64,000 nt of DNA. Origin: Paraphysoderma sedebokerense. Taxonomy: Eukaryota; Blastocladiomycota; Physodermatomycetes; Physodermatales; Physodermataceae. The stretch spans positions 33,541 to 97,540 of the forward strand of contig JAHLJZ010000086.1 of the NCBI GenBank assembly GCA_025602915.1. The letters are read 5' to 3'. The translations under genes were made by a program, and so were the position numbers. The notes under the pieces were generated by a model. The model saw only the letters and a program-made list of their open reading frames with translations, did not search any database and was not told where the DNA came from. This document shows, one piece after another, positions 1 through 64,000 of the stretch; position 1 is the first letter of the stretch, and the number at the start of each line of letters is the position of its first letter.

Positions 1-2628
1 GCCACCATGAGGAGGGCATCCAAATCTCAAAGCATCTATCAAATGTTTGAAGCGCGATATCTGATCCGGTGACATCTAATATGACGGGTCAACATCATCG
101 TCCAAAATCTAAGGGCATCAATATATTGGAATATTACTTTTAATATACTCTCAAATACGAACATCTGCAAATCAGCTTGATGAATACGAATAGAGCCCCC
201 TGCCACTTCGCACCCATTCAGCACTAAGTCATAATGGAGGCCTCTTGCAGAACCTGGATCTAACTTCAGCAACTCATAATCGTCTTCAAATGGAGCTGTA
301 AAAGGGTGATGGGTCGAAATCCATGATTGACTGACAGATGTCGATTTCCCTTGCCCCAAAACATGCTCTGGTAAATCCTCTTCCGCATTCGATGGAGTAA
401 ATAGTGGAAATGTATCAATCCATACCAATTTCGGTTCTTTCGCGAAATGCAGAGTACCTAGGAATAAACGGAGCATTATCAGTATTCTACGAAAATTAGG
501 AACGAAGACAATACCATACCGTTCTGTTTCAGTTGGTTGGCAATGTGCGTTCTAATATTTCCCATGACAGTGGATCCGCCCTACACCGACGAGGTAAATT
601 ACCTTTTTAGGGTTGCTGCGCAATAATCCTGAAGATTACTTACAGTGTGCTGACGTTGTCGGCGGCCGATGATGATTATGTCCCCACTTTGGACATATAG
701 GTTGAAGGGGCAATCATCTTTGAAAGTAAGACCTTGGAAAATTGAAAGTCTCGGTAACCACTCAGAAAAGTCACCAGGCGGGACTTTCACAACTGTGATA
801 TCCTAGTACATAGCCCCGTAAATAGCCATGAAATAAGTTGCAAATAACAGAAGAAAGAGCGTACCTGGTTAAAATTACTACTCCCCCTCTTTGATCTTTT
901 ATGTATTTCGTCCTTCCCTATCTTTTCGATTCGCTTCATCGAGCTATTCGAGAAGTGCAGAGACCCTCCCGGGATAACGAGAACTTCAAAGCTCGTTTCG
1001 GCAGAAACTCCTTCAAGAAACGCTGTAATATCATTTATCTAGAAAAGGATCAATTAGTTTGTGAAGCGCAAAACAACGATGCCGGATAATCACCTCCAAA
1101 CCGTAGCGAAGATCAGGCTTATCTGAACCGTACTAAGAATGCAGAGCGTTAGCTTAGTGCCGCATTGAATTCTCCATTACATCACAACATACTCGATTCA
1201 TTGCTTCATTATAAGTCATTACGGGAAATCCTTCAGAGTACCCGATATTTTGATTCAAAATAGTCAAGTATAACTGTTTAATAAGCCCTTCAATGATTGA
1301 CCGTATTTCTTCAACTGAAGTGAAGGAGAGCTCCATGTCCACCTATTTGGGCTTATCAGCGCAGATTTTGTAAATCGACGTTGGAGTATATGGTAATACC
1401 TGAGTGAATTCCGGCTGACGATCTGCTCGAAGATCTTCGTCTCGGAAGCATTTAGCTAATTGAAAATAGCGGTCCATACCAGCAGACATCAATAACTGCT
1501 TGTACTGTGTACGCATCGCTAGTCAGTGTCCATTAGTAGCATATAGTAATAACAGTGGAATGATTATGACCTGCTGAGGGCTTTGAGGAAGGGCATAAAA
1601 TCGTCCGCTTTTCCGTGTGGGCACGAGGAATTCTCGAGCTCCTTCTGGTGTGGACTTGAATAATGTCGGGGTTTCAATTTCTAAAAATTCTACAGAGTTT
1701 AGCAGGAATGGTCAGCTGAATGCAGAACTATTGTCCCTACAACCGGAAAGAATATATACTGAGATCGTGAAGGTAAGAACGGATCAGATGAACTGCTTCA
1801 CTACGGAGGCGAATATTTTTCTGTAGTGAAGGTCGTCGTAAATCTAAGAATCGGTATTGTAATCTAATATCCTCATTGGGCTGAAAATTAAGTCAACAGT
1901 ATGCTCGTTTGGCCCTTGCAGAAAAGATTAACACAAACTATTGAATCTTTGAAAACTCTATATGGCAAATGATCAGCTTTGTTCAGAATCTGCAACTTCT
2001 CTATTTCTACTTCAATTTCACCGGTGGACAGGTCCTAATCAGGTAGACGTGATTAATGTGAATCGAGAGGTATAACTGATAGACATACTAGTCTCTGTCC
2101 TTCAACTGGCCGCTTTACTACTGATCCTGTGGCGCAAATGATTGATTCGGGGGTCAATTCATTCGCCTTCTTCAGTAGTTCTTCTTTGGAGCGATCCCGG
2201 ATCACAAGCTGTGTAACTCCGTTACGGTCTCGGAGTGGTATAAATAAAAAATCAGATGATAATTTCCTGTCGATTTAATAATCAATAAGATTGACAATTT
2301 AGGTGGATGACTGCCTACAATTCCAAACCTGACTGGTTCTGCCCACCCACAAAGGATAACTTTCTGTCCAACATGACTAGCGTTAAGTTCTGCACAACTG
2401 TGTGTCCTCTTCTGGTTCCATACCCATTTTTCAGGTGTCGTAGAAAAGGATCGAAAACCTGCAATTACGATCGGCAAATTCAGTACAGTAATAAGGGAAT
2501 AGAGTACTCACGCACAACGAACCAGTCGGATGCGGCCAGTCTTTGACAAAAGGATGCAACTGTCGAACTTTATTCTGACCGGATAGAAGTCGACAAGTTG
2601 TACAAATAAAATATCGAAGCTGTTTCAT
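1..2628 (-). CDS. MSD1: Mitochondrial aspartyl-tRNA synthetase (3' end off the window)
   Basis: Class II aspartyl-tRNA synthetase of the bacterial/mitochondrial type, charging mitochondrial tRNA-Asp. Read on the minus strand, exon 1 starts at the ATG at 2628 and encodes a basic presequence. Splicing at a GTTCGT donor to the exon near 2470 gives a [14 protein letters not shown] junction, like a matrix-protease site. The anticodon-binding OB fold follows ([17 protein letters not shown]), then [13 protein letters not shown] (about 1.6 kb), [20 protein letters not shown] and [17 protein letters not shown] (motif 2, about 1.4-1.5 kb), a DMELSF region (1.3 kb), and [13 protein letters not shown] with [20 protein letters not shown] (about 0.2-0.35 kb). 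At the left edge the frame reads [15 protein letters not shown], so the last part with motif 3 lies outside. Several introns. Family assignment is firm; exact exon ends are not. Confidence 0.93.
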
Positions 2629-3283
2629 AGCTATATTTAAAATACGTAATTTTGTAGTCAAACACTACTCAATCGACCTGCTAATTTAGTTTTGGAAACA
2701 TTGTAAACAAAGAGCATTGCAACGCGATTCTAAAGCATTGCGAAATATCAATCGACGGGGAGAGGAATATATTGCTTTTGCTAGCGCATAAAATATTCAA
2801 CTATGCTTTCCCATACATTCATTAGATCACCCCATGAACGCGGGAAGTCTGGCAATTTGGATTTATTTCCGCTCCTATCCGTGTGCCAAGTTACTGGGCT
2901 TATGAATGGAGTTGCGACTGATGAGCATGCAAAATACAGGGCAATATCCAGCATGAATTGATATTATATGATGTCGGGGACACGGATGAGGGGTGTGCGA
3001 GTTAGGAGAGTCATCATACTTTTCGGCCGGGCCAGGGAGCGACATCGGCTCGTCATATCCGCATTTGCACACCAAGCCGTCTTCCGCACCCCCACCCTAT
3101 ATCCGCTTGCGTTTTGCTCCACCCTAGACGACCTCTATTGTGGACTCAAAAAATACGCTCTATTCTCGGCTACTCTTCCTCGCATATTTGGTTGCATCAA
3201 TTGTAATTTTCGTTGCAATTCACGCGAGCTGAATTTCGACCTCTATTTCTTCTCCCACCTTGTCAATTAACATTTCTCTCTGA
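2629..3283. other. Divergent intergenic region, AspRS / RhoGAP A
   Basis: Shared upstream region of two divergently transcribed genes. An ATG-initiated 100-codon frame at 2968-3270 (+) is Arg-rich at its start and resembles no family I know. It is probably a chance frame in the RhoGAP A leader. No other gene seen. Confidence 0.5.
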
Positions 3284-6200
3284 ATGGACCTTCTTCTCCA
3301 AGGTATGGCAGCACATTTATTTCACTGAATTATTAAAATTACTATAGTTGTGGAGTAAGCGCAATAAGCTATAATGAAGATTGGGTTACTCATCCATTAT
3401 AACTTCTCATTCAACAGAGGCTGGTGTAACTGTACAGACTCAGGATGCTGCGAAGGAGATAAAGAGTGATGCAAAGAATTTAAATGACGACCTTCCTCCA
3501 AATTGGAAGAAGGCTACATCCTCCAACGGAAAAGTTTATTACTTCAACAAACTGACCAGAGAAACACGTTGGGAGCGACCAGTGGAAAATTCCATGACCA
3601 TCGTTATTTCGGAAAAGGTAATACATGAATGCAACCAGAAGTCAACAGAAATTTCATTAACTAGTTTTCTGCCAGTCTTCTGCATCACTTTCTGGTAGCA
3701 ATTATGTAGCGACTAACACATCAGCAACCAGTATGAGTAGCATTGGTCCTGGCGAAAGCTTACCAAAGTCAACCAGTTTAGACTCTTGCCATTCCTTGCC
3801 ACCCCCACCTGAGGACGGAATCGCTTCAAATGTAACGAAATTGCTGTTCTTATTATTTCAAACTTTTTTGCGAGCTAACTTGTCGATACAGAGCCATTCT
3901 AGAAGGTCATCCATCAACCACGAGAGTAACCGTCAAACCTCAGAATTATCCATAGCCAATACTAGAAGGAAGTCTGTAGCACCAATGATACCTACTCTTG
4001 TTGAAGCTGAAAAATTACCGCCACCTTCAGTCAGCCCTGTTGCCGCCGACCCAACCCCCTTATTAACGACTACCGACAAAACGACTGAAACACAAAGCAC
4101 ACCTTCAGAGCCGGTGGCCTCTGTCTCTGAAAAGGTGGACGACACACAAGATTTGCAATCTCCGCCGACACTTTCTGTTGTGAACGAAAAAGTTGAAGCT
4201 TCGGTTTGTATTGGCAGCTTTCTCTGTGATAAGACGACGTTGTAATCTTTCATTGATATTGCGTAGAATCCGGAAACAGAATTCCCAACATCAAATAACA
4301 CGAGCAACAGTCCGAAAAAAATCTCTTCTATCATCAACTCCCTTCAATCGGAAGTATCCAAATCCGAAGATCAAATACGCGAGGAGAAAAAAGCACAGAG
4401 ATTGTCCACCAACATTGCTGCACGAATTTCGGAATTCTCCACTATTGTAGAGACATCAAGACCCAGCACAGGCGGCAGTCCATCGGCGACTCCGCGCCCT
4501 TTAAGCGGTGTATTCAAAATGGCACAGGAAAACGTTGTTAATACAGCCAATTCCCCAGCTCAGTTAAATGTTCCTGTGTCCTCTGCAAGACCTCGCGGTC
4601 CTTCTGTGTCAATGAATAAATTCAACAGTCCGTCCGCGACACCGGATCCGCAAGGAAGCCGTAGTGATAATGCCACCCCGAAGAATCGCAGTAGGGGTGC
4701 CTCTGTGGCTAGAACATCTTCACCTTTAAATCCAGGAGGTGACTTTATTTCAGAATTAGCCTCCAAATTACAGATGCCGACACCTCCGCAAATGTCTCGA
4801 AGTGGAAGTAATGCAACAACTATTCCGGAATCAAGTGATAGCTCTTCTATCAAACGCAGTGGAAGTGGATATAGCGAAGATTCGGCAAACGCGAATGGGG
4901 ACCCGTCAGTTTTCACTGTTGAGTTCTCAGATGACACAATTTTGGTTAGTGTTCAATTTCTTCCTACTGGGTTTATCAAAAAACTTATCGATAAGTTCTT
5001 CGAATTAGTGTTTTCCATCACTAGATCCAAGTCGGGTCCGCCTTCATGGAAACTTGAGTCTTAAAAGCCCGGATAACTCCCCAAAAAAGAATTTTGTCAA
5101 GTGGACACCATGTTATGCGATACTTTACAATGCCACCTTCCTTCTTATGAAAGAGAATCCCTTCAAAAATAAAGTACGTAACGGGGTTGAATCTTATTTG
5201 ACTGTCATTGTAGCCTTATATTCACCATGTTATGCAGAAAGCCAAAGGTTTCGGTATCGTCGACCTTGTTAATGCATCGATTGAAGTCGCCACTCGAAAT
5301 GTCACCAAAAAGTCAAATGCCTTTGTCATTTCGTTTAGCGAGAATACTGTAGATTTGATCCTTATGGCTGAAAATGATGCTTCGATGAAGGAATGGATCC
5401 GTCAAACCCGTTCAGACATAAATGCGAGAGGGGACTCGGAGTTACGGGAGTTTTATATGGGTTTTGTGCGTGGAAGGGCACCCCCAACTGCCAAGGAAGT
5501 CAGTAGCTCAAAGCCCCCGAAAGAAAATTCAAAGGAGGCTAGTAGCACCAGCTCCCCAAAACCAACGAAAGAGCCACCTAAAGAGAAGGAAGGGGGATTT
5601 AGCTTCTTCGGCCGCAAAAAAAGTAATTATTTATTAATTCACGTAATGTTGCGATTTTGAACTTACAATGGGATTATAGCGACGAAGGAGAAACCGGACA
5701 CGAAGAAGAAGCCCAGTTCAAAACCGAGCGATCCAAACGCGGATATTGAAACTAAACTCAACGAATTCCTTGAAAATCGACCCGACATTGATAAGCTCCA
5801 CGAAGCAGGCATTATTCCACAAGATTTAATCTTCGGGGGCAAATTAGAGCTACAATATACGAGAACAAAAGCTGTTCCGAATATTATTCAGGTGTGTACC
5901 GGCATTGTAGAGGCAAAAGGACAAGAGGTGGAGGGCATATATCGATTGAGCGGTAATAATTCAAACATCCAAAGAATGCGAGTGATGTTCAACCAAGGTC
6001 CGTAAATTATTCAGCCGATCAGCATATTGCGTGAAAATGACTAATGAATTATATAGGAGAGGAGGGTCAAATTGATTGGAGTGGCCAGTCTTTGACAGAT
6101 ATCAACGTTGTTACCGGACTTCTGAAGCTTTACTTCAGAGAATTGGAAGTGTCGCTTATCCCGACTGCGTTTTACGAGCCTCTTCTACAAATTGCGAAAA

Positions 6201-6481
6201 CCCCTGGTGCGACTTCCGCCGATAAGGTGACGAAAATGGCGAAAGTTTTAAAACCTCTCCCAGAAGCTCACAAAGTTGTATTGAAGTTTCTGCTTCAACA
6301 TCTAAAATTAGTGTCCACATGGGCGGAGAAGACAAAAATGGACGTTGGTAACCTGGCAATTGTTTTTGCCCCCACTTTGCTAAAGCCGCCCGTGGAGAAA
6401 ATAGAACTCGTGATGATGAACACTCAATATCTGAATTCTATAATGGAAGAGATGATAAACAGCTGGGATAAGTTATTTTAA
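3284..6481 (+). CDS. RhoGAP paralogue A: WW - coiled coil - PH - RhoGAP
   Basis: GTPase-activating protein for Rho-family GTPases, expected at membrane or cortex. Exon 1 (ATG at 3284, MDLLLQ) splices to [10 protein letters not shown] near 3420. Next comes a WW domain with both tryptophans ([17 protein letters not shown] then TRETRWERP, 3493-3579). A Ser/Pro-rich region and a charged coiled coil follow (about 4330-4450), then SRPSTGG-type low complexity. A split PH domain begins at [10 protein letters not shown] (about 5.0 kb), ends exon-wise at NPFKNK (5173), and resumes at 5238 to finish with the helix tryptophan in [10 protein letters not shown]. The RhoGAP domain starts near 5836 (FGGKLELQY), has the arginine finger in GIYRLSGNN and the conserved [11 protein letters not shown]. 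This is the most canonical of four local copies. The start is supported by the matching first exon of copy B. Confidence 0.9.
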
Positions 6482-6830
6482 ACTATTTATTTAGAGAACT
6501 TATAGTTGTATCAATATGAATAAATGAATATATCAAGTTTTTATTTCCTTAATTTTATATGTAACCTGCGTAATCCTGTGTTCAATCTCGCTCAGTCTAG
6601 TTTTGTCCCGTCTCGAGATAGGTGACGTGGCTCTCCTCCCACTGCCGCAACAATCGAACACGAAATTCATCGCTGAAGTGTTCCACTCCTTATTCCTGAA
6701 TAATTTAGCTTTCTATATTCTAGTAATATCTATTAGCAATCTACCATCGTTTTCAGCACTCACACATACAGCTGTCCCGCGACGGAAACAATTGAAGGAC
6801 ATCAACAGCGACCTCGAAGAGTGAACCTTC
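6482..6830. other. Intergenic region A-B
   Basis: AT-rich 3' flank of RhoGAP A and 5' flank of RhoGAP B. An open frame at 6603-6824 has no recognisable content. No gene seen. Confidence 0.5.
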
Positions 6831-9391
6831 ATGGATGCAATACTGGAGCATGAGATGAATATGCTTCTGCAAGGTCTGTCAGCGAAGAATATTAAATGTT
6901 ACATGAATATATTGAACTTCAATGCAACCATATGTGTTCCTCCTCGTGCCTGTATTTTATGACAAAGTTGCACGCATTAACCCCAACTTTCTTTTTCTTA
7001 AGCAGAAGCGGAGCAAGTTGCGATAAACCCAGGAGTCGCATCTAACGATTCAGAATTACCGAAAGGATGGTTCTCAGCGACGACGCCGGAAGGGAAGGTA
7101 TATTACTATAATACAGAGACTCAGGAGTCACGTTGGGACAAACCGTCTATGCCGAAAGTAAGGGCGTTCGTTTTGTTCGAGAAATAGTTCGTCAGAATTA
7201 ACATTGGTTTGTAAGCAACCGTCAAATTATGTAGCAGGTAGTAGCTCCCAGCAATCTTTTCGAGCTTCTGGTACAGTCCGTGGAACTTCCTTTTCCAACC
7301 CTGCAAAAATTACAGATGCGGTCGACCCTGCAGTTAATGCGACGTCTGGTGCTAATATGCCAACAAAGAAACCGCCTATGCCGAACAAATTGCGAGCTCT
7401 TCCTGCTACTTCAAGCCCGAATACGTATACATCAGTTCGAGAAAGTTCACCAACGCTCAAAATTACCCCATCAATACAACAGGCATTCACAACACAATCC
7501 TCTCCGTCAAACGCCATTATTGCTCCTGGGAGGTCGATTTCTGACGCAAGTACATACACAGGAAGCATCGACGGCAAGTCAAAGTTAACTATCAACACCA
7601 CTATCGAAACGAATATTCTCACGAGCGCCTCACACCTTGCTCCACAGAAATCGGCGCCTTCAGCATTCTATGGCACCGGAGCGCCTTTAAGTTCAAGTAG
7701 TACCCAGCTTTTCAAGCGTTCGTCGGCAGAGTCATTGAATTCGAGTGCACTCGATGAGCAGGCAAGGAAAAGAGTCGAATCAGCTCCTATAAACGCACAC
7801 ATGAACATGAAGAGTGAGTTACGGTCTAAAGTCGGCGTAGAACCCATCGGTCGAAATACGACGCAACAAGCTCGAATACAGGATGTTCAGCAGGAAAGGG
7901 TGCTTACTAGAAGCGATTCGTCACTTTCCACTGATCTTGAAGGTGGTACATTCACCTTGAGTAGGCAAACACACATATTTTCAATGATCTTTGACGAGAA
8001 AACCACTCTAGTATGTAATTTCGAATTTGTCTTAGCCAATTGTATATCCCCCTAACTCATGATTGCCATAGACGCTGTCCGCGCTTGATCCCAAACTCAT
8101 TCGTTGTCATGGATACCTAACCATGAAAATATTGAAAACCAATGAATCGGACAAATCGGTCTCTAATTACGTTCCTTTTTATATCATCTTATATTTCGGG
8201 CTTTTAATTTTTTTCAGAGAACCGCCGTTTAAAACCAAAGTAATTTGTTCCCCCCGCAAAATGTTTGTTAAACCTATGTTAACTTCCATTTCGTATGTGA
8301 TTACAGAAACCCAAGGGTATTGGAATTATCGATATCGCCCAATCCTCCGTCGAACCAGCCACAGTCAACCATACCAACAGAAAGTATGGAATAGTAATCC
8401 GTACTCCAGCCAACGTAGAAATTATATTCACTTGTGGAACTGAGAACGATCGAAATGAGTGGATAAAGCGGATACGGGCGGATATTGCCGATCGAGGAAA
8501 GGAGCATTACAGGTTTGTTTCACAAGTTTTACATAATACGATGCGGAAAATGCAATTACTAATAGCAATCTCAGCGACTACCTTACTGGTTTTGTGAATA
8601 CTTCGCCACAAGAAAGTCGCACCTTCGGCTCTGTTCTCGGATTGCGAAGAGGTACATAGTGAATACAGTTTTGACAGAATTACTCTATACACAGGCTGAA
8701 CCATTTACTTCTCTTTTGTTTAGCTGAATCGAGTCAGAATTCTCTGTTAAGTGATAACAGGGATAAATCGAAAGACTCACTTGAACCTGTTTTCGGTGGA
8801 ACATTAGACACTTTATATAAGCGAAGCAAACAAATTCCTGTGGTGGTCGAAGTTTGTGCGAAGCTAATCGAAACGAAAGGGAAAGACGTTGTCGGTATAT
8901 ATCGTCACTCAAGCGACAGGGAGGTAATTACCCGACTGCGAGGAGTATTTAATCACGGTGAAGAAACGACTGTTAATTGGATGCAGGAGGTTTTTAAAGA
9001 TATTAACGTCGCCGCAGATTTGTTAAAGTTATTTTTTTGGGAATTGCAAATGCCATTAATTCCGGTATCTTCGCATGATGAACTTCTACAGTTAGCGAAA
9101 ACCCCCGGCATTTCTATTCCGGAGAGAATTGCGCGTATATCGGGCCTTTTTTCTGAATACTCCGAGTCGCATCGTGTCGTTCTTCGCTATCTACTGCGGC
9201 ATTTAACTAATGTAGCAAAGTGTAGCGACAAGAACGACATGGATATTAAGAACTTGGCCGCTGTGTTTGCGCCTATCCTCTTGAAGTTTGATTTAGAGCA
9301 GACGCGGAGGCATAACATTGATCGGGACTACGCCCAGCTGAATTTAATGGAGTTTATGATTACACATTTTGATAAGCTTTTGCCAACCTAA
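6831..9391 (+). CDS. RhoGAP paralogue B: WW - PH - RhoGAP
   Basis: Second tandem copy of the RhoGAP family. Exon 1 is 6831-6873 and ends MNMLLQ; exon 2 begins at 7006 with EAEQVAI, so the junction MxLLQ/EA is the same as in copy A. The WW domain is LPKGWFSATTPEGKVYYY then ESRWDKP (about 7058-7150). A Ser/Pro-rich linker follows from about 7219. The PH domain spans exons from 8072 (TLSALDPKLIRCHGYLTM) and 8307 (PKGIGIIDIAQS), ending in NDRNEWIKRIRADI. The RhoGAP domain (8784-9391) starts VFGGTLDTLY. Its finger region reads GIYRHSSDRE: the arginine is kept but the usual SG after it is SS. NLAAVFAPILL is intact. The intron that splits the GAP domain after the FNxG motif in A, C and D is absent here. 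Confidence 0.9.
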
Positions 9392-9513
9392 TATTATGTA
9401 CTATTTGATGTAAATTACAATTCATTAATAAATTAACAGACGCACGCAATTGGATCAGTTTATGCAAAAAGAAACTTTAATTTTATCTGGAATTCAGAGA
9501 AACATATAATGGT

Positions 9514-11339
9514 TTATATTTTCAATTCCTCACAATAATTTATCATGTCTTCTACCAAACAATTTAGCGGCACGACGAGTTCCTGCGGAATTTTTGCTTC
9601 ACTTTCGTTGTCATCCGGTCTTATCAGCAACGGAGTGAATATCGCCGCAAGATTGCTTGTTTCCATTCTCGTTCGCTCATGCCAAGTTGAAACAGCCTTC
9701 AAATGCAAAAGTATAAATTTTAGAACTACTTTATGCGATTCTGGCAAGTCCTTCAGTATCGCAGACAGCTTTTCTATTCTTTCATTCACTGGCAAGCCAC
9801 GGGTCGAACTTAAACCTACCAATTTATCGTAACTTTCACATGGTATTACCGCAATTTTGAGGTCCTTGAAGTAACTCTTCACTAAGCCTGGGACAATGTG
9901 AAGATCATCGAACATTTCCGCATTCCACTTTATTTTTATTTCATCCCCTAGTCAAAGAATGTTGATCAGGGTGCAAAATGGAATAAGATGACTTAAAATC
10001 CGTTTACCTCGATTGAACATTTCCTTCATCTTAGCCATCCGCAAGTTGCTACCAGATAGCCTGTAGATACCAATAATTTCTTTACCTCTTATATCCAAGA
10101 GGCTGGTGCATACTGTTAAAACCGTCGGAACTCGTCGATACTTAGCATAATAGTCCTCTAGTACACCACCGAACATGGCATCGGGTGGTGGACCAGCCTT
10201 TTCTCGTTTTGTAAGAATGCTTGGTCTTGAAATGAACATGGATAATCTTGACCTTATGGTGCCGTGTTCGGGATTTTCGGATTCTAGTTATTGGTGAAGT
10301 CAGCACTGATGCAAAAGAATGGTACGAAACATTGCTGGCAATACTAACTCGACCGAGTAGCCACTATTTTTAATGTGTCAGTGGAGCTTCCGCGAGGTAA
10401 TCCTCCCTTTCGAACATCTGCCTTGTTTAACCTTTCCTGGGACGACGCAGTTCGACGGTGGTCATCCGTTGAAGAGTTGTGTTGCCCGTTATCAGAGTAT
10501 TCCGATATTGATGACGGAATATTCCCTAAGCTACCTCCGCGAATTTCCGACTGGTCAACCAAGTTCTGGTTTCTTTGTAGTAATTTCATTTTCAACTCTG
10601 AAATTACATCGTTCATTTCATAATCATCTTTTGTTGCATGCCTACTCTTGGAGGAGATACGCCTGGAAAGAGAGAGGACAGGAGAATGCAGACGTGAAAC
10701 TGGACTACTAGAAGTCCCTCCCATTCTTTCGTCGCTGTCTGGTTTACCTATTGGTAGAAGCCTGAAAGAATTAGCTTTTTGAAGTGGTCTCTTTTGATTT
10801 GCTCCACTATCGCTGCCTTCGAAAAGATGTGGGCTTTTTAAAGGAGACTTTTTAGGCCGCTCAACGGGTGGTGAGCTGACTGGAACGTCAGCAAGCTTCA
10901 ATAAAGAGGGGCGGACGACTGTGTCGTCTGGCGGTTTGCTTTTACCTATGATATAGTGAGCATCTCTGGAGCCACTATTTGCTTCTGCGGAGCGCAACTA
11001 CAAAAAAGCATGGCTTAGAATTGTCAATTTATACCCAACGGGCAACGGAAGCGATACTAACTTCATGCTTTTTCTGGGGTACGGTTGTCATGGATAGGGA
11101 TTGAGACAAGCCATTCCCGCCTTCGGCCTTCTGAAATGTATTTAGCACAGAAACAAGCGGCGTCAATGCTGATATCGGCGAAATCTGGGGCGCTTTGTCT
11201 AAGTTACTAACTGTTGGAATCTGAATTTGCATCTGTAGTTGAAGATACGGAGGTCTGAGTGTTTGCTGGTTTTGCAGTATACAGAGAGAAGATACTAAAC
11301 CTGAGCTGGCTGCTCCTCTGGGCCTTCAACTGTCGACAT
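9514..11339 (-). CDS. RhoGAP paralogue C: RhoGAP only, WW and PH missing
   Basis: Inverted member of the RhoGAP cluster. The ATG at 11339 gives MSTVEGPEEQPAQ, then an exon with LRPPYLQLQMQIQIP (about 11255-11060), then a Ser-rich exon (10997-10350) carrying MNDVISELKMKLLQRN. A 65-nt intron (GTTAGT donor, CTGAC branch-like site, TAG acceptor) leads to the linker exon and the GAP domain: MFGGVLEDYYAKYRRVPTV, then the arginine finger in GIYRLSGSNLRM and MFNRG. The last exon (9915-9514) has LHIVPGLVKSYFKDL, SHKVVLKFILLHLKAVSTWH and NLAAIFTPLLI, so the GAP is probably active. No WW or PH domain can be read on this strand. Convergent with copy B, only 122 bp away. Confidence 0.87.
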
Positions 11340-12383
11340 AATTCTCTATTTCCTGAAACCTAGAAGTAGCTACTTTTCAGAAATATCTTTATAGCGAACT
11401 CGCTGTGATTGCTTTGGTCTCTTTTTTTTTGAATCTTCATTCTTCACGCATTTTCGTGCTCTATTGTGGCGATTGACGTTTGACATTCACAGTCATTTCG
11501 CGATTGTACGACTCGGTCGAGAGTCGAGACTCTCAAGAATCAAACATTAAAATTAACACTGTCTACAATTCCACAGATGCATTAGCTTTGGAGTATAACC
11601 CCACAGAGCTACATAACCTCCCAATGAAAACATAAAAATGATTAGGTTGCAACACCTACATCTGAGTGCGGCCATGGTGAGACTGAGTGATTGTGGGAGG
11701 GACGGCTCGATTTTCAAGATTCAAAATACAGGTTTTCTGCCCGCGGTATCGCATATACTATCTCACCAATAAGTGAAAATATAGTAACATGAATTGGTAG
11801 AATTATCTTCGTGTATTTGAGAAAGTATCCGAAAGCAACCATGCTATAAACCAGATCTGCATATATCAGTAAGACCTGTCCCATCGAGAACACGCTCAAT
11901 CTAGACACATGATTGACCGAAGACAGATTTTCCGCCGACTAAAATTACATACATTCCCACAATTCTGTACTGTTAATAACTAGTATTAGTTTTAATTTGA
12001 TCATGGAATGCACTGATCATTGAGCGGAGTTCAAAAGAAGAAATCCCCCATATGAATTCGGCTATTTCGCGTATTCGACGGACACACTGAGTAGTACGAG
12101 AACGCAAATCTACCGCATTTAAATTCGCCTTATCAGGACTTAACCATACGTATGATGTTTATTTTATTTCAAGTAGATAGAGTTCAACGGTATTTCTTAA
12201 ATTGTCTGAAATCTGATTTCTTTTCATCTGATATGGATGACACCTCGTAAAATGCTACACGCCGTACACGAAATTTTTCCTCGAACCCCCAGAACGAAAT
12301 CCCTTAATGCGACTTGTAATCAATTCTTTTTATATACTTGTGTCTTTTTGCAAATACTAACACTACGCTACCCATAAACCCAG
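11340..12383. other. Divergent region between RhoGAP C and D; possible minus-strand exons
   Basis: About 1 kb between divergent genes. On the minus strand the stretch 11714-11942 follows a TTTTAG acceptor-like site and encodes a hydrophobic peptide with two possible membrane segments (MGQVLLIYADLVYSMVAFG, then LPIHVTIFSLIGEIVYAIP) and a stop. Further upstream, 12150-12000 on the same strand reads a second coding-like frame (TTQCVRRIREIAEFIWGISS). No start or family was found. It may be an unannotated small membrane protein or chance frames. Confidence 0.3.
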
Positions 12384-15315
12384 ATGAGCAAAACTGTGCC
12401 TCCGAAAGGTATCCTTATCCCGTCTCTTGTTTTTGCTGTCCTCTCACCGTCTCGAATTCTGTCTTTAAACTGAACCTAACTTATTCGTAGGAGTGAATGT
12501 TGCGGCATCACCTGCGTCACCTACACAGAGCACCGAAAAGCAAATGTTGAAGTTACCAGAGCGACCAAAGAAACCATCTAAGTTGAATACTGTACGTATT
12601 GTTGAGTAATGAAGACACATGAAGACTTAGAAAAGTGACCCAGCTTTTTAATAGAGCCATACAATAAATTCAGCGACTTCGACTCCATCTAATGTATCTA
12701 CTGAATCTTTGGACGTTTTTAATATTTTGGAAGACTACAATGAGGGTAAAACTGTCAGAAGTAAGTCTGCATATTGACCACACTACTCCCCGAAAAATCG
12801 GTAACCTAACGACGAATATTGAAGCTACACAACCCATAAAGGTCCTTAACGATCCTGTAAAACAGGAAAAGTCAGAACCGACGTCTGCTACGAAATCTAG
12901 ATTCACCAATCTTTTTCGAAATGGATCGTTCAAGAAGATTGAGGCACAGTCTGACAAACCGGTATGTTATGCAAGAAAATAAATATTCGTCTATATATTT
13001 ATCATTAATTAACTCCAAACTCTATGGGAATGAAGAATAATGACAATCCAACAGAAAAGACTGACAACCTTCCGACATCTATAAAAGTGGGGTTGACACG
13101 GCAGGAAACTCAACCCCAGCGCAATTCTTTCCCCGTTGCCGCCCCTCGAAGTTCCGTCTTACATAGTCCACACTCACATTTTCCATCCTCCGCATTGATG
13201 GCAGAGCTAAATTCCAGATTACTGGGTAGAAAAACTGACAACTCGCAATCATCATCGGCTTCCGATGCAGTGTCAACCGATTCTCGCAAACCGGACGATG
13301 TTTACGCTTTAAATTCCAAGATAAAAACGCGGGTCAGTCCGAATAGATATAGCGTTGCACGGGACGATAGGTCCGATAGTCAAAGCGACAATGGATCTGT
13401 TTACCATACACCGGGAACAGGAACACCCAACAGACTTTCGCGACATACTGATAGTACCCACAGTAACTATGAATCCCCAAAGACAATGACACCTCAAAAC
13501 AGTCAAATGATTCCGGGCAAGACAAGAGATGAATCAACATTAGATAGAATTAAACATATTTTGCCATCCTCGTCTTCGAGTGTGCTGTTTGACCGCCCGA
13601 AAACTGATTCCTTGGGTCGTCAAAGTACTGTCGCTCAAGTGATGCCAGACACTAGCGACGACCATCAAGATATCTTCACCGGCTTATTCGAAGATGATGC
13701 ATCCCTTGTTAGTAAAATTTCCTATTTAATCCTAACTCTGCCTCCAAATTATTGACTTTATGTCATTAGAAATTAACTGCCCTTGACCAGTCCTTGCTAC
13801 GCCATCACGGCCCCTTAAATATGAAAGTTATTCTTAATTCCAAGAAAAAAGCAATGCAGAGCTGGTCCCAATACTACATCTTCCTTTATTTTGGCCTGTT
13901 TATATGCTTTAAAGAAAATCCATACAAAGCAAAGGTCTGAATTTTGGCAGCTTGTAAATGCAAACTTGGCGAAGGCTAACCGTTGGCTTATCTGAATAGA
14001 AACCTAGGGGTATCGGGATCATTGACATTGCTAAAGCCACTATAGATACTGCCGGACCGATTCAAACTAAACGAAAATTTGCGTTTATACTCACTACCGA
14101 CAAAGATCAAGAACTTATCTTCCAGGCAGCAGATGAGAATGATATGAATGCGTGGATTAAACACATAACCGATGATATCACTGTCCGAGGGGACCAAGAA
14201 TGGGAAACCTATTTGCCGACCTCTTGGAAACTAAAACAGCAGTTATCAGAGTTACCAATAAATCAAGATGCTCAGGCATCAGGCACCAAAGATCCGCTAT
14301 TGCAATCTCGCTCCAGTTCCTCATCACTCAAAGAATCACTCAATCTGTCATCGAGCACGGAATTTTCGCAGAAGTGGTCCAGAAGGAGTACAGGTGCGTC
14401 TGTTCGAAATCTTGAGCAGCTCAATTGGCATACTGCGGACTTAGCATTATTATTAACATCGCCGCATTTAATTTGTGTAGATTCCAAACCTAAATTGAGT
14501 TTACTTGCCAAGGGTAGTTCCAAAGCGGATGTTGAAGAACCAAAGTCACCCAGTTTAGTGTTTGGAGGATACCTCGACGCGCAGTACATGAAAACCAACC
14601 ACATACCAACAGTTTTGGAAGTATGCACCAAATTGGTGGAGTTAAAGTGCAAAGATGTTCCCGAATTATATAACTTGAGTGGAAATCACGCGAGAATAGC
14701 TAATCTAAAAAAACTAATCAATGATGGTTCGTTATTTTCGATCACTTTAAATTTGATTTTCAAAGTCTTGCTTTTTTAGCTTCCCAATGAATCATTTTTC
14801 AGCCTATGTTTCTCTCACTAACTCAACTCACTGCATTCATACGTACAGGGGATGATTCTAAAATTAACTGGAACGCCGAAATTAGCGAAGATATAAAAGT
14901 TATAACTGGTTTGATTAAAGATTACTTCAAAGATTTGCCTACCCCGTTAATACCATGCGAACTGTATACTCCCTTACTTCGACTTTACAAAAACTCCGAC
15001 ATCCCCCCGTCAGAACGACAAATACGATTATCAAATATTATGTGTCATTTGACCGTTGCGCATCGGTTAGTGTTGAAATTCATTTTAGCTCATCTTAAAG
15101 TTGTTTCATCGTGGCATGAAAAAACGTTGCAAGACTCCCATGATTTAGCTGTCGTGTTTGCTGGATTATTCGTCAGACTAAATATGATGCAAGACGCTGC
15201 AAGTGCTGCGAATGGAGATGGATCTGTTGCGCCCGAAGGGACAGAAGTAGATTCAGTGGTGATTATTACAATCGTGGAAGAGTTGATAATGAATTACGAT
15301 CAGATATTAATATAA
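12384..15315 (+). CDS. RhoGAP paralogue D: PH - degenerate RhoGAP (probable pseudo-GAP)
   Basis: Fourth cluster member. Exon 1 (12384-12408, MSKTVPPK) joins a Pro/Lys-rich exon at 12491; no WW domain is visible. A Ser-rich middle carries SSALMAELNSRLLGRK, matching motifs in A and C. The PH domain runs from about 13772 (KLTALDQSLLRHHGPLNM) through YYIFLYFGLFICFKENPY and RGIGIIDIAKATID to the helix tryptophan in NDMNAWIKHI. The GAP fold begins VFGGYLDAQYMKTNHIPTV, but the arginine-finger site reads ELYNLSGN (Asn instead of Arg, codon 14672-14674). The later NLAxVFAP signature reads DLAVVFAGLF. With both catalytic signatures changed, Rho binding without GTPase stimulation is likely (inference). 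The reading frame is otherwise intact, so it is not an obvious pseudogene. Confidence 0.88.
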
Positions 15316-15705
15316 TTAGCAGCCGTGTTGGAGGGGTAATTGATATTGTGTCGTTTCTTTCTTCTTTCGCATACAATGTTATATTACATAGTTTGTCAAT
15401 TTGCCATGTATTATTTAATTTGTATAGATAGCTTCAAATTCTGTCATTTTCAAACGCTTCTTTTCCCTACCTTAGTAAAAGGAAGCTGCCGAATCGAGAA
15501 TAGTGTTCCACTACAGTACTAGCAAGCTGTGTTTGTCACAAAACCTTCCAGGTCCAATGAAATTTGAAGACAAATATACAATCCACAATGAAATTATGCG
15601 AAACCTTTTTTAAGACTTCATAGATTCGTACACCTATTTGAACGTCGATAAAACAAACATCAGTCCAAAATAATTCGCAGTTATTAAAGAGGACGGAGCA
15701 GCGCT
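15316..15705. other. Convergent intergenic region
   Basis: AT-rich 3' flank between RhoGAP D and the carrier gene. No gene seen. Confidence 0.5.
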
Positions 15706-17423
15706 TTAACAAACCGTCATACTAATACACAAATTCGGCACCGCCCACAGTATCCTACTTAACGTTCCTCTAGTACACGCTCTCCAAATCCCTTCATCTC
15801 TAATCAAATTTTTAATCACTTCTCTCACGTTTCCTTCGTGGGCCGTTTCCGCTACTTGAACAATAGTCTTGATGCGGTCGAAAGGATTAGAAAACATTGC
15901 TGCTAATGTTCCTGAACTGTAAAAGAAGGAGAACAAGGTGAGACAGCGCATAAAGGGCTTAGACAAGGAAGTAACAGTTATTACCCTGCAGCAGCAAATA
16001 AATAAGCATAAAAAGGTAAAGTAATTTTATGCAGATCTGAGTCTGAAATAAATGGATGATATTTGTGTGCTAACGCCAATTTGAATTGCTCGTAGGAAAC
16101 CTATCCATACAGAAAAATTAGATAAGTCTCGTCGGACTAGATGAAGGAGTACTCACAAAATAAATGACCGAGTAGGGAACGAAGACGGTCAGCGAGAGCC
16201 AATATCTAGAGTGCGAAGTGGAAAGTTCAGTGGGGAATTCAAGAATTAAAAATTATAAACCTGGCTCACCCTCTAAAGAACCTACAGAATTAAGATTCAT
16301 CAATGATTAGACATCGGTTAGAGGAAAAACGGCCAGTAAGTGAAGGAATCCAAACCCTTGAATGCCTTCTCGATTCCAAATGCGTGAGCAAATTTTGATG
16401 GTTTTGCTTTGCGAAGGATAAGAATTTGACACTTGCTGTCGATTTAAATTCGGGAGCGAGCCAGTTGGCGTGGTAGGGGAAGAATGAAATTCTTGTAATG
16501 AAGAATAATGGTCGTGTCGTTGCATTTGTAGTTTTGATTTTATCACCTAACGATTGCGGATCATTAGCTTAGTTTGCTCTTACTAAGTTGTTGAAGTGGC
16601 CAACAAACCTCCAACGGCGTCCAGAATAGACCACTGAATATTTCAGCTGTGCACGGCGAAATCAATCAAAGATTCAGACAAGAAATGGTCAGTTCGTTTT
16701 CGCTTTACAGATAAAAGCTCCCTAAGTCTCCCAAATTATAAGGACTGCCTTCTATGGAATTGGCACCACTAACATTAACTGAAGACATAGTCGTGTACAA
16801 ACCAATAGTAGCAGACGTCAGATGAGTCAACGGCGAAGTTTCCGTCAAAGGATTCGACGAATCAGAAATAATGCTTTTCATACAATCATAAATAAACAGA
16901 TAAACCGATAATGCCGGGACCGATAATGCCAATGTAACGGGCAAACCCCTATTTCAACAGATCACAGTCAATATCAAACTCATGCGTACATTATAATTGT
17001 AATCCCCACATGTCATAGGATGAAGGACGTAGGCATGAAATATGAAAGAAAGTATAACGAAAAGATTAGTACCGATAAAATGCTTTTAATCCTTCAGTTT
17101 TGTAGATATGCAATGCAGCTGATCGGAGACCTCTTGATCGAAGTGAATAATCCGCTTGTAACCTCGTCTGGACCAAATTCATAACGAAAGGCAACCAAAA
17201 AAATAGACGATATTCCAAAGCAAATAATTACAAATATCAATATTCTAGTTAATTTGGTTTGCTTCTGGATGACTAGTCCAAAGCTTTCTGTGAAAATACA
17301 CCAAACCTTTAAAGTATCCATCGGGTGTACAAAGAATCGTGCCAGTAAAGCAGATACAGAGCTCGCCCATAGATTCGCTAAAATCGCCATGACGTATTCT
17401 TGATCTATATTTTCCAATACCAT
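15706..17423 (-). CDS. Mitochondrial carrier family (SLC25-type) protein
   Basis: Inner-membrane solute carrier with three mitochondrial-carrier repeats. The probable start is ATG 17423 (MVLENIDQEY). Repeat 1: LARFFVHPMDTLK, splicing to a segment read RLQADYSLRSRGLR then YKTEGLKAFYR and GLPVTLALSVPALSVYLF. Repeat 2: AEIFSGLFWTPLE joined to VIKSKLQMQRH (about 16.6-16.5 kb), with NREGIQGF and later YWLSLTVFVPYSVIYF. Repeat 3: GTLAAMFSNPFDRIKTIVQ, then RDEGIWRACTRGTLSRIL and the stop. The Px[DE]xx[KR] signatures are present as HPMDTLK, TPLEVIK and NPFDRIK. A Ser/Thr-rich insert separates repeats 1 and 2, and a Gln/Ser-rich loop follows the repeat 2 signature. The substrate cannot be named from the sequence. 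Confidence 0.85.
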
Positions 17424-18155
17424 TTTTCGTAAACCGATACAGAGAAAAGCGGAAGGGAAAGTAAGGTGCAAGTCAGATACCGATTTTCCGTTGGCAACAA
17501 TTCGAAAGGACAGAATAGAGGGCGAGAAGCAGGCGACAAAGGCCCATATACCTTTTGATTGAATCGGTTCAAAGTCTCATTAGCAGATGACAAATGCCAT
17601 ATGAATAGATACACTGGGTATGCGTTGTATATTAGTAATGATGCAACGAGTACAATCTCGAGTCAAATGTGCGTTTCCCTCTTCAGCCCCAAACGGAAGT
17701 GATAGCGCGATGCTTGGTTCAAACACATCGGGGACAATTTCCAATAGTAATTTCTTTTTTTGCAATCTATGAAACATTAAGAATAAGAAGCAAAAGAGAC
17801 TTTAAAAACGATAAAGCATCACTTTTATCATTGCAATTAATAGAATCACAAAAAAGACGAGCACGACATAAAACGAATAATATGAACAAAGTGAACGACG
17901 AACAAGATTTTGAACCAACAACCCGCGTCTATATACATTTTGAGAGCAGCAAAATTAATTTCCATTCCTCTCCGGTTGAACTTCAAACTCCGTGTCTCGT
18001 GAAAGTATGTACACAACCGAATTATAAACACTAACATATGAACAGAGCGATCTGCGAATGATTTAAAGCCACCGCCACCCAGGTCCCTCAGTTTGCTCTG
18101 CATTGGAATGGTAATAATTAAATCATCACCCAATCAAGTTTGATACCAATCATCG
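17424..18155. other. Region between carrier and DSN1; possible tiny plus-strand gene
   Basis: Upstream of the carrier and downstream of DSN1. On the plus strand an ATG at 17882 opens MNKVNDEQDFEPTTRVYIHF and runs to a GTATGT donor at about 18004. Splicing to an acceptor near 18046 would end after a few codons, giving a peptide of about 47 residues. Composition looks coding-like, but no family is recognised. Confidence 0.25.
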
Positions 18156-20839
18156 TTATGCATTTGATGTTTCACTCAACATCTTCAACAGTTGTTTGCC
18201 GTCCTCGATGCGGCTGTTTATATCACTACTATTACCACCATTCAAATACTTGTCATCCATGTACCGATGGATTCCAGTCAATGCGCGATCGGTATACTCT
18301 TGCGCAGATGAGTTATATTGAGTGAGATGATATATTGTGTGAAATAGATTTGTAATCTGTTATCATTTTCCAAGAAAGACGAGCAGACGTAAGATAAACA
18401 AATTCGAAATCAGTAAAGTTTTTGTAATTGTGAAGGCATTATTTAAGCTCAGAATATCTCCGGAAAAGCGATGAAATCCACTAAGGAAGTACAATACATA
18501 CATCAAACTCAACACCGGAGACTTTTTGTCGCAGTTCATCCAAATTATTTGAATTCGATTCAGTGGTCGATATCGACTTGCTTTCGTCCATATTTGTGCT
18601 GTTGGCTTCATTACCGCCACACAACCGCCAAACATTTTTCTCCTCTTCGGTCAAAGCTTCCAGCATTGTTTGGTGAATGATATTGTCTTTACCGACGTTC
18701 AAAGCAGCAGAGGATGACGATGATGAAGTAGTTAAAGAATCGATGACAGATGCATGCAGAGAAGAGATACGTCGTAAGAGCGAAGTCCACGATTCTTCCT
18801 CAGTTTTAAATCTACAGCGAGGAAGATACGTCGCAGACACAGAAAGCGTTGATTAAAAGAGAAAAGAGGGAGACTCGTTAATTACGATGATAAATCAATG
18901 ATGGTAAGGAATGCAAAAATGAAGTCTAAGATATACCGTTGTAGCCGCTCTTCATAATATTTGATTCTCTCTCTATTGGCTACATTTCTCGGGTTCTCTT
19001 TCTTTTCTATCGGCTGCTCGACCACAGAGTTGGTTGTCTTGATTTGTTAAATATGGTTAGCTCATCTTAGTAAAGACCAACGAGAAGCAGGAGCAGTCCA
19101 TAAATTATCGAATAGTACCTGATGATACCAGCTAGTGTTTATCTTATTGCTAGCCAAAGCTTTCAGCAGTTCGTTTTTTATAGATTTGGCTACAAACAAC
19201 CGAGAGCAAATATATGGGTTAATGTCGTCCACGTTGGGGCTGCAAATTCGCTTCATCGACCGAAGACACTCACCAATTTCCAACGCTTTCACATCGACTT
19301 TGATCTTTTTACCAGGTTGGCTACTACTCTTGATGTACTTTGCCTGCTTCATCTCATCCATCGACTTTTTGCCACACCAGAGTAACAATTGCTTCATTCT
19401 GACAGGATCAGGTAATTCGGCCGAAATATGCATGTGGTAATCATGACTTTCGATATCCGGATGAGGCAAAACTAGTATTGTAGAATCCAGTATAATCCCA
19501 AAATGGAATATCAATATCAATAGGCAATTCACTGGTGCATTATTGATGAACAGCAATCCATACCAAATGCGCCCCCGCTCAAACTTTCAGCACGTCTGCC
19601 TCTCAACGAAAAACTCGACCTTCTACGATTGCTGTTTCTCATTTCTTTATTTTTTCTAATCATTGGTGTCTCGCTTGTCGGCAATGGAATTTCTATATCG
19701 ATGGTTTTTCCGCCCAATGTCGAGGACACATATTTAGGACCATCAATAACGACTGGTCTCCTGGGGACCTAAATATGCGTAGGTATATGTAGAACATTGG
19801 TAAATGTTGAGGTGAGATACAGTACACGCGTCATAGGAAATGTCAAATATGAAATCTTGATATCATACGATTGGCAAGCATGTAAGCCTAGTGGCGGTGT
19901 TCGATGAAAGTGATTTAATCAAAGATGGTCTTGCCGCTTTGGAAATGTTGGGTTCGACTTGCTCAGATCTACGATTCGCCTCATTAGATTTTAGTTTAAG
20001 TTCGTTGTTCTGGTTTTTCTCTCCTCGCTCTACCGGGCGGTCCGATTCCATTTCTTTTTCGACAACGTCGTTTCTCTCGTCGATGGGATTTACTCGTTTG
20101 GAGGTGTCTAATTGGTTCATTTGGGGATCTCGCTTGTCGTTTTTCGGATTGGAACCGGAGTTTAATGCTTTCTTCGCCCTAGCTCTCGTGAATCGAAATC
20201 CGCAATCTTCCTCCTCGTGTTCCTCAGTTTTAGGAGTTACTTTTGCTGTTCATATCAGTACCATAAAGTAATAATTGGTTTGAAAAATATAGGGTGCATC
20301 GGAAGATTATGAGAATAGATAAAGTGCATTTGAAATTAGCAGCTGAACTCGGGCTGAATGTGTGAAAATGGTCGAAACAACACAAACCTACTCTAGCGCG
20401 TTTCTGTATGGGCAGAATAAACAACACCAATGTGAAGAAAATATAGTTAGTAACCATCCATGTCGGCGACTCTGTAAGAGCACAAAGTAAACTCTAATTG
20501 CGATGCCCGCCGCTGTGATCATCCAAGATACCACGCTTCACATTATGACTCCTCAAATATCACTTTCCGTTTGATTTATCGCTAAGTACCAGCCGCAAGA
20601 TATACCCATTCAAAGACAGCAAGAGCCATCATACGAACCTTAACTTTCTCGTTGCCTGCATCGCGTTCCACATCTTTCACCTTTCTCTTCAATGATTTCA
20701 CCGGCTTTTCTTTTTCTTTTTCCGGTTTGTTCTTTATATCCTTTGAATTTTGCTTGCTGTTATGTCCATTCAATAGTCCTACATTTTGTTGAGGAATGTT
20801 TTCCGATTGGATTGCTTTTTTGGATCTGGCCTTTGCCAT
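18156..20839 (-). CDS. DSN1: Kinetochore MIND/Mis12-complex subunit Dsn1 (Mis13)
   Basis: Structural component linking the inner centromere to the outer kinetochore. The ATG at 20839 opens a Lys-rich exon (MAKARSKKAIQ). The next exon (about 20250-19870) contains CGFRFTRARAKKALNSG. The exon near 19730 holds RRSSFSLRGRRAESLSGG, the Dsn1 basic-serine motif that is an Aurora B/Ipl1 target in characterised homologues. The conserved core is HPDIESHDYHMHISAELP then DPVRMKQLLLWCGKKS (about 19.47-19.37 kb). A coiled-coil exon follows (RFKTEEESWTSLLRRISSL, about 18.8 kb), then KVSGVEFD. The last exon reads AQEYTDRALTGIHRYMDD and stops at 18156. The joins of exons 1-2 and of the penultimate exon are uncertain. 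Confidence 0.82.
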
Positions 20840-21859
20840 CGCTAAATCAAGTTTGATGTAATCGAGGTTTGCTTAATCTGTGTAGGATTCGTGTATCGAA
20901 CTCCAGTAAGAGAGAGATATCAAGTGAAGTGGTGACCTAATAATCGAAGAGTAATCACGGACCGGGAGATGAACCGTTGTTTTGATTAGGTTACGTGGAA
21001 TGAAGATGGAGATTGGAGGGGGGTAGTGTCGGCAGGAGGAGGAACACTAAGGCGAAATATCGATGGATGTGAGGAGAATCGAAGAACTTTAATTAATATC
21101 GTTGCAGATGAATCCTCAACGTTGCTCAGTTTTTTGTGAGTGTAAAGAGTGAAGGGCGTGTAAACTGGGACGCAAAGACGTGCTTCTCCCTGGCCAGTTC
21201 CAACATCACTTCCAACACCGTTTTTTGGACGGTAAAGAGTAATTATCTCATCGTTTCGCATCTACATCTTCCTCACATGTTAGCTGAGGCCACGTTGTTA
21301 ACATATATCTGGATTTTATATGCATTCCTAGTAGCATTTAGTGTGCCATTTCTCATGTGAATGATACGTAAACAAACATCCACGTCCGGGTCAGATTCTA
21401 TTTCTCTCACAATCAATGCCGCTTGTCAACTTTCACTTCCACACACAAAGGCAGATAAATAGGGAGTAACTTCAATTATAGTAATAATAAGATTTTTCGT
21501 TTTTTTTCGTTTATCATCACTTCACCACCTTTCCTGCCCTATTCACACGTCAACAACACTCTACAATTGACAACAATTATCGACACAACCCCTCTGGAAA
21601 ACACAACTCAATTCCGTAAATTAAAAAGTAAAAACTGTAATATGCTACAATATGATGTCCTTCTCCTTTTGTCTTGACATAATGTACGGAGAGACTTCAT
21701 CGAGAGATATGAAAGACTATACTAAACAACAACGACGATTACCAGTGACTTTATGACAAGATATTGAATTTTGATGAGGATTGTTTACAACGTGGCTGGC
21801 TTTGTTTCATACATATGAGTGATTCCTGAACCCAACGACTAAATATTATTGATTGAAGT
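20840..21859. other. Intergenic region DSN1-CKS1
   Basis: About 1 kb with open frames at 20986-21261 (-) and 21136-21360 (+). The latter is hydrophobic at its end, but neither shows a recognisable domain. It serves as DSN1 promoter and CKS1 3' flank. No convincing gene. Confidence 0.45.
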
Positions 21860-22808
21860 TTAAGCATTCGGTTTTCCGTTAGGGTATTTGATTTGATAAT
21901 CTTTTTCACGTCTGTACGTAAATCATCAAGACGAATGTTAGAACAGCAAAGTACAGGCGGATATTAAATGAAACTGGAACAAATGACTTGCCTGAACAAA
22001 AGAATGTTGGGTTCTGGCGCATGGATCTGAATTGATAAACATGAGTTAGTTCGATGCCGCGAAAGCTTGTACAAAGGATTCATAAGAAAGGAGGAAGCTC
22101 ACATACCATAAAGTGTTCCCTGATAACATCAAATATGAGCAGAAAATAAAGCGAAATGAAATCAAGGTTAATTAATCCGATCATTACTACATCGGCGACT
22201 GCACAATGAAGTGAAAGGGAAAATGAACGGAAAGCCAAACAAACCATCCCAGCGACTGTCGAACCCCAAGGCCTCTCCATTCTTCTTCAGCCATCAATCT
22301 ATCAGTAGGAAGGTACTTTACAAGTTGAGGGGGGACCTTAACGTGTCTGTTGTGCATTGTCGGGTATCCCGTATCATAATTTCATCAATTAAACATTAAC
22401 ATCCAAGGAAAAAAAATTGAATTGAGTTAGATAAACAAACAGGAAACATGGACTCCATGACTGTCAATTTTAATGTTGGATAAGTGATCCAGTGAAATAG
22501 ATTTAAAGTAATCCGATTCATGTTTCAAAGGCCATAAACAGTATGACGCAGGAACCAGACAGTTTAGGATAACAGGGTTTAGCACTGAATCAGAGAAATA
22601 TGTACCTATATTCCCAAACGTCGTCATTATATCTAGGACTGTACTCATATCTGTCACCATATTTGGCGATATCAAGCTGTCTTTGTTCGTCGTATGATCG
22701 AGATGAGTTTCCATCAGATGATGAAGGATAGTCATCCTCGTCCTCTTGTCGTTCGTCTTGCCACTTGTTGCTGGCGTTGTTATTGCGGGGTTCGTTGGCC
22801 TGAAGCAT
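21860..22808 (-). CDS. CKS1: Cyclin-dependent kinase regulatory subunit Cks1/Suc1
   Basis: Small phosphate-binding adaptor of cyclin-dependent kinases. Five exons give 134 residues: 22808-22606, 22346-22245, 22119-22107, 22026-21992 and 21911-21860. After an acidic Ser-rich N-terminal extension of about 45 residues the family core is complete: YGDRYEYSPRYNDDVWEYR, HVKVPPQLVKYLP, LMAEEEWRGLGVRQSLGWEHF, IHAPEPNILLF, then RREKDYQIKYPNGKPNA. The last exon matches the Suc1 tail and is reached only by using a GC donor (TTCAG/GCAAGT). Exon 3 is only 13 nt. The hinge motif usually written PEPH is PEPN here. The reading frame closes exactly over all five exons, which supports the model. Confidence 0.93.
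21912..21991 (-). other. GC-AG intron in CKS1
   Basis: The donor is GCAAGT after AG and the acceptor is TACAG. Reading through the GC site gives a non-family tail (QVICSSFI and stop). Removing it restores the conserved RREKDYQ tail, so the non-canonical donor is well supported. Confidence 0.85.
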
Positions 22809-22943
22809 CTTTAAGGGTCTACTAGTAATGTGGTGGGATGGATCTTGAGGAGGGAAGTGAGGCGAGGATAATCAACCGAGTGGGAATTCCGCTCTAAGAC
22901 GGACACGTGATCGCACTTTGAACTTTTTATTACTTCTTTACAA

Positions 22944-25900
22944 TCAGATCAAACTGCCATCTTTTTCATACAATTCATGGATTTTCTCCTTTCTTCCTTC
23001 ATCTTCATCACTATTACTATTACTTTGCGTATTGGAACCCCCATTCATTCCCGACAAACTTCCTTCAAAGTCAAATTTGTATTTCCCTTCCTCCTCCTCT
23101 CCCACTTCAGCTCCTTCAACCTCATTCTTTCCTTCTTTGCTCCCTCTGGTTTCACCCGCAGTGGTATCAGAAGCTAATGGTGAAACTGATTTTGGCCGCG
23201 CCGCACCCGTCTCCTCAATACTTAAACTCAAAGCCATTGCCAACTGTAACTCATAATCTTCTAGAATCTGTTTTTCATTGTCCGGAATATTCATTAAGAG
23301 AGGCATTTCCGGCAGCTTCTCGTCTCCAACTGTACCTTTTACGTTCCCTTTCCGTCCCATATCAGAATCGTCCTGCTCCCTAAACCCTTCTGCATCTCCA
23401 AACGCACCTGTGCCTGGTGATCTCGGTCCAGATATGTGTGAGGATCTTGGGGGAGACGATGATGAAGAAGAGAGGTCACTTGGGAACGGTGAATTAGTTT
23501 GAGTAGGTGACAGAGGAGATAAGACTGAACCAATATTGTCATTGTTGTTGGACAACCATCGATTCAACATATTAAGTGGTTTCTTCACTTGAATAGCTAA
23601 TGTGGAAAGCCTCTCTGGGTTGAGTGAAGGAAAAGATGGTGATTTTGGAGTAGATGAAGACGACGTTAGAGACGGAACGGTCTGTGGGATGGTTTTCGGT
23701 GCAGTAGCAGTAGTGGGAGTCGAAGAAGTGATTGGGGAACTCGAGAGAATAGATGTTTCAATTGGTGGGGATGACGACAACTGAGAACGCTCCAGTTCAA
23801 GCATTCGTTCGGAAATATTTCTGGAAACCGGGATAAGACGAATTAATTAAAGTCGATAACATAAAGAACAAAAAAAAGCTCATGCAAATACCGGTCAAAC
23901 GCTTCTTGTGATATGGATAAATTTTTGGCCTCAAGTGATTCGATAAATGAAATTGCCCCCATCTATAAACCGTGTATGGAATAGACGTATTGTCAGTGCC
24001 ATTTGTCTTATTAATGAAGGAAATAATGGAGAAGCCGTGCGTAGTAAAGTAAATATGACACGAGGAAGGGAACACGAAACAAACCAAGTTGGTCAAATAA
24101 TATCCAGCTTCACTTTGCAATTTCGCAGGATTTCGGAACCGCGAAATGTATCTAAGAAATCATTAGATTAACTAAACGTCCAATTCAACTGGCGCTACTG
24201 ACGCAAGAAGTAGAAATCATGAACACGTACTGGACATTAGATATTAACTTAGGCGGGTTTGCTTGGATCACGACATAAATCAAAACGGGTAAAAACATAT
24301 CAGCCGAGGTATCGGCTTCTGCTTGCCGTAATAAACCTTTGACAGAATCTTAGTATGACACTCTAAAACTTTTGGAATGTAAGGGAAAGTTACCAAAAAT
24401 AACTTTGCAACAGTTGAGAATACAGATTAATTTGTCCCGAGGTGCCTTGTAGTCGTTTATTTTGAGTAATTCTGATAGTCATATTCAGTACATGTACGGA
24501 ATCAATGAGTATTCAGATGACAAGCAGAAGGAACAGAAGCTTACCTTGCTGGGCAACCTTTAGGAACGTGTCACTCTGATCACTGATATTCGCATCTAGG
24601 TGTCGTAGTTCAAGCCACCTAAAGATTTGAATTTTCTTGTGAAGTACTTCATCTTTTTCCGCGTCATCTGCAGTATCTGGACAAAACGTGCTACCAAAAA
24701 AACGCAAATGTCAGGCCATCATGACTAACATATAACTAATTGAAAACACCACGGCTGCATGAAATCCACATAAAAGGGCACATTGTAATATGCAACGAAC
24801 GGAAGAAGGCTGCGAATATATCTAGCGCTTGAGACTCACTATTGATGTAACTTATTCATTAACAATTTCTCCATTCCTTCTCTAGCGTTTTCTAGATCCG
24901 CATCCGAGGCGTTTGCCCAGACTTCATTTTCCAGTAACCGCTGAGACATGAAGTCCAAGAAGTCATGGGTAATTTTGATTTGCTCATTAACGGTCCATTG
25001 TTTTCGAGTAAATTCCCGAAGGAAACTGATTCAAAAAGGGCCAATTGTGATCAATGGTAAATAGAGGTTCGTACATAACGCCGAGTTAACCAGACAAAGT
25101 TTACCTGCGAAAATATCGAGTTAACGGATACGCTCTCCTATCTCTCATCATTTCTAGGAATTTCGTAAAATCTATACTACCAGCTTTGGCGGAAGTGTCG
25201 CTGGTCGGTGATCTTTGTGGAGTTTGTACCATAGTCGCTGGATACCAGAAATGAGATACATTAAAGACGTTAATATAACTCTATCGCAACAGAATCAGAA
25301 GGTATCATAAATATGAGTTCATACGAGATGTCTGGGTAGAAGATATGGTTTCCAACTCTCTAGATTTCGGCGGATCGATAGGTTGTGGTGGAGGGGCCCG
25401 ATTCGGTGATTCGTTTTTGATGAACCCGAGGACATCGCTGATGGCGTTTTTAACTGCGCTCCTTGCTTCATTAATAGAAAATGACGATTGACCAGGCAAC
25501 TTGCTTTGGCTTGATTCATCCGGCCTGCGGAAGAAAGAAAAAGTTAAATGAGCGGAAAATGATGTCGTCAGCACAATTACTTGCACAACAAGAGAACAAG
25601 GTTCTTAGGGATGACAGCGAGGGAAATAAGACAAAGGAGAAGAACCCTTGGGAGAAGATTAAAATCTGAAAACTCAAAGCTACCTTTGATTCTTTGCCTC
25701 ATCTGAATACGGAGATATAGTCGAATAAAACTGGCTGCCCGGATAAGATTCTGGTTGAGACGGCGGACTACCCTGTCTTCTGCTTTCCAGTTCCCTTTTC
25801 TTTCTTTCTTCAGCTTCTCGTAAACGTCTAGCCTCGTCGTCAAATTCTTGTTGCAGAAGCCTGATTTTGGGGACGAAGTAGTAGTAAAAGAACCGAAGGT

Positions 25901-26020
25901 TAACGGCTACAGCTGGAAATGGTGGAACAGGGCCAAATCAAAAGAGCGCCCAACGGTAAATGTACCTTGCAATTAGCTCATCATCAGTAGTTGGAGAGAG
26001 AATGTTGGCTTCTTCCGACA
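22944..26020 (-). CDS. VPS9: Vps9/Rabex-5-type Rab5 guanine-nucleotide exchange factor
   Basis: Activates Rab5-class GTPases in endocytic traffic. ATG 26020 ([19 protein letters not shown]) splices to [19 protein letters not shown], which together resemble a ubiquitin-binding MIU helix. A Pro/Ser-rich linker precedes the helical bundle ([19 protein letters not shown], about 25.0 kb, then [10 protein letters not shown] and [17 protein letters not shown]). The VPS9 core follows: [19 protein letters not shown] with [10 protein letters not shown] (24.6 kb), [19 protein letters not shown] and CCKVIFG (24.4 kb), [20 protein letters not shown] (24.3 kb), and [18 protein letters not shown] (24.1 kb). 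The C-terminal exon (23804-22944) is Ser/Pro-rich and ends in a UIM ([17 protein letters not shown]). Only 135 bp separates its stop from the CKS1 start on the same strand. Confidence 0.92.
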
Positions 26021-26208
26021 TATCTATACAACTTATTGAAAGAATGTAGGTTATGTCGATGATAGCAGTATGATTGAGCGCATTTAAGTCGACGGGGCAA
26101 CGCAATTTCAGCACGGTTGGAACAACAAACTTTTTTTATTTCGTTCATTCGTTTCCTTTTTCGAACCTTACAATATTTACAATAGTATTTTCTATCCATC
26201 ATATCACA
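26021..26208. promoter_or_regulatory. Short bidirectional promoter, VPS9 / JmjC gene
   Basis: Only 188 bp separates the divergent start codons, so the two genes must share promoter DNA. The region is T-rich (a TTTTTTTATTTCG run) toward the JmjC start. No defined element identified. Confidence 0.5.
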
Positions 26209-28032
26209 ATGAAACGAAAGAGAATCAACGATTATTCAGGCTTCCATCCTCAGTCGTCCTGTTGGACTCCCGATAGAATCGACCCTTCGTCAATATCGCC
26301 CCAGATATTCTACGAAAAATACGTCGCCACTCACACTCCTTGCATTTTCACCTCTTTTCTCACCGATGAATCCTTCAATGCTACGAAATGGGTTGATCCA
26401 AATTATATCAAATCGAAAGCAAGTGACGAGATCGTCAAAGTGGAGGAAAAGGGGCCTCATGGATTCGGGACGGCTCAAAAACGAAACAAGATGAAGTTTC
26501 CTGACTTCATTGATTCGTTAATCGTCAATAAACGAGAAGATTTGTACTTAACGACACAGTACGAGGACGATAATGATGCTACTTCGGAAGTAGAGGCAAC
26601 AGGCGAACATACTTCAGTCGACGATCAGAAAGCGTTCTTTGACGTCTTTCCGCCACCCATGAAATCATTGACCCAAGATTTTCCGGCGAAACCTTCGCTG
26701 TTTCCGACTTTGGTACTTCAGCAAACCAATTTATGGATAGGTCAATCTCCCCAGGGAACTTCCTCTGGACTCCATTGCGATTTCTGCGAAAACCTTTACA
26801 TTTTGTTGAAAGGTCGCAAGCGATTTACACTTTTCAGCCCTCAGGATGCTGAGAACTTGTACTTGTATGGCAAGATCAAGAAAGTCTTTAGAAATGGTTT
26901 TATCGAATTCTTTCATAATGATCAAGATAGTGTTGAATGCAAGTTTAGATCTGATGGGGCGTACTTGAGTGATGTTGCGAAGTTCAAGGTGTCGGAATTG
27001 CAAAACCAAATTGAAGAAATGAATCAGCAGCTTGCAACAAACGACGAAATTAAATGTACAAACAAAGAGGCTATTGAAGAGAAAATTGAGAGTTTAGAGG
27101 CAGAATTAGATGAGGCATTGGAGAAAGTGCTCGATTTTGGTCACGACAATCCCGAAGGCGACCTGGACTTTGATTTTGATATATCAAAACTTCACGACGA
27201 CTTTGATGACGACTGCTTATCGTCTTCTTCCGTTTCTGATACTGATCGCTGCGTTGAAGCATCCCCCAAATTATCGACATCCCTGCATTCTGAGACCTCC
27301 CTTACTCCAGCTCCATCGGAACCTCCGAGTTTTAGTAAAATACCGACAAATTATCTCCACTCGTCATCTTCTTCCTCTCAAAGAATGCCAGGGCAGCAGT
27401 TTCCACTACTGAAAACTGCCACTAAAATTTGCTTTGAATTGAATGAAGGAGAAATGTTATTTTTACCGACAGGTTTGTCATATCTTCCTCGACTTTCCTT
27501 CTTTGTTCCTCTCTTCAACCTCATATCCAACCCATTTCTTACGCAACTTTTCTATTCATACAAAGGCTGGTTCCACGAAGTCACATCCTTTTCGTCAACT
27601 ACTTCCAATGCCGATCCATCCCCCATGAATACTAACTACCACATGGCATTGAACTATTGGTTTCATCCACCATCTAATGCGACTTTTCAGCAACCTTACG
27701 AAGATGAATATTGGAGTTCACGATGGAGTGTTGTAAACGGAATCTTAGAACGGAAGCTGAACTTATCAACGTCAACTTACATTGACAATCAAAATAATCA
27801 AAATACAGTTCCTCCGAAGAATGAAAAACCGACCAGAAATGCAAAGCTGGATGCAAAGAAAGTTTCTCTATCGAATGCAAATCAAAAGCGAAAACCTCTG
27901 ACACGAACCGGGGTCGTTCACTTGGGAGTGCATGCAGATAGATTGCGGACTCAATTCAAAAAACAATCAAAATCTAAGCGGAATAAATTTAGAAAAGGTG
28001 TATGGCTTGTGAGTGATGTAAGAGAAGAGTAG
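26209..28032 (+). CDS. JmjC/cupin-8 domain protein (putative Fe(II)/2-oxoglutarate oxygenase)
   Basis: About 576 residues in two exons, with an intron at 27473-27565. The start is taken at MKRKRINDYSG (26209) because the frame upstream is T-rich leader. The N-terminal part matches the JMJD6/JMJD7-like class (CIFTSFLTDESFNATKW). The iron site HxD is in TSSGLHCDFCENLYILL (His near residue 190), followed by GRKRFTLFSPQDAENLYLYG. The distal histidine is in LPTGWFHEVTSF, followed by MNTNYHMALNYWFHPP. Between them lies an acidic coiled-coil and Ser-rich insertion, spacing the two metal sites by about 235 residues. The C-terminus is very basic (FKKQSKSKRNKFRKG). Substrate unknown; could be protein hydroxylase or demethylase. 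Confidence 0.85.
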   Translation: MKRKRINDYSGFHPQSSCWTPDRIDPSSISPQIFYEKYVATHTPCIFTSFLTDESFNATKWVDPNYIKSKASDEIVKVEEKGPHGFGTAQKRNKMKFPDFIDSLIVNKREDLYLTTQYEDDNDATSEVEATGEHTSVDDQKAFFDVFPPPMKSLTQDFPAKPSLFPTLVLQQTNLWIGQSPQGTSSGLHCDFCENLYILLKGRKRFTLFSPQDAENLYLYGKIKKVFRNGFIEFFHNDQDSVECKFRSDGAYLSDVAKFKVSELQNQIEEMNQQLATNDEIKCTNKEAIEEKIESLEAELDEALEKVLDFGHDNPEGDLDFDFDISKLHDDFDDDCLSSSSVSDTDRCVEASPKLSTSLHSETSLTPAPSEPPSFSKIPTNYLHSSSSSSQRMPGQQFPLLKTATKICFELNEGEMLFLPTGLSYLPRLSFFVPLFNLISNPFLTQLFYSYKGWFHEVTSFSSTTSNADPSPMNTNYHMALNYWFHPPSNATFQQPYEDEYWSSRWSVVNGILERKLNLSTSTYIDNQNNQNTVPPKNEKPTRNAKLDAKKVSLSNANQKRKPLTRTGVVHLGVHADRLRTQFKKQSKSKRNKFRKGVWLVSDVREE

Positions 28033-28337
28033 TTTTAGAACACGAAGTAGCTACTGCATGAACAAAATAAGTAGACTGTAGTCCCCTGATGTTGCCGATA
28101 AACATCAAGCACTTTCAATTACGTGAATTATACATTGTGACGAGTACAGTTGTATTCCCAGCATGCCCTTTGTATGCTTCATTTCACTTTGCCACCTCTC
28201 GTTCCCTCTTGCGGTGCCAGCAAGTCAGCACCCGTTGTTAAAGAGCTCCCACGTCCTCTTCTGAACTTACATTTATTCAAACTAAAGGTCCGAATTTCTA
28301 TCAAGCCTGATATATTAAATCCGAAGTAACATAAATT

Positions 28338-28500
28338 GAAATTTCTGCTTTCCTTGAATCACGAAACTTCGCAACCGGCGGCACTGAATCATGAACAATG
28401 CGGTGATTCTCCTGTGACGTCATATTTTCATTTCAGTTCGCAAAAGCCAGGTTTACTGGATTTATTGTCTTCTTCATTTGCGGAGGGGTATAATAACCCC
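28338..28500 (+). promoter_or_regulatory. Candidate heat-shock elements and TATA-like box upstream of sHSP-LEA gene
   Basis: Two GAAnnTTC dimers occur at 28338-28345 (GAAATTTC) and 28363-28370 (GAAACTTC), with a further TTC and GAA between them. This is about 300 bp before the start codon. A GGGGTATAATAACCCC palindromic TATA-like block sits at about 28486-28501. Canonical heat-shock elements need three or more contiguous units, so these are candidates only. Confidence 0.4.
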
Positions 28501-28658
28501 GGAAGACGTCCAATTTTCTGTGCAATCAATAAATAGTTGGTACTACTTTTTTTTCATTTCGTGGCCTACTCATAGTCTTGGTGATAAAACTAACGTCGCG
28601 TTATATTCCTGTCGTTTCTGCTCGTTTTGTAGCTTACAACAAATACCGACACATCAAA

Positions 28659-30089
28659 ATGACAAAATTATCTGCTTTTTTTATCCCTGTTCTCGCTATT
28701 TCTCTGTTCCTTGCTGAACAGCCCGTTAAAGTTGACGCCGCCAACCCGGAAGAAATGCTGCCTCAGGGTAGGGGCTTGCATGATGGCGGATTGAGCATGA
28801 GAGACTTGTGGGAGGATCCCTGGTAAGTGATTTGTATGGTTTTTGTAATAACATTCACCACAAAATTCTGCCAATGTCACTGGACTCGTTGAATAACTGA
28901 CAATATCTTTTACTTGAATTGAAGGTCTCTTACTAGAAGAATGCCATCAATTATGGATTGGATGCAACGTACATCTACTTTCCACATGAAAGAAATCGAT
29001 AACGAATTCATCGCTTTTGTTGACTGTCCGGGGTTCAAGAGAGAAGATATCAATGTATCATTAGAAGGAAACAATTATTTGACAGTCACCGTATGTTCAG
29101 ATTTTATTCCTTTTCGTTATTTTCAGTGGCATTGGTCATAGTATAATGTGTCTGTACACTGAACTGACCATACTATTTCACCGTTGTTAGGCTCGCAAAC
29201 ACTGTTCAGAGAAGGACAAGTTCTGTATTAATCGTGACGTTTTTCAACAATTTCGTGTTGGCGAGGAAGTGAATACTGAGAATATTTCGGTAAGTTGAGA
29301 AAGAAGTTTGTGCGATCAGTTCTTTCAACAATAAGAACTAATAAAATTGCATCTCTATAGGTATACCTTGAAGACGGTGTCCTCCGAGTTCATCTTCCAA
29401 AAACCGGTTCAAAGAAATCACGATTCTTTAACATTCAGATGCCACATCTTTTCGGGCCCTCCGAAACTGGTGAATCTATTCCTGTTTCTCATCCTCACCC
29501 ATCGCCCCGCGCTCCTCAAGAATCCGTAACTGGTAAGATGAAATCGTATTATGACGACATGAAACATCGAGGGCAACAGACTTACGAAAATGTGAAAACT
29601 GGAGCCGACGATTCTTATGCCTCTGTAAAAGACTCAGCTGGACAGACTTATGATCAAGCTAAGAACCGAGCTGGAGGAATGTATGACACTGCAAGCAAAC
29701 AAGCTGGTGCCATTTTTGAGAGTATGCAAGAAGGAGCCGAAAATGCATACGAAGGGGCCAAAGGAGGTGCCAAAAGTGCTTACGAAGAGGCACAAGAGCG
29801 TGCTAGAGCTGCTTCTGAGAAAGTCAAAGATACAACCGAAGATGTAAAGGAAGGCGCAAAAGGAACCGCTCAAAAAGTGAAGGAAACCATGGGTGGGATC
29901 AAAGAGGGCGTGAAAGAAGCCGCTTGGAGGGCTAAAGAAGACACGAAAGAATCGTATGAGGATGTTAAGGAAGGTGCCAAAGAAGGATACGAACGGGGTC
30001 AAGAAGATGAGGAAGTGACGTTTGCCGAAAAAGTCAAACGAGGCTTCGAATCGGTTAAGGAAAGAGTCATCGGAAAAACCGAATTGTAA
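28659..30089 (+). CDS. Secretory small heat-shock protein fused to a LEA-like 11-mer repeat domain
   Basis: Predicted 385-residue chaperone in four exons: 28659-28822, 28925-29090, 29191-29289 and 29361-30089. Residues 1-28 form a signal peptide (MTKLSAFFIPVLAISLFLA...VDAA). Residues about 75-170 are an alpha-crystallin/Hsp20 domain: FHMKEIDNEFIAFVDCPGF, KREDINVSLEGNNYLTVTA, a two-Cys segment (HCSEKDKFC), and VYLEDGVLRVHLPKTG. After a Pro-rich hinge, residues 217-359 are thirteen tandem 11-residue units of LEA group-3 type (e.g. TYENVKTGADD, SYASVKDSAGQ, AYEGAKGGAKS). The C-terminus is GKTEL, a KDEL-like tetrapeptide suggesting ER retention. Both halves lie in one continuous last exon, so the fusion is not a splicing assumption. 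Desiccation or heat protection in the ER is inference. Confidence 0.92.
29580..30008 (+). repeat. Thirteen tandem 33-nt units encoding LEA-type 11-mers
   Basis: Diverged in-frame 33-nt repeat inside the last exon. The encoded 11-mers show hydrophobic or aromatic residues early in each unit (Tyr/Phe/Val), then Lys, Gly/Ala and acidic positions. There is no gap or frame slip over 143 residues. Confidence 0.85.
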
Positions 30090-30615
30090 AGTAAATTTTT
30101 ATTCTATCAGTTAATAGCTTTCTTCTGTCATATGTAGCTTAGTATGGCAACATCATATTTGCGATTGTTCAGTATGTATTCATAATCTTTGAAGTAAAAG
30201 TTAGATGAATTTAAGTTCAAAATTAGCAAACCTGCAAACCTCACTTTGCACTCCTCGGTCTTTTGCCTTTGCGTTTCTGGAACGCGCTTAAATTACAATT
30301 CTAGCTCCAACGGGCCTTTACTGACATGGCGATTTTCATTCCGCTCGCTAAACGTACAATATCCGATGTTATCACTGAAATCACTCGATACCATCTTCCA
30401 AAGTGACCGCTTCTCAAAAGTAATAATTTTCATCAAAAGGTAGATAGTAAGGTAACCTTTACAACTCGTCAATTGTTCAGCGGACATGATGGGTTTGAAT
30501 CAGGAAATTGAACAGGAATTCAGATTGTAACTTCTGGTCGAAATGTTTTGACTTTGAGGGAGATCTAATCATTTCTGACAACTCTTGAATTTAGACTCGC
30601 TTATTATCATTTGCG
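30090..30615. other. Region between sHSP-LEA and ciliary gene; possible small minus ORF
   Basis: 3' flank of the chaperone and promoter of the CIMIP2-like gene. An ATG-started 64-codon frame runs 30487-30293 on the minus strand (MSAEQLTSCKGYLTIYLL). It contains a GTTACC donor-like site after SCK and could be a first exon. No family recognised. Confidence 0.3.
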
Positions 30616-31730
30616 ATGCCAGCTCATCTAGAAGACAGGTTTGTTCTTTTGCTTTCTTTGTATCGAATAATATGAGGGTGAAATGGTATCGTCGGTAAAG
30701 ATTGCTGACGATTAATGACATGTCATACCAAAACTGCTGATTATCAATTGATAAAATTTCTATTAACTTGCGCCTCATTACGTATACCATAATAGATTTA
30801 CACTTCGACAAATTCCCGGTTATACTGGCTACATCCCACGCTCAAAAGAACACATCGGGAAATCGTTCAGAGTAGTAACTTCAGCAGCTTTGGAGGATTT
30901 CGCAAGGATCATTCAGAAAAAGGATACTCTTCCTCCCAGATTACAGAATTTTAAAAACAATGGGTACAATGCAATGAGTTCAATTTCTGCTCCAGAAAAA
31001 GGACGAAGTAATGCGATTTCTGAAGCTCCATTTAAAACCAAAAATCGCATTCCGATCGACGATAAAGCATTTGTTAATGGGTACACAGGTAATGTCAGAC
31101 ATTTTATATATCTTTCTCTGTGTAGGTCGTTCTGGGATATCTAATTTTGGTTTGTATAACACACTGTATTTAAATAGGGTACATTCCACACTTGAGAAAT
31201 CATTTCGGTGAACACTACACCGTTTCCACTAAACGAGCCATGGAGGAATGGAAGTCTGAAACAAAACGACGAGAACAGTCTAAACAAGCTGCAGTTCCTC
31301 TTTCTTTTGACGGCGATAAGCTTACACTGAACCTAAATGGGCTTACGAAACCCGAAAAGAAAGTTGAAAAGCAGCAGAAATCAAAAAACATTCCTGGTAT
31401 GATTCGATATTGCTTCTCGCAGTTCAAATCATAATAGTTATCTGTGTATTTGTCTCTTTAACAGCATTTCTCTCGTTTGATTTCCTCAAACGTTTAGGAT
31501 ATACTGGCTTCACTACGCGGTCGGCGATATGCAACCCAATTGGAGAGACGACAGCTGACGGATTACCAAAAAAAGAGCTCGCTAAGAATCTGCCGATCCC
31601 TGGATATAAGGGGAAAATTCCACTTTATCAATTTACAGGAAACAAGAGTTATGGCGTTACTTGTAAACAGTGTATTGAAACTTTCACGTATGAGATTGTA
31701 GGTCGCAAGAAACCAGTAGTTGAAAAGTAA
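30616..31730 (+). CDS. CIMIP2/FAM166-like ciliary microtubule inner protein
   Basis: Predicted axonemal protein lining doublet microtubules. Four exons: 30616-30638, 30796-31088, 31178-31396 and 31498-31730. Start MPAHLEDRFTLRQ. Four GYTG-type units mark the family: IPGYTGYIPRSKEHIGKSF, VNGYTGYIPHLRNHFGEHY, IPGYTGFTTRS and IPGYKGKIPLYQF. Each is split by or sits close to an intron with the same phase, which confirms the joins. The linkers are Lys-rich. Proteins of this type occur only where cilia or flagella occur, so the host should make flagellated zoospores or gametes (inference). Confidence 0.85.
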
Positions 31731-33275
31731 AATTGAATCGCGATACATATGTCAATGATTTCACAGACGTCACGATATGAGATATCGTTAATGGAGCAAC
31801 TGCGGTTGTTATAAGTCGTAGTCGAACCAAGCTGACTTGAGAGTTTAGTACACATTTTATGGGAAGTTTTTGCGGGGCATGATCAATAATCATCCACGTT
31901 GCATATAAATAAAGAAGAAATATTGCTTCCACCTCCACAATCTCGACACTTGGAGTCTTGGAATTTGGATCCTTTTTTGGTTCAACCAATCCATGATCCC
32001 TCGGCCCTCTCTAATCTTACACAGTGCACACCACAAGTTGAAATATGTCGACATTCAGGAATTATATGAAACAACGTCTCACCGATAGATGGAATGATTC
32101 GATGTTAATAATACCTCAATCACGCTATACGTACATCTGTGTCCAACATTACTCATTAAGCATAATCATTACTTGATCGGTCTCCTTGTACCCTAATTCC
32201 GATCACTCATCAAAGCTAGTCTAACGACGTTGTAACGTCATTTCAAGGTTTAAGACTGGGAGGCGACCAAGGTGAGTAACATGAGTTCATGACTGAGAAC
32301 ATGTCACTCAGGAGTTTGGGCGAATACGCAACGCCTGGAAAAATCTGGGAAAAAGTTATTCCCAGGGGTTCATGATACATTTGTGAGTACTACCCATGCG
32401 TACATGGCTAATTGGATTATACTGTTTTTTTCAAGGGAATCGATTAATAGTAGATAGCAGAAAGTACAGGGCCTTCTTTATACTCTACTCTTTCTTACGG
32501 ATGCTCTCCACGGTAGAATTGAAGTGTCGCTATATTATGGTTTACATATGCCAGTGCGAACTCTACTGTATTCCATCATACTCTTCATTTTCACATTTCA
32601 TTTGAGAAAAAAAAAACTTTCATTCAGAACGGCCGGCTTAGGGCTGGAACGTTGAAGACTGCCCAGTTGAGGCCGTCATGGAGCTTCAAAGAACCTATAA
32701 CTTTCTACCGTTTTCTTGATTAGACTGCATGAACATGATTTTGACACAAAACGGGCGAGCATGCGCCAAACGTGGATAACGGAGGATAAGGGAGATATGA
32801 GGATACGAATGGCCCCTTTGTTCCAGGCGATTGGTAGAACGCGGGTCCAGAACGGCCTTCAAACACCAGACACACCGCTTTAATTTACTTTGGATACGCC
32901 ATCCGTCGGGGCACGGTCTGGGACGGTCTTTGGAACTAGCAACCAATGAGGGGTATATGGGAATATCGACATCAAAGAGCCTTTGTTTTTTTTTGCCCTT
33001 TGTCCCCGTGAATGGCCCCGTATGAATGTCTTTTATCGATCGATTATTTCAGGAGAATGGTATATAAACTCAAACTGTTGTCCATTCTCACAGTTTCAAC
33101 TCCTTCTCCCTCCTATATTATCTGTTTTCCCCCAGGTAATACAACTTCATATACGTATCCCTCTTAAGGCAAAAACCCTAGTCAGTTTTTGTCTACGCCG
33201 CTCCGTTTTCTACCCGGTTGTCATCTTGTTCCAGTAGCCAAGTACCCACACTACTTTGAAAATTGAATCAAAAGT
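31731..33275. other. Long gene-poor spacer
   Basis: About 1.5 kb without a convincing gene. Open frames at 31684-31989 (-) and 32695-32946 (-) start only at TTG and show no domain. A TATATAAA motif at 33060-33067 lies about 210 bp before the next start codon and may be its TATA box. Confidence 0.45.
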
Positions 33276-35095
33276 ATGCGCGTGTTACAACAACTTGCTC
33301 AAGAAGAATCTCGTATCGATTTGTCTGTCCTACGGCACAATGCCAGTGACGATAGAGAACGAAAGAAGCAAAAATTTCAACAGACTGTTGAAAGTATTCA
33401 TACCATTGTCACAACGAAACTTTACAAAGCCAAAACATCAAGCTTGGAAGCTTACTTTAGAAGTGAATGGAAAATCAGTCGAGCTCAAGTTTATAGATTT
33501 TTGGATTGCGCTTTGATTCTTAAGGTACGATCGCTTGTTCACGTTATGGCGCTTCACACTTTCTCCATGAAGAGAGGATTGGCAACGGTCAACTTATATA
33601 ATTAACTATACCGTTGTCTCCCAATACAGGATTTGGCGGACTTTCCTGATCAACCTAGCCGCGAACGGTTATGTCGTTCTCTTAAGAAACTGACGAAATC
33701 AAAAGAAGATTTGCAAAAGTTGTGGGCTCTTGTGTTGGAACGGTACAAACCTGAAGAAAGGGACACGGTAAGTCAAACTATCGATCTCAACTTTTCATTC
33801 AAATTTATGAGTATTTAACAGCCGTTATCTTGTTCTTCCATGTTTAGATTACAAGTACAGCCATTGCGGCTATTTGGAAGGAACTCATCGAAACTGGTCA
33901 AGTCTCTGAAGAGCCGCAGAATGGTCGTCGTCAACGTCGAAAATTTTCTTTGGCTGCAACCTCAGCAAACAATTTCGGACGACAACAGCACCGACCGATC
34001 GGACACCCACCAAACTCACACGGTTATGAACACACTTCGTCAGATGAGGGCACCCATTCTCCTCCGTTACAATCACCTTTAAATTATCCTTTGCCGAGTC
34101 ACGAAACCTTTGTGGATTCAGCAATTGAAACTTCGTCAAACAGCGGCGTCAGTGATTCCGAAGATGTCGATGCAACGATCCAAACTACATTAAAACTCAT
34201 TCAAAGTCTTTCTCATCGTGGGATTATGCTTCAGCCTTTTCATCAAGGGGAATGGTGTGTCGGGGTCCAACACTGGCGGTTAGTCAAAGTGGGCGAAGAA
34301 TGTCTGTCACCGTCAAGTCATACGGGTTCAAATGGTACTGGCGATTCTGCTTGTCATGGACCAAATGTGAACGATTTCGCCGCGGGGTCGGTCAAAGATA
34401 CTACGGTTCCATTCAAACCCGATATCGAAAGAATTGAATGCAACGATGAAACTCGACCATCTCGAATGTGTTTACCGACGATCAACTCTAATCAAACCGA
34501 ATCAAGTCCAAACTCTTTTCATCGTCACGTTGAAGATACTTTTGGCAATTTACCACCTCCTTTACTCCCTCCGCTTCGATCATGTCTTAAAATGGGACAA
34601 CCAAACGTCAACCCTAAAATCGCTTCCCCCCAAGAACTCCCTCCCTACTCTTTCTTTCAACGATTTTACCCCCACCTGAACTCTAAACACCATTTCAATT
34701 TCCAACCTAAACTTGACGAATCACCTCCATTCAACGACTCCCCCAATTTCCAAGACGTATTCACAGACGATATCCCACCCTTAATTCCACCCCCTTTACC
34801 CACATCTTCAACCCATTCATCCAAACCTACTCCCTCCTCATCTCGTGACCAAAGATGCTACCCTTCCTCGTTTTTATCCGATATTCATACATCCCTCGGG
34901 TTACATCCGTACCAAACTCTTTCCGGTGCTACGAGTCCAATCAAGTACGCTTCTCCTGCGAACCAGCACTCTATTTTCGGTCATGGTCAAAACAAATTAA
35001 ACCAGACTAAATCAAGTTCACTGAATCATCTTATTCATGGTCAAGAAATAATTGGACCGCAAAGTTATTCTTCCCTTGATATTCAGAAATATTAA
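33276..35095 (+). CDS. Unrecognised protein with helical module reminiscent of bacterial plasmid/phage DNA-binding proteins
   Basis: Three exons: 33276-33524, 33630-33767 and 33848-35095. The first about 155 residues are helical and ordered: an N-terminal basic stretch (RERKKQKFQQTVESIHTIV), then a helix-turn-helix-like EWKISRAQVYRFLDCALIL, then QPSRERLCRSLKKLTKSKED, LQKLWALVLERYKPEERDT and ITSTAIAAIWKELIETG. The order SRxxxYRFL, then RxxRxLxKL, then W..VLE and IT...I resembles modules I know from bacterial mobile-element proteins. The remaining about 380 residues are Pro/Ser/His-rich and look disordered. A DNA-binding role is inference; no eukaryotic family is recognised. Confidence 0.8.
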
Positions 35096-35758
35096 CTAAA
35101 TATGTTGTTAACTAAATGAAACGAATCTAAAATTTTGAAATTTTATGGATCATGTATTTTCAAAGTTGTATAGTCGATTCAGATTTTTATTTCCGGTTTT
35201 ACTTTTGTATGTTTCAGTATAATTAAACGTAGTAAATTCCGTAGAACTTTTTATCTGCCTAAAAAAAAATTATAGTTGACAGTTGATAAAAAGAAGTGGT
35301 AAATAGAATACACTGTAAATATCAAGAATGATTATCATGTTATGTGATGTAATGATCATTATAAATGACGTTATTTTTTTAAATTATCTTTTGCGTGTCG
35401 GGTACATACACTCATAACATCAAATTACGGTAACTAAACCAACTACATACATACCCAACGATACAGAAATACATACTCTATGCTCACTATTCAATTCTCC
35501 CCTTTTGATGTCCGATTTTTCATGTTCCAAGTAAACGCGAAACAAACAATACCAAACAACAAAAAAAAAAGTGGTAGAATACGGGGGCTGTGCAAATTTG
35601 CAATGCGTATCAGCCTCGTTCTAGTCTCGCTTCACTGGTTGACTCGACTCGATTCCACAAAAACAAAAAAAAAAAGTTTAGGAAAACTAGACATTCGATT
35701 ACTTTTATATACTATTCCAATTCGTTCCGGTTCATGTATATCGTTTAATTTATTCAAG
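35096..35758. other. Intergenic region upstream of NAF1
   Basis: AT-rich, with several A-runs in the last 230 bp. The NAF1 frame stays open upstream to 35480, but that stretch is low-complexity leader. No separate gene seen. Confidence 0.5.
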
Positions 35759-38107
35759 ATGACAGTCGAACAAATACAAATACAACCCCACTCAAATGCA
35801 AATTCAAATTCGAATTCGAATTCGGAAACTCCGCACACAGATGGACCTGGACCCACTCTAGTACCCAGCACGGAGACGGTTCAACCTTTGTCCGCCGACT
35901 CCGGAATGGTTAGTTCTAAAGATACAGATACCTCAATGACAATTCAAAATGATATGGAGATCAATTTATACGATGATTTGATTTCCGGTGACGACATGTT
36001 GGGTGAATGTGACCAGGTTGGTTCTGGAAATGACGGGATGGATGGTCAGGTTAAAATTGGAGGTGGATTGGATAACGTAAAGGAAGATAGTGGGGATGAG
36101 AAAGTGAATGGAGATAAACCGGTTGAATCTCGAGATGGGGATGTAGTGATGAGTGAAGAGTTTACTAAAGAGAGGTCAAATCAAGAGGAAGAAGAGTCCA
36201 GTGATGATAGGTTTGGACTTCTTTCTTTATATTCGGTGGAGTTTTTTGTAGTTTAGTTGTTATGGGTTTTTTAACTTGAACTTTTTATTTTTGAATTGTC
36301 TCAACAGTTCGGATGACTGGTCGGATGATTCTTCTGATGAGTCGAGTTCAGAGTCTGATACTTCGTCGTCGGAGAGTGAAAGTGAGAGTGAAGAAGAGGA
36401 TGAAGATGTGGATATGGAAATTAAAGGAGGAAAACAAATCAAGGATTTGACAATCGACAGTGACGATGAAGTCGGTGGTGAAACTTTGAAAACTAAAAAC
36501 GAAGTCGCCGTAAGTTGCTTCATCAGTTTACTTTTATTGAGTATACATGTATTGACGGAAAATTTCAAATGATGTTTTACAGAAACTTCCACCGGTTGAG
36601 CCCCTCGATATCACAATTACCCCTGACATGACGCTTTCGAAAATCGGTACCATTTTTGCGTTTGTTGAAGATTTGGTCGTGATTCAAGCCGACAAGAAAC
36701 CAGATATCGGAGATTACCAAGCTCTAGATGAAACTTCTGTTTTGGTATTTGAAGATCGAAGTATCCTCGGTGCAGTATTTGAAACGTTTGGACCGGTGAG
36801 TCAACCGCTGTATAGTGTTCGATTCAATTCTGGGGAAGAAGTGAAGGAAAAGTTGGGGACAAATGCAGAGAAAGGAAAGGCTGTGTTTTTTGTGGAGAAT
36901 TTGAGTAAATTTGTGTACACTGCTTCATTGAAGGCATTGAAAGGAAGTGATGCGAGCAATCAGTATGATGAGGAAGTCGGCGAAGAGGTATTATTTCGGT
37001 GGCTTTTTTTCCTACTTATCAATTTTTATATTGACAGTATAATCTATCTATAGGAAATGGAATTTTCAGATGATGAAGCAGAGGCTAGGCATCGGCGTGC
37101 CTTGAAGGCTAAAAAGAAGGGGTATGTGATTTTAAAGTAGTGGAGGATATTGAGGGTAAAATGAGGGTAAAGAATAAGGATTGACCTAGATTTATTTATA
37201 CAGGTCTCAAAGCAAATCACAAAATAGCAACAATCGAGGAGGGCCTCCTTCAAAGAGGCAGGCCGTAGAAGAGCCGTCATTGGATGCCATGGATTTGTAT
37301 ACTCCTTTACAACGGCCCTCTGCGGGACAAGGTGCAACGTCGACGACGCCTGCAGCCGTTTTAATGCGTCCTCAACAGTCGTCATCGGATCCGAGATCAA
37401 GCACGACGAATTTACCTAGACGCGGAGGCAAGAGACCGCAATCGAATCGCAATCAGCATTACAATCGCAATCAGAATCAATCTCAGGGCCACCAACACTA
37501 TCCGAATCAGTTGAATCAGTTTAATCCGATGGCAAATCCGGGGCAGATGATGCATGGGATGCCGCAAGGACAGATGTATGCTTCGATTCCTGGTATTCAA
37601 TTGATGGGCCACGGTCGTTCCGGGTACGGTCGACCGGTGCAGGGGTACCAGCCCGAGCAGATGCAAAATCAGTATGCGGGCCACCCTCCGACACAGTTTA
37701 TTCAACATCAACACTTGTCTCAGCCGTATCCGCAAGTGCAGCACAACCCGTATCCCAATCAACAGCAGTATTCTCAACAGCAGTATTCTCAACAGCATTA
37801 TTCTCAACCACAGTACTCGCAGCAGCAGCAGCAAGGAGGTTCAGCGTTGAAGACTGTGCCGACGGGACCGCAGGGGTACGCCAACATCAACATGAGTTAT
37901 TTGCCACCACCACCGCAGCAGCAGCAGCAGGTTGCAGGGTCGAGGCCGGCGGCAATGTATGCACCACCAGTAGGGATGGGTGGAATGTATGGGATGATGA
38001 GCGGGCAGGAGTATGCGCAAACGCAGCAGCTGTTGTCTCTCGTGAGGCAGCTGAACGGCGGACAGAGTGGACAGAGAGAGGGAATGGAGATGGAGCGAGA
38101 AGAGTAA
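35759..38107 (+). CDS. NAF1: H/ACA snoRNP assembly factor Naf1
   Basis: Nuclear assembly factor that holds the Gar1 position during H/ACA RNP biogenesis. The start is MTVEQIQIQPHSNAN (35759). Exons: 35759-36210, 36308-36509, 36583-36987, 37054-37121 and 37204-38107. The N-terminal half is acidic and Ser-rich (DSSDDWSDDSSDESS). The Gar1-like beta-barrel lies in exon 3: PDMTLSKIGTIFAFVEDLVV, LVVIQADKKPDIGDYQALDE, TSVLVFEDRSILGAVFETFG and FFVENLSKFVYTA. An acidic/basic switch follows (EEMEFSDDEAEARHRRALK). The last exon is Gln/Pro/Tyr-rich with a repeated QQYSQ motif. The N-terminal NSNSNS run is a simple repeat. Confidence 0.9.
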
Positions 38108-38280
38108 CTTATGACGGGAAAATGACGGGAATAAACAATATCACGGGAGACAGCCAATCGGCGCGCGTGCCTTGGGATCAATGGAAAGTATAAAGTAGCC
38201 ATTCCCTCAGTCTGGCATCATCGCATCACATCATCATATTACAAGTGATTACACAATACAGTCTACATCCTAGAGTACTG

Positions 38281-41200
38281 ATGGCAGACACCGAGACTGA
38301 CACAGACAAGCACACTGGCACAGACACACATTGCAAGCAGACAGCAGACTCACTCCCTTCCAGTCCCCTCCCTGCCACTTCATCAACAGCCCACTCCCAC
38401 TCCCACTCTCACTCCCACTCTGACCATGTCCTCGTCCTAGCCATCGCAGACCCCCCGCTCTCCGTCTACCTCACTCCGCCATCCCCCACAAAGAACTCTT
38501 CACTCCCTGCTCCCTCTACTCCCTCCTCATCCTCTACCAAGAACCCTCACCCGCCGAGAAAACAATCCATGTCCTCCACTGTCAGATCGGGCTTCTCGGA
38601 ATTCCGCTCGAAAATGGCCTCCTTTGCCCCCTCTCAGCCTATCCCGGACTATCCCTCAACTCTCACTATCAACAATGAGGAACCGATACCCACGGTAGAC
38701 CACTACGAAAGCCCCGGCGAGAAAACAAACTCCTTTTTCTCTTCCTTCTCCTCCCCCGCAGCCTCTGACTCGATCCCTGATCCCACTACCATCAACAACG
38801 AAAATAATCACACCAATGCCAATGCTAATACCAATACCAGCACCCAGTCGAGTACACAGTCGAATACTCACTCTAGAACCAGTTCCTTTTTCTCAAACCC
38901 ATTCAACTCTAGCTCATCAAAGGAAAAGGAAACATCCAGTTCAAGTAGCAAGACTGGCTCCTTCTTTTCAAACCCCTTTGGAAACTCGTCGAATGACAAA
39001 GAAAACGACAATGCCAATCAGTCGTCAAATAAAACCAGCTCATTCTTTTCCAACCCGTTTACAAACTCTTCAAACGAGTCAAAAGAAAATGAAAAAGAGT
39101 CTACAGCAAAGAGTAAGAATAGCTCATTCTTTGGCAACCCATTCTCAAGTTCGAATGCCGGGAATACTGATTCCACCGAAAAGTCAAAATCCAAACAAAA
39201 TGTCGATGCAGTCGACACTTTGGATAAATCGTCGCCCGCAGAATCTAAAACCTCAGCTTCAGAATCATCCTCAAAGACGAGTTCATTCTTCACCAATCCT
39301 TTTGTGTCCAACTCTAACGAGAATAAGGAAAAAGTAAACACAAAGTCAAACTCGGTCTTTTCGAATCCGTTTTCTTCAAGCGACTCCAAAGTTCAAAGGA
39401 AACATGATACGACCCCAGTTGCCTCATCAGAACCAAAAGAAACGAAATCTAGTTCCTTTTTTGCAAAAGCATTCAGCTCGAATGCAAAATCAATGCCAAC
39501 TATCAGTGTTGATCCGCCAAAGATTCCCGATAACGAGTTAGAGTTGTTGAATGCCGACCCCGATAGTCTATTACCCAGTGAGCGAAAGGAAAGGGAAAGA
39601 CTGTTACAGGTGTACGGTAAAAACTGGAATGAACAGAAAGGCTCTTCTAATAAAACTGCACATAACATCAGCTCATCGGAGCCGACACTTTTCCAAACAC
39701 TGTCTCACGATTCACCGAAGAAAATCACTATCAACGGCGATAAATCTTCAGCTTCCAAAACGTCCTCATTCTTTTCTCGTTTCGTACTTTCGAAAAGTTC
39801 ATCTTCCGAATCAATCGATGGCGCCGGCAAAAATCCAGCTTTTGTGTCTGAACGCCCTTCCTCTACTCCACCTGTCCATCAACCTTTGGCTGCCACACCA
39901 TCTACAGAAATTCCGGATTCCACAGTGACTTCAACCAGCTCCTTCTCCTCCTCACAATCAGACGGACCCCTCACAATCAACACCCGTCACACACTCCCCC
40001 GCGCAGGGGTAAAAGTAGCCCTCACCAGTCCAACCACCGAGGGTCCAAAGACAATCACCAAACCATACGGAACTGGATCACTGGATGACTACACTGTCTT
40101 GAAAACACTTGGTGTTGGCAGTTTTTCTAAAGTCAGACTGGCTAGACGCACAAGAGACGGTACATTGGTGGCTTTGAAAATGATCAGTAAAAAGGGCATG
40201 ATTGCACATGCCAAATTTAGAGAATGTCTAGAGAATGAAATTGATCTGTTAAATGTAAGTCGGCTATTAGATTTCTATACTTTTACGGAAATAGAAGTTT
40301 CTTTTAAAACATGTTAACTTATTGTTTCACTGCATCCTACTAGACTCTTGATCATCCGAATATCGTCAAGTTACACGAAGTGATTGATACGCCAACTCAT
40401 GTATGTCTGGTTTTGGACTACCATGAAGGCGGAGAATTGTTTGATTACATTGCTTATCATCACAAGGAAATCACTGAAGATATGGCTAAAGATATGGTTC
40501 GTCAACTGGTTGATGGTACGTTCTTTTTCAGATTTAGCCGAATAGAGTCTTGCGTCGCTCACCTTTTTTTCCTTTAAACTAGTTCTCGACTACCTGCATC
40601 GTAGCAATGTTTGTCACCGTGACCTTAAACTTGAAAATATCTTGTTAGCTCGGCGTACACCGCCGTTTAAACTTATTGTCACTGATTTCGGTCTAGCGCG
40701 TCGTCTTGTTCCTACCGACCCGATTCAATCTGCAGCATCAGCTACTAAATCGTCACATTTACCGCCACTTTTAACAGATCTTTTGACTACAAGAGTAGGT
40801 TCAGAAGAATATTCGTCGCCAGAGATCATCACGGGGAAACCCTACGATGGCAAGATTGCGGATTTCTGGAGTTTGGGCGTTGTCGTTTATGCGCTTATAG
40901 TGGGATGGCTGCCATTCTGCGTCGAAGAACGTGATGTCGTGGTTGAAGAAAAAGTAGTTGTAGATGTCAACGCATCCGACGCAAACGGTACTCTGACACA
41001 ATCAGGTAACGGAACCCACACGCAACACAACAGCCCTCATACACCGCGCAAAGAAAGCGTCAAACTCCTCCGTCAACTTCAAGATATCTACAGATCCAAC
41101 GGTTCTTCTCATCCTTCCTCTCATCCTTCCTCTCAATCTTCCCCTGTCACGCCCTCATCCCTCCCGCCTTCACCCTTCCCTTCAAGCGCGACATCCTCGT

Positions 41201-41601
41201 TCGCATCCCCATCCCAAACGACCCCCGCGGATCCCACAACCGCTTCCGTCACAACTACAACGACAACCACCGTCCGAAGAACATACAGTACCAAACGAGC
41301 CGGTCGAAAAGCACTATGGCATCGAATATCCCGCAGTGAATTCCATTTCCCCGATGAAGTCGTTACGTTTGTGAAAGGTGAAAATGGTGAATTAAAGTTA
41401 GAACAATCCCACGGTTCCACCCACCCACATAATTCTAGTTCGACTACCGATGATGCAAGTGTAAAGGAAAAAGAAATAAGGGGGAAATATAAATTGTTGA
41501 CTCCGGATTCTAAAGAAGTGATTAGAGGATTGTTATCTAGGAAAGCGAGTGAACGATGGGGTGTCAAGGAAATAAGAGAATGTAAATGGTTGAATAGTTG
41601 A
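38281..41601 (+). CDS. Ser/Thr protein kinase with N-terminal SFFSNPF repeat array
   Basis: Three exons: 38281-40254, 40344-40515 and 40583-41601. Roughly 600 N-terminal residues are Ser/Thr-rich and disordered; they include a HSHSHSHSHSD run and an NPF array (listed separately). The catalytic domain starts near 40081: LDDYTVLKTLGVGSFSKVRL (glycine loop), LVALKMISKKG (ATP lysine), HPNIVKLHEVID, YLHRSNVCHRDLKLENILL (HRD), LIVTDFGLARRL (DFG) and EEYSSPEIITG, then DFWSLGVVVYALIVGWLPF. All catalytic residues are present. A Ser/Thr/Pro insertion of about 130 residues sits between the WSLGV helix and the C-terminal RGLLSRKASERWGVKEI. This is CAMK-group-like; the exact family is unresolved. Confidence 0.88.
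38872..39372 (+). repeat. SFFxNPF repeat array in the kinase gene
   Basis: Six NPF units in the order RTSSFFSNPF, KTGSFFSNPF, KTSSFFSNPF, KNSSFFGNPF, KTSSFFTNPF and NSVFSNPF. They are separated by 20-60 residue Ser/Asn/Lys/Glu linkers. Flanking degenerate units read NSFFSSFSSP before the array, and SSSFFAKAF and KTSSFFSRF after it. NPF is the core ligand of EH domains. Confidence 0.85.
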
Positions 41602-42193
41602 TTGACTGAACGGATTTATTGGATGAAAATTCTGGTTGAAAAAATCTAAAAAGAAAAAGTAACTCTAGTACCCAACGAATGAAAAAAACCAATCGCGCTA
41701 TCGTACCATTCAAAAAATAATCATAATATTTTATTACTTATAATACTATTCTTGTCCGGAAAGAAAAAAACACAATGATGATGTGATAACATGTTATATT
41801 ATACTATTACAATACATATATTTAAACGATCCGACTAATTCGTCGTTACTCCATGGAACTTAGAGTTTTACTCTTTTATTTGAATTTTCGTAACAATTTG
41901 AAGTGTGATTTTTGGTGCTATGATGAATGGTTTATTTGGGGTGAGTAGTGGACCTTTGAATTTATGATTTCGTTTTACAGTGCACAATTTGGATTTTTAC
42001 AATTTACAAGAGAATCACGAATTGAGGTTTCGTCACCATCCAACTAAACTACTATACAATTGTAAATACACGATTCTACAATTGTATAATTATGTATACA
42101 CAATTCACGTAGACATCACTTTCCCACATTCTAAATTTCGCATAATGTATAATAGCGAATACTCTACAACCATTTTATATTTTGTAATGGTTG
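41602..42193. other. Convergent intergenic region, kinase / NBS1
   Basis: AT-rich 3' flanks. No gene seen. Confidence 0.5.
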
Positions 42194-45100
42194 CTAATTT
42201 GATTCATCGTCATCGCTACTCAACATTTTACGTCTCTTCATTCTACTTTCCTCTTTTTTAGCTCTTAAAGCTTGGATTCCTTTTCCAAGGGAATAACTAG
42301 TTCCATGTGACGATGTATTGAGGTTTTGAGACCCTGAATTTGGGATTTGAGAATCATGGGGTGGCTGTTGTGGAGTTTGGTGTTGTTTTTGTTTTTGTCT
42401 ATCTTTTTGAGGTTGTGGTTGGGTGATGTTGGAAGAGTGGGAGCTTGATACGGTGGATTGGTCTAGCCCTATTCCTTCGTGATCGACGTTAAGTATTTCG
42501 TCGTCGTCGTTGTCAGAGGAAGAAGAAGATTCAAGAGATCGAAGTTGTCGTCGTGCAAGTTTTGGTTGTAGTTTGGTGAAATTGAGTTTTGATTGTTTCT
42601 GTGATGAAGAAGAGGAAGTAAGTGGTATAGGTTGTTGTTGTCGTTGTCGGTGTCGTTGAGAGGAGTGTTGAGAATGTAGGGAGGGTACTTGAGATGGAGG
42701 TTGAGGCTTTATTATGGTACCCATAAAAACCCAAAAGAAAGGTGAGTGATTGAAAGGGGAAAAAAAGTCGACAAGGAAAAGTAAAAAAAGGTTGTACCGA
42801 TTCAGTTTTCACTTTTACTTTGTTATTCACTATCATGGCCAACTGGTTCCTATCTTTTACAGTCTTCAGTTTAACATCTTTTCTACTGATAAATTCATCA
42901 TCGTCGTAATCGTCGATTCGTTTCTCCGGTGATTGGTTATACGTGTCCACGTCCAATTCGGGTTGTGAATGATCTTGTCGGGAACGTGTGCGGTCAGGAC
43001 TTTCCTTTTTGAGTTTAGATTTGAGTTTAGTCCGGGGTACTTCGTCGTCGCTGTCGATGGTATTGGTGTCGTTAAAGTGGCTGGCAGGAACGACTTCGAT
43101 GATCCTTGGTAATTTCTTTGACGGACTCTAAGGAAATGAAGCACCGGTTGAAATGTTAGCAGCAAAATTTAGCAAAATTTAAGAGAAACGCAAAGGAAAT
43201 TCTCCAACCAACCTTTTTAAATCGTCGAAAATCTTTGACTACCTTCCCGTCACGCAAATGCAAAGTCTGCTGAAAATAATTCGCGTATCCCGCCATGCCT
43301 TGTGGTCGGTTGGTGGCGACTGACGTCTCTTCTACGTGGTTTTCTACATTCTTTCCAGGCCGACGGTTTACAACCAAATCAGCGAACTCAACTTGACAGA
43401 CGCCCTTCAATTCTTCAGGTTTTATATTCAAAATCTCCTCGTACTCCTCCTGTTCTACTAAACTGTTAATCTCGTTTTCCTTTTGTTTCTGGATTTTCAA
43501 TTGTTCCATTTTTGATAATTTCTTCTCCGCTTTTGGCTTGAGTTCGGGTATAATTGTTCCAGACGGTAATGGTATCGAGATAGAAGGTTTCAGAGGTGTC
43601 GATTCCGAAGAAGAAGGAGGAACCGTAACTGACTGTCCTGGAGGGCGGAATACTTTTACTTCGGACGACGATTCGATGGAAGCTTGTTCAGAGATATTAG
43701 GGTTATCAAGGGAATCCAAAAGAGTTTCTACGACATTAAAAGTCTTTTGCCGCTTCGGTGTATGGAGCTTGGCAACTTGAGGGCTGCCAATGTCCATGTC
43801 GACGTCAGCGCTTTCGGAGGCGTTTATTCGCGTAGAGCCAGTTGTCGACAGGCCAAGATGATCTTTCAATGAGAATGCTTGACTTTCTGATTTATTCACT
43901 CTTTGGGTTTGTGAATTAAATTTCGATATCTGTGACTGAAGAAGAATCACATCGCGTGATTAAATTCGAAGGTCGGATGAGTTAAAAGAACGTAGGCACT
44001 TGATATAAGCTATGCAAGTCATACCTGACTTGATTGGTCAAATGCCGAAATTTGAGCTTTAGTTGTTTTTTGGGTGTCCCGAATAGCATACTCAGGAAGA
44101 GGCGCACTTTCCAATAAGTCATCCAAGAATCCTACAACATCTCGCTATAGGGAAGCAACTATCAGTTTCAAGTGAAATCAACGAGACGAAGAAAAAATTG
44201 TTTCCACACCGTTTGAGATTTCACAGAAATGATCGATCCTGTTCTCATCGGACGTTTCGGCTCTTTCAAACCTGAAAATCGAGGAGCTGCTTTCACCTCC
44301 CTAGTTACCGCCAAAGCATCATTGCTATTTCTCTGTGCCGGATTATCAACCTCCATATCAGATTCAGGCTGGGTACCAGGCACAACCGGGGTGGCAGGGA
44401 CCAAAATATTTGATATGTCAGATTTTGGCTCTGTTGAAATTTGTTTGATATGTTGAGGTTCCGCTCTAATTTCACGGCCGGCTAATGGCGGTTTGACCTT
44501 TGTCTTATCAGCATACAAAATGGCTTGGATGATATCATCGGTATTTGCAACCCCAATGTCGTTTTTCTTTTCCTCGTCAAGTATGTCGGCTAATTTTTTC
44601 ATCAAAAAATCATCCGCTGTTTCTGGCGGATCCTTATACATAGGTTTCACCATGATGTATTCATGGTTAGGAGGGAGTTTATTGCCGAAGCGGTGCGACG
44701 CGATCTGATGCAGAAGATGACTTCTTGTCGACTCTTCGGCAAAGCTTTGAACACTTTCATATTGCTTTATCGGAGGAAATATCTCAACGGCCCCGCTGGA
44801 AGCGCCAACAACATTTCTGAGATTAAGTACCTACAAATAAAATCTGGCATTAATTGCATGTCCGTTGCTACACATACCGGTTGGTCAAAAAGAGATATTC
44901 ACGCTTTGCTCATTTGGATCAAAAACAAGGAAATGGTACGATAGAAATAAAGTTTTCCTGGCAGGATTCGGCATCAGATCTACATCGTGATGTGATTCAT
45001 CAGTGAACGACGCAAAGCTATATCGAGAATGATTAGGTCATGACAGCCTCGCACCCAAAGTTACAATCGGTGAACTTACTCTTCCTCCCTCGGAATAAAT

Positions 45101-45969
45101 TTATCCCGCAGAATTTTCATAGCATCTACTTCAGGTTCATAATCTTCTGCCGCTCCGAACTTGACATACTTCAACTCAGAACCATTTTCTTTGCTTAGAT
45201 TACCTGCGAGAGAGATCACCCAAGCAGGTTTAACCATGTATCCGCCATCCGACAGACAATTCAATGTTGCTTTTTTCACATCAAATGAAGTTTGTATGAG
45301 ATGAGTTGTTACGCCAATATCCCATGATTTTGCCACCGTAATGTTCAGTTCGTTGAGCAACTGGGTAATCTGTTGAATCTCCATGTAATGGAGGGTCCCA
45401 ACGACGACGTGAATCGGATAATAAATTAATCTGTCATTGGAGCGATTAAATAGAATGTCATTGTGGAAAGCCAAAAGTTAAACTAGGGTATGAATAATTA
45501 CTCAAATGCTTGCCCGCGAGCAAACTGGATAGTATGTCTATAGTCCTTTGCTACGAAGCTAACCCCCGGGTCTAACTTGACTGAATCAACTGTTGTCCCT
45601 AACGAGCTCTTTTTGTCTGTTATTGTAACGTCACATATTGTATATTTAGTATCAGCCGGTATCTAATTCAGAGGCATCTGTCAATTTCGGTTTATGACGT
45701 CGTTATGGTCAGTAAAGGTAAGAAAAACCACCTGCCCATTTCCCAACCCTGATCGCCAATCTTCAAGGCTTCTTATTCCACCAACGGCGATTTCAAAATG
45801 CGTTCTGCTAACAGACTTTTCGTCGACCGGAATGTCACATTTTACACGGCCTACGACGAGGTGAGAATTCGGCTTTAACGGAACAACAATCGCTATAATG
45901 ATGGAGGTATAAATTCAGAAAAAAATACAATCAGTAACAGCAGATAGGATCAGCGATTAGCCCAGACAT
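42194..45969 (-). CDS. NBS1: Nibrin/Xrs2-type DNA damage protein Nbs1 (MRN complex)
   Basis: Adaptor of the Mre11-Rad50-Nbs1 double-strand-break complex. FHA domain (about 45.9-45.5 kb): VVPLKPNSHLVVGRVKCDI, EKSVSRTHFEI and a second exon with TICDVTITDKKSS. BRCT region (45474-45076): LIYYPIHVVVGTLHY, AKSWDIGVTTHLIQTSFDVK, then VKPAWVISLAGN. The second BRCT-like part is at 44.9-44.7 kb. After a long disordered region comes the Mre11-binding motif GKVVKDFRRFKKV (about 43.23 kb). The last exon begins at PQPPSQVPS (42712) after a TCG/GTACAA donor and ends KRRKMLSSDDDESN. The start at 45969 (MSGLIADPIC spliced to SIVVPLK) is tentative. Confidence 0.87.
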
Positions 45970-45987
45970 CGAAGCTTGCTAGCCCAT

Positions 45988-46472
45988 CATATATGACGAT
46001 CACCTCATCCGTATCCACACTTCTTTCCACAATAATGAAGTCATCCGCAAAAAACCTTATCATGACAAGAACACTGAAGAAACTGTCGAAACAATGTACA
46101 ACTCGTCGGCTATTCTAGCCAAAGAGATATGGTAAACTTAGACTAATGCGTACATCTCGCTTGGCCGGATTTTCCTACTAGAAACCACATTCATAAGAGA
46201 GCAATCTCAAGGTAGGGTTCTGAACTTGTAGATACGTTTCGATCGTAAATCACTTTTTGCGCCACGACAAGGATAAATTGATGATCGGATCAATTACTAA
46301 AGGAAGTGTAGCTGAGACGGACACAGTTTCAATTGATGGAGGTCTCGATAGATCAAGTGATTTAGCTATACTCTCGAACGTCGAAAGGGAAGGCTCGTTA
46401 GCTTGGTGGGCCGCCAAACATCACGCTTTACGGCCGACGCGCCTTCTTAATTATCATGAATTCAAACATTGA
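45988..46472 (+). CDS. Unrecognised gene, two probable exons, start unresolved
   Basis: A coding-like plus-strand stretch runs 45988-46132: YDDHLIRIHTSFHNN, then KKPYHDKNTEETVETMYNSS, ending in AKEIW at a GTAAAC donor. A second exon at about 46260-46472 encodes DKLMIGSITKGSVAETD and ends LAWWAAKHHALRPTRLLNYH plus EFKH and a stop. I could not join the two in frame, and no ATG precedes the first within its frame. The region is head-to-head with the tentative NBS1 start. The compact Trp/His/Tyr-rich C-terminus looks like a real small protein, possibly another flagellar one (speculative). Confidence 0.4.
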
Positions 46473-46948
46473 ATAACAATAATATTAATTCTGTTGCACT
46501 AAAACTGCTTTGCGATGAAATAGTGAAATCAAATCACATGAAAATAATTCAATAAATCTTAGTTTTGGGCATCGTCAATGCATTTGAGTTGTATATCAAA
46601 GCGCTTTGGTTCCCTACATTATACAGGGAAAGAAATTCCAGCAAGACTGACTTTTGAGACCTGTTATTGCAACAGGGATATCTGACACTTGCTACAAGTC
46701 CTTTAACGATCGGCCATAACCTATTTCATAAAGACGAAAGAGATAGAAAGATACAAATGGTAGGCCTTTATCAGAAAAGTGGTATTGATGCGCTGAACAG
46801 TTTGTCAAATTATTCGATTAAGGATGCAGAGAGAAAACACTTTCAAAGATTTTTGAAGGCACTGCCCGCTGAACGCCTTTTAATCAATTACATATACAAA
46901 ATTTACATTTCCGCCTCTGCTGAATAGAATCGTAGGGATTTTTAGTTC
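46473..46948. other. Convergent intergenic region
   Basis: An open frame at 46667-46927 (+) begins only at TTG and shows no known domain. No gene called. Confidence 0.4.
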
Positions 46949-48608
46949 TTACAGCTCGACTATGACAGGCTTATATTCATCTTCTTCTTCGTCTTCTTCG
47001 TCAAGTGCGACATTTCCCGCACTCACTTTGGGGTGCGCCTTGCTCAAAGGAATATCCCAATTGAATCTCTGGGAAAGAAATTTTCGAAAATCCAAAGACC
47101 TAAGTTCTAATCTTTGCTGAATTTGGGTAGAAGACAAATCGGTAGGGGAGAGAAGATGAAGAGTCGATATCGCTTTATAGTATTTCTATTGTTCCAACGG
47201 TGAGTATTTTCAGATGATTTTACGGTTGATTCAAATACAATTTAGTGAAGCGCAATTATGTGACTGCAACAAATGGAAAGATGCGAAACTTACCTCCAAC
47301 ATAACAGTTAAAAAATTGTTGGCCGATATCACATCATGGAAGAAATCGGTCGGGCATTCGCTCAATTGCGTTTCCAGTACATCTAAGTTTGATAGATCGG
47401 AGAGAAGGGTGTCAGAATTCTGAAAAAAGATTGCGAGCAGAGGTCGAACGCACCGAAAAATTCAACAAACAAATCTGGATGTTGTAGCAACGCTTCCTTA
47501 CAAGAGCAAAGGAGTTGAATGATAACTTTCCACTGTTCGAAGCCTTCAAAATTTTGGGCAGCAAGAAGACAAACGAATGACAGTTGAAGTTCACCTAGAA
47601 GATTTCGATAATCCACCGACGGGTCCTCTGTCGCAAGTAAAAATGTTAGAATTAACACAAAGGAATGGAGAAGGTAGGTTGGAAAAACCTGAAATGTACT
47701 CATTCTCCAGTAAAAACTTTAGCAGCCAACTTTTATCTTGGCTATACTTAGTCACTTCTTCTCCAACTGCCCCTTTCCTGAAGCTTCTCTTCAAATCTAT
47801 TCTCGTAAACTGTATTTCCTCTTGCTGTTTGATTTCTTTCATTTTTTGGACTTTCGTTTGTTCCATCTCATTTTTTGCACTGTGAAAGCGAGCGTCATCT
47901 CGGTTGTTCATCGTACGCAACCCTGTTTCTGTTAACGTGGACTCGGACATCGACGTCAATTTACCATCAAACGGTAGAACTTTCTCAATTATGAATGGAG
48001 TAATATAAGACGTCAAATTTTGCCATTTCTGATATTGACTTGGTGGTTGGAGGGGATATGGGCCGAGATTGGAATCGAACTCCCGAATATCTGTTAGAAC
48101 AGAGCAAAAGAAAGAACGTCAATGAGGCGCCCACAAGGTTTTGCAGAGATGATGCTAAGCTTACGGAGTTTAATCCTTTCAACTTGGTCCTTATCCATTT
48201 CAGAGTCCTCCTTCAGATCTTCATTATCAGGGTCCCAGTCCTTCACTAAAATCTATTTCGGAAAAACATGATGAATTTAAGATAACGGAATCGTCAGGCT
48301 GTCACTACTCACCTCCGCCTTGTCGAAAAATTTAAAATACCCTGTCTTGATTCCATGACTCGGACCGTGCTTTCCTATTGAACTTAAGAGAAGTGTTAAT
48401 CAGTGTAAATAATTGATTCATACATTCAAGAACCAGTCATACTTATAACCGAAATAGTGCAGGCCCTTCGGAATAAACTTGATCCCTTTGAACTTCGGCC
48501 CAGTTGTCCATGAATTCAGATCAATGCTAAATTCAATATTTTCAGGCACTTTGAGAATCAAAAGAATAGCGTTTTCGTGGAATAGAGACAGAGCGGTCTC
48601 CGGATCCA
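46949..48608 (-). CDS. AAR2: U5 snRNP assembly factor Aar2
   Basis: Chaperone that holds Prp8 during U5 snRNP maturation. ATG 48608 opens MDPETALSLFHENAILLIL; an in-frame ATG 24 nt upstream (MLVNSMTMDPET) is an alternative. The family signature follows: PENIEFSIDLNSWTTGPKFK, GIKFIPKGLHYFGY. The next exons read KHGPSHGIKTGYFKFFDKA with EILVKDWDPDNEDL, then NLGPYPLQPPSQYQKW and QNLTSYITPFIIEKVLPFDG. DKSWLLKFLLENEY and LLGELQLSFVCLLAAQNFEG with EQWKVIIQLLCSCKEALLQH (about 47.6-47.45 kb) form the C-terminal helical domain. The last exon (47137-46949) ends in an acidic DEEDEEEDEYKP tail. Confidence 0.9.
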
Positions 48609-49112
48609 TGGTCATAGAATTGACCAACATGGTACGGCTGCTTGATAGTGAGTGTACCAGATTTTTGTTTATCTGATTTCCTTTGTTATCCGCGCGTCCT
48701 AGGGATGACATCATACTTCGACTTGGCAGACGAATATTCTGATTCAAGTATGATTTATCATTCCATTGTAACTATAGAGCCCATCATCCATTACGTGAGT
48801 TCGAAGGGACAAATTCACGGAACTTTTGAGGATTCCCAATGACTTGCCCAGGAATTCAGACTGCGCATAAATAGTTCTTTAATAGATGTTTCTCAAATGA
48901 ATTAGTTATCGGCTTAGTGCTTTTCGCTATCTTCACTTGTACTGCCGGTGGCTCCGTAGGTGGTGATGCGTGGGGCGAAGCAGATGCAAGTCACGCCGTC
49001 ATCGTGAAAACAGAGCAGCGGGCGGATTAAATGTCGGTTGTCAATAGGTTTTCCCCATTCATACACTTTGTGAGGTAAAAGAGTCACCAACTTAAAGTTT
49101 TGTCATCGCATT
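48609..49112. promoter_or_regulatory. Divergent promoter region AAR2 / SDR
   Basis: About 500 bp between divergent start codons. Open frames here are shadows. No defined element identified. Confidence 0.45.
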
Positions 49113-50470
49113 ATGGAAATTGAAAAATTATTCGGAGTCAAAGACAAAATTGTTTTGGTCACTGGCGGTTCCAGAGGGTAACTTCCTTCAGCATTAAACC
49201 AATACTTACGACCAACTTAACTAATTGACGCTCTCGTCACTATTTGTTTCGAAATGTAACACACAATTGCCGTAGTATTGGGTTAATGATAGCGACGGTA
49301 ATGAGGTGTTTGTTGACAACTCTTTACATTATTGCCGTTGACGGTTGACAATTTCTAGGGCTTTGTCAAAAATGGGGCGAAAGTGTATATATCATCACGT
49401 ACTGCAAAAGTATGTGACGCAGTTGCCGACAAACTCAATTCAGTTGGTGCGTACTAGTACTTCCTCTGGCAGTCACTTACTTCGGAACCGTAACGCTCAC
49501 GACGCTATCGTATGTTGTAGGGCCTGGTTCATGTATTTCAGTACCTGCTGATTTGCAGGATCTAGAGGAATGCAAAAGGCTCGCTCTGGAAATTTCAAAA
49601 CGGGAGAAAAGTTTGTCATTACTTAGTCTTCGCCGAGGCAAATTGTAAGGTATTAATTCATCACCTTTGGCAGAGTTGGACGTGTTGATCAACAACGCCG
49701 GTGCAAAGTGGGTATTAATTGTTGCGTCATCTCTTAACACATCCGCCTGAGATTTAATCATACTCTGCTCTTAGTTGGGGTGAAACATTTGACAAGTACC
49801 CTGATGCCGCTTTCCAGAAGGTCATGAATCTTAATGTAAATCGAGTGTTTACGCTCACCCAGGCGTACGTCTACTCCTCTTGCTTGTATTCAAATCTCCA
49901 GTTTGGTAGTTACTAATACGTATATCGATTTACAGTTGCATGCCTCTCCTCGAGAAGTCTGGTCGCAAAGAAGATCCCGCGAGAGTTATAAATATTGGTA
50001 GCGTAGATGGTATATGTTTTCCAAGTTTTGCAACTTCATGGAATAGACAATAATTACATCAAATTGTGTCTTAAAGGTGTTCGTATCCCATTTCTCGAAA
50101 CATATGCGTATTCAGCATCCAAAGCCGCGTTACACCATTTGACGAAAGTGATGGCTTTTCAATTGGCGCAAAGGAACGTTACTGTTAATTGCGTTGCTCC
50201 AGGTGATCATTCGTTTCCTATGTTTCTTTTACTTTCGTTTATTGATATGTTCCATCTGATTTGTACATAGGCCCTTTTGAATCCAAGATGATGAAGGCAA
50301 CATTGGATCAATTTCAAGATTCTATTGTCGCGGGAATTCCACTTGGTAGGATCGGGAAACCCGAGGATATGGCAGGCGTTTGCCTCTATCTTTCCTCAAC
50401 CGCCGGATCGTATGTGTCCGGTGCCATCATCCCGGTTGACGGAGGTGCGCTCGTTAGAGCGATGATGTAG
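49113..50470 (+). CDS. Short-chain dehydrogenase/reductase (FabG/RhlG-like)
   Basis: Classical SDR, NAD(P)H-dependent oxidoreductase of about 250-270 residues. Exon 1 begins MEIEKLFGVKDKIVLVTGGS and splices in the nucleotide motif to give TGGSRGIGLMIAT. Next are GFVKNGAKVYISSRTAK, then LDVLINNAGA (NNAG motif), WGETFDKYPDAAFQKVMNLN, and INIGSVDG (catalytic Ser). The active site Tyr/Lys are in YAYSASKAALHHLTKVMAFQ, followed by RNVTVNCVAPG, PLGRIGKPEDMAGVCLYLSS and IIPVDGGALVRAMM. Six or more short introns. The GRIGKPEDMAG and PVDGG tail is typical of FabG-like reductases; substrate unknown. No obvious targeting signal. Confidence 0.9.
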
Positions 50471-50793
50471 CAAGTTCTTCTAAATTGTATCTTGACCTGA
50501 AGAGTAGAACAAGGAGATTGTTGATCCATAAGGGATTGTCGTGTATTATGTCAATAATCATATTCATCTTATTTTATTAAATGCTTAAGTCAGTTGCAAC
50601 CTCAGATTAATGTCACATAGTACTAAAGTTCGGGACTGGTGGGATCATCCGAGACCATGCACGTGATCGTCACCCCAGGTTACGGCAATCTTTAGAAAAA
50701 TCGTTGTTTATTATTGCAAAGACAACACCCGAAAATCGGCTTTGCTAACCATCATCAACCCAAGTCGATAAGGAAATCTACTCACACTCTAAT
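50471..50793. other. Intergenic region SDR-NIP1
   Basis: 3' flank of the SDR and promoter of the eIF3c gene. An open frame at 50714-50986 is a shadow. No gene seen. Confidence 0.5.
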
Positions 50794-53700
50794 ATGTCTC
50801 GATTTTTCCGCGGTGGTTCAGATTCAGAGTCTGAAGATTCAACCACGTCTTATTCTTCAGAAGAAGAAGAAACAATTCAACCTACAACAGCATCCGCTAA
50901 AGCCCCTTCCCGATTTGCTTCAGCTGGTGCGGGCAAAACTAGAAAAGGGTATCAAGATTCCGATGAAGATAGTGACGAAGATGTAAAAAGAGTCGTCAAA
51001 AGCGCCAAGGATAAAAGATTCGAGGAGATGAGAAGTGCTGTGAAAAGTGTGGAAAACGCCGTAAAGATTAATGATTGGACTGCAATTCAGAATGGTGAGT
51101 TTTGAGTTTTTTACATCTTTTGTCAATGATTGCATATCTTTGAATATGTTTATACAAGTGGTGGAGTTGCTTTGGCCTTCCTCGTCGTTAACATATCGTG
51201 ATTTCACTCTACATTTAGAATTCGAGAAGCTCAACAAATCATTAGCAAAGATTACGTCTCAAGGCATGCCAATTCCCAACTTCTATATACGTACACTCAT
51301 CACTTTGGAAGATGCCATCAAATCGAAGACGCCAGCAGAAGTAAAAAAATCCATGTCTGCTCTCAACTCAAAAGCTTTCAACGCCATGAAACAGAAATTA
51401 AAAAAGCATAACAAAAGTTATGAAGGTCAAATGGAAAAAATGCGTGCGAATCCATCTCTTGGTAGCGATCTGGAACAAGAAGAAGAGCAGTCAGAATCCG
51501 AATCCGAAGAAGAATCAAAGGAAAACGTGAAGCCAGCGGCTTCTAAATTCCTTAAAAGTACAAAGAAAGCAAAGCCTTCTGGATCAAAATGGTTTGCCAA
51601 GTCAGCAGGCGACGAATCTTCTGAGTCCGAAGAAAGTTCGGAAGAAGAAGAGAGCGAAGAAGAATCGGAGGAGGAATCGGAGGAGGAGAATATGGCTGCT
51701 AAAGCTCCAGCTAAAAAGCCTGCTCCCGCCGGAATTAACAAATGGTTAAAAAAGACTGGCGCTGATGCCGAGAGCACTGAAAGTGAATCTGAAAGTGAAG
51801 AAGACGAAAGTGAGATGGAGAGTGGGTCGGATGAAGAGGTAAGTTCACATTCACACACTCTTACTTCAAATAAACAAAAACTGATCGAACACCTCCTTAC
51901 ATCAGCCGGCTAATCGCCGTTCAATGTGGGTTAAAAAAGACGCTAAACAGAGTGCTGAAAAAGCTGGTAAGAAATCCAAGCCTACCAAACCCACCAAACC
52001 GACCGCGGTTACCGTCGAAGAAGGTAGCGAAGACGATGATTTCACAGTTGTCGGCAAAGGTGGCAAAGCTGCCATTAGCGAAAAAGAGAAAGCTGCTGCT
52101 GCCGTGTCAGCTATTCTTGCTGACGTCAGTCCTGAAACGCTATTAAAAAAATTAAGAGAAGTTGTAGAAGCCCGTGGTAAAAAGGTTTGTTGTGTCAGCT
52201 GATGGTTATAGCGCCGTTTGTTAGTTAATCAACACTATGATAGGGTACCGACCGGGATCAACAAATTAAATTACTTCAAAGTCTTTACTCCGTTGCTGCC
52301 TCGCCCTTTCAAAGAATTAAAGTACTGCTTGCTCTCATTTCGGCTCATTTCGACTATGCCCCGTCTATGTCAACTTTCCTTCCTCTCACACATTGGAAAG
52401 CAGCAGCTGAAGTTATCGGAACATTGCTGGATACATTAGATCAAAATCAAGACATTGTTGTTCGAGAAGACTTCGAAGATGATGAATTATTGGAGGAAGC
52501 GGAATCCAAGGTACGTACAGATTTCTTAGTGGTGTCGCCTCGTAACTGTGCTAAGTATTTCATTTTACCAGGGCCCAAGAGAGGATGCAACCCATATCCG
52601 TGGCTCCATTTTGTCGTTCATCGATCGCCTCGACGACGAATTCACAAAATCACTACAGAATATCGACCCTCACACCACTGAATATATCGATCGATTGAGA
52701 GACGAAACATTGTTGTATGGCATGATTGTGCGATGCCAAGCATACTTCACCCGAGTAAAATCTGAAGAGAGTTTAGCCAGAGTTGTCTTAAGACGAGTTG
52801 AACATGTTTACTATAAGGTGAGATTGCGAAGTAGAAATTGACACCTGCCTGTATTTGCAATTACTCATGAAAATTCTTTTTGACATGTAGCCGGATAACG
52901 TTCAAAAGAAAATCGAATCTAATGTTGCGAGTCAATTCAAAAACTTGGTTTCATTCCTCGAGGAAGATTCATCGGCTCTCATGCACAAATTGTGTGTCCA
53001 CCTATATCATCACTCCTCCGATCGACTCCGAGCCCGTGCCATCCTCTGTCACGTTTTTCATCATGCTCTTCACGGCCGCTTTTACAAGGCCCGCGATATG
53101 GTTCTGATGTCACATATTCAAGAATCCATTACTCAAGCCGACATCCCCACGCAGATTTTGTACAATCGTGCCATGGTTCAGATTGGTCTCTGCGCCTTCC
53201 GTGTTGGTCTCGTCAAAGAATGTCATTCGACGTTACAGGAAATAGTACAATCTAATCATTCGAAAGAGCTCTTGGCACAAGGTTTCCAAGCTCAACGAAT
53301 GTCGTACCTTACGCCAGAGCAAGAAAAACTTGAAAGATCCCGCCAGCTTCCCTTCCATATGCACATAAATCTTGAACTGCTAGAATCCGCATACCTTGTA
53401 TCTTCTATGCTGATTGAAGTCCCGCATATAGCCGCAAACCCTCACGACGCTGGACGAAAGAAAATTATGAGTAAAGTATTTAGAAGAATGTTGGATTATA
53501 ATGAACGATCCGTTTTCAACGGACCACCAGAAAACACAAGGGATCATATCATGGCTGCTGCTAAACATATGTTTGCTGGTGAATGGGAACAGTGTGTTAG
53601 CTACATTATGGCTATTAAGATTTGGGATTTAATGACAGATGTGAAGCAAGTCAAAGAGATCCTGACAAAGTTTGTTATCTTTGATGTGACTGACGTATTG

Positions 53701-54285
53701 CGAAATTACGTGCTGACAACTTTTCTTTCCTTGGCGATACAGGAAAATTAAGGAGCAATGCCTTCGATCTTACATTCTGCTTTCAAGTCCTTTCTACACT
53801 CATATATCTCTTTCCCATCTGTCTGCGAATTTCTCGGTCGAACCGTCGTCGGTTCATGCGGTTATTTCATCGATGATTATCAACGAAGAGATCAATGCAT
53901 CTCTGGATGGTCCAAAAAGTCTTTTGATTATCCATAATAATAATGACCCATTGAATAGGGTGCAATGGTTGGCTGGAGTATTTGCAGAAAAAACAGCGGC
54001 GTTTATAGAACTGAACGAAAGAACTTTGGATTCGAAAGTGAGTTACGAAGGGCAGAGTGGCCAGCAGGGACAAGGCAAAGGATATGGTGGGTATGGTAAG
54101 GATGGCAAGAAGTCGTACTACCAGGTAAGTAATCACTTTATTTCCGCTCTGTAGCTATGTTCTGGCCTTTTAGTGACCTTTCGTTTTCTCTTCTTTGACT
54201 CATGTAGCGCAATCAACCTCAAGGACAATCTAAAGGATCTCAATACAATCGTAATCGTCGAGAATCTGGCAATCGTCGACAATAA
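50794..54285 (+). CDS. NIP1: Translation initiation factor eIF3 subunit c (Nip1)
   Basis: Core eIF3 scaffold bridging eIF1, eIF5 and the 40S subunit. ATG 50794 ([15 protein letters not shown]). The N-terminal exon is acidic; exon 2 begins [17 protein letters not shown] and carries [18 protein letters not shown]. Long Glu/Ser-rich tracts follow (about 51.48-51.84 kb), then [12 protein letters not shown]-type core sequence (52.2 kb), [20 protein letters not shown], and [20 protein letters not shown]. The PCI region is assembled by removing an intron at about 53670-53742, giving [19 protein letters not shown], then [20 protein letters not shown] and [14 protein letters not shown]. The C-terminus is Gly/Gln/Arg-rich ([18 protein letters not shown]). 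Length and domain order fit the family. Confidence 0.92.
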
Positions 54286-54833
54286 ATACTCGGCTATAAT
54301 ATAACCCTCTCGTTGGGTTTTTAGCGAAAAGTCTGTCGGGATTGCAAAACCAGGGACTTTCACGTCGTTTATGTTTTTAATATTTTGGATCCAAATATAT
54401 CGTTGTATTCCCCTTTGTTGTACTTGCTCTGTAATATCATCTTGCAAAAGTATACATTGGCCCATCCACGTCCACTGCTGCCATGGAATCCATTCTGAAA
54501 ATCGTGTCTGCACTCTCTGTCGAATTCAGAGAATCGTTGGTGTCCATTGTGGTCGCATCCTTAATCACTTTTAAAGCAGTTGTAAATTCATTCTGCTTGA
54601 AATTCACTTTTTTTGACTCCCAGTCTGATTTTCGTCACTGTCCCGAGTGTTCGATCGACTTTTCGAACGTCTGGAGGAGTTTTTCTAGTTTCAGCCACAG
54701 GCTGATAAATCCTCGCTCCTTCTACTACGCTCCTCAAAAACCTCTTTGAAGAAAAGAAGCCCGTTCGAGTGATAAAAAAAATCTCCATCAACGGAGTATT
54801 GCCATTTTATAAATCCATATTTGCACTGCCGAT
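54286..54833. other. Intergenic region NIP1-NFS1; possible minus-strand ORFs
   Basis: Promoter of NFS1. On the minus strand, an ATG at 54788 opens MEIFFITRTGFFSSKRF, and a following frame (about 54600-54430) reads NEFTTALKVIKDATTMD to a stop. These could be two exons of a small gene divergent to NFS1, but I recognise no family and the join is not clear. Confidence 0.25.
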
Positions 54834-56824
54834 ATGTCTCGATTGCTCCGCTCATCGACTATGTCGAGCCTCCTCGTCAACCTTCGTGGAGCCAGGGCAA
54901 CCCATTTCAATGGATTAGCCGTCCGGAGTTTCAGTATTTCCAGTCTCAAATATCAAGCACAAACAGTTGCTGAAAAACCAAAAGGTAATGGACAGAGAAT
55001 TGATCTACCGATGCTGCGAGAGTACCAGTAGAGTTAAGCCCGATTTTAGCGGCTTCGGTACTAACCTCATCTCGGAGTGCTTTTTGCAGAGCTGTAAACT
55101 AACCTAGCCCTTTCACCTCATTACAGCACCCTCGCTCGGATTTACTGCGACTAGTTCACCGTTAGGTGACCCTGCAGATTCTGTTACCCTCCCTCATGAA
55201 GAAGCAGCATCCGATAAAAGACCGATATATATGGATTTTCAGGCTACCACCCCTGTCGATCCGAGAGTTGTAGATAAAATGATTCCATATTTTACTACTT
55301 ACTTCGGGAACCCCCATTCTCGTACACATCAATTTGGTTGGGAGTCGGAAGCTGCAGTTGAGACCGCTCGATCTCAAATTGCAAACCTCATCAATGCAGA
55401 TCCAAAAGAAATCATATTTACCAGTGGGGCGACGGAATCAAATAATATCGCAGTTAAAGGCGTGGCCAGATTTTACCGAAAGGCAAAGTCTCGAAGAAAG
55501 GACGGAAAAGAAGTCAAACAAAAGAATCACATTATCACAACCCAGACAGAACATAAGTGTGTTCTTGATTCCTGCCGGTCATTGCAGGATGAAGGGTTTG
55601 AAGTCACTTATTTACCGGTTGATAAGCATGGAATCGTCAATATCAAGGACTTGGAAAATGCCATCAAAGCAGAAACAGTCCTCGTCAGCGTCATGGCTGT
55701 GAATAATGAAATTGGTGTCATCCAGCCGATTGAAGAAATTGGTAATTTATTCACTGCTACATCATTTAAGATTTCTTATGTCTGAACTCTTCATTTTTTA
55801 GGGCGAATTACCCGAGCCAATAATGTTTTCTTCCACACTGATGCTGCTCAAGCTGTTGGAAAGATTCCAATAGATGTTAACAAAGCAAATATTGATTTGT
55901 TATCCATCTCCGGTCACAAGATCTACGGTCCTAAAGGTATCGGCGCCATATACGTTAGACGCAGACCTAGGGTTCGGCTCGAACCTATCATCAGCGGAGG
56001 CGGGCAAGAACGTGGGCTCAGAAGCGGAACTGTCCCAACTCCTTTAGTCGTTGGTTTAGGAGAAGCCTGCCGGATTGCTGCCGAAGAGATGGAGGTAGGT
56101 TTAGTGTTTTTATAAATTGATCTCTATGATGATAGATTTGCAAGGTCGTTCATTGTGAATGGCTCCTAATGCCTGCTCGCTTCCCTCCACATGGAGGTCC
56201 CGAGGTGGGCATGATGTCGACTGTTTTGCAGGGAAACTGAGAGACGGCACCATTACATAATATTCGACACTTATAACAAGTCACGACATTGGAATGCTGA
56301 CTAACTGGTAATTTTACTCTTTAGTACGATCACAAACGCATCTCGCATTTAGCAAACCTCTTTCTATCCAAAGTCGAAGGAAAGCTTCCTCACATTATCC
56401 GCAATGGCCATCCAGAGAAATCGTATCCCGGCTGCATTAATCTTTCTTTCGGTTACGTTGAAGGCGAATCACTCCTGATGGGATTGAAGGATGTCGCATT
56501 ATCGTCTGGATCCGCCTGCACTAGTGCATCCTTAGAACCAAGCTACGTTTTGCGTGCCTTGGGTGCCGATGAAGATATGGCCCATAGTAGTATTCGATTT
56601 GGTATTGGAAGATTTACAACAGAAGAAGAAGTTGAATGGGTTGCTGATGAAGTCATTAAAGTTGTCGAGAAGTTGCGAGAGATGAGTCCTTTATGGGAGA
56701 TGGTCCAAGAGGGTAAGTGTTGCGCCTTATCAAGCGGATTTACAGGTATTTCTATTCGCTGACTCTTGTCCGACTGTATAATTTAGGCGTCGATCTTAAG
56801 TCAATCCAGTGGACCCAACATTAA
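54834..56824 (+). CDS. NFS1: Mitochondrial cysteine desulfurase Nfs1
   Basis: PLP enzyme supplying sulfur for iron-sulfur clusters and tRNA thiolation. Exon 1 (54834-54984) is a mitochondrial presequence ([20 protein letters not shown]). From exon 2 (55127) the mature enzyme reads [95 protein letters not shown] and [17 protein letters not shown]. The PLP lysine is in [19 protein letters not shown], and the catalytic cysteine in [19 protein letters not shown] 230-nt intron interrupts EEME/YDHKR. The last exon ([12 protein letters not shown]) ends at 56824 and matches the eukaryotic C-terminus. Confidence 0.95.
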
Positions 56825-57192
56825 AAGATAAATTCTCTGTTCTCTCTGTTTCGCTCGCAGTGATATATTGTAGTTGTATTGGTGAATCACGATGATAAGC
56901 TGTAAAATTTGCTTAGATTGCAGGAGTTTCCTGTCTCGATTTCTGCCGAATAAATAATATTTTAAGTATTGAATGTACATCTACAGTAACAGACGCTCGT
57001 TGGCCAAGTTAAAGCCACGTATCGCTTGGGGGAGTCATTCTGTTTCTGACTCAAAATAACTACTACTAGCCTTGAAATTTCTAGGCCTGTCTAATTGGCA
57101 ACTATCAAGATACGAGCATTTTATACCTCCTCTAGATTCATAAAAAAGTCAGGCATAGTAAACGACATCAATTTCTTGAATTATCTTGAGCC
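56825..57192. other. Intergenic region NFS1-SELENOK
   Basis: 368 bp of AT-rich flank. No gene seen. Confidence 0.5.
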
Positions 57193-58075
57193 ATGGTGTA
57201 TGTCAGTGCGAATGGCAAGTTTATCTTCTTTTCGGCGAATGGTCATTTCTTAAATTTGGCGCTGCCCTTAGCAAGTCTTTTATTCATTTCAATACAAGGT
57301 TTTCGAATGAATATGTTTAATTGATGGCAGTAATTTTAATGAGATAGCTTTTGCTCGTATTGCTTCTGTTCTTCCCGACTCATACTTGTCAGTTGTCACT
57401 GCCTTGAATCGTCCATCCTTTCTTCCGTGCAATTTGGCTGACTTGAATTATTTTGCTAATGTACTGAAAAACCTTTCCTTCATATAATTGCGTTACTATC
57501 AAATTAAATAGGATCTCTGCAACAAACTCAGTCCCGGTTAACTGTTTCATATTGGGTCGCCACATTTTGGTCAATTGTGAATTTCTTTTCGCTGTTCTTT
57601 TCTTCACTTATAAATGTAAGTATGACAGCATATTTATATTCTCTGGATGCGTTACTCTTAGGACAATCCGAAGGAGCGTAGCGATTGAAGGTGGATTTTG
57701 GGATGTTTCGTAAATCGATGAGCCAGTCATAGCGCGGAAATACAATTATTTTACCTAGCTCATCTGAGATTCTGTTGTACTTTCGTGTGGCTATTGACCG
57801 ATGACTGTGCACATATTTTAGCATAACTGATTGTTGTTTATATTATTTTTCGTTTAGCCTGGAAGCATTAATCGACCTGCAGCAAGAAACACAGGTCATC
57901 GGAAAGGAGGAGGTGGACCTTACAATCCGTACGGCGGCGGTGGTGGTGGTAAACGTTTAGGAAGAATAAGCCATGGTGAGTGTTCCCTCTATCTGATGCC
58001 TTTAGTGCTCAGTTTTAACCATTTGAGTGTTATTCAGCCGGTTCGTGCTCGCTTCCTGCTGCCGGGTGAGGTTAA
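57193..58075 (+). CDS. SELENOK: Selenoprotein K with in-frame TGA (selenocysteine) codon
   Basis: Small ER-membrane selenoprotein linked in animals to ER-associated degradation and protein palmitoylation. Four exons: 57193-57214, 57512-57615, 57858-57975 and 58038-58075. They give 93 residues if TGA is read as Sec, matching the usual length of about 94. MVYVSANGS is the family N-terminus. The single membrane helix is VATFWSIVNFFSLFFSSLI. The cytosolic part is Gly/Pro/Arg-rich (RKGGGGPYNPYGGGG) and contains KRLGRISH, matching the family RMGRIxH motif. The last exon ends PAAG-Sec-G-stop, with TGA at 58067-58069, GGT, then TAA. In SelK the Sec is also near-terminal within a G-U-G context. Intron 1 uses a GC donor. 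A SECIS-like hairpin lies downstream. Confidence 0.88.
57215..57511 (+). other. GC-AG intron in SELENOK
   Basis: The donor GCAAGT follows AATG and the acceptor is AAATAG. Removing it joins MVYVSAN to GSLQQTQSRL in frame and leads to the conserved membrane helix. Reading through ends at a stop after about 40 codons without family features. Confidence 0.75.
58067..58069 (+). other. TGA codon, probable selenocysteine insertion site
   Basis: In-frame TGA followed by GGT and TAA. Its position, two codons before the true stop and preceded by Ala-Gly, matches the selenoprotein K C-terminus. If it were a plain stop, the protein would lack only Sec-Gly, so translation evidence is needed. Confidence 0.75.
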
Positions 58076-58194
58076 TTTTCTCCGTATGTATGTACGGAGA
58101 TAAAAGACTATCATAAGCGAACAGTTTGAAGGAAATTCGTAAGCCTGCTTTTGGATACCAAGTCGCCCAATGAACTTGGCGTCTCAAGGATTAC

Positions 58195-58255
58195 TTCTAG
58201 TGATGCAGACTGTCTGAAAGTTTATAGACAGTTTGGCGGATTTTGCTCCCTAGAG
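58195..58255 (+). promoter_or_regulatory. Candidate SECIS element in the SELENOK 3' UTR
   Basis: Hairpin about 130 nt after the TGA. Basal helix TTCTAG (58195-58200) pairs with CTAGAG (58250-58255). The quartet is TGAT (58201-58204) facing GGAT (58238-58241), allowing tandem G-A pairs. The upper helix CAGACTGTCT (58206-58215) pairs with AGACAGTTTG (58226-58235) over ten base pairs, one a G-U. The apical loop GAAAGTTTAT begins with an unpaired A-run, as in type I SECIS. The 5' internal loop is unusually short. Found by eye, not by a covariance search. Confidence 0.65.
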
Positions 58256-58948
58256 CTGTTCGTTGTACAAAAGATTAATAATTATTAATGGTATTCTATA
58301 TTTGAAGTGTTAAATTGAAACTTTTTCGGCTAATTTGATCTATGCCGCCATGAAATTTTGCGATTCCTTCGAGATCGCCGTTATTATTTAACGGACGAAA
58401 AACTCATTGTGAATTGAAAACCCTATACAGTTCAGTCATTGAAATATTGCATAGGTCTGGCGATAGAAATGAAAACACTTGTGAGAGGAAATTTTCCTGA
58501 TTTTCACAGATCGTCACGTAAGGACATAAGTTTGCAAAGGGCCAAAAGCTTGAACAGATACCAGAGAATCAATCATTACACACATAAACATTCCAGGCAC
58601 CGCGATCATTATATCGAATAAAACTTTTACACATCTCAGACACATCCAGATTGAAGGGAGTCCTCGAAGAACCATTGCTCTGTAAATTGGAGAAACCTTC
58701 GCGCCATGTCTTCGTTGCGCCGGTATATATGAAGACGCATATGTTCCGAATTAAAAAAGAAATTATAAATGTTACTGCCTCTAAATGTATGTTCTGAATC
58801 TCAGAATGTGAGAGTGTGCATTCAAAGGTTATAATTGAGGTTTTCCGAACAAGATCACTAAGGAAGCGTGGCCAAATTGCTACAAAATGTAAAAACCAAT
58901 TCCTTCTAAAATCCTACACCGTTAGATCGCATCAAAAGAAATATCACA
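58256..58948. other. Intergenic region SELENOK-metaxin
   Basis: About 690 bp. An open frame at 58439-58621 has no recognisable content. It holds the end of the SELENOK 3' UTR and the metaxin promoter. Confidence 0.45.
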
Positions 58949-60818
58949 ATGCCGTCGGAACTCTATTGCTGGCCTCCGCTCTCGGGGGCATCTTCTGTGG
59001 ACTTGCCCTCTTGGGACCCTTTTTGCCTTACTGTGCAGGTACTGTGTCTTCTTGTACACTCAAATATCTATGGAGGTTTGAGTTGAGTTTTCAACTCTGA
59101 GGAACTAATTCTTCTCCAAAAATGTTTAGACTCTCCTTCTATTCACAAACACTCCCTTCGTTATCACTCCGACAACTGACCCTGATATCTCTCCGTCTGG
59201 TACCCTTCCTGTGCTCCGGGATGATTTACAAGTTGTTGGCGGGGTCCATCGTATAATTGATTACCTCCGCCGAAATGGATTTACAAAATTGCTAGAAGGT
59301 GAACCTGGTGCACCAGATGCTTTATCTAGCAAGGATCCAAAATGGGCTGACATGATCGGGTAAGCAGTCGATAGATCTTTGTAGTTTCTGTTTCGTCATG
59401 TCTAGAACAGTTTTCTTTTTTTGCTGTTGTTTGCTTCGATGCATTTTTAACCCACTCGCTGATTTGTCAACTTACCCCATTTTAATCAACAAAGATGCAT
59501 TTCTATGGTGGAAGATAAACTTTATGATATAATGGTATGATATTAATTTATATGATTTGCTCCGTCTTAAATCTTAACCGATTCGTTGCGTTCCGTGTCA
59601 CTTTCGCCAACACAGCAATATATCCATCATGTGTCGCCTACGTTTTCATCGTCTGCACATCAAATATATGCCTCGCAAATCTCTTTCCTTCGCTCGCTTT
59701 CATTCTATAAATCGGCCAAGAATAACGCTATTGCGAGACTGAATAAACGTAGCGATTGGAGTTGGGTCACTGGCAAAAAGACTAAACCTGTTGTTCGGGC
59801 CACGGAAAGCCCAATGAAAGCTCCTTCGTTATCAGCATCTACATCATTTGGAAAGATAGAGGCTGCTCCAGGAATGGTAGTAATCGGAAGTGATCCTGAA
59901 GTTTGCAGGTGGACGGACGAAGACGTAATGTTTTGCTACGAACCTTTAATTTTCAGGAAAGTTATCATATTAACATCGGTTCACAAACTACTATAGGTTT
60001 TTGCGGTAGCCCGACAGACATACAAAACCCTATCTTCACTGCTCTCCGACAACTCTTATTATTTTGGATCCGAACCGACAGTACTTGATGCCTTCGTTTT
60101 CGGGCATTTGGCGTTACATTATTATCCCGTTCTTTCTGCTGCCAATTCCGCTCCTGACGTCACTGATTCTACCAGATCAGTTCCTTCTTCTCCTGATTCT
60201 AGAGCGGCAACACCAACACCAACTTCTCCTGACACATTGCGGTCAATTCTTGAGGCTGAATTTCCATCCTTGGTGTCATACCTGGAAAGAATTCATTCTC
60301 AATATTTTACAAAATCCAATCAATCTTTCGTGATCGCTACTTCTTCATTATCAATCTTACCTTCCTCTCCAAACTCTCTTTCTCGATCCTTCCCGACAAT
60401 TTCACCAGCAGCAATTATTGATTCTCTTCGTAATTTTCAATTACCGTCGATTGATTCCGTTCGCTCTAGTATTACTTCGCTCCCGACTTCTATCCGCACG
60501 TACTATGCCAATCTCCGTTCATTCCGATATTCAGGGGAACAACCAAACGGTTGGAAGGCAAGGGTACAAAGAATTTGGAGACAAGATGTCACTCAGTCAA
60601 TAATGACCGTTTTAACTGGTGTTGGTGTATTGATAGTTTACATCAACATCGTAAAACGAGCGGAGATGAGAAAGGTTCAGGGTCTGCTGGAAGAAATTCA
60701 GCAAGGTGAAGCAGGTGATGGCAGAGGAGGTGAGAGGGATCGCGGTGTCAGTGCTAGAGATGCCAACAATGACATGGTTGATGTCAGCGGAGATATGGAT
60801 TGGGATGACGACGAGTAG
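58949..60818 (+). CDS. SAM37: Metaxin / Sam37 (Tom37), mitochondrial outer-membrane sorting subunit
   Basis: Peripheral subunit of the SAM complex that inserts beta-barrel proteins. Exon 1 (58949-59038) has the metaxin N-terminus MPSELYCWPPLSGASSVDLP. Exon 2 (from 59130) continues the thioredoxin-like half: TLLLFTNTPFVITPTTDPDI, SPSGTLPVLRDDLQVVGGVH and RIIDYLRRNGF. The helical half contains QISFLRSLSFYKSAKN (about 59.7 kb) and the signature GSEPTVLDAFVFGHLALHYY (about 60.05-60.13 kb), reached after short introns. The C-terminal exon is Ser/Pro-rich, then has a membrane-like segment (SIMTVLTGVGVLIVYINIV) followed by a charged tail. Outer-membrane anchoring through this segment is inference. 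The domain order fits fungal Sam37 and animal metaxin 1. Confidence 0.85.
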
Positions 60819-61022
60819 ATGTGATAATAATACAGTATAATAATATGTAGTCTCGGTGCTACAGGTGGTTCAATGTATAGGTAGACATAGTAATCTCAGA
60901 ATTATCAGATTTATTTAGCTATTGCATTGAACTAAAATTCGGAAATACAACAATTTGACACCGTAAATCACTTAGATTGTCCTGACTAAATTCTGCTTAT
61001 AGTGATGACGAATATAATTCAT
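60819..61022. other. Convergent intergenic region
   Basis: About 200 bp between two convergent genes. No gene seen. Confidence 0.5.
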
Positions 61023-63596
61023 TTATAGCTTTGACTTTCCACCGCTACCAACAGGTGCTGAATTTTTGCCGTCAAATGTAGCAAAAGCGGAACGCTTGTA
61101 GAACGGGTGCTGTTATGTACAAAAAAGAATAACGTAATACGTTAGAAATGTTGCCACTATGGTGTCAATTCAATACTCATCTTGATAATTTATCTCCCTC
61201 ATAGGCAACACTGCGCTTTTTGATGAATGAAAATAAGTCAAACCTTATCAATAACAGTTGGCAATTCCCCTTTCTTTCCGCCGTCCTGCTTTTCTTTTCG
61301 ATTTTCCTCTCGATATTCCATTGGCAAATAACTTCTTTTTCCTTCTCCAGTGTATATTTGGCGAGGTCTCCATATTTGTAATTTATCTTCTGATAAATGC
61401 TCAACCCAATGCGCCAACCATCCGGCAATACGTGGGATTGCGAAGAGAACAGGGAAAAAGTCAAGAGGGAAACCTGATGATTGGCGAGAATTGGAAGGCC
61501 ATGCGTTAGCATAGAAAAATGGGAACCGAGTAAGAATGCAAAGAAACGACAAATACCCATAGCTTTGTATATCAAACCACTATAAAAGTCAACATTAGGA
61601 TATAGTTTTCGTTCGATAAAATATTGGTCATTTAATGCTGCTTTTTCGAGTTCAACTGTGATCATCCAAAAAATTAGGTCAGATAAGCTGAGGCCAGTCG
61701 TGTTTTTCCTGAATTGATCTTTACCAGCCACCTCAATTAAGGGTTCTCTTCCGACAATTTCAAAAACTTCGTAAGCTACTTTTCTGATGATTTTGGCCCT
61801 TGGATCCTGTGGTTACGGCTCATCAGCAATTAAAAGTAAGCGCCTTATCTGTTTAAGCGAAGAACTTACATAATTTTTATATACTCTATGACCGAATCCC
61901 ATGAGCATCGCTTTCTTATTTTTGACATCTTCAATAAATTGGGGAACATTAGATGGGTGTTTAATGGACTCCAACATTCGTACAACTGCTTCATTTGCGC
62001 CACCGTGGAGAGGGCTAATTCAATTATAAAAATGCGGATGATTTATAACGGTTCGAGTAAAGGCTTCCTGAACGAAACACGGGCTTACCCATATAATGCT
62101 GCAGCGGCACCGGCGACGGCAGAATATGGATCGACGAGTGAAGAACCAATGTGTCTCATTGCAGCAGTCGAACAATTCAATTCATGATCGGCCTGTTGGT
62201 AATAATTAGTGCGTTAAATCCTCGAATTGTTTTTGACGTTGGGTTGAAGAGACTGAAACGTACGTGCAAAATGAAAAGGATATCCAAGGCTCTAGCAAGT
62301 TTTGGATTCGGTTTGTACTCGTTCTCGGATAGCCGGTCCATCATATATAAGAACATTTCGGTATATCCCATTCCATTGGGAGGATCCTGGGCATCGTGTG
62401 CGAATTAATCAGTAATTGTACAACACAAGTACAGAAATGACCAGAAAGTGAACGTGCAACATACATTATATTGTCGCCCAATCCTATGTCGGTAAGCCAT
62501 GGCGGCGACCTTTGTACAATGTGTCAGTTACCAGGTTGACGAAGTCAAGCGCAAACAACATACCGTGATACTTTTGCCCAGAAGTCGAAAAATCTGTTTG
62601 TTACGTAATCTAGAAGATTTCTGATAAATATAAGACCCTTGAAGAGAAGGATTTGCTTCGGGGTGAAATGTCGACATGGCTGATGAAAAAAACAGGTCGT
62701 CAGTGGCTGCATAAAAATGTTCAAAATGACAGAGCAAATACTTTACCAGCGATAGCTTTATATTGAAGACAGAGGAAGTGAATTTATTGGAAGAACGTAG
62801 GTTAGCAAAACTCTGATAAATTTTAGCTAATGATAAGTTCTGTCTAGGCAAACCGACCTGATATGAACATGCCCATAGGACTAAGGACGAAAAGGCAGGA
62901 CGTTAATCTATCGAAAGCAATACAGCAATTCATATGAGAAAACAGCTTACTGAGAATCATAATTAAAACTCTTCATCAATTCGGTGAATTTTGAATGGAC
63001 GAAAGTATGATGCAAGACTTCGTGTTCAAAATGCGCAAATTCGGATTTAGTTGGTAATTCCCCATAAATGAGTAAATACGCCACCTCAAGGAAAGTTGAC
63101 TTTTCTGCCAATTCCTCTATTGGATAGCCTCGGTATCGGAGAATCCCTTTCTCGCCGTCAATCTCTGTAATCTTGGAACGAGCTACTGCAGTATTTAAGT
63201 AAGACGGGTCGAAAACTCTATAACAACACGACAAGCGGCCGAAATGCCGAAGAGCGTGAGCGTTAAGACATGGGTCAATCTTATAAGGACAAACGTCGCC
63301 TACCGAATCCCTTCATCTCTTGCAACTATCTTCTGAAATTCGGTCGCTTTTATGGTTCCATCTTCAATAGGGATCTGATAGATTTTACTGGTACGGTTGT
63401 CGAGGACGGTTAACGTATCAGGCTGAGATGCATGTGGAACGACCACAAATGTCGATGGCTTAACATTATCAGTCGAGGACGAAGAAGATGCGGGAACGGG
63501 AGCTGGAATGGTCCATGACTGATTAGAGTTCGGGTCCTTCAAAATTAAATTCGCGGAATGCGTGGTCGGAGTTTGCTTATCGTTTTTCTGCCCCAT
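61023..63596 (-). CDS. CIT2: Citrate synthase with C-terminal SKL (peroxisomal type)
   Basis: Condenses acetyl-CoA and oxaloacetate. The ATG at 63596 gives [12 protein letters not shown] (an in-frame alternative lies 27 nt upstream). A Ser/Pro-rich leader precedes [19 protein letters not shown], then [40 protein letters not shown] and [16 protein letters not shown]. The next exons carry [14 protein letters not shown] (62.65 kb), [20 protein letters not shown] (62.15 kb), and the catalytic histidines in [15 protein letters not shown] and MGFGHRVYK (62.0-61.9 kb). The end reads [16 protein letters not shown] and then GSGGKSKL plus stop. SKL is a strong peroxisomal PTS1, and the N-terminus is not a typical mitochondrial presequence. 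A glyoxylate-cycle or fatty-acid-derived acetyl-CoA role is inferred. Confidence 0.92.
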
Positions 63597-64000
63597 TGTA
63601 ATTTGTGATAATCGCTTATACAAGAATCAGGTAGTCAAAAAATTGATGGATAGATGGATCGAGGGAAAGAGGGAGTGATAACGGGGTACTCCATCTGTCG
63701 CCATATCTTGTAAACAAACACACGTGAAATTCAAACTCCGAGATATATTCATGACATGATAATGAATGATGTACAATGGATTATCAGTATCTATAACTCA
63801 TACAATATAAATTTCGTTATACGAGTCATGGCTTGTGCTGCACTCTTTTGAACGATGTAATCAATTATAAAAATGATTCAAGATATTGCGGCCACAGGCC
63901 GGTGGCCCGGAATTGAAGCTCTGTTTCGGTCAGTTGATAGATCGGACCATAGGGTGGTTCTTTTCCTTCAAATAGCGCACGAGATTATCTGAAATCCTTC
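63597..64000. other. Upstream region of citrate synthase at the right edge
   Basis: Promoter side of the citrate synthase gene. No coding feature seen up to the window end. Confidence 0.5.

Follow-up and report, generated by a model that had tools for sequence, protein, structure and literature searches.

A SELENOK gene with a putative selenocysteine codon and a predicted 3' SECIS element in a eukaryote that is probably a zoosporic fungus

A 64-kb stretch of DNA, referred to here as the window, very probably carries an intact eukaryotic SELENOK (SelK) gene in which an in-frame UGA encodes selenocysteine (Sec) and a SECIS element lies in the 3' flank. A preliminary description of this locus is thereby confirmed as real and as essentially correctly read; its label of the gene as fungal is plausible, and we regard a zoosporic, early-branching fungus as the likeliest and a probable host. 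The locus usefully extends a known kind of gene and is not a new type, early-branching fungi that use Sec being few. If the host is a flagellated fungus, the locus supplies another case and a marker gene for tracing when Sec was lost, and its interest depends chiefly on whether the host proves to be a fungus other than the nine species already reported; if the host is non-fungal, Sec in SelK is ordinary.

Results

Exon structure and family membership of the SelK gene

The four exons recomputed from the sequence (Table 1) close in frame, as the preliminary description had it, and join into a product of 93 residues in which the putative Sec is residue 92. The donors of introns 1, 2 and 3 read GCAAGT, GTAAGT and GTGAGT, and the corresponding acceptors TAG, TAG and CAG. 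We rejected a GT donor 27 nt further downstream for intron 1, which adds nine residues and reduces the Pfam score from 60.7 to 52.3 bits. The stretch GCGAATGG is present twice within 57193-57260, and its second copy supplies this GT donor and the nine in-frame residues.

Table 1. Positions of the SelK gene, its predicted SECIS element and neighbouring features in the window
Feature	Position	Strand	Remarks
Class II (D, K, N type) aminoacyl-tRNA synthetase fragment	39-551	-	window edge
PH and RhoGAP fragments	5200-15400	both	RhoGAP cut-off passed by two, PH cut-off by one
FAM166/CIMIP2-like ciliary microtubule inner protein	30616-31730	+	spliced; PF10629 (CMI2B-like) 50.7 bits, cut-off 21.6, three repeats
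NFS1 mitochondrial cysteine desulfurase	54834-56824	+	directly upstream of SelK, same strand
SelK exon 1	57193-57214	+	encodes MVYVSAN plus 1 nt
SelK intron 1	57215-57511	+	297 nt, GC-AG, donor G/GCAAGT in full context
SelK exon 2	57512-57615	+	hydrophobic (membrane) segment
SelK exon 3	57858-57975	+	Gly-rich basic tail, last residues KRLGRISH
SelK exon 4	58038-58075	+	AGSCSLPAAG-U-G-stop, TAA at end
SelK in-frame TGA	58067-58069	+	putative selenocysteine codon 92
SelK TAA stop	58073-58075	+	codon 94; one Gly codon between TGA and TAA
SECIS element (predicted)	58195-58255	+	3' flank of SelK
SECIS helix I	58195-58200 / 58250-58255	+	possible, 6 bp
SECIS quartet	58201-58204 / 58238-58241	+	TGAT / GGAT
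SECIS helix II	58206-58216 / 58225-58235	+	11 pairs
SECIS apical loop	58217-58224	+	AAAGTTTA, opens with AAA
AATAAA	58617-58622	+	possible poly(A) signal
Tom37/metaxin	58949-60818	+	downstream of SelK; Pfam Tom37 60.8 bits
Citrate synthase	61177-63312	-	downstream of Tom37

The product matched the Pfam family PF10961 (SelK_SelG) at 60.7 bits (E 2.2e-16, cut-off 23.3) across profile positions 1-85 of 86. Scores fell to 55.8 bits for the variant lacking exon 4 and to 56.5 bits when intron 3 was retained, with the match in the latter case ending at residue 82. The full product thus scores approximately 5 bits above exons 1-3 alone and approximately 4 bits above the intron-retained form, and at the level of sequence similarity this match supports exon 4 as a likely part of SelK. 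Cutting the product at the TGA, by comparison, left a 91-residue form at 60.1 bits, and because only 0.6 bits are lost the family match alone is no proof of read-through.

Translation and hydropathy agree with the features first ascribed to the protein, namely an MVYVS start, one membrane helix, a Gly-rich RLGRI tail and a G-TGA-G-stop ending. Hydropathy exceeded 1.6 in a single 19-residue window (residues 23-41, mean 1.71), whereas the tail holds 15 Gly in residues 43-92 and carries a net charge of +7 from residue 43 onward. Codon 92 of 93 places the putative Sec next to the C-terminus, its usual position in SelK. The family suggests a location in the ER and a function like that of SelK proteins. 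No SelK relatives were confirmed from 106 pattern matches in viral contigs or from 591 pattern matches in genome contigs, collections that cover viruses and prokaryotes and not eukaryotes, and a comparison with the PDB returned nothing but a chance match to Nup50 (E 1.6).

Intron 3 (57976-58037, 62 nt) contains no in-frame stop, and its retention yields a 123-residue protein without Sec, which is a possible selenium-independent isoform. Were this the principal product of the gene, as the open reading frame through the 62-nt intron would allow, the protein would have a different tail and both exon 4 and the TGA would go unused. We consider such an arrangement extremely improbable, as the splice sites conform to consensus, the characteristic SelK ending would be lost, and the family match of the retained form is lower and reaches no further than residue 82.

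A predicted SECIS element in the 3' flank

Between the last base of the SelK TGA and the quartet of the predicted SECIS lie 131 nt, in line with the approximately 130 nt given previously. The TGAT/GGAT quartet and the A-rich loop of the preliminary description were recovered, the loop opening with AAA, whereas helix II comprises 11 pairs and not ten; the hairpin loop between the helix II strands reads AAAGUUUA. The GTGA is 13 nt from the AA, which in turn is 20 nt from the GA, and in a scan with the published SECISearch pattern (NTGA, 10-13 nt, AA or CC, 15-39 nt, GA; PMC2375036) the element satisfied these spacing limits. In the terms used in PMC3328465 it is a predicted form-1 SECIS of the GUGA_AA type. 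If the AATAAA downstream acts as the poly(A) signal, the SECIS would stay inside the SelK 3' UTR.

Beneath its core a eukaryotic SECIS is expected to have a helix I and an internal loop, for which PMC3328465 gives a length of 4-18 nt. When the quartet was held unpaired, the segment 58180-58268 folded with a 6-bp helix I and an 8-nt internal loop at -22.0 kcal/mol. In the free fold of the slightly shorter stretch 58185-58264 (-25.9 kcal/mol) the 5' quartet instead paired in a competing small hairpin and helix I was absent; energy rules give no credit to a non-Watson-Crick quartet. The free fold of this stretch had a z-score of -2.73, and 4 of 200 shuffles were equally stable.

To judge how readily such a hairpin arises by chance, we scanned the window together with copies of the 3' flank (58076-58948, 873 nt) shuffled by dinucleotide. 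The helix filters were of our own design and postdate the discovery of the hairpin. In an initial, permissive scan of both window strands we obtained 29 matches, the SelK hairpin being the most stable. When the full pattern was applied, requiring the quartet, at least 10 pairs in helix II, an unpaired AA and helix I, the SelK hairpin was the sole match on either window strand; a match of any quality turned up in 32 of 3000 shuffles, and an equally good one in none. Without helix I, two weaker minus-strand matches accompanied the SelK hairpin, and 80 of 3000 shuffles held a match. The SECISearch primary pattern by itself matched 1421 times on one window strand and 1463 times on the other. Once a less strict helix filter was added to this spacing, with helix I not required, 13 rows (12 distinct starts) were left, the SelK hairpin being the strongest; here 213 of 2000 shuffles gave any pass, and an equally good one was seen in 0 of 2000. 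Adherence to the spacing rules and the lack of an equal among shuffles bear out the earlier proposal of a Sec-coding TGA with a 3' SECIS.

The covariance search that had been proposed as a check went the other way. Rfam models, whose sensitivity here carries no positive control, returned no SECIS at the gathering score over the whole window, nor when E-values as high as 5 were admitted for 2 kb or as high as 10 for 161 nt. The rule-based spacing scan picked up an element where the Rfam models did not.

Probable recoding of the in-frame UGA

From the position of the UGA and the hairpin downstream we infer that the UGA is recoded. Ribosomes translating a SelK mRNA spliced from the four exons would arrive at the UGA of codon 92, where a protein of the SBP2 type, bound to the 3' UTR SECIS through the UGA/GA quartet, would bring EFSec and Sec-tRNA. 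Selenocysteine would then be inserted, followed by glycine, before the UAA, and the product would cross the membrane once and carry a basic tail rich in Gly, with Sec as the next-to-last residue of the protein. Such a mechanism implies a host that probably possesses the Sec machinery. No component of it (tRNA-Sec, EFSec, SBP2, SEPSECS or SPS2) was recognised by Pfam in the 38 scanned of the 69 listed window ORFs of at least 120 aa, and an ARAGORN search of the window under the bacterial code gave no tRNA.

The TGA could alternatively be an ordinary stop that terminates a 91-residue SelK without Sec, the hairpin being either a product of chance or a relic in a lineage that has lost Sec. The near-complete family score of the truncated form is compatible with this, as are the lack of an Rfam match and a free fold that breaks the SECIS core. 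We nevertheless judge it very unlikely: the hairpin conforms to the rules, sits where a SECIS is expected and was unequalled in shuffles, a relic should have decayed, and the succession of TGA, one Gly codon and TAA resembles other SelK ends such as the human tail.

Reassignment of TGA, for example to Trp, was also considered and is unlikely. TGG occurs 4 times in the coding exons modelled for NFS1 and 8 times in those modelled for eIF3c (the latter to 54123, with its last exon left out), and neither set has an in-frame TGA, a weak test because these models were picked to be stop-free. Across 11 stop-to-stop frames, some of which may end in introns, TAA was the terminator in eight, TAG in two and TGA in one (a kinase, 41599-41601).

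Gene neighbourhood and host lineage

SelK lies among ordinary eukaryotic genes. Besides those in Table 1, Pfam recognised eIF3c, MIS13, AAR2, a Gar1/Naf1 protein and a Cupin_8 protein; an RFC1 label given by eye to fragments at 43-45 kb was not borne out by Pfam and was discarded, as was a peroxisomal label, likewise given by eye, for the citrate synthase. The PH and RhoGAP fragments are perhaps tandem duplicates. Desulfurases can release selenium, and the adjacency of NFS1 and SelK may be due to chance.

The FAM166/CIMIP2-like match belongs to a PYG-repeat family of cilia proteins (PMC10973386), and its presence points to a host with a cilium or flagellum. The introns of the window measured 59-297 nt in 13 modelled cases, and a branch-point-like YTRAY box was found near the 3' end of nine of them, a number reached by 69 of 2000 shuffles. 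Against solved structures, eIF3c scored 443 bits with one group of chains, which we take to be mammalian, and 313 bits with another, presumably yeast; taken alone, the higher mammalian score is no argument for a fungus, and it does not separate early fungi from other lineages that evolve slowly. The closest structures to NFS1 were mitochondrial desulfurase chains that we take to be human, no fungal NFS1 being recognised in 45 rows of matches, and Tom37 weakly matched (28.9 bits) a Sam35 chain of presumably fungal source. Neither the NFS1 nor the Tom37 matches decide between a fungus and another host.

While a zoosporic early-branching fungus is the likeliest host, a true selenoprotein gene could also belong to a non-fungal eukaryote that bears a flagellum or cilia and has compact genes, such as a choanoflagellate, an ichthyosporean or another protist, with aphelids and rozellids as borderline cases. 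This we consider the less probable origin, yet one with appreciable weight. The ciliary gene would suit it, as would an eIF3c nearer to the mammalian than to the yeast chains, the occurrence of GUGA SECIS elements in sponges and algae, and the fact that no fungus-only family was recognised among the Pfam matches of the 38 ORFs scanned out of 69. Short introns and YTRAY boxes, by contrast, fit fungi, though not fungi alone.

Discussion

The key report of Sec in fungi is reportedly that of Mariotti in 2019. Sec had long been held to be lost at the root of Fungi (PMC8744743), and the preliminary statement that some early-branching fungi use it agrees with accounts of Sec machinery in nine species from three phyla, the Chytridiomycota, Zoopagomycota and Mucoromycota (PMC11378755); Harpellales make up seven of these species (PMC10386755). 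SelenoH is common to the Sec-using Harpellales (PMC12611240), and the named Sec-using fungi include Gonapodya prolifera (PMC7988114), a chytrid (PMC6572847). The claim has been contested on the ground that annotated proteomes contain no U (PMC7988114). In our view U-free proteomes are no test of fungal Sec, because annotation normally stops at UGA. A fungal SelK was not met in the passages on fungal Sec taken from these sources, and among the literature matches listed none linked selenoproteins with Rozella, aphelids, Blastocladiomycota, Monoblepharidomycetes or zoosporic fungi.

We put forward tentatively, and at somewhat under even confidence, that a zoosporic fungal lineage outside the nine species of 2019 makes selenoproteins and keeps SelK in its Sec form with an animal- or alga-like GUGA SECIS. 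Sec may then have persisted in flagellated fungi more widely than so far recorded, with its loss coming after loss of the flagellum or occurring piecemeal.

Comparison with known systems

The product resembles known SELENOK/SelK proteins in that it matches nearly the full profile, begins with MVY, has a single hydrophobic segment and a basic tail rich in Gly, and carries its putative Sec next to the C-terminus, with a predicted SECIS in the 3' flank of the gene. Its tail ends in G-U-G-stop, whereas the human SelK tail is one residue longer. Among eukaryotes that use Sec, SelK is described as one of the selenoproteins with the widest distribution (PMC2375036).

The predicted element shares with form-1 GUGA_AA SECIS elements the quartet, an 11-bp helix II, an AAA in a single apical loop and the spacing, and it differs in having no Rfam model match and in a helix I that, where it forms, abuts the core on the 5' side, the 8-nt loop lying on the 3' side only. 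G in place of A before the quartet is reported for every Ostreococcus tauri SECIS but one (PMC2375036), and GUGA_AA elements have been described in algae and account for 12 of 21 sponge elements, that of sponge SelK included (PMC3473315). If the host is a fungus, the locus shows the same trait in the same region of the tree as the Sec-using early fungi Gonapodya, Bifiguratus and the Harpellales, with the difference that SelenoH is the selenoprotein named in Harpellales and SelK the one found here.
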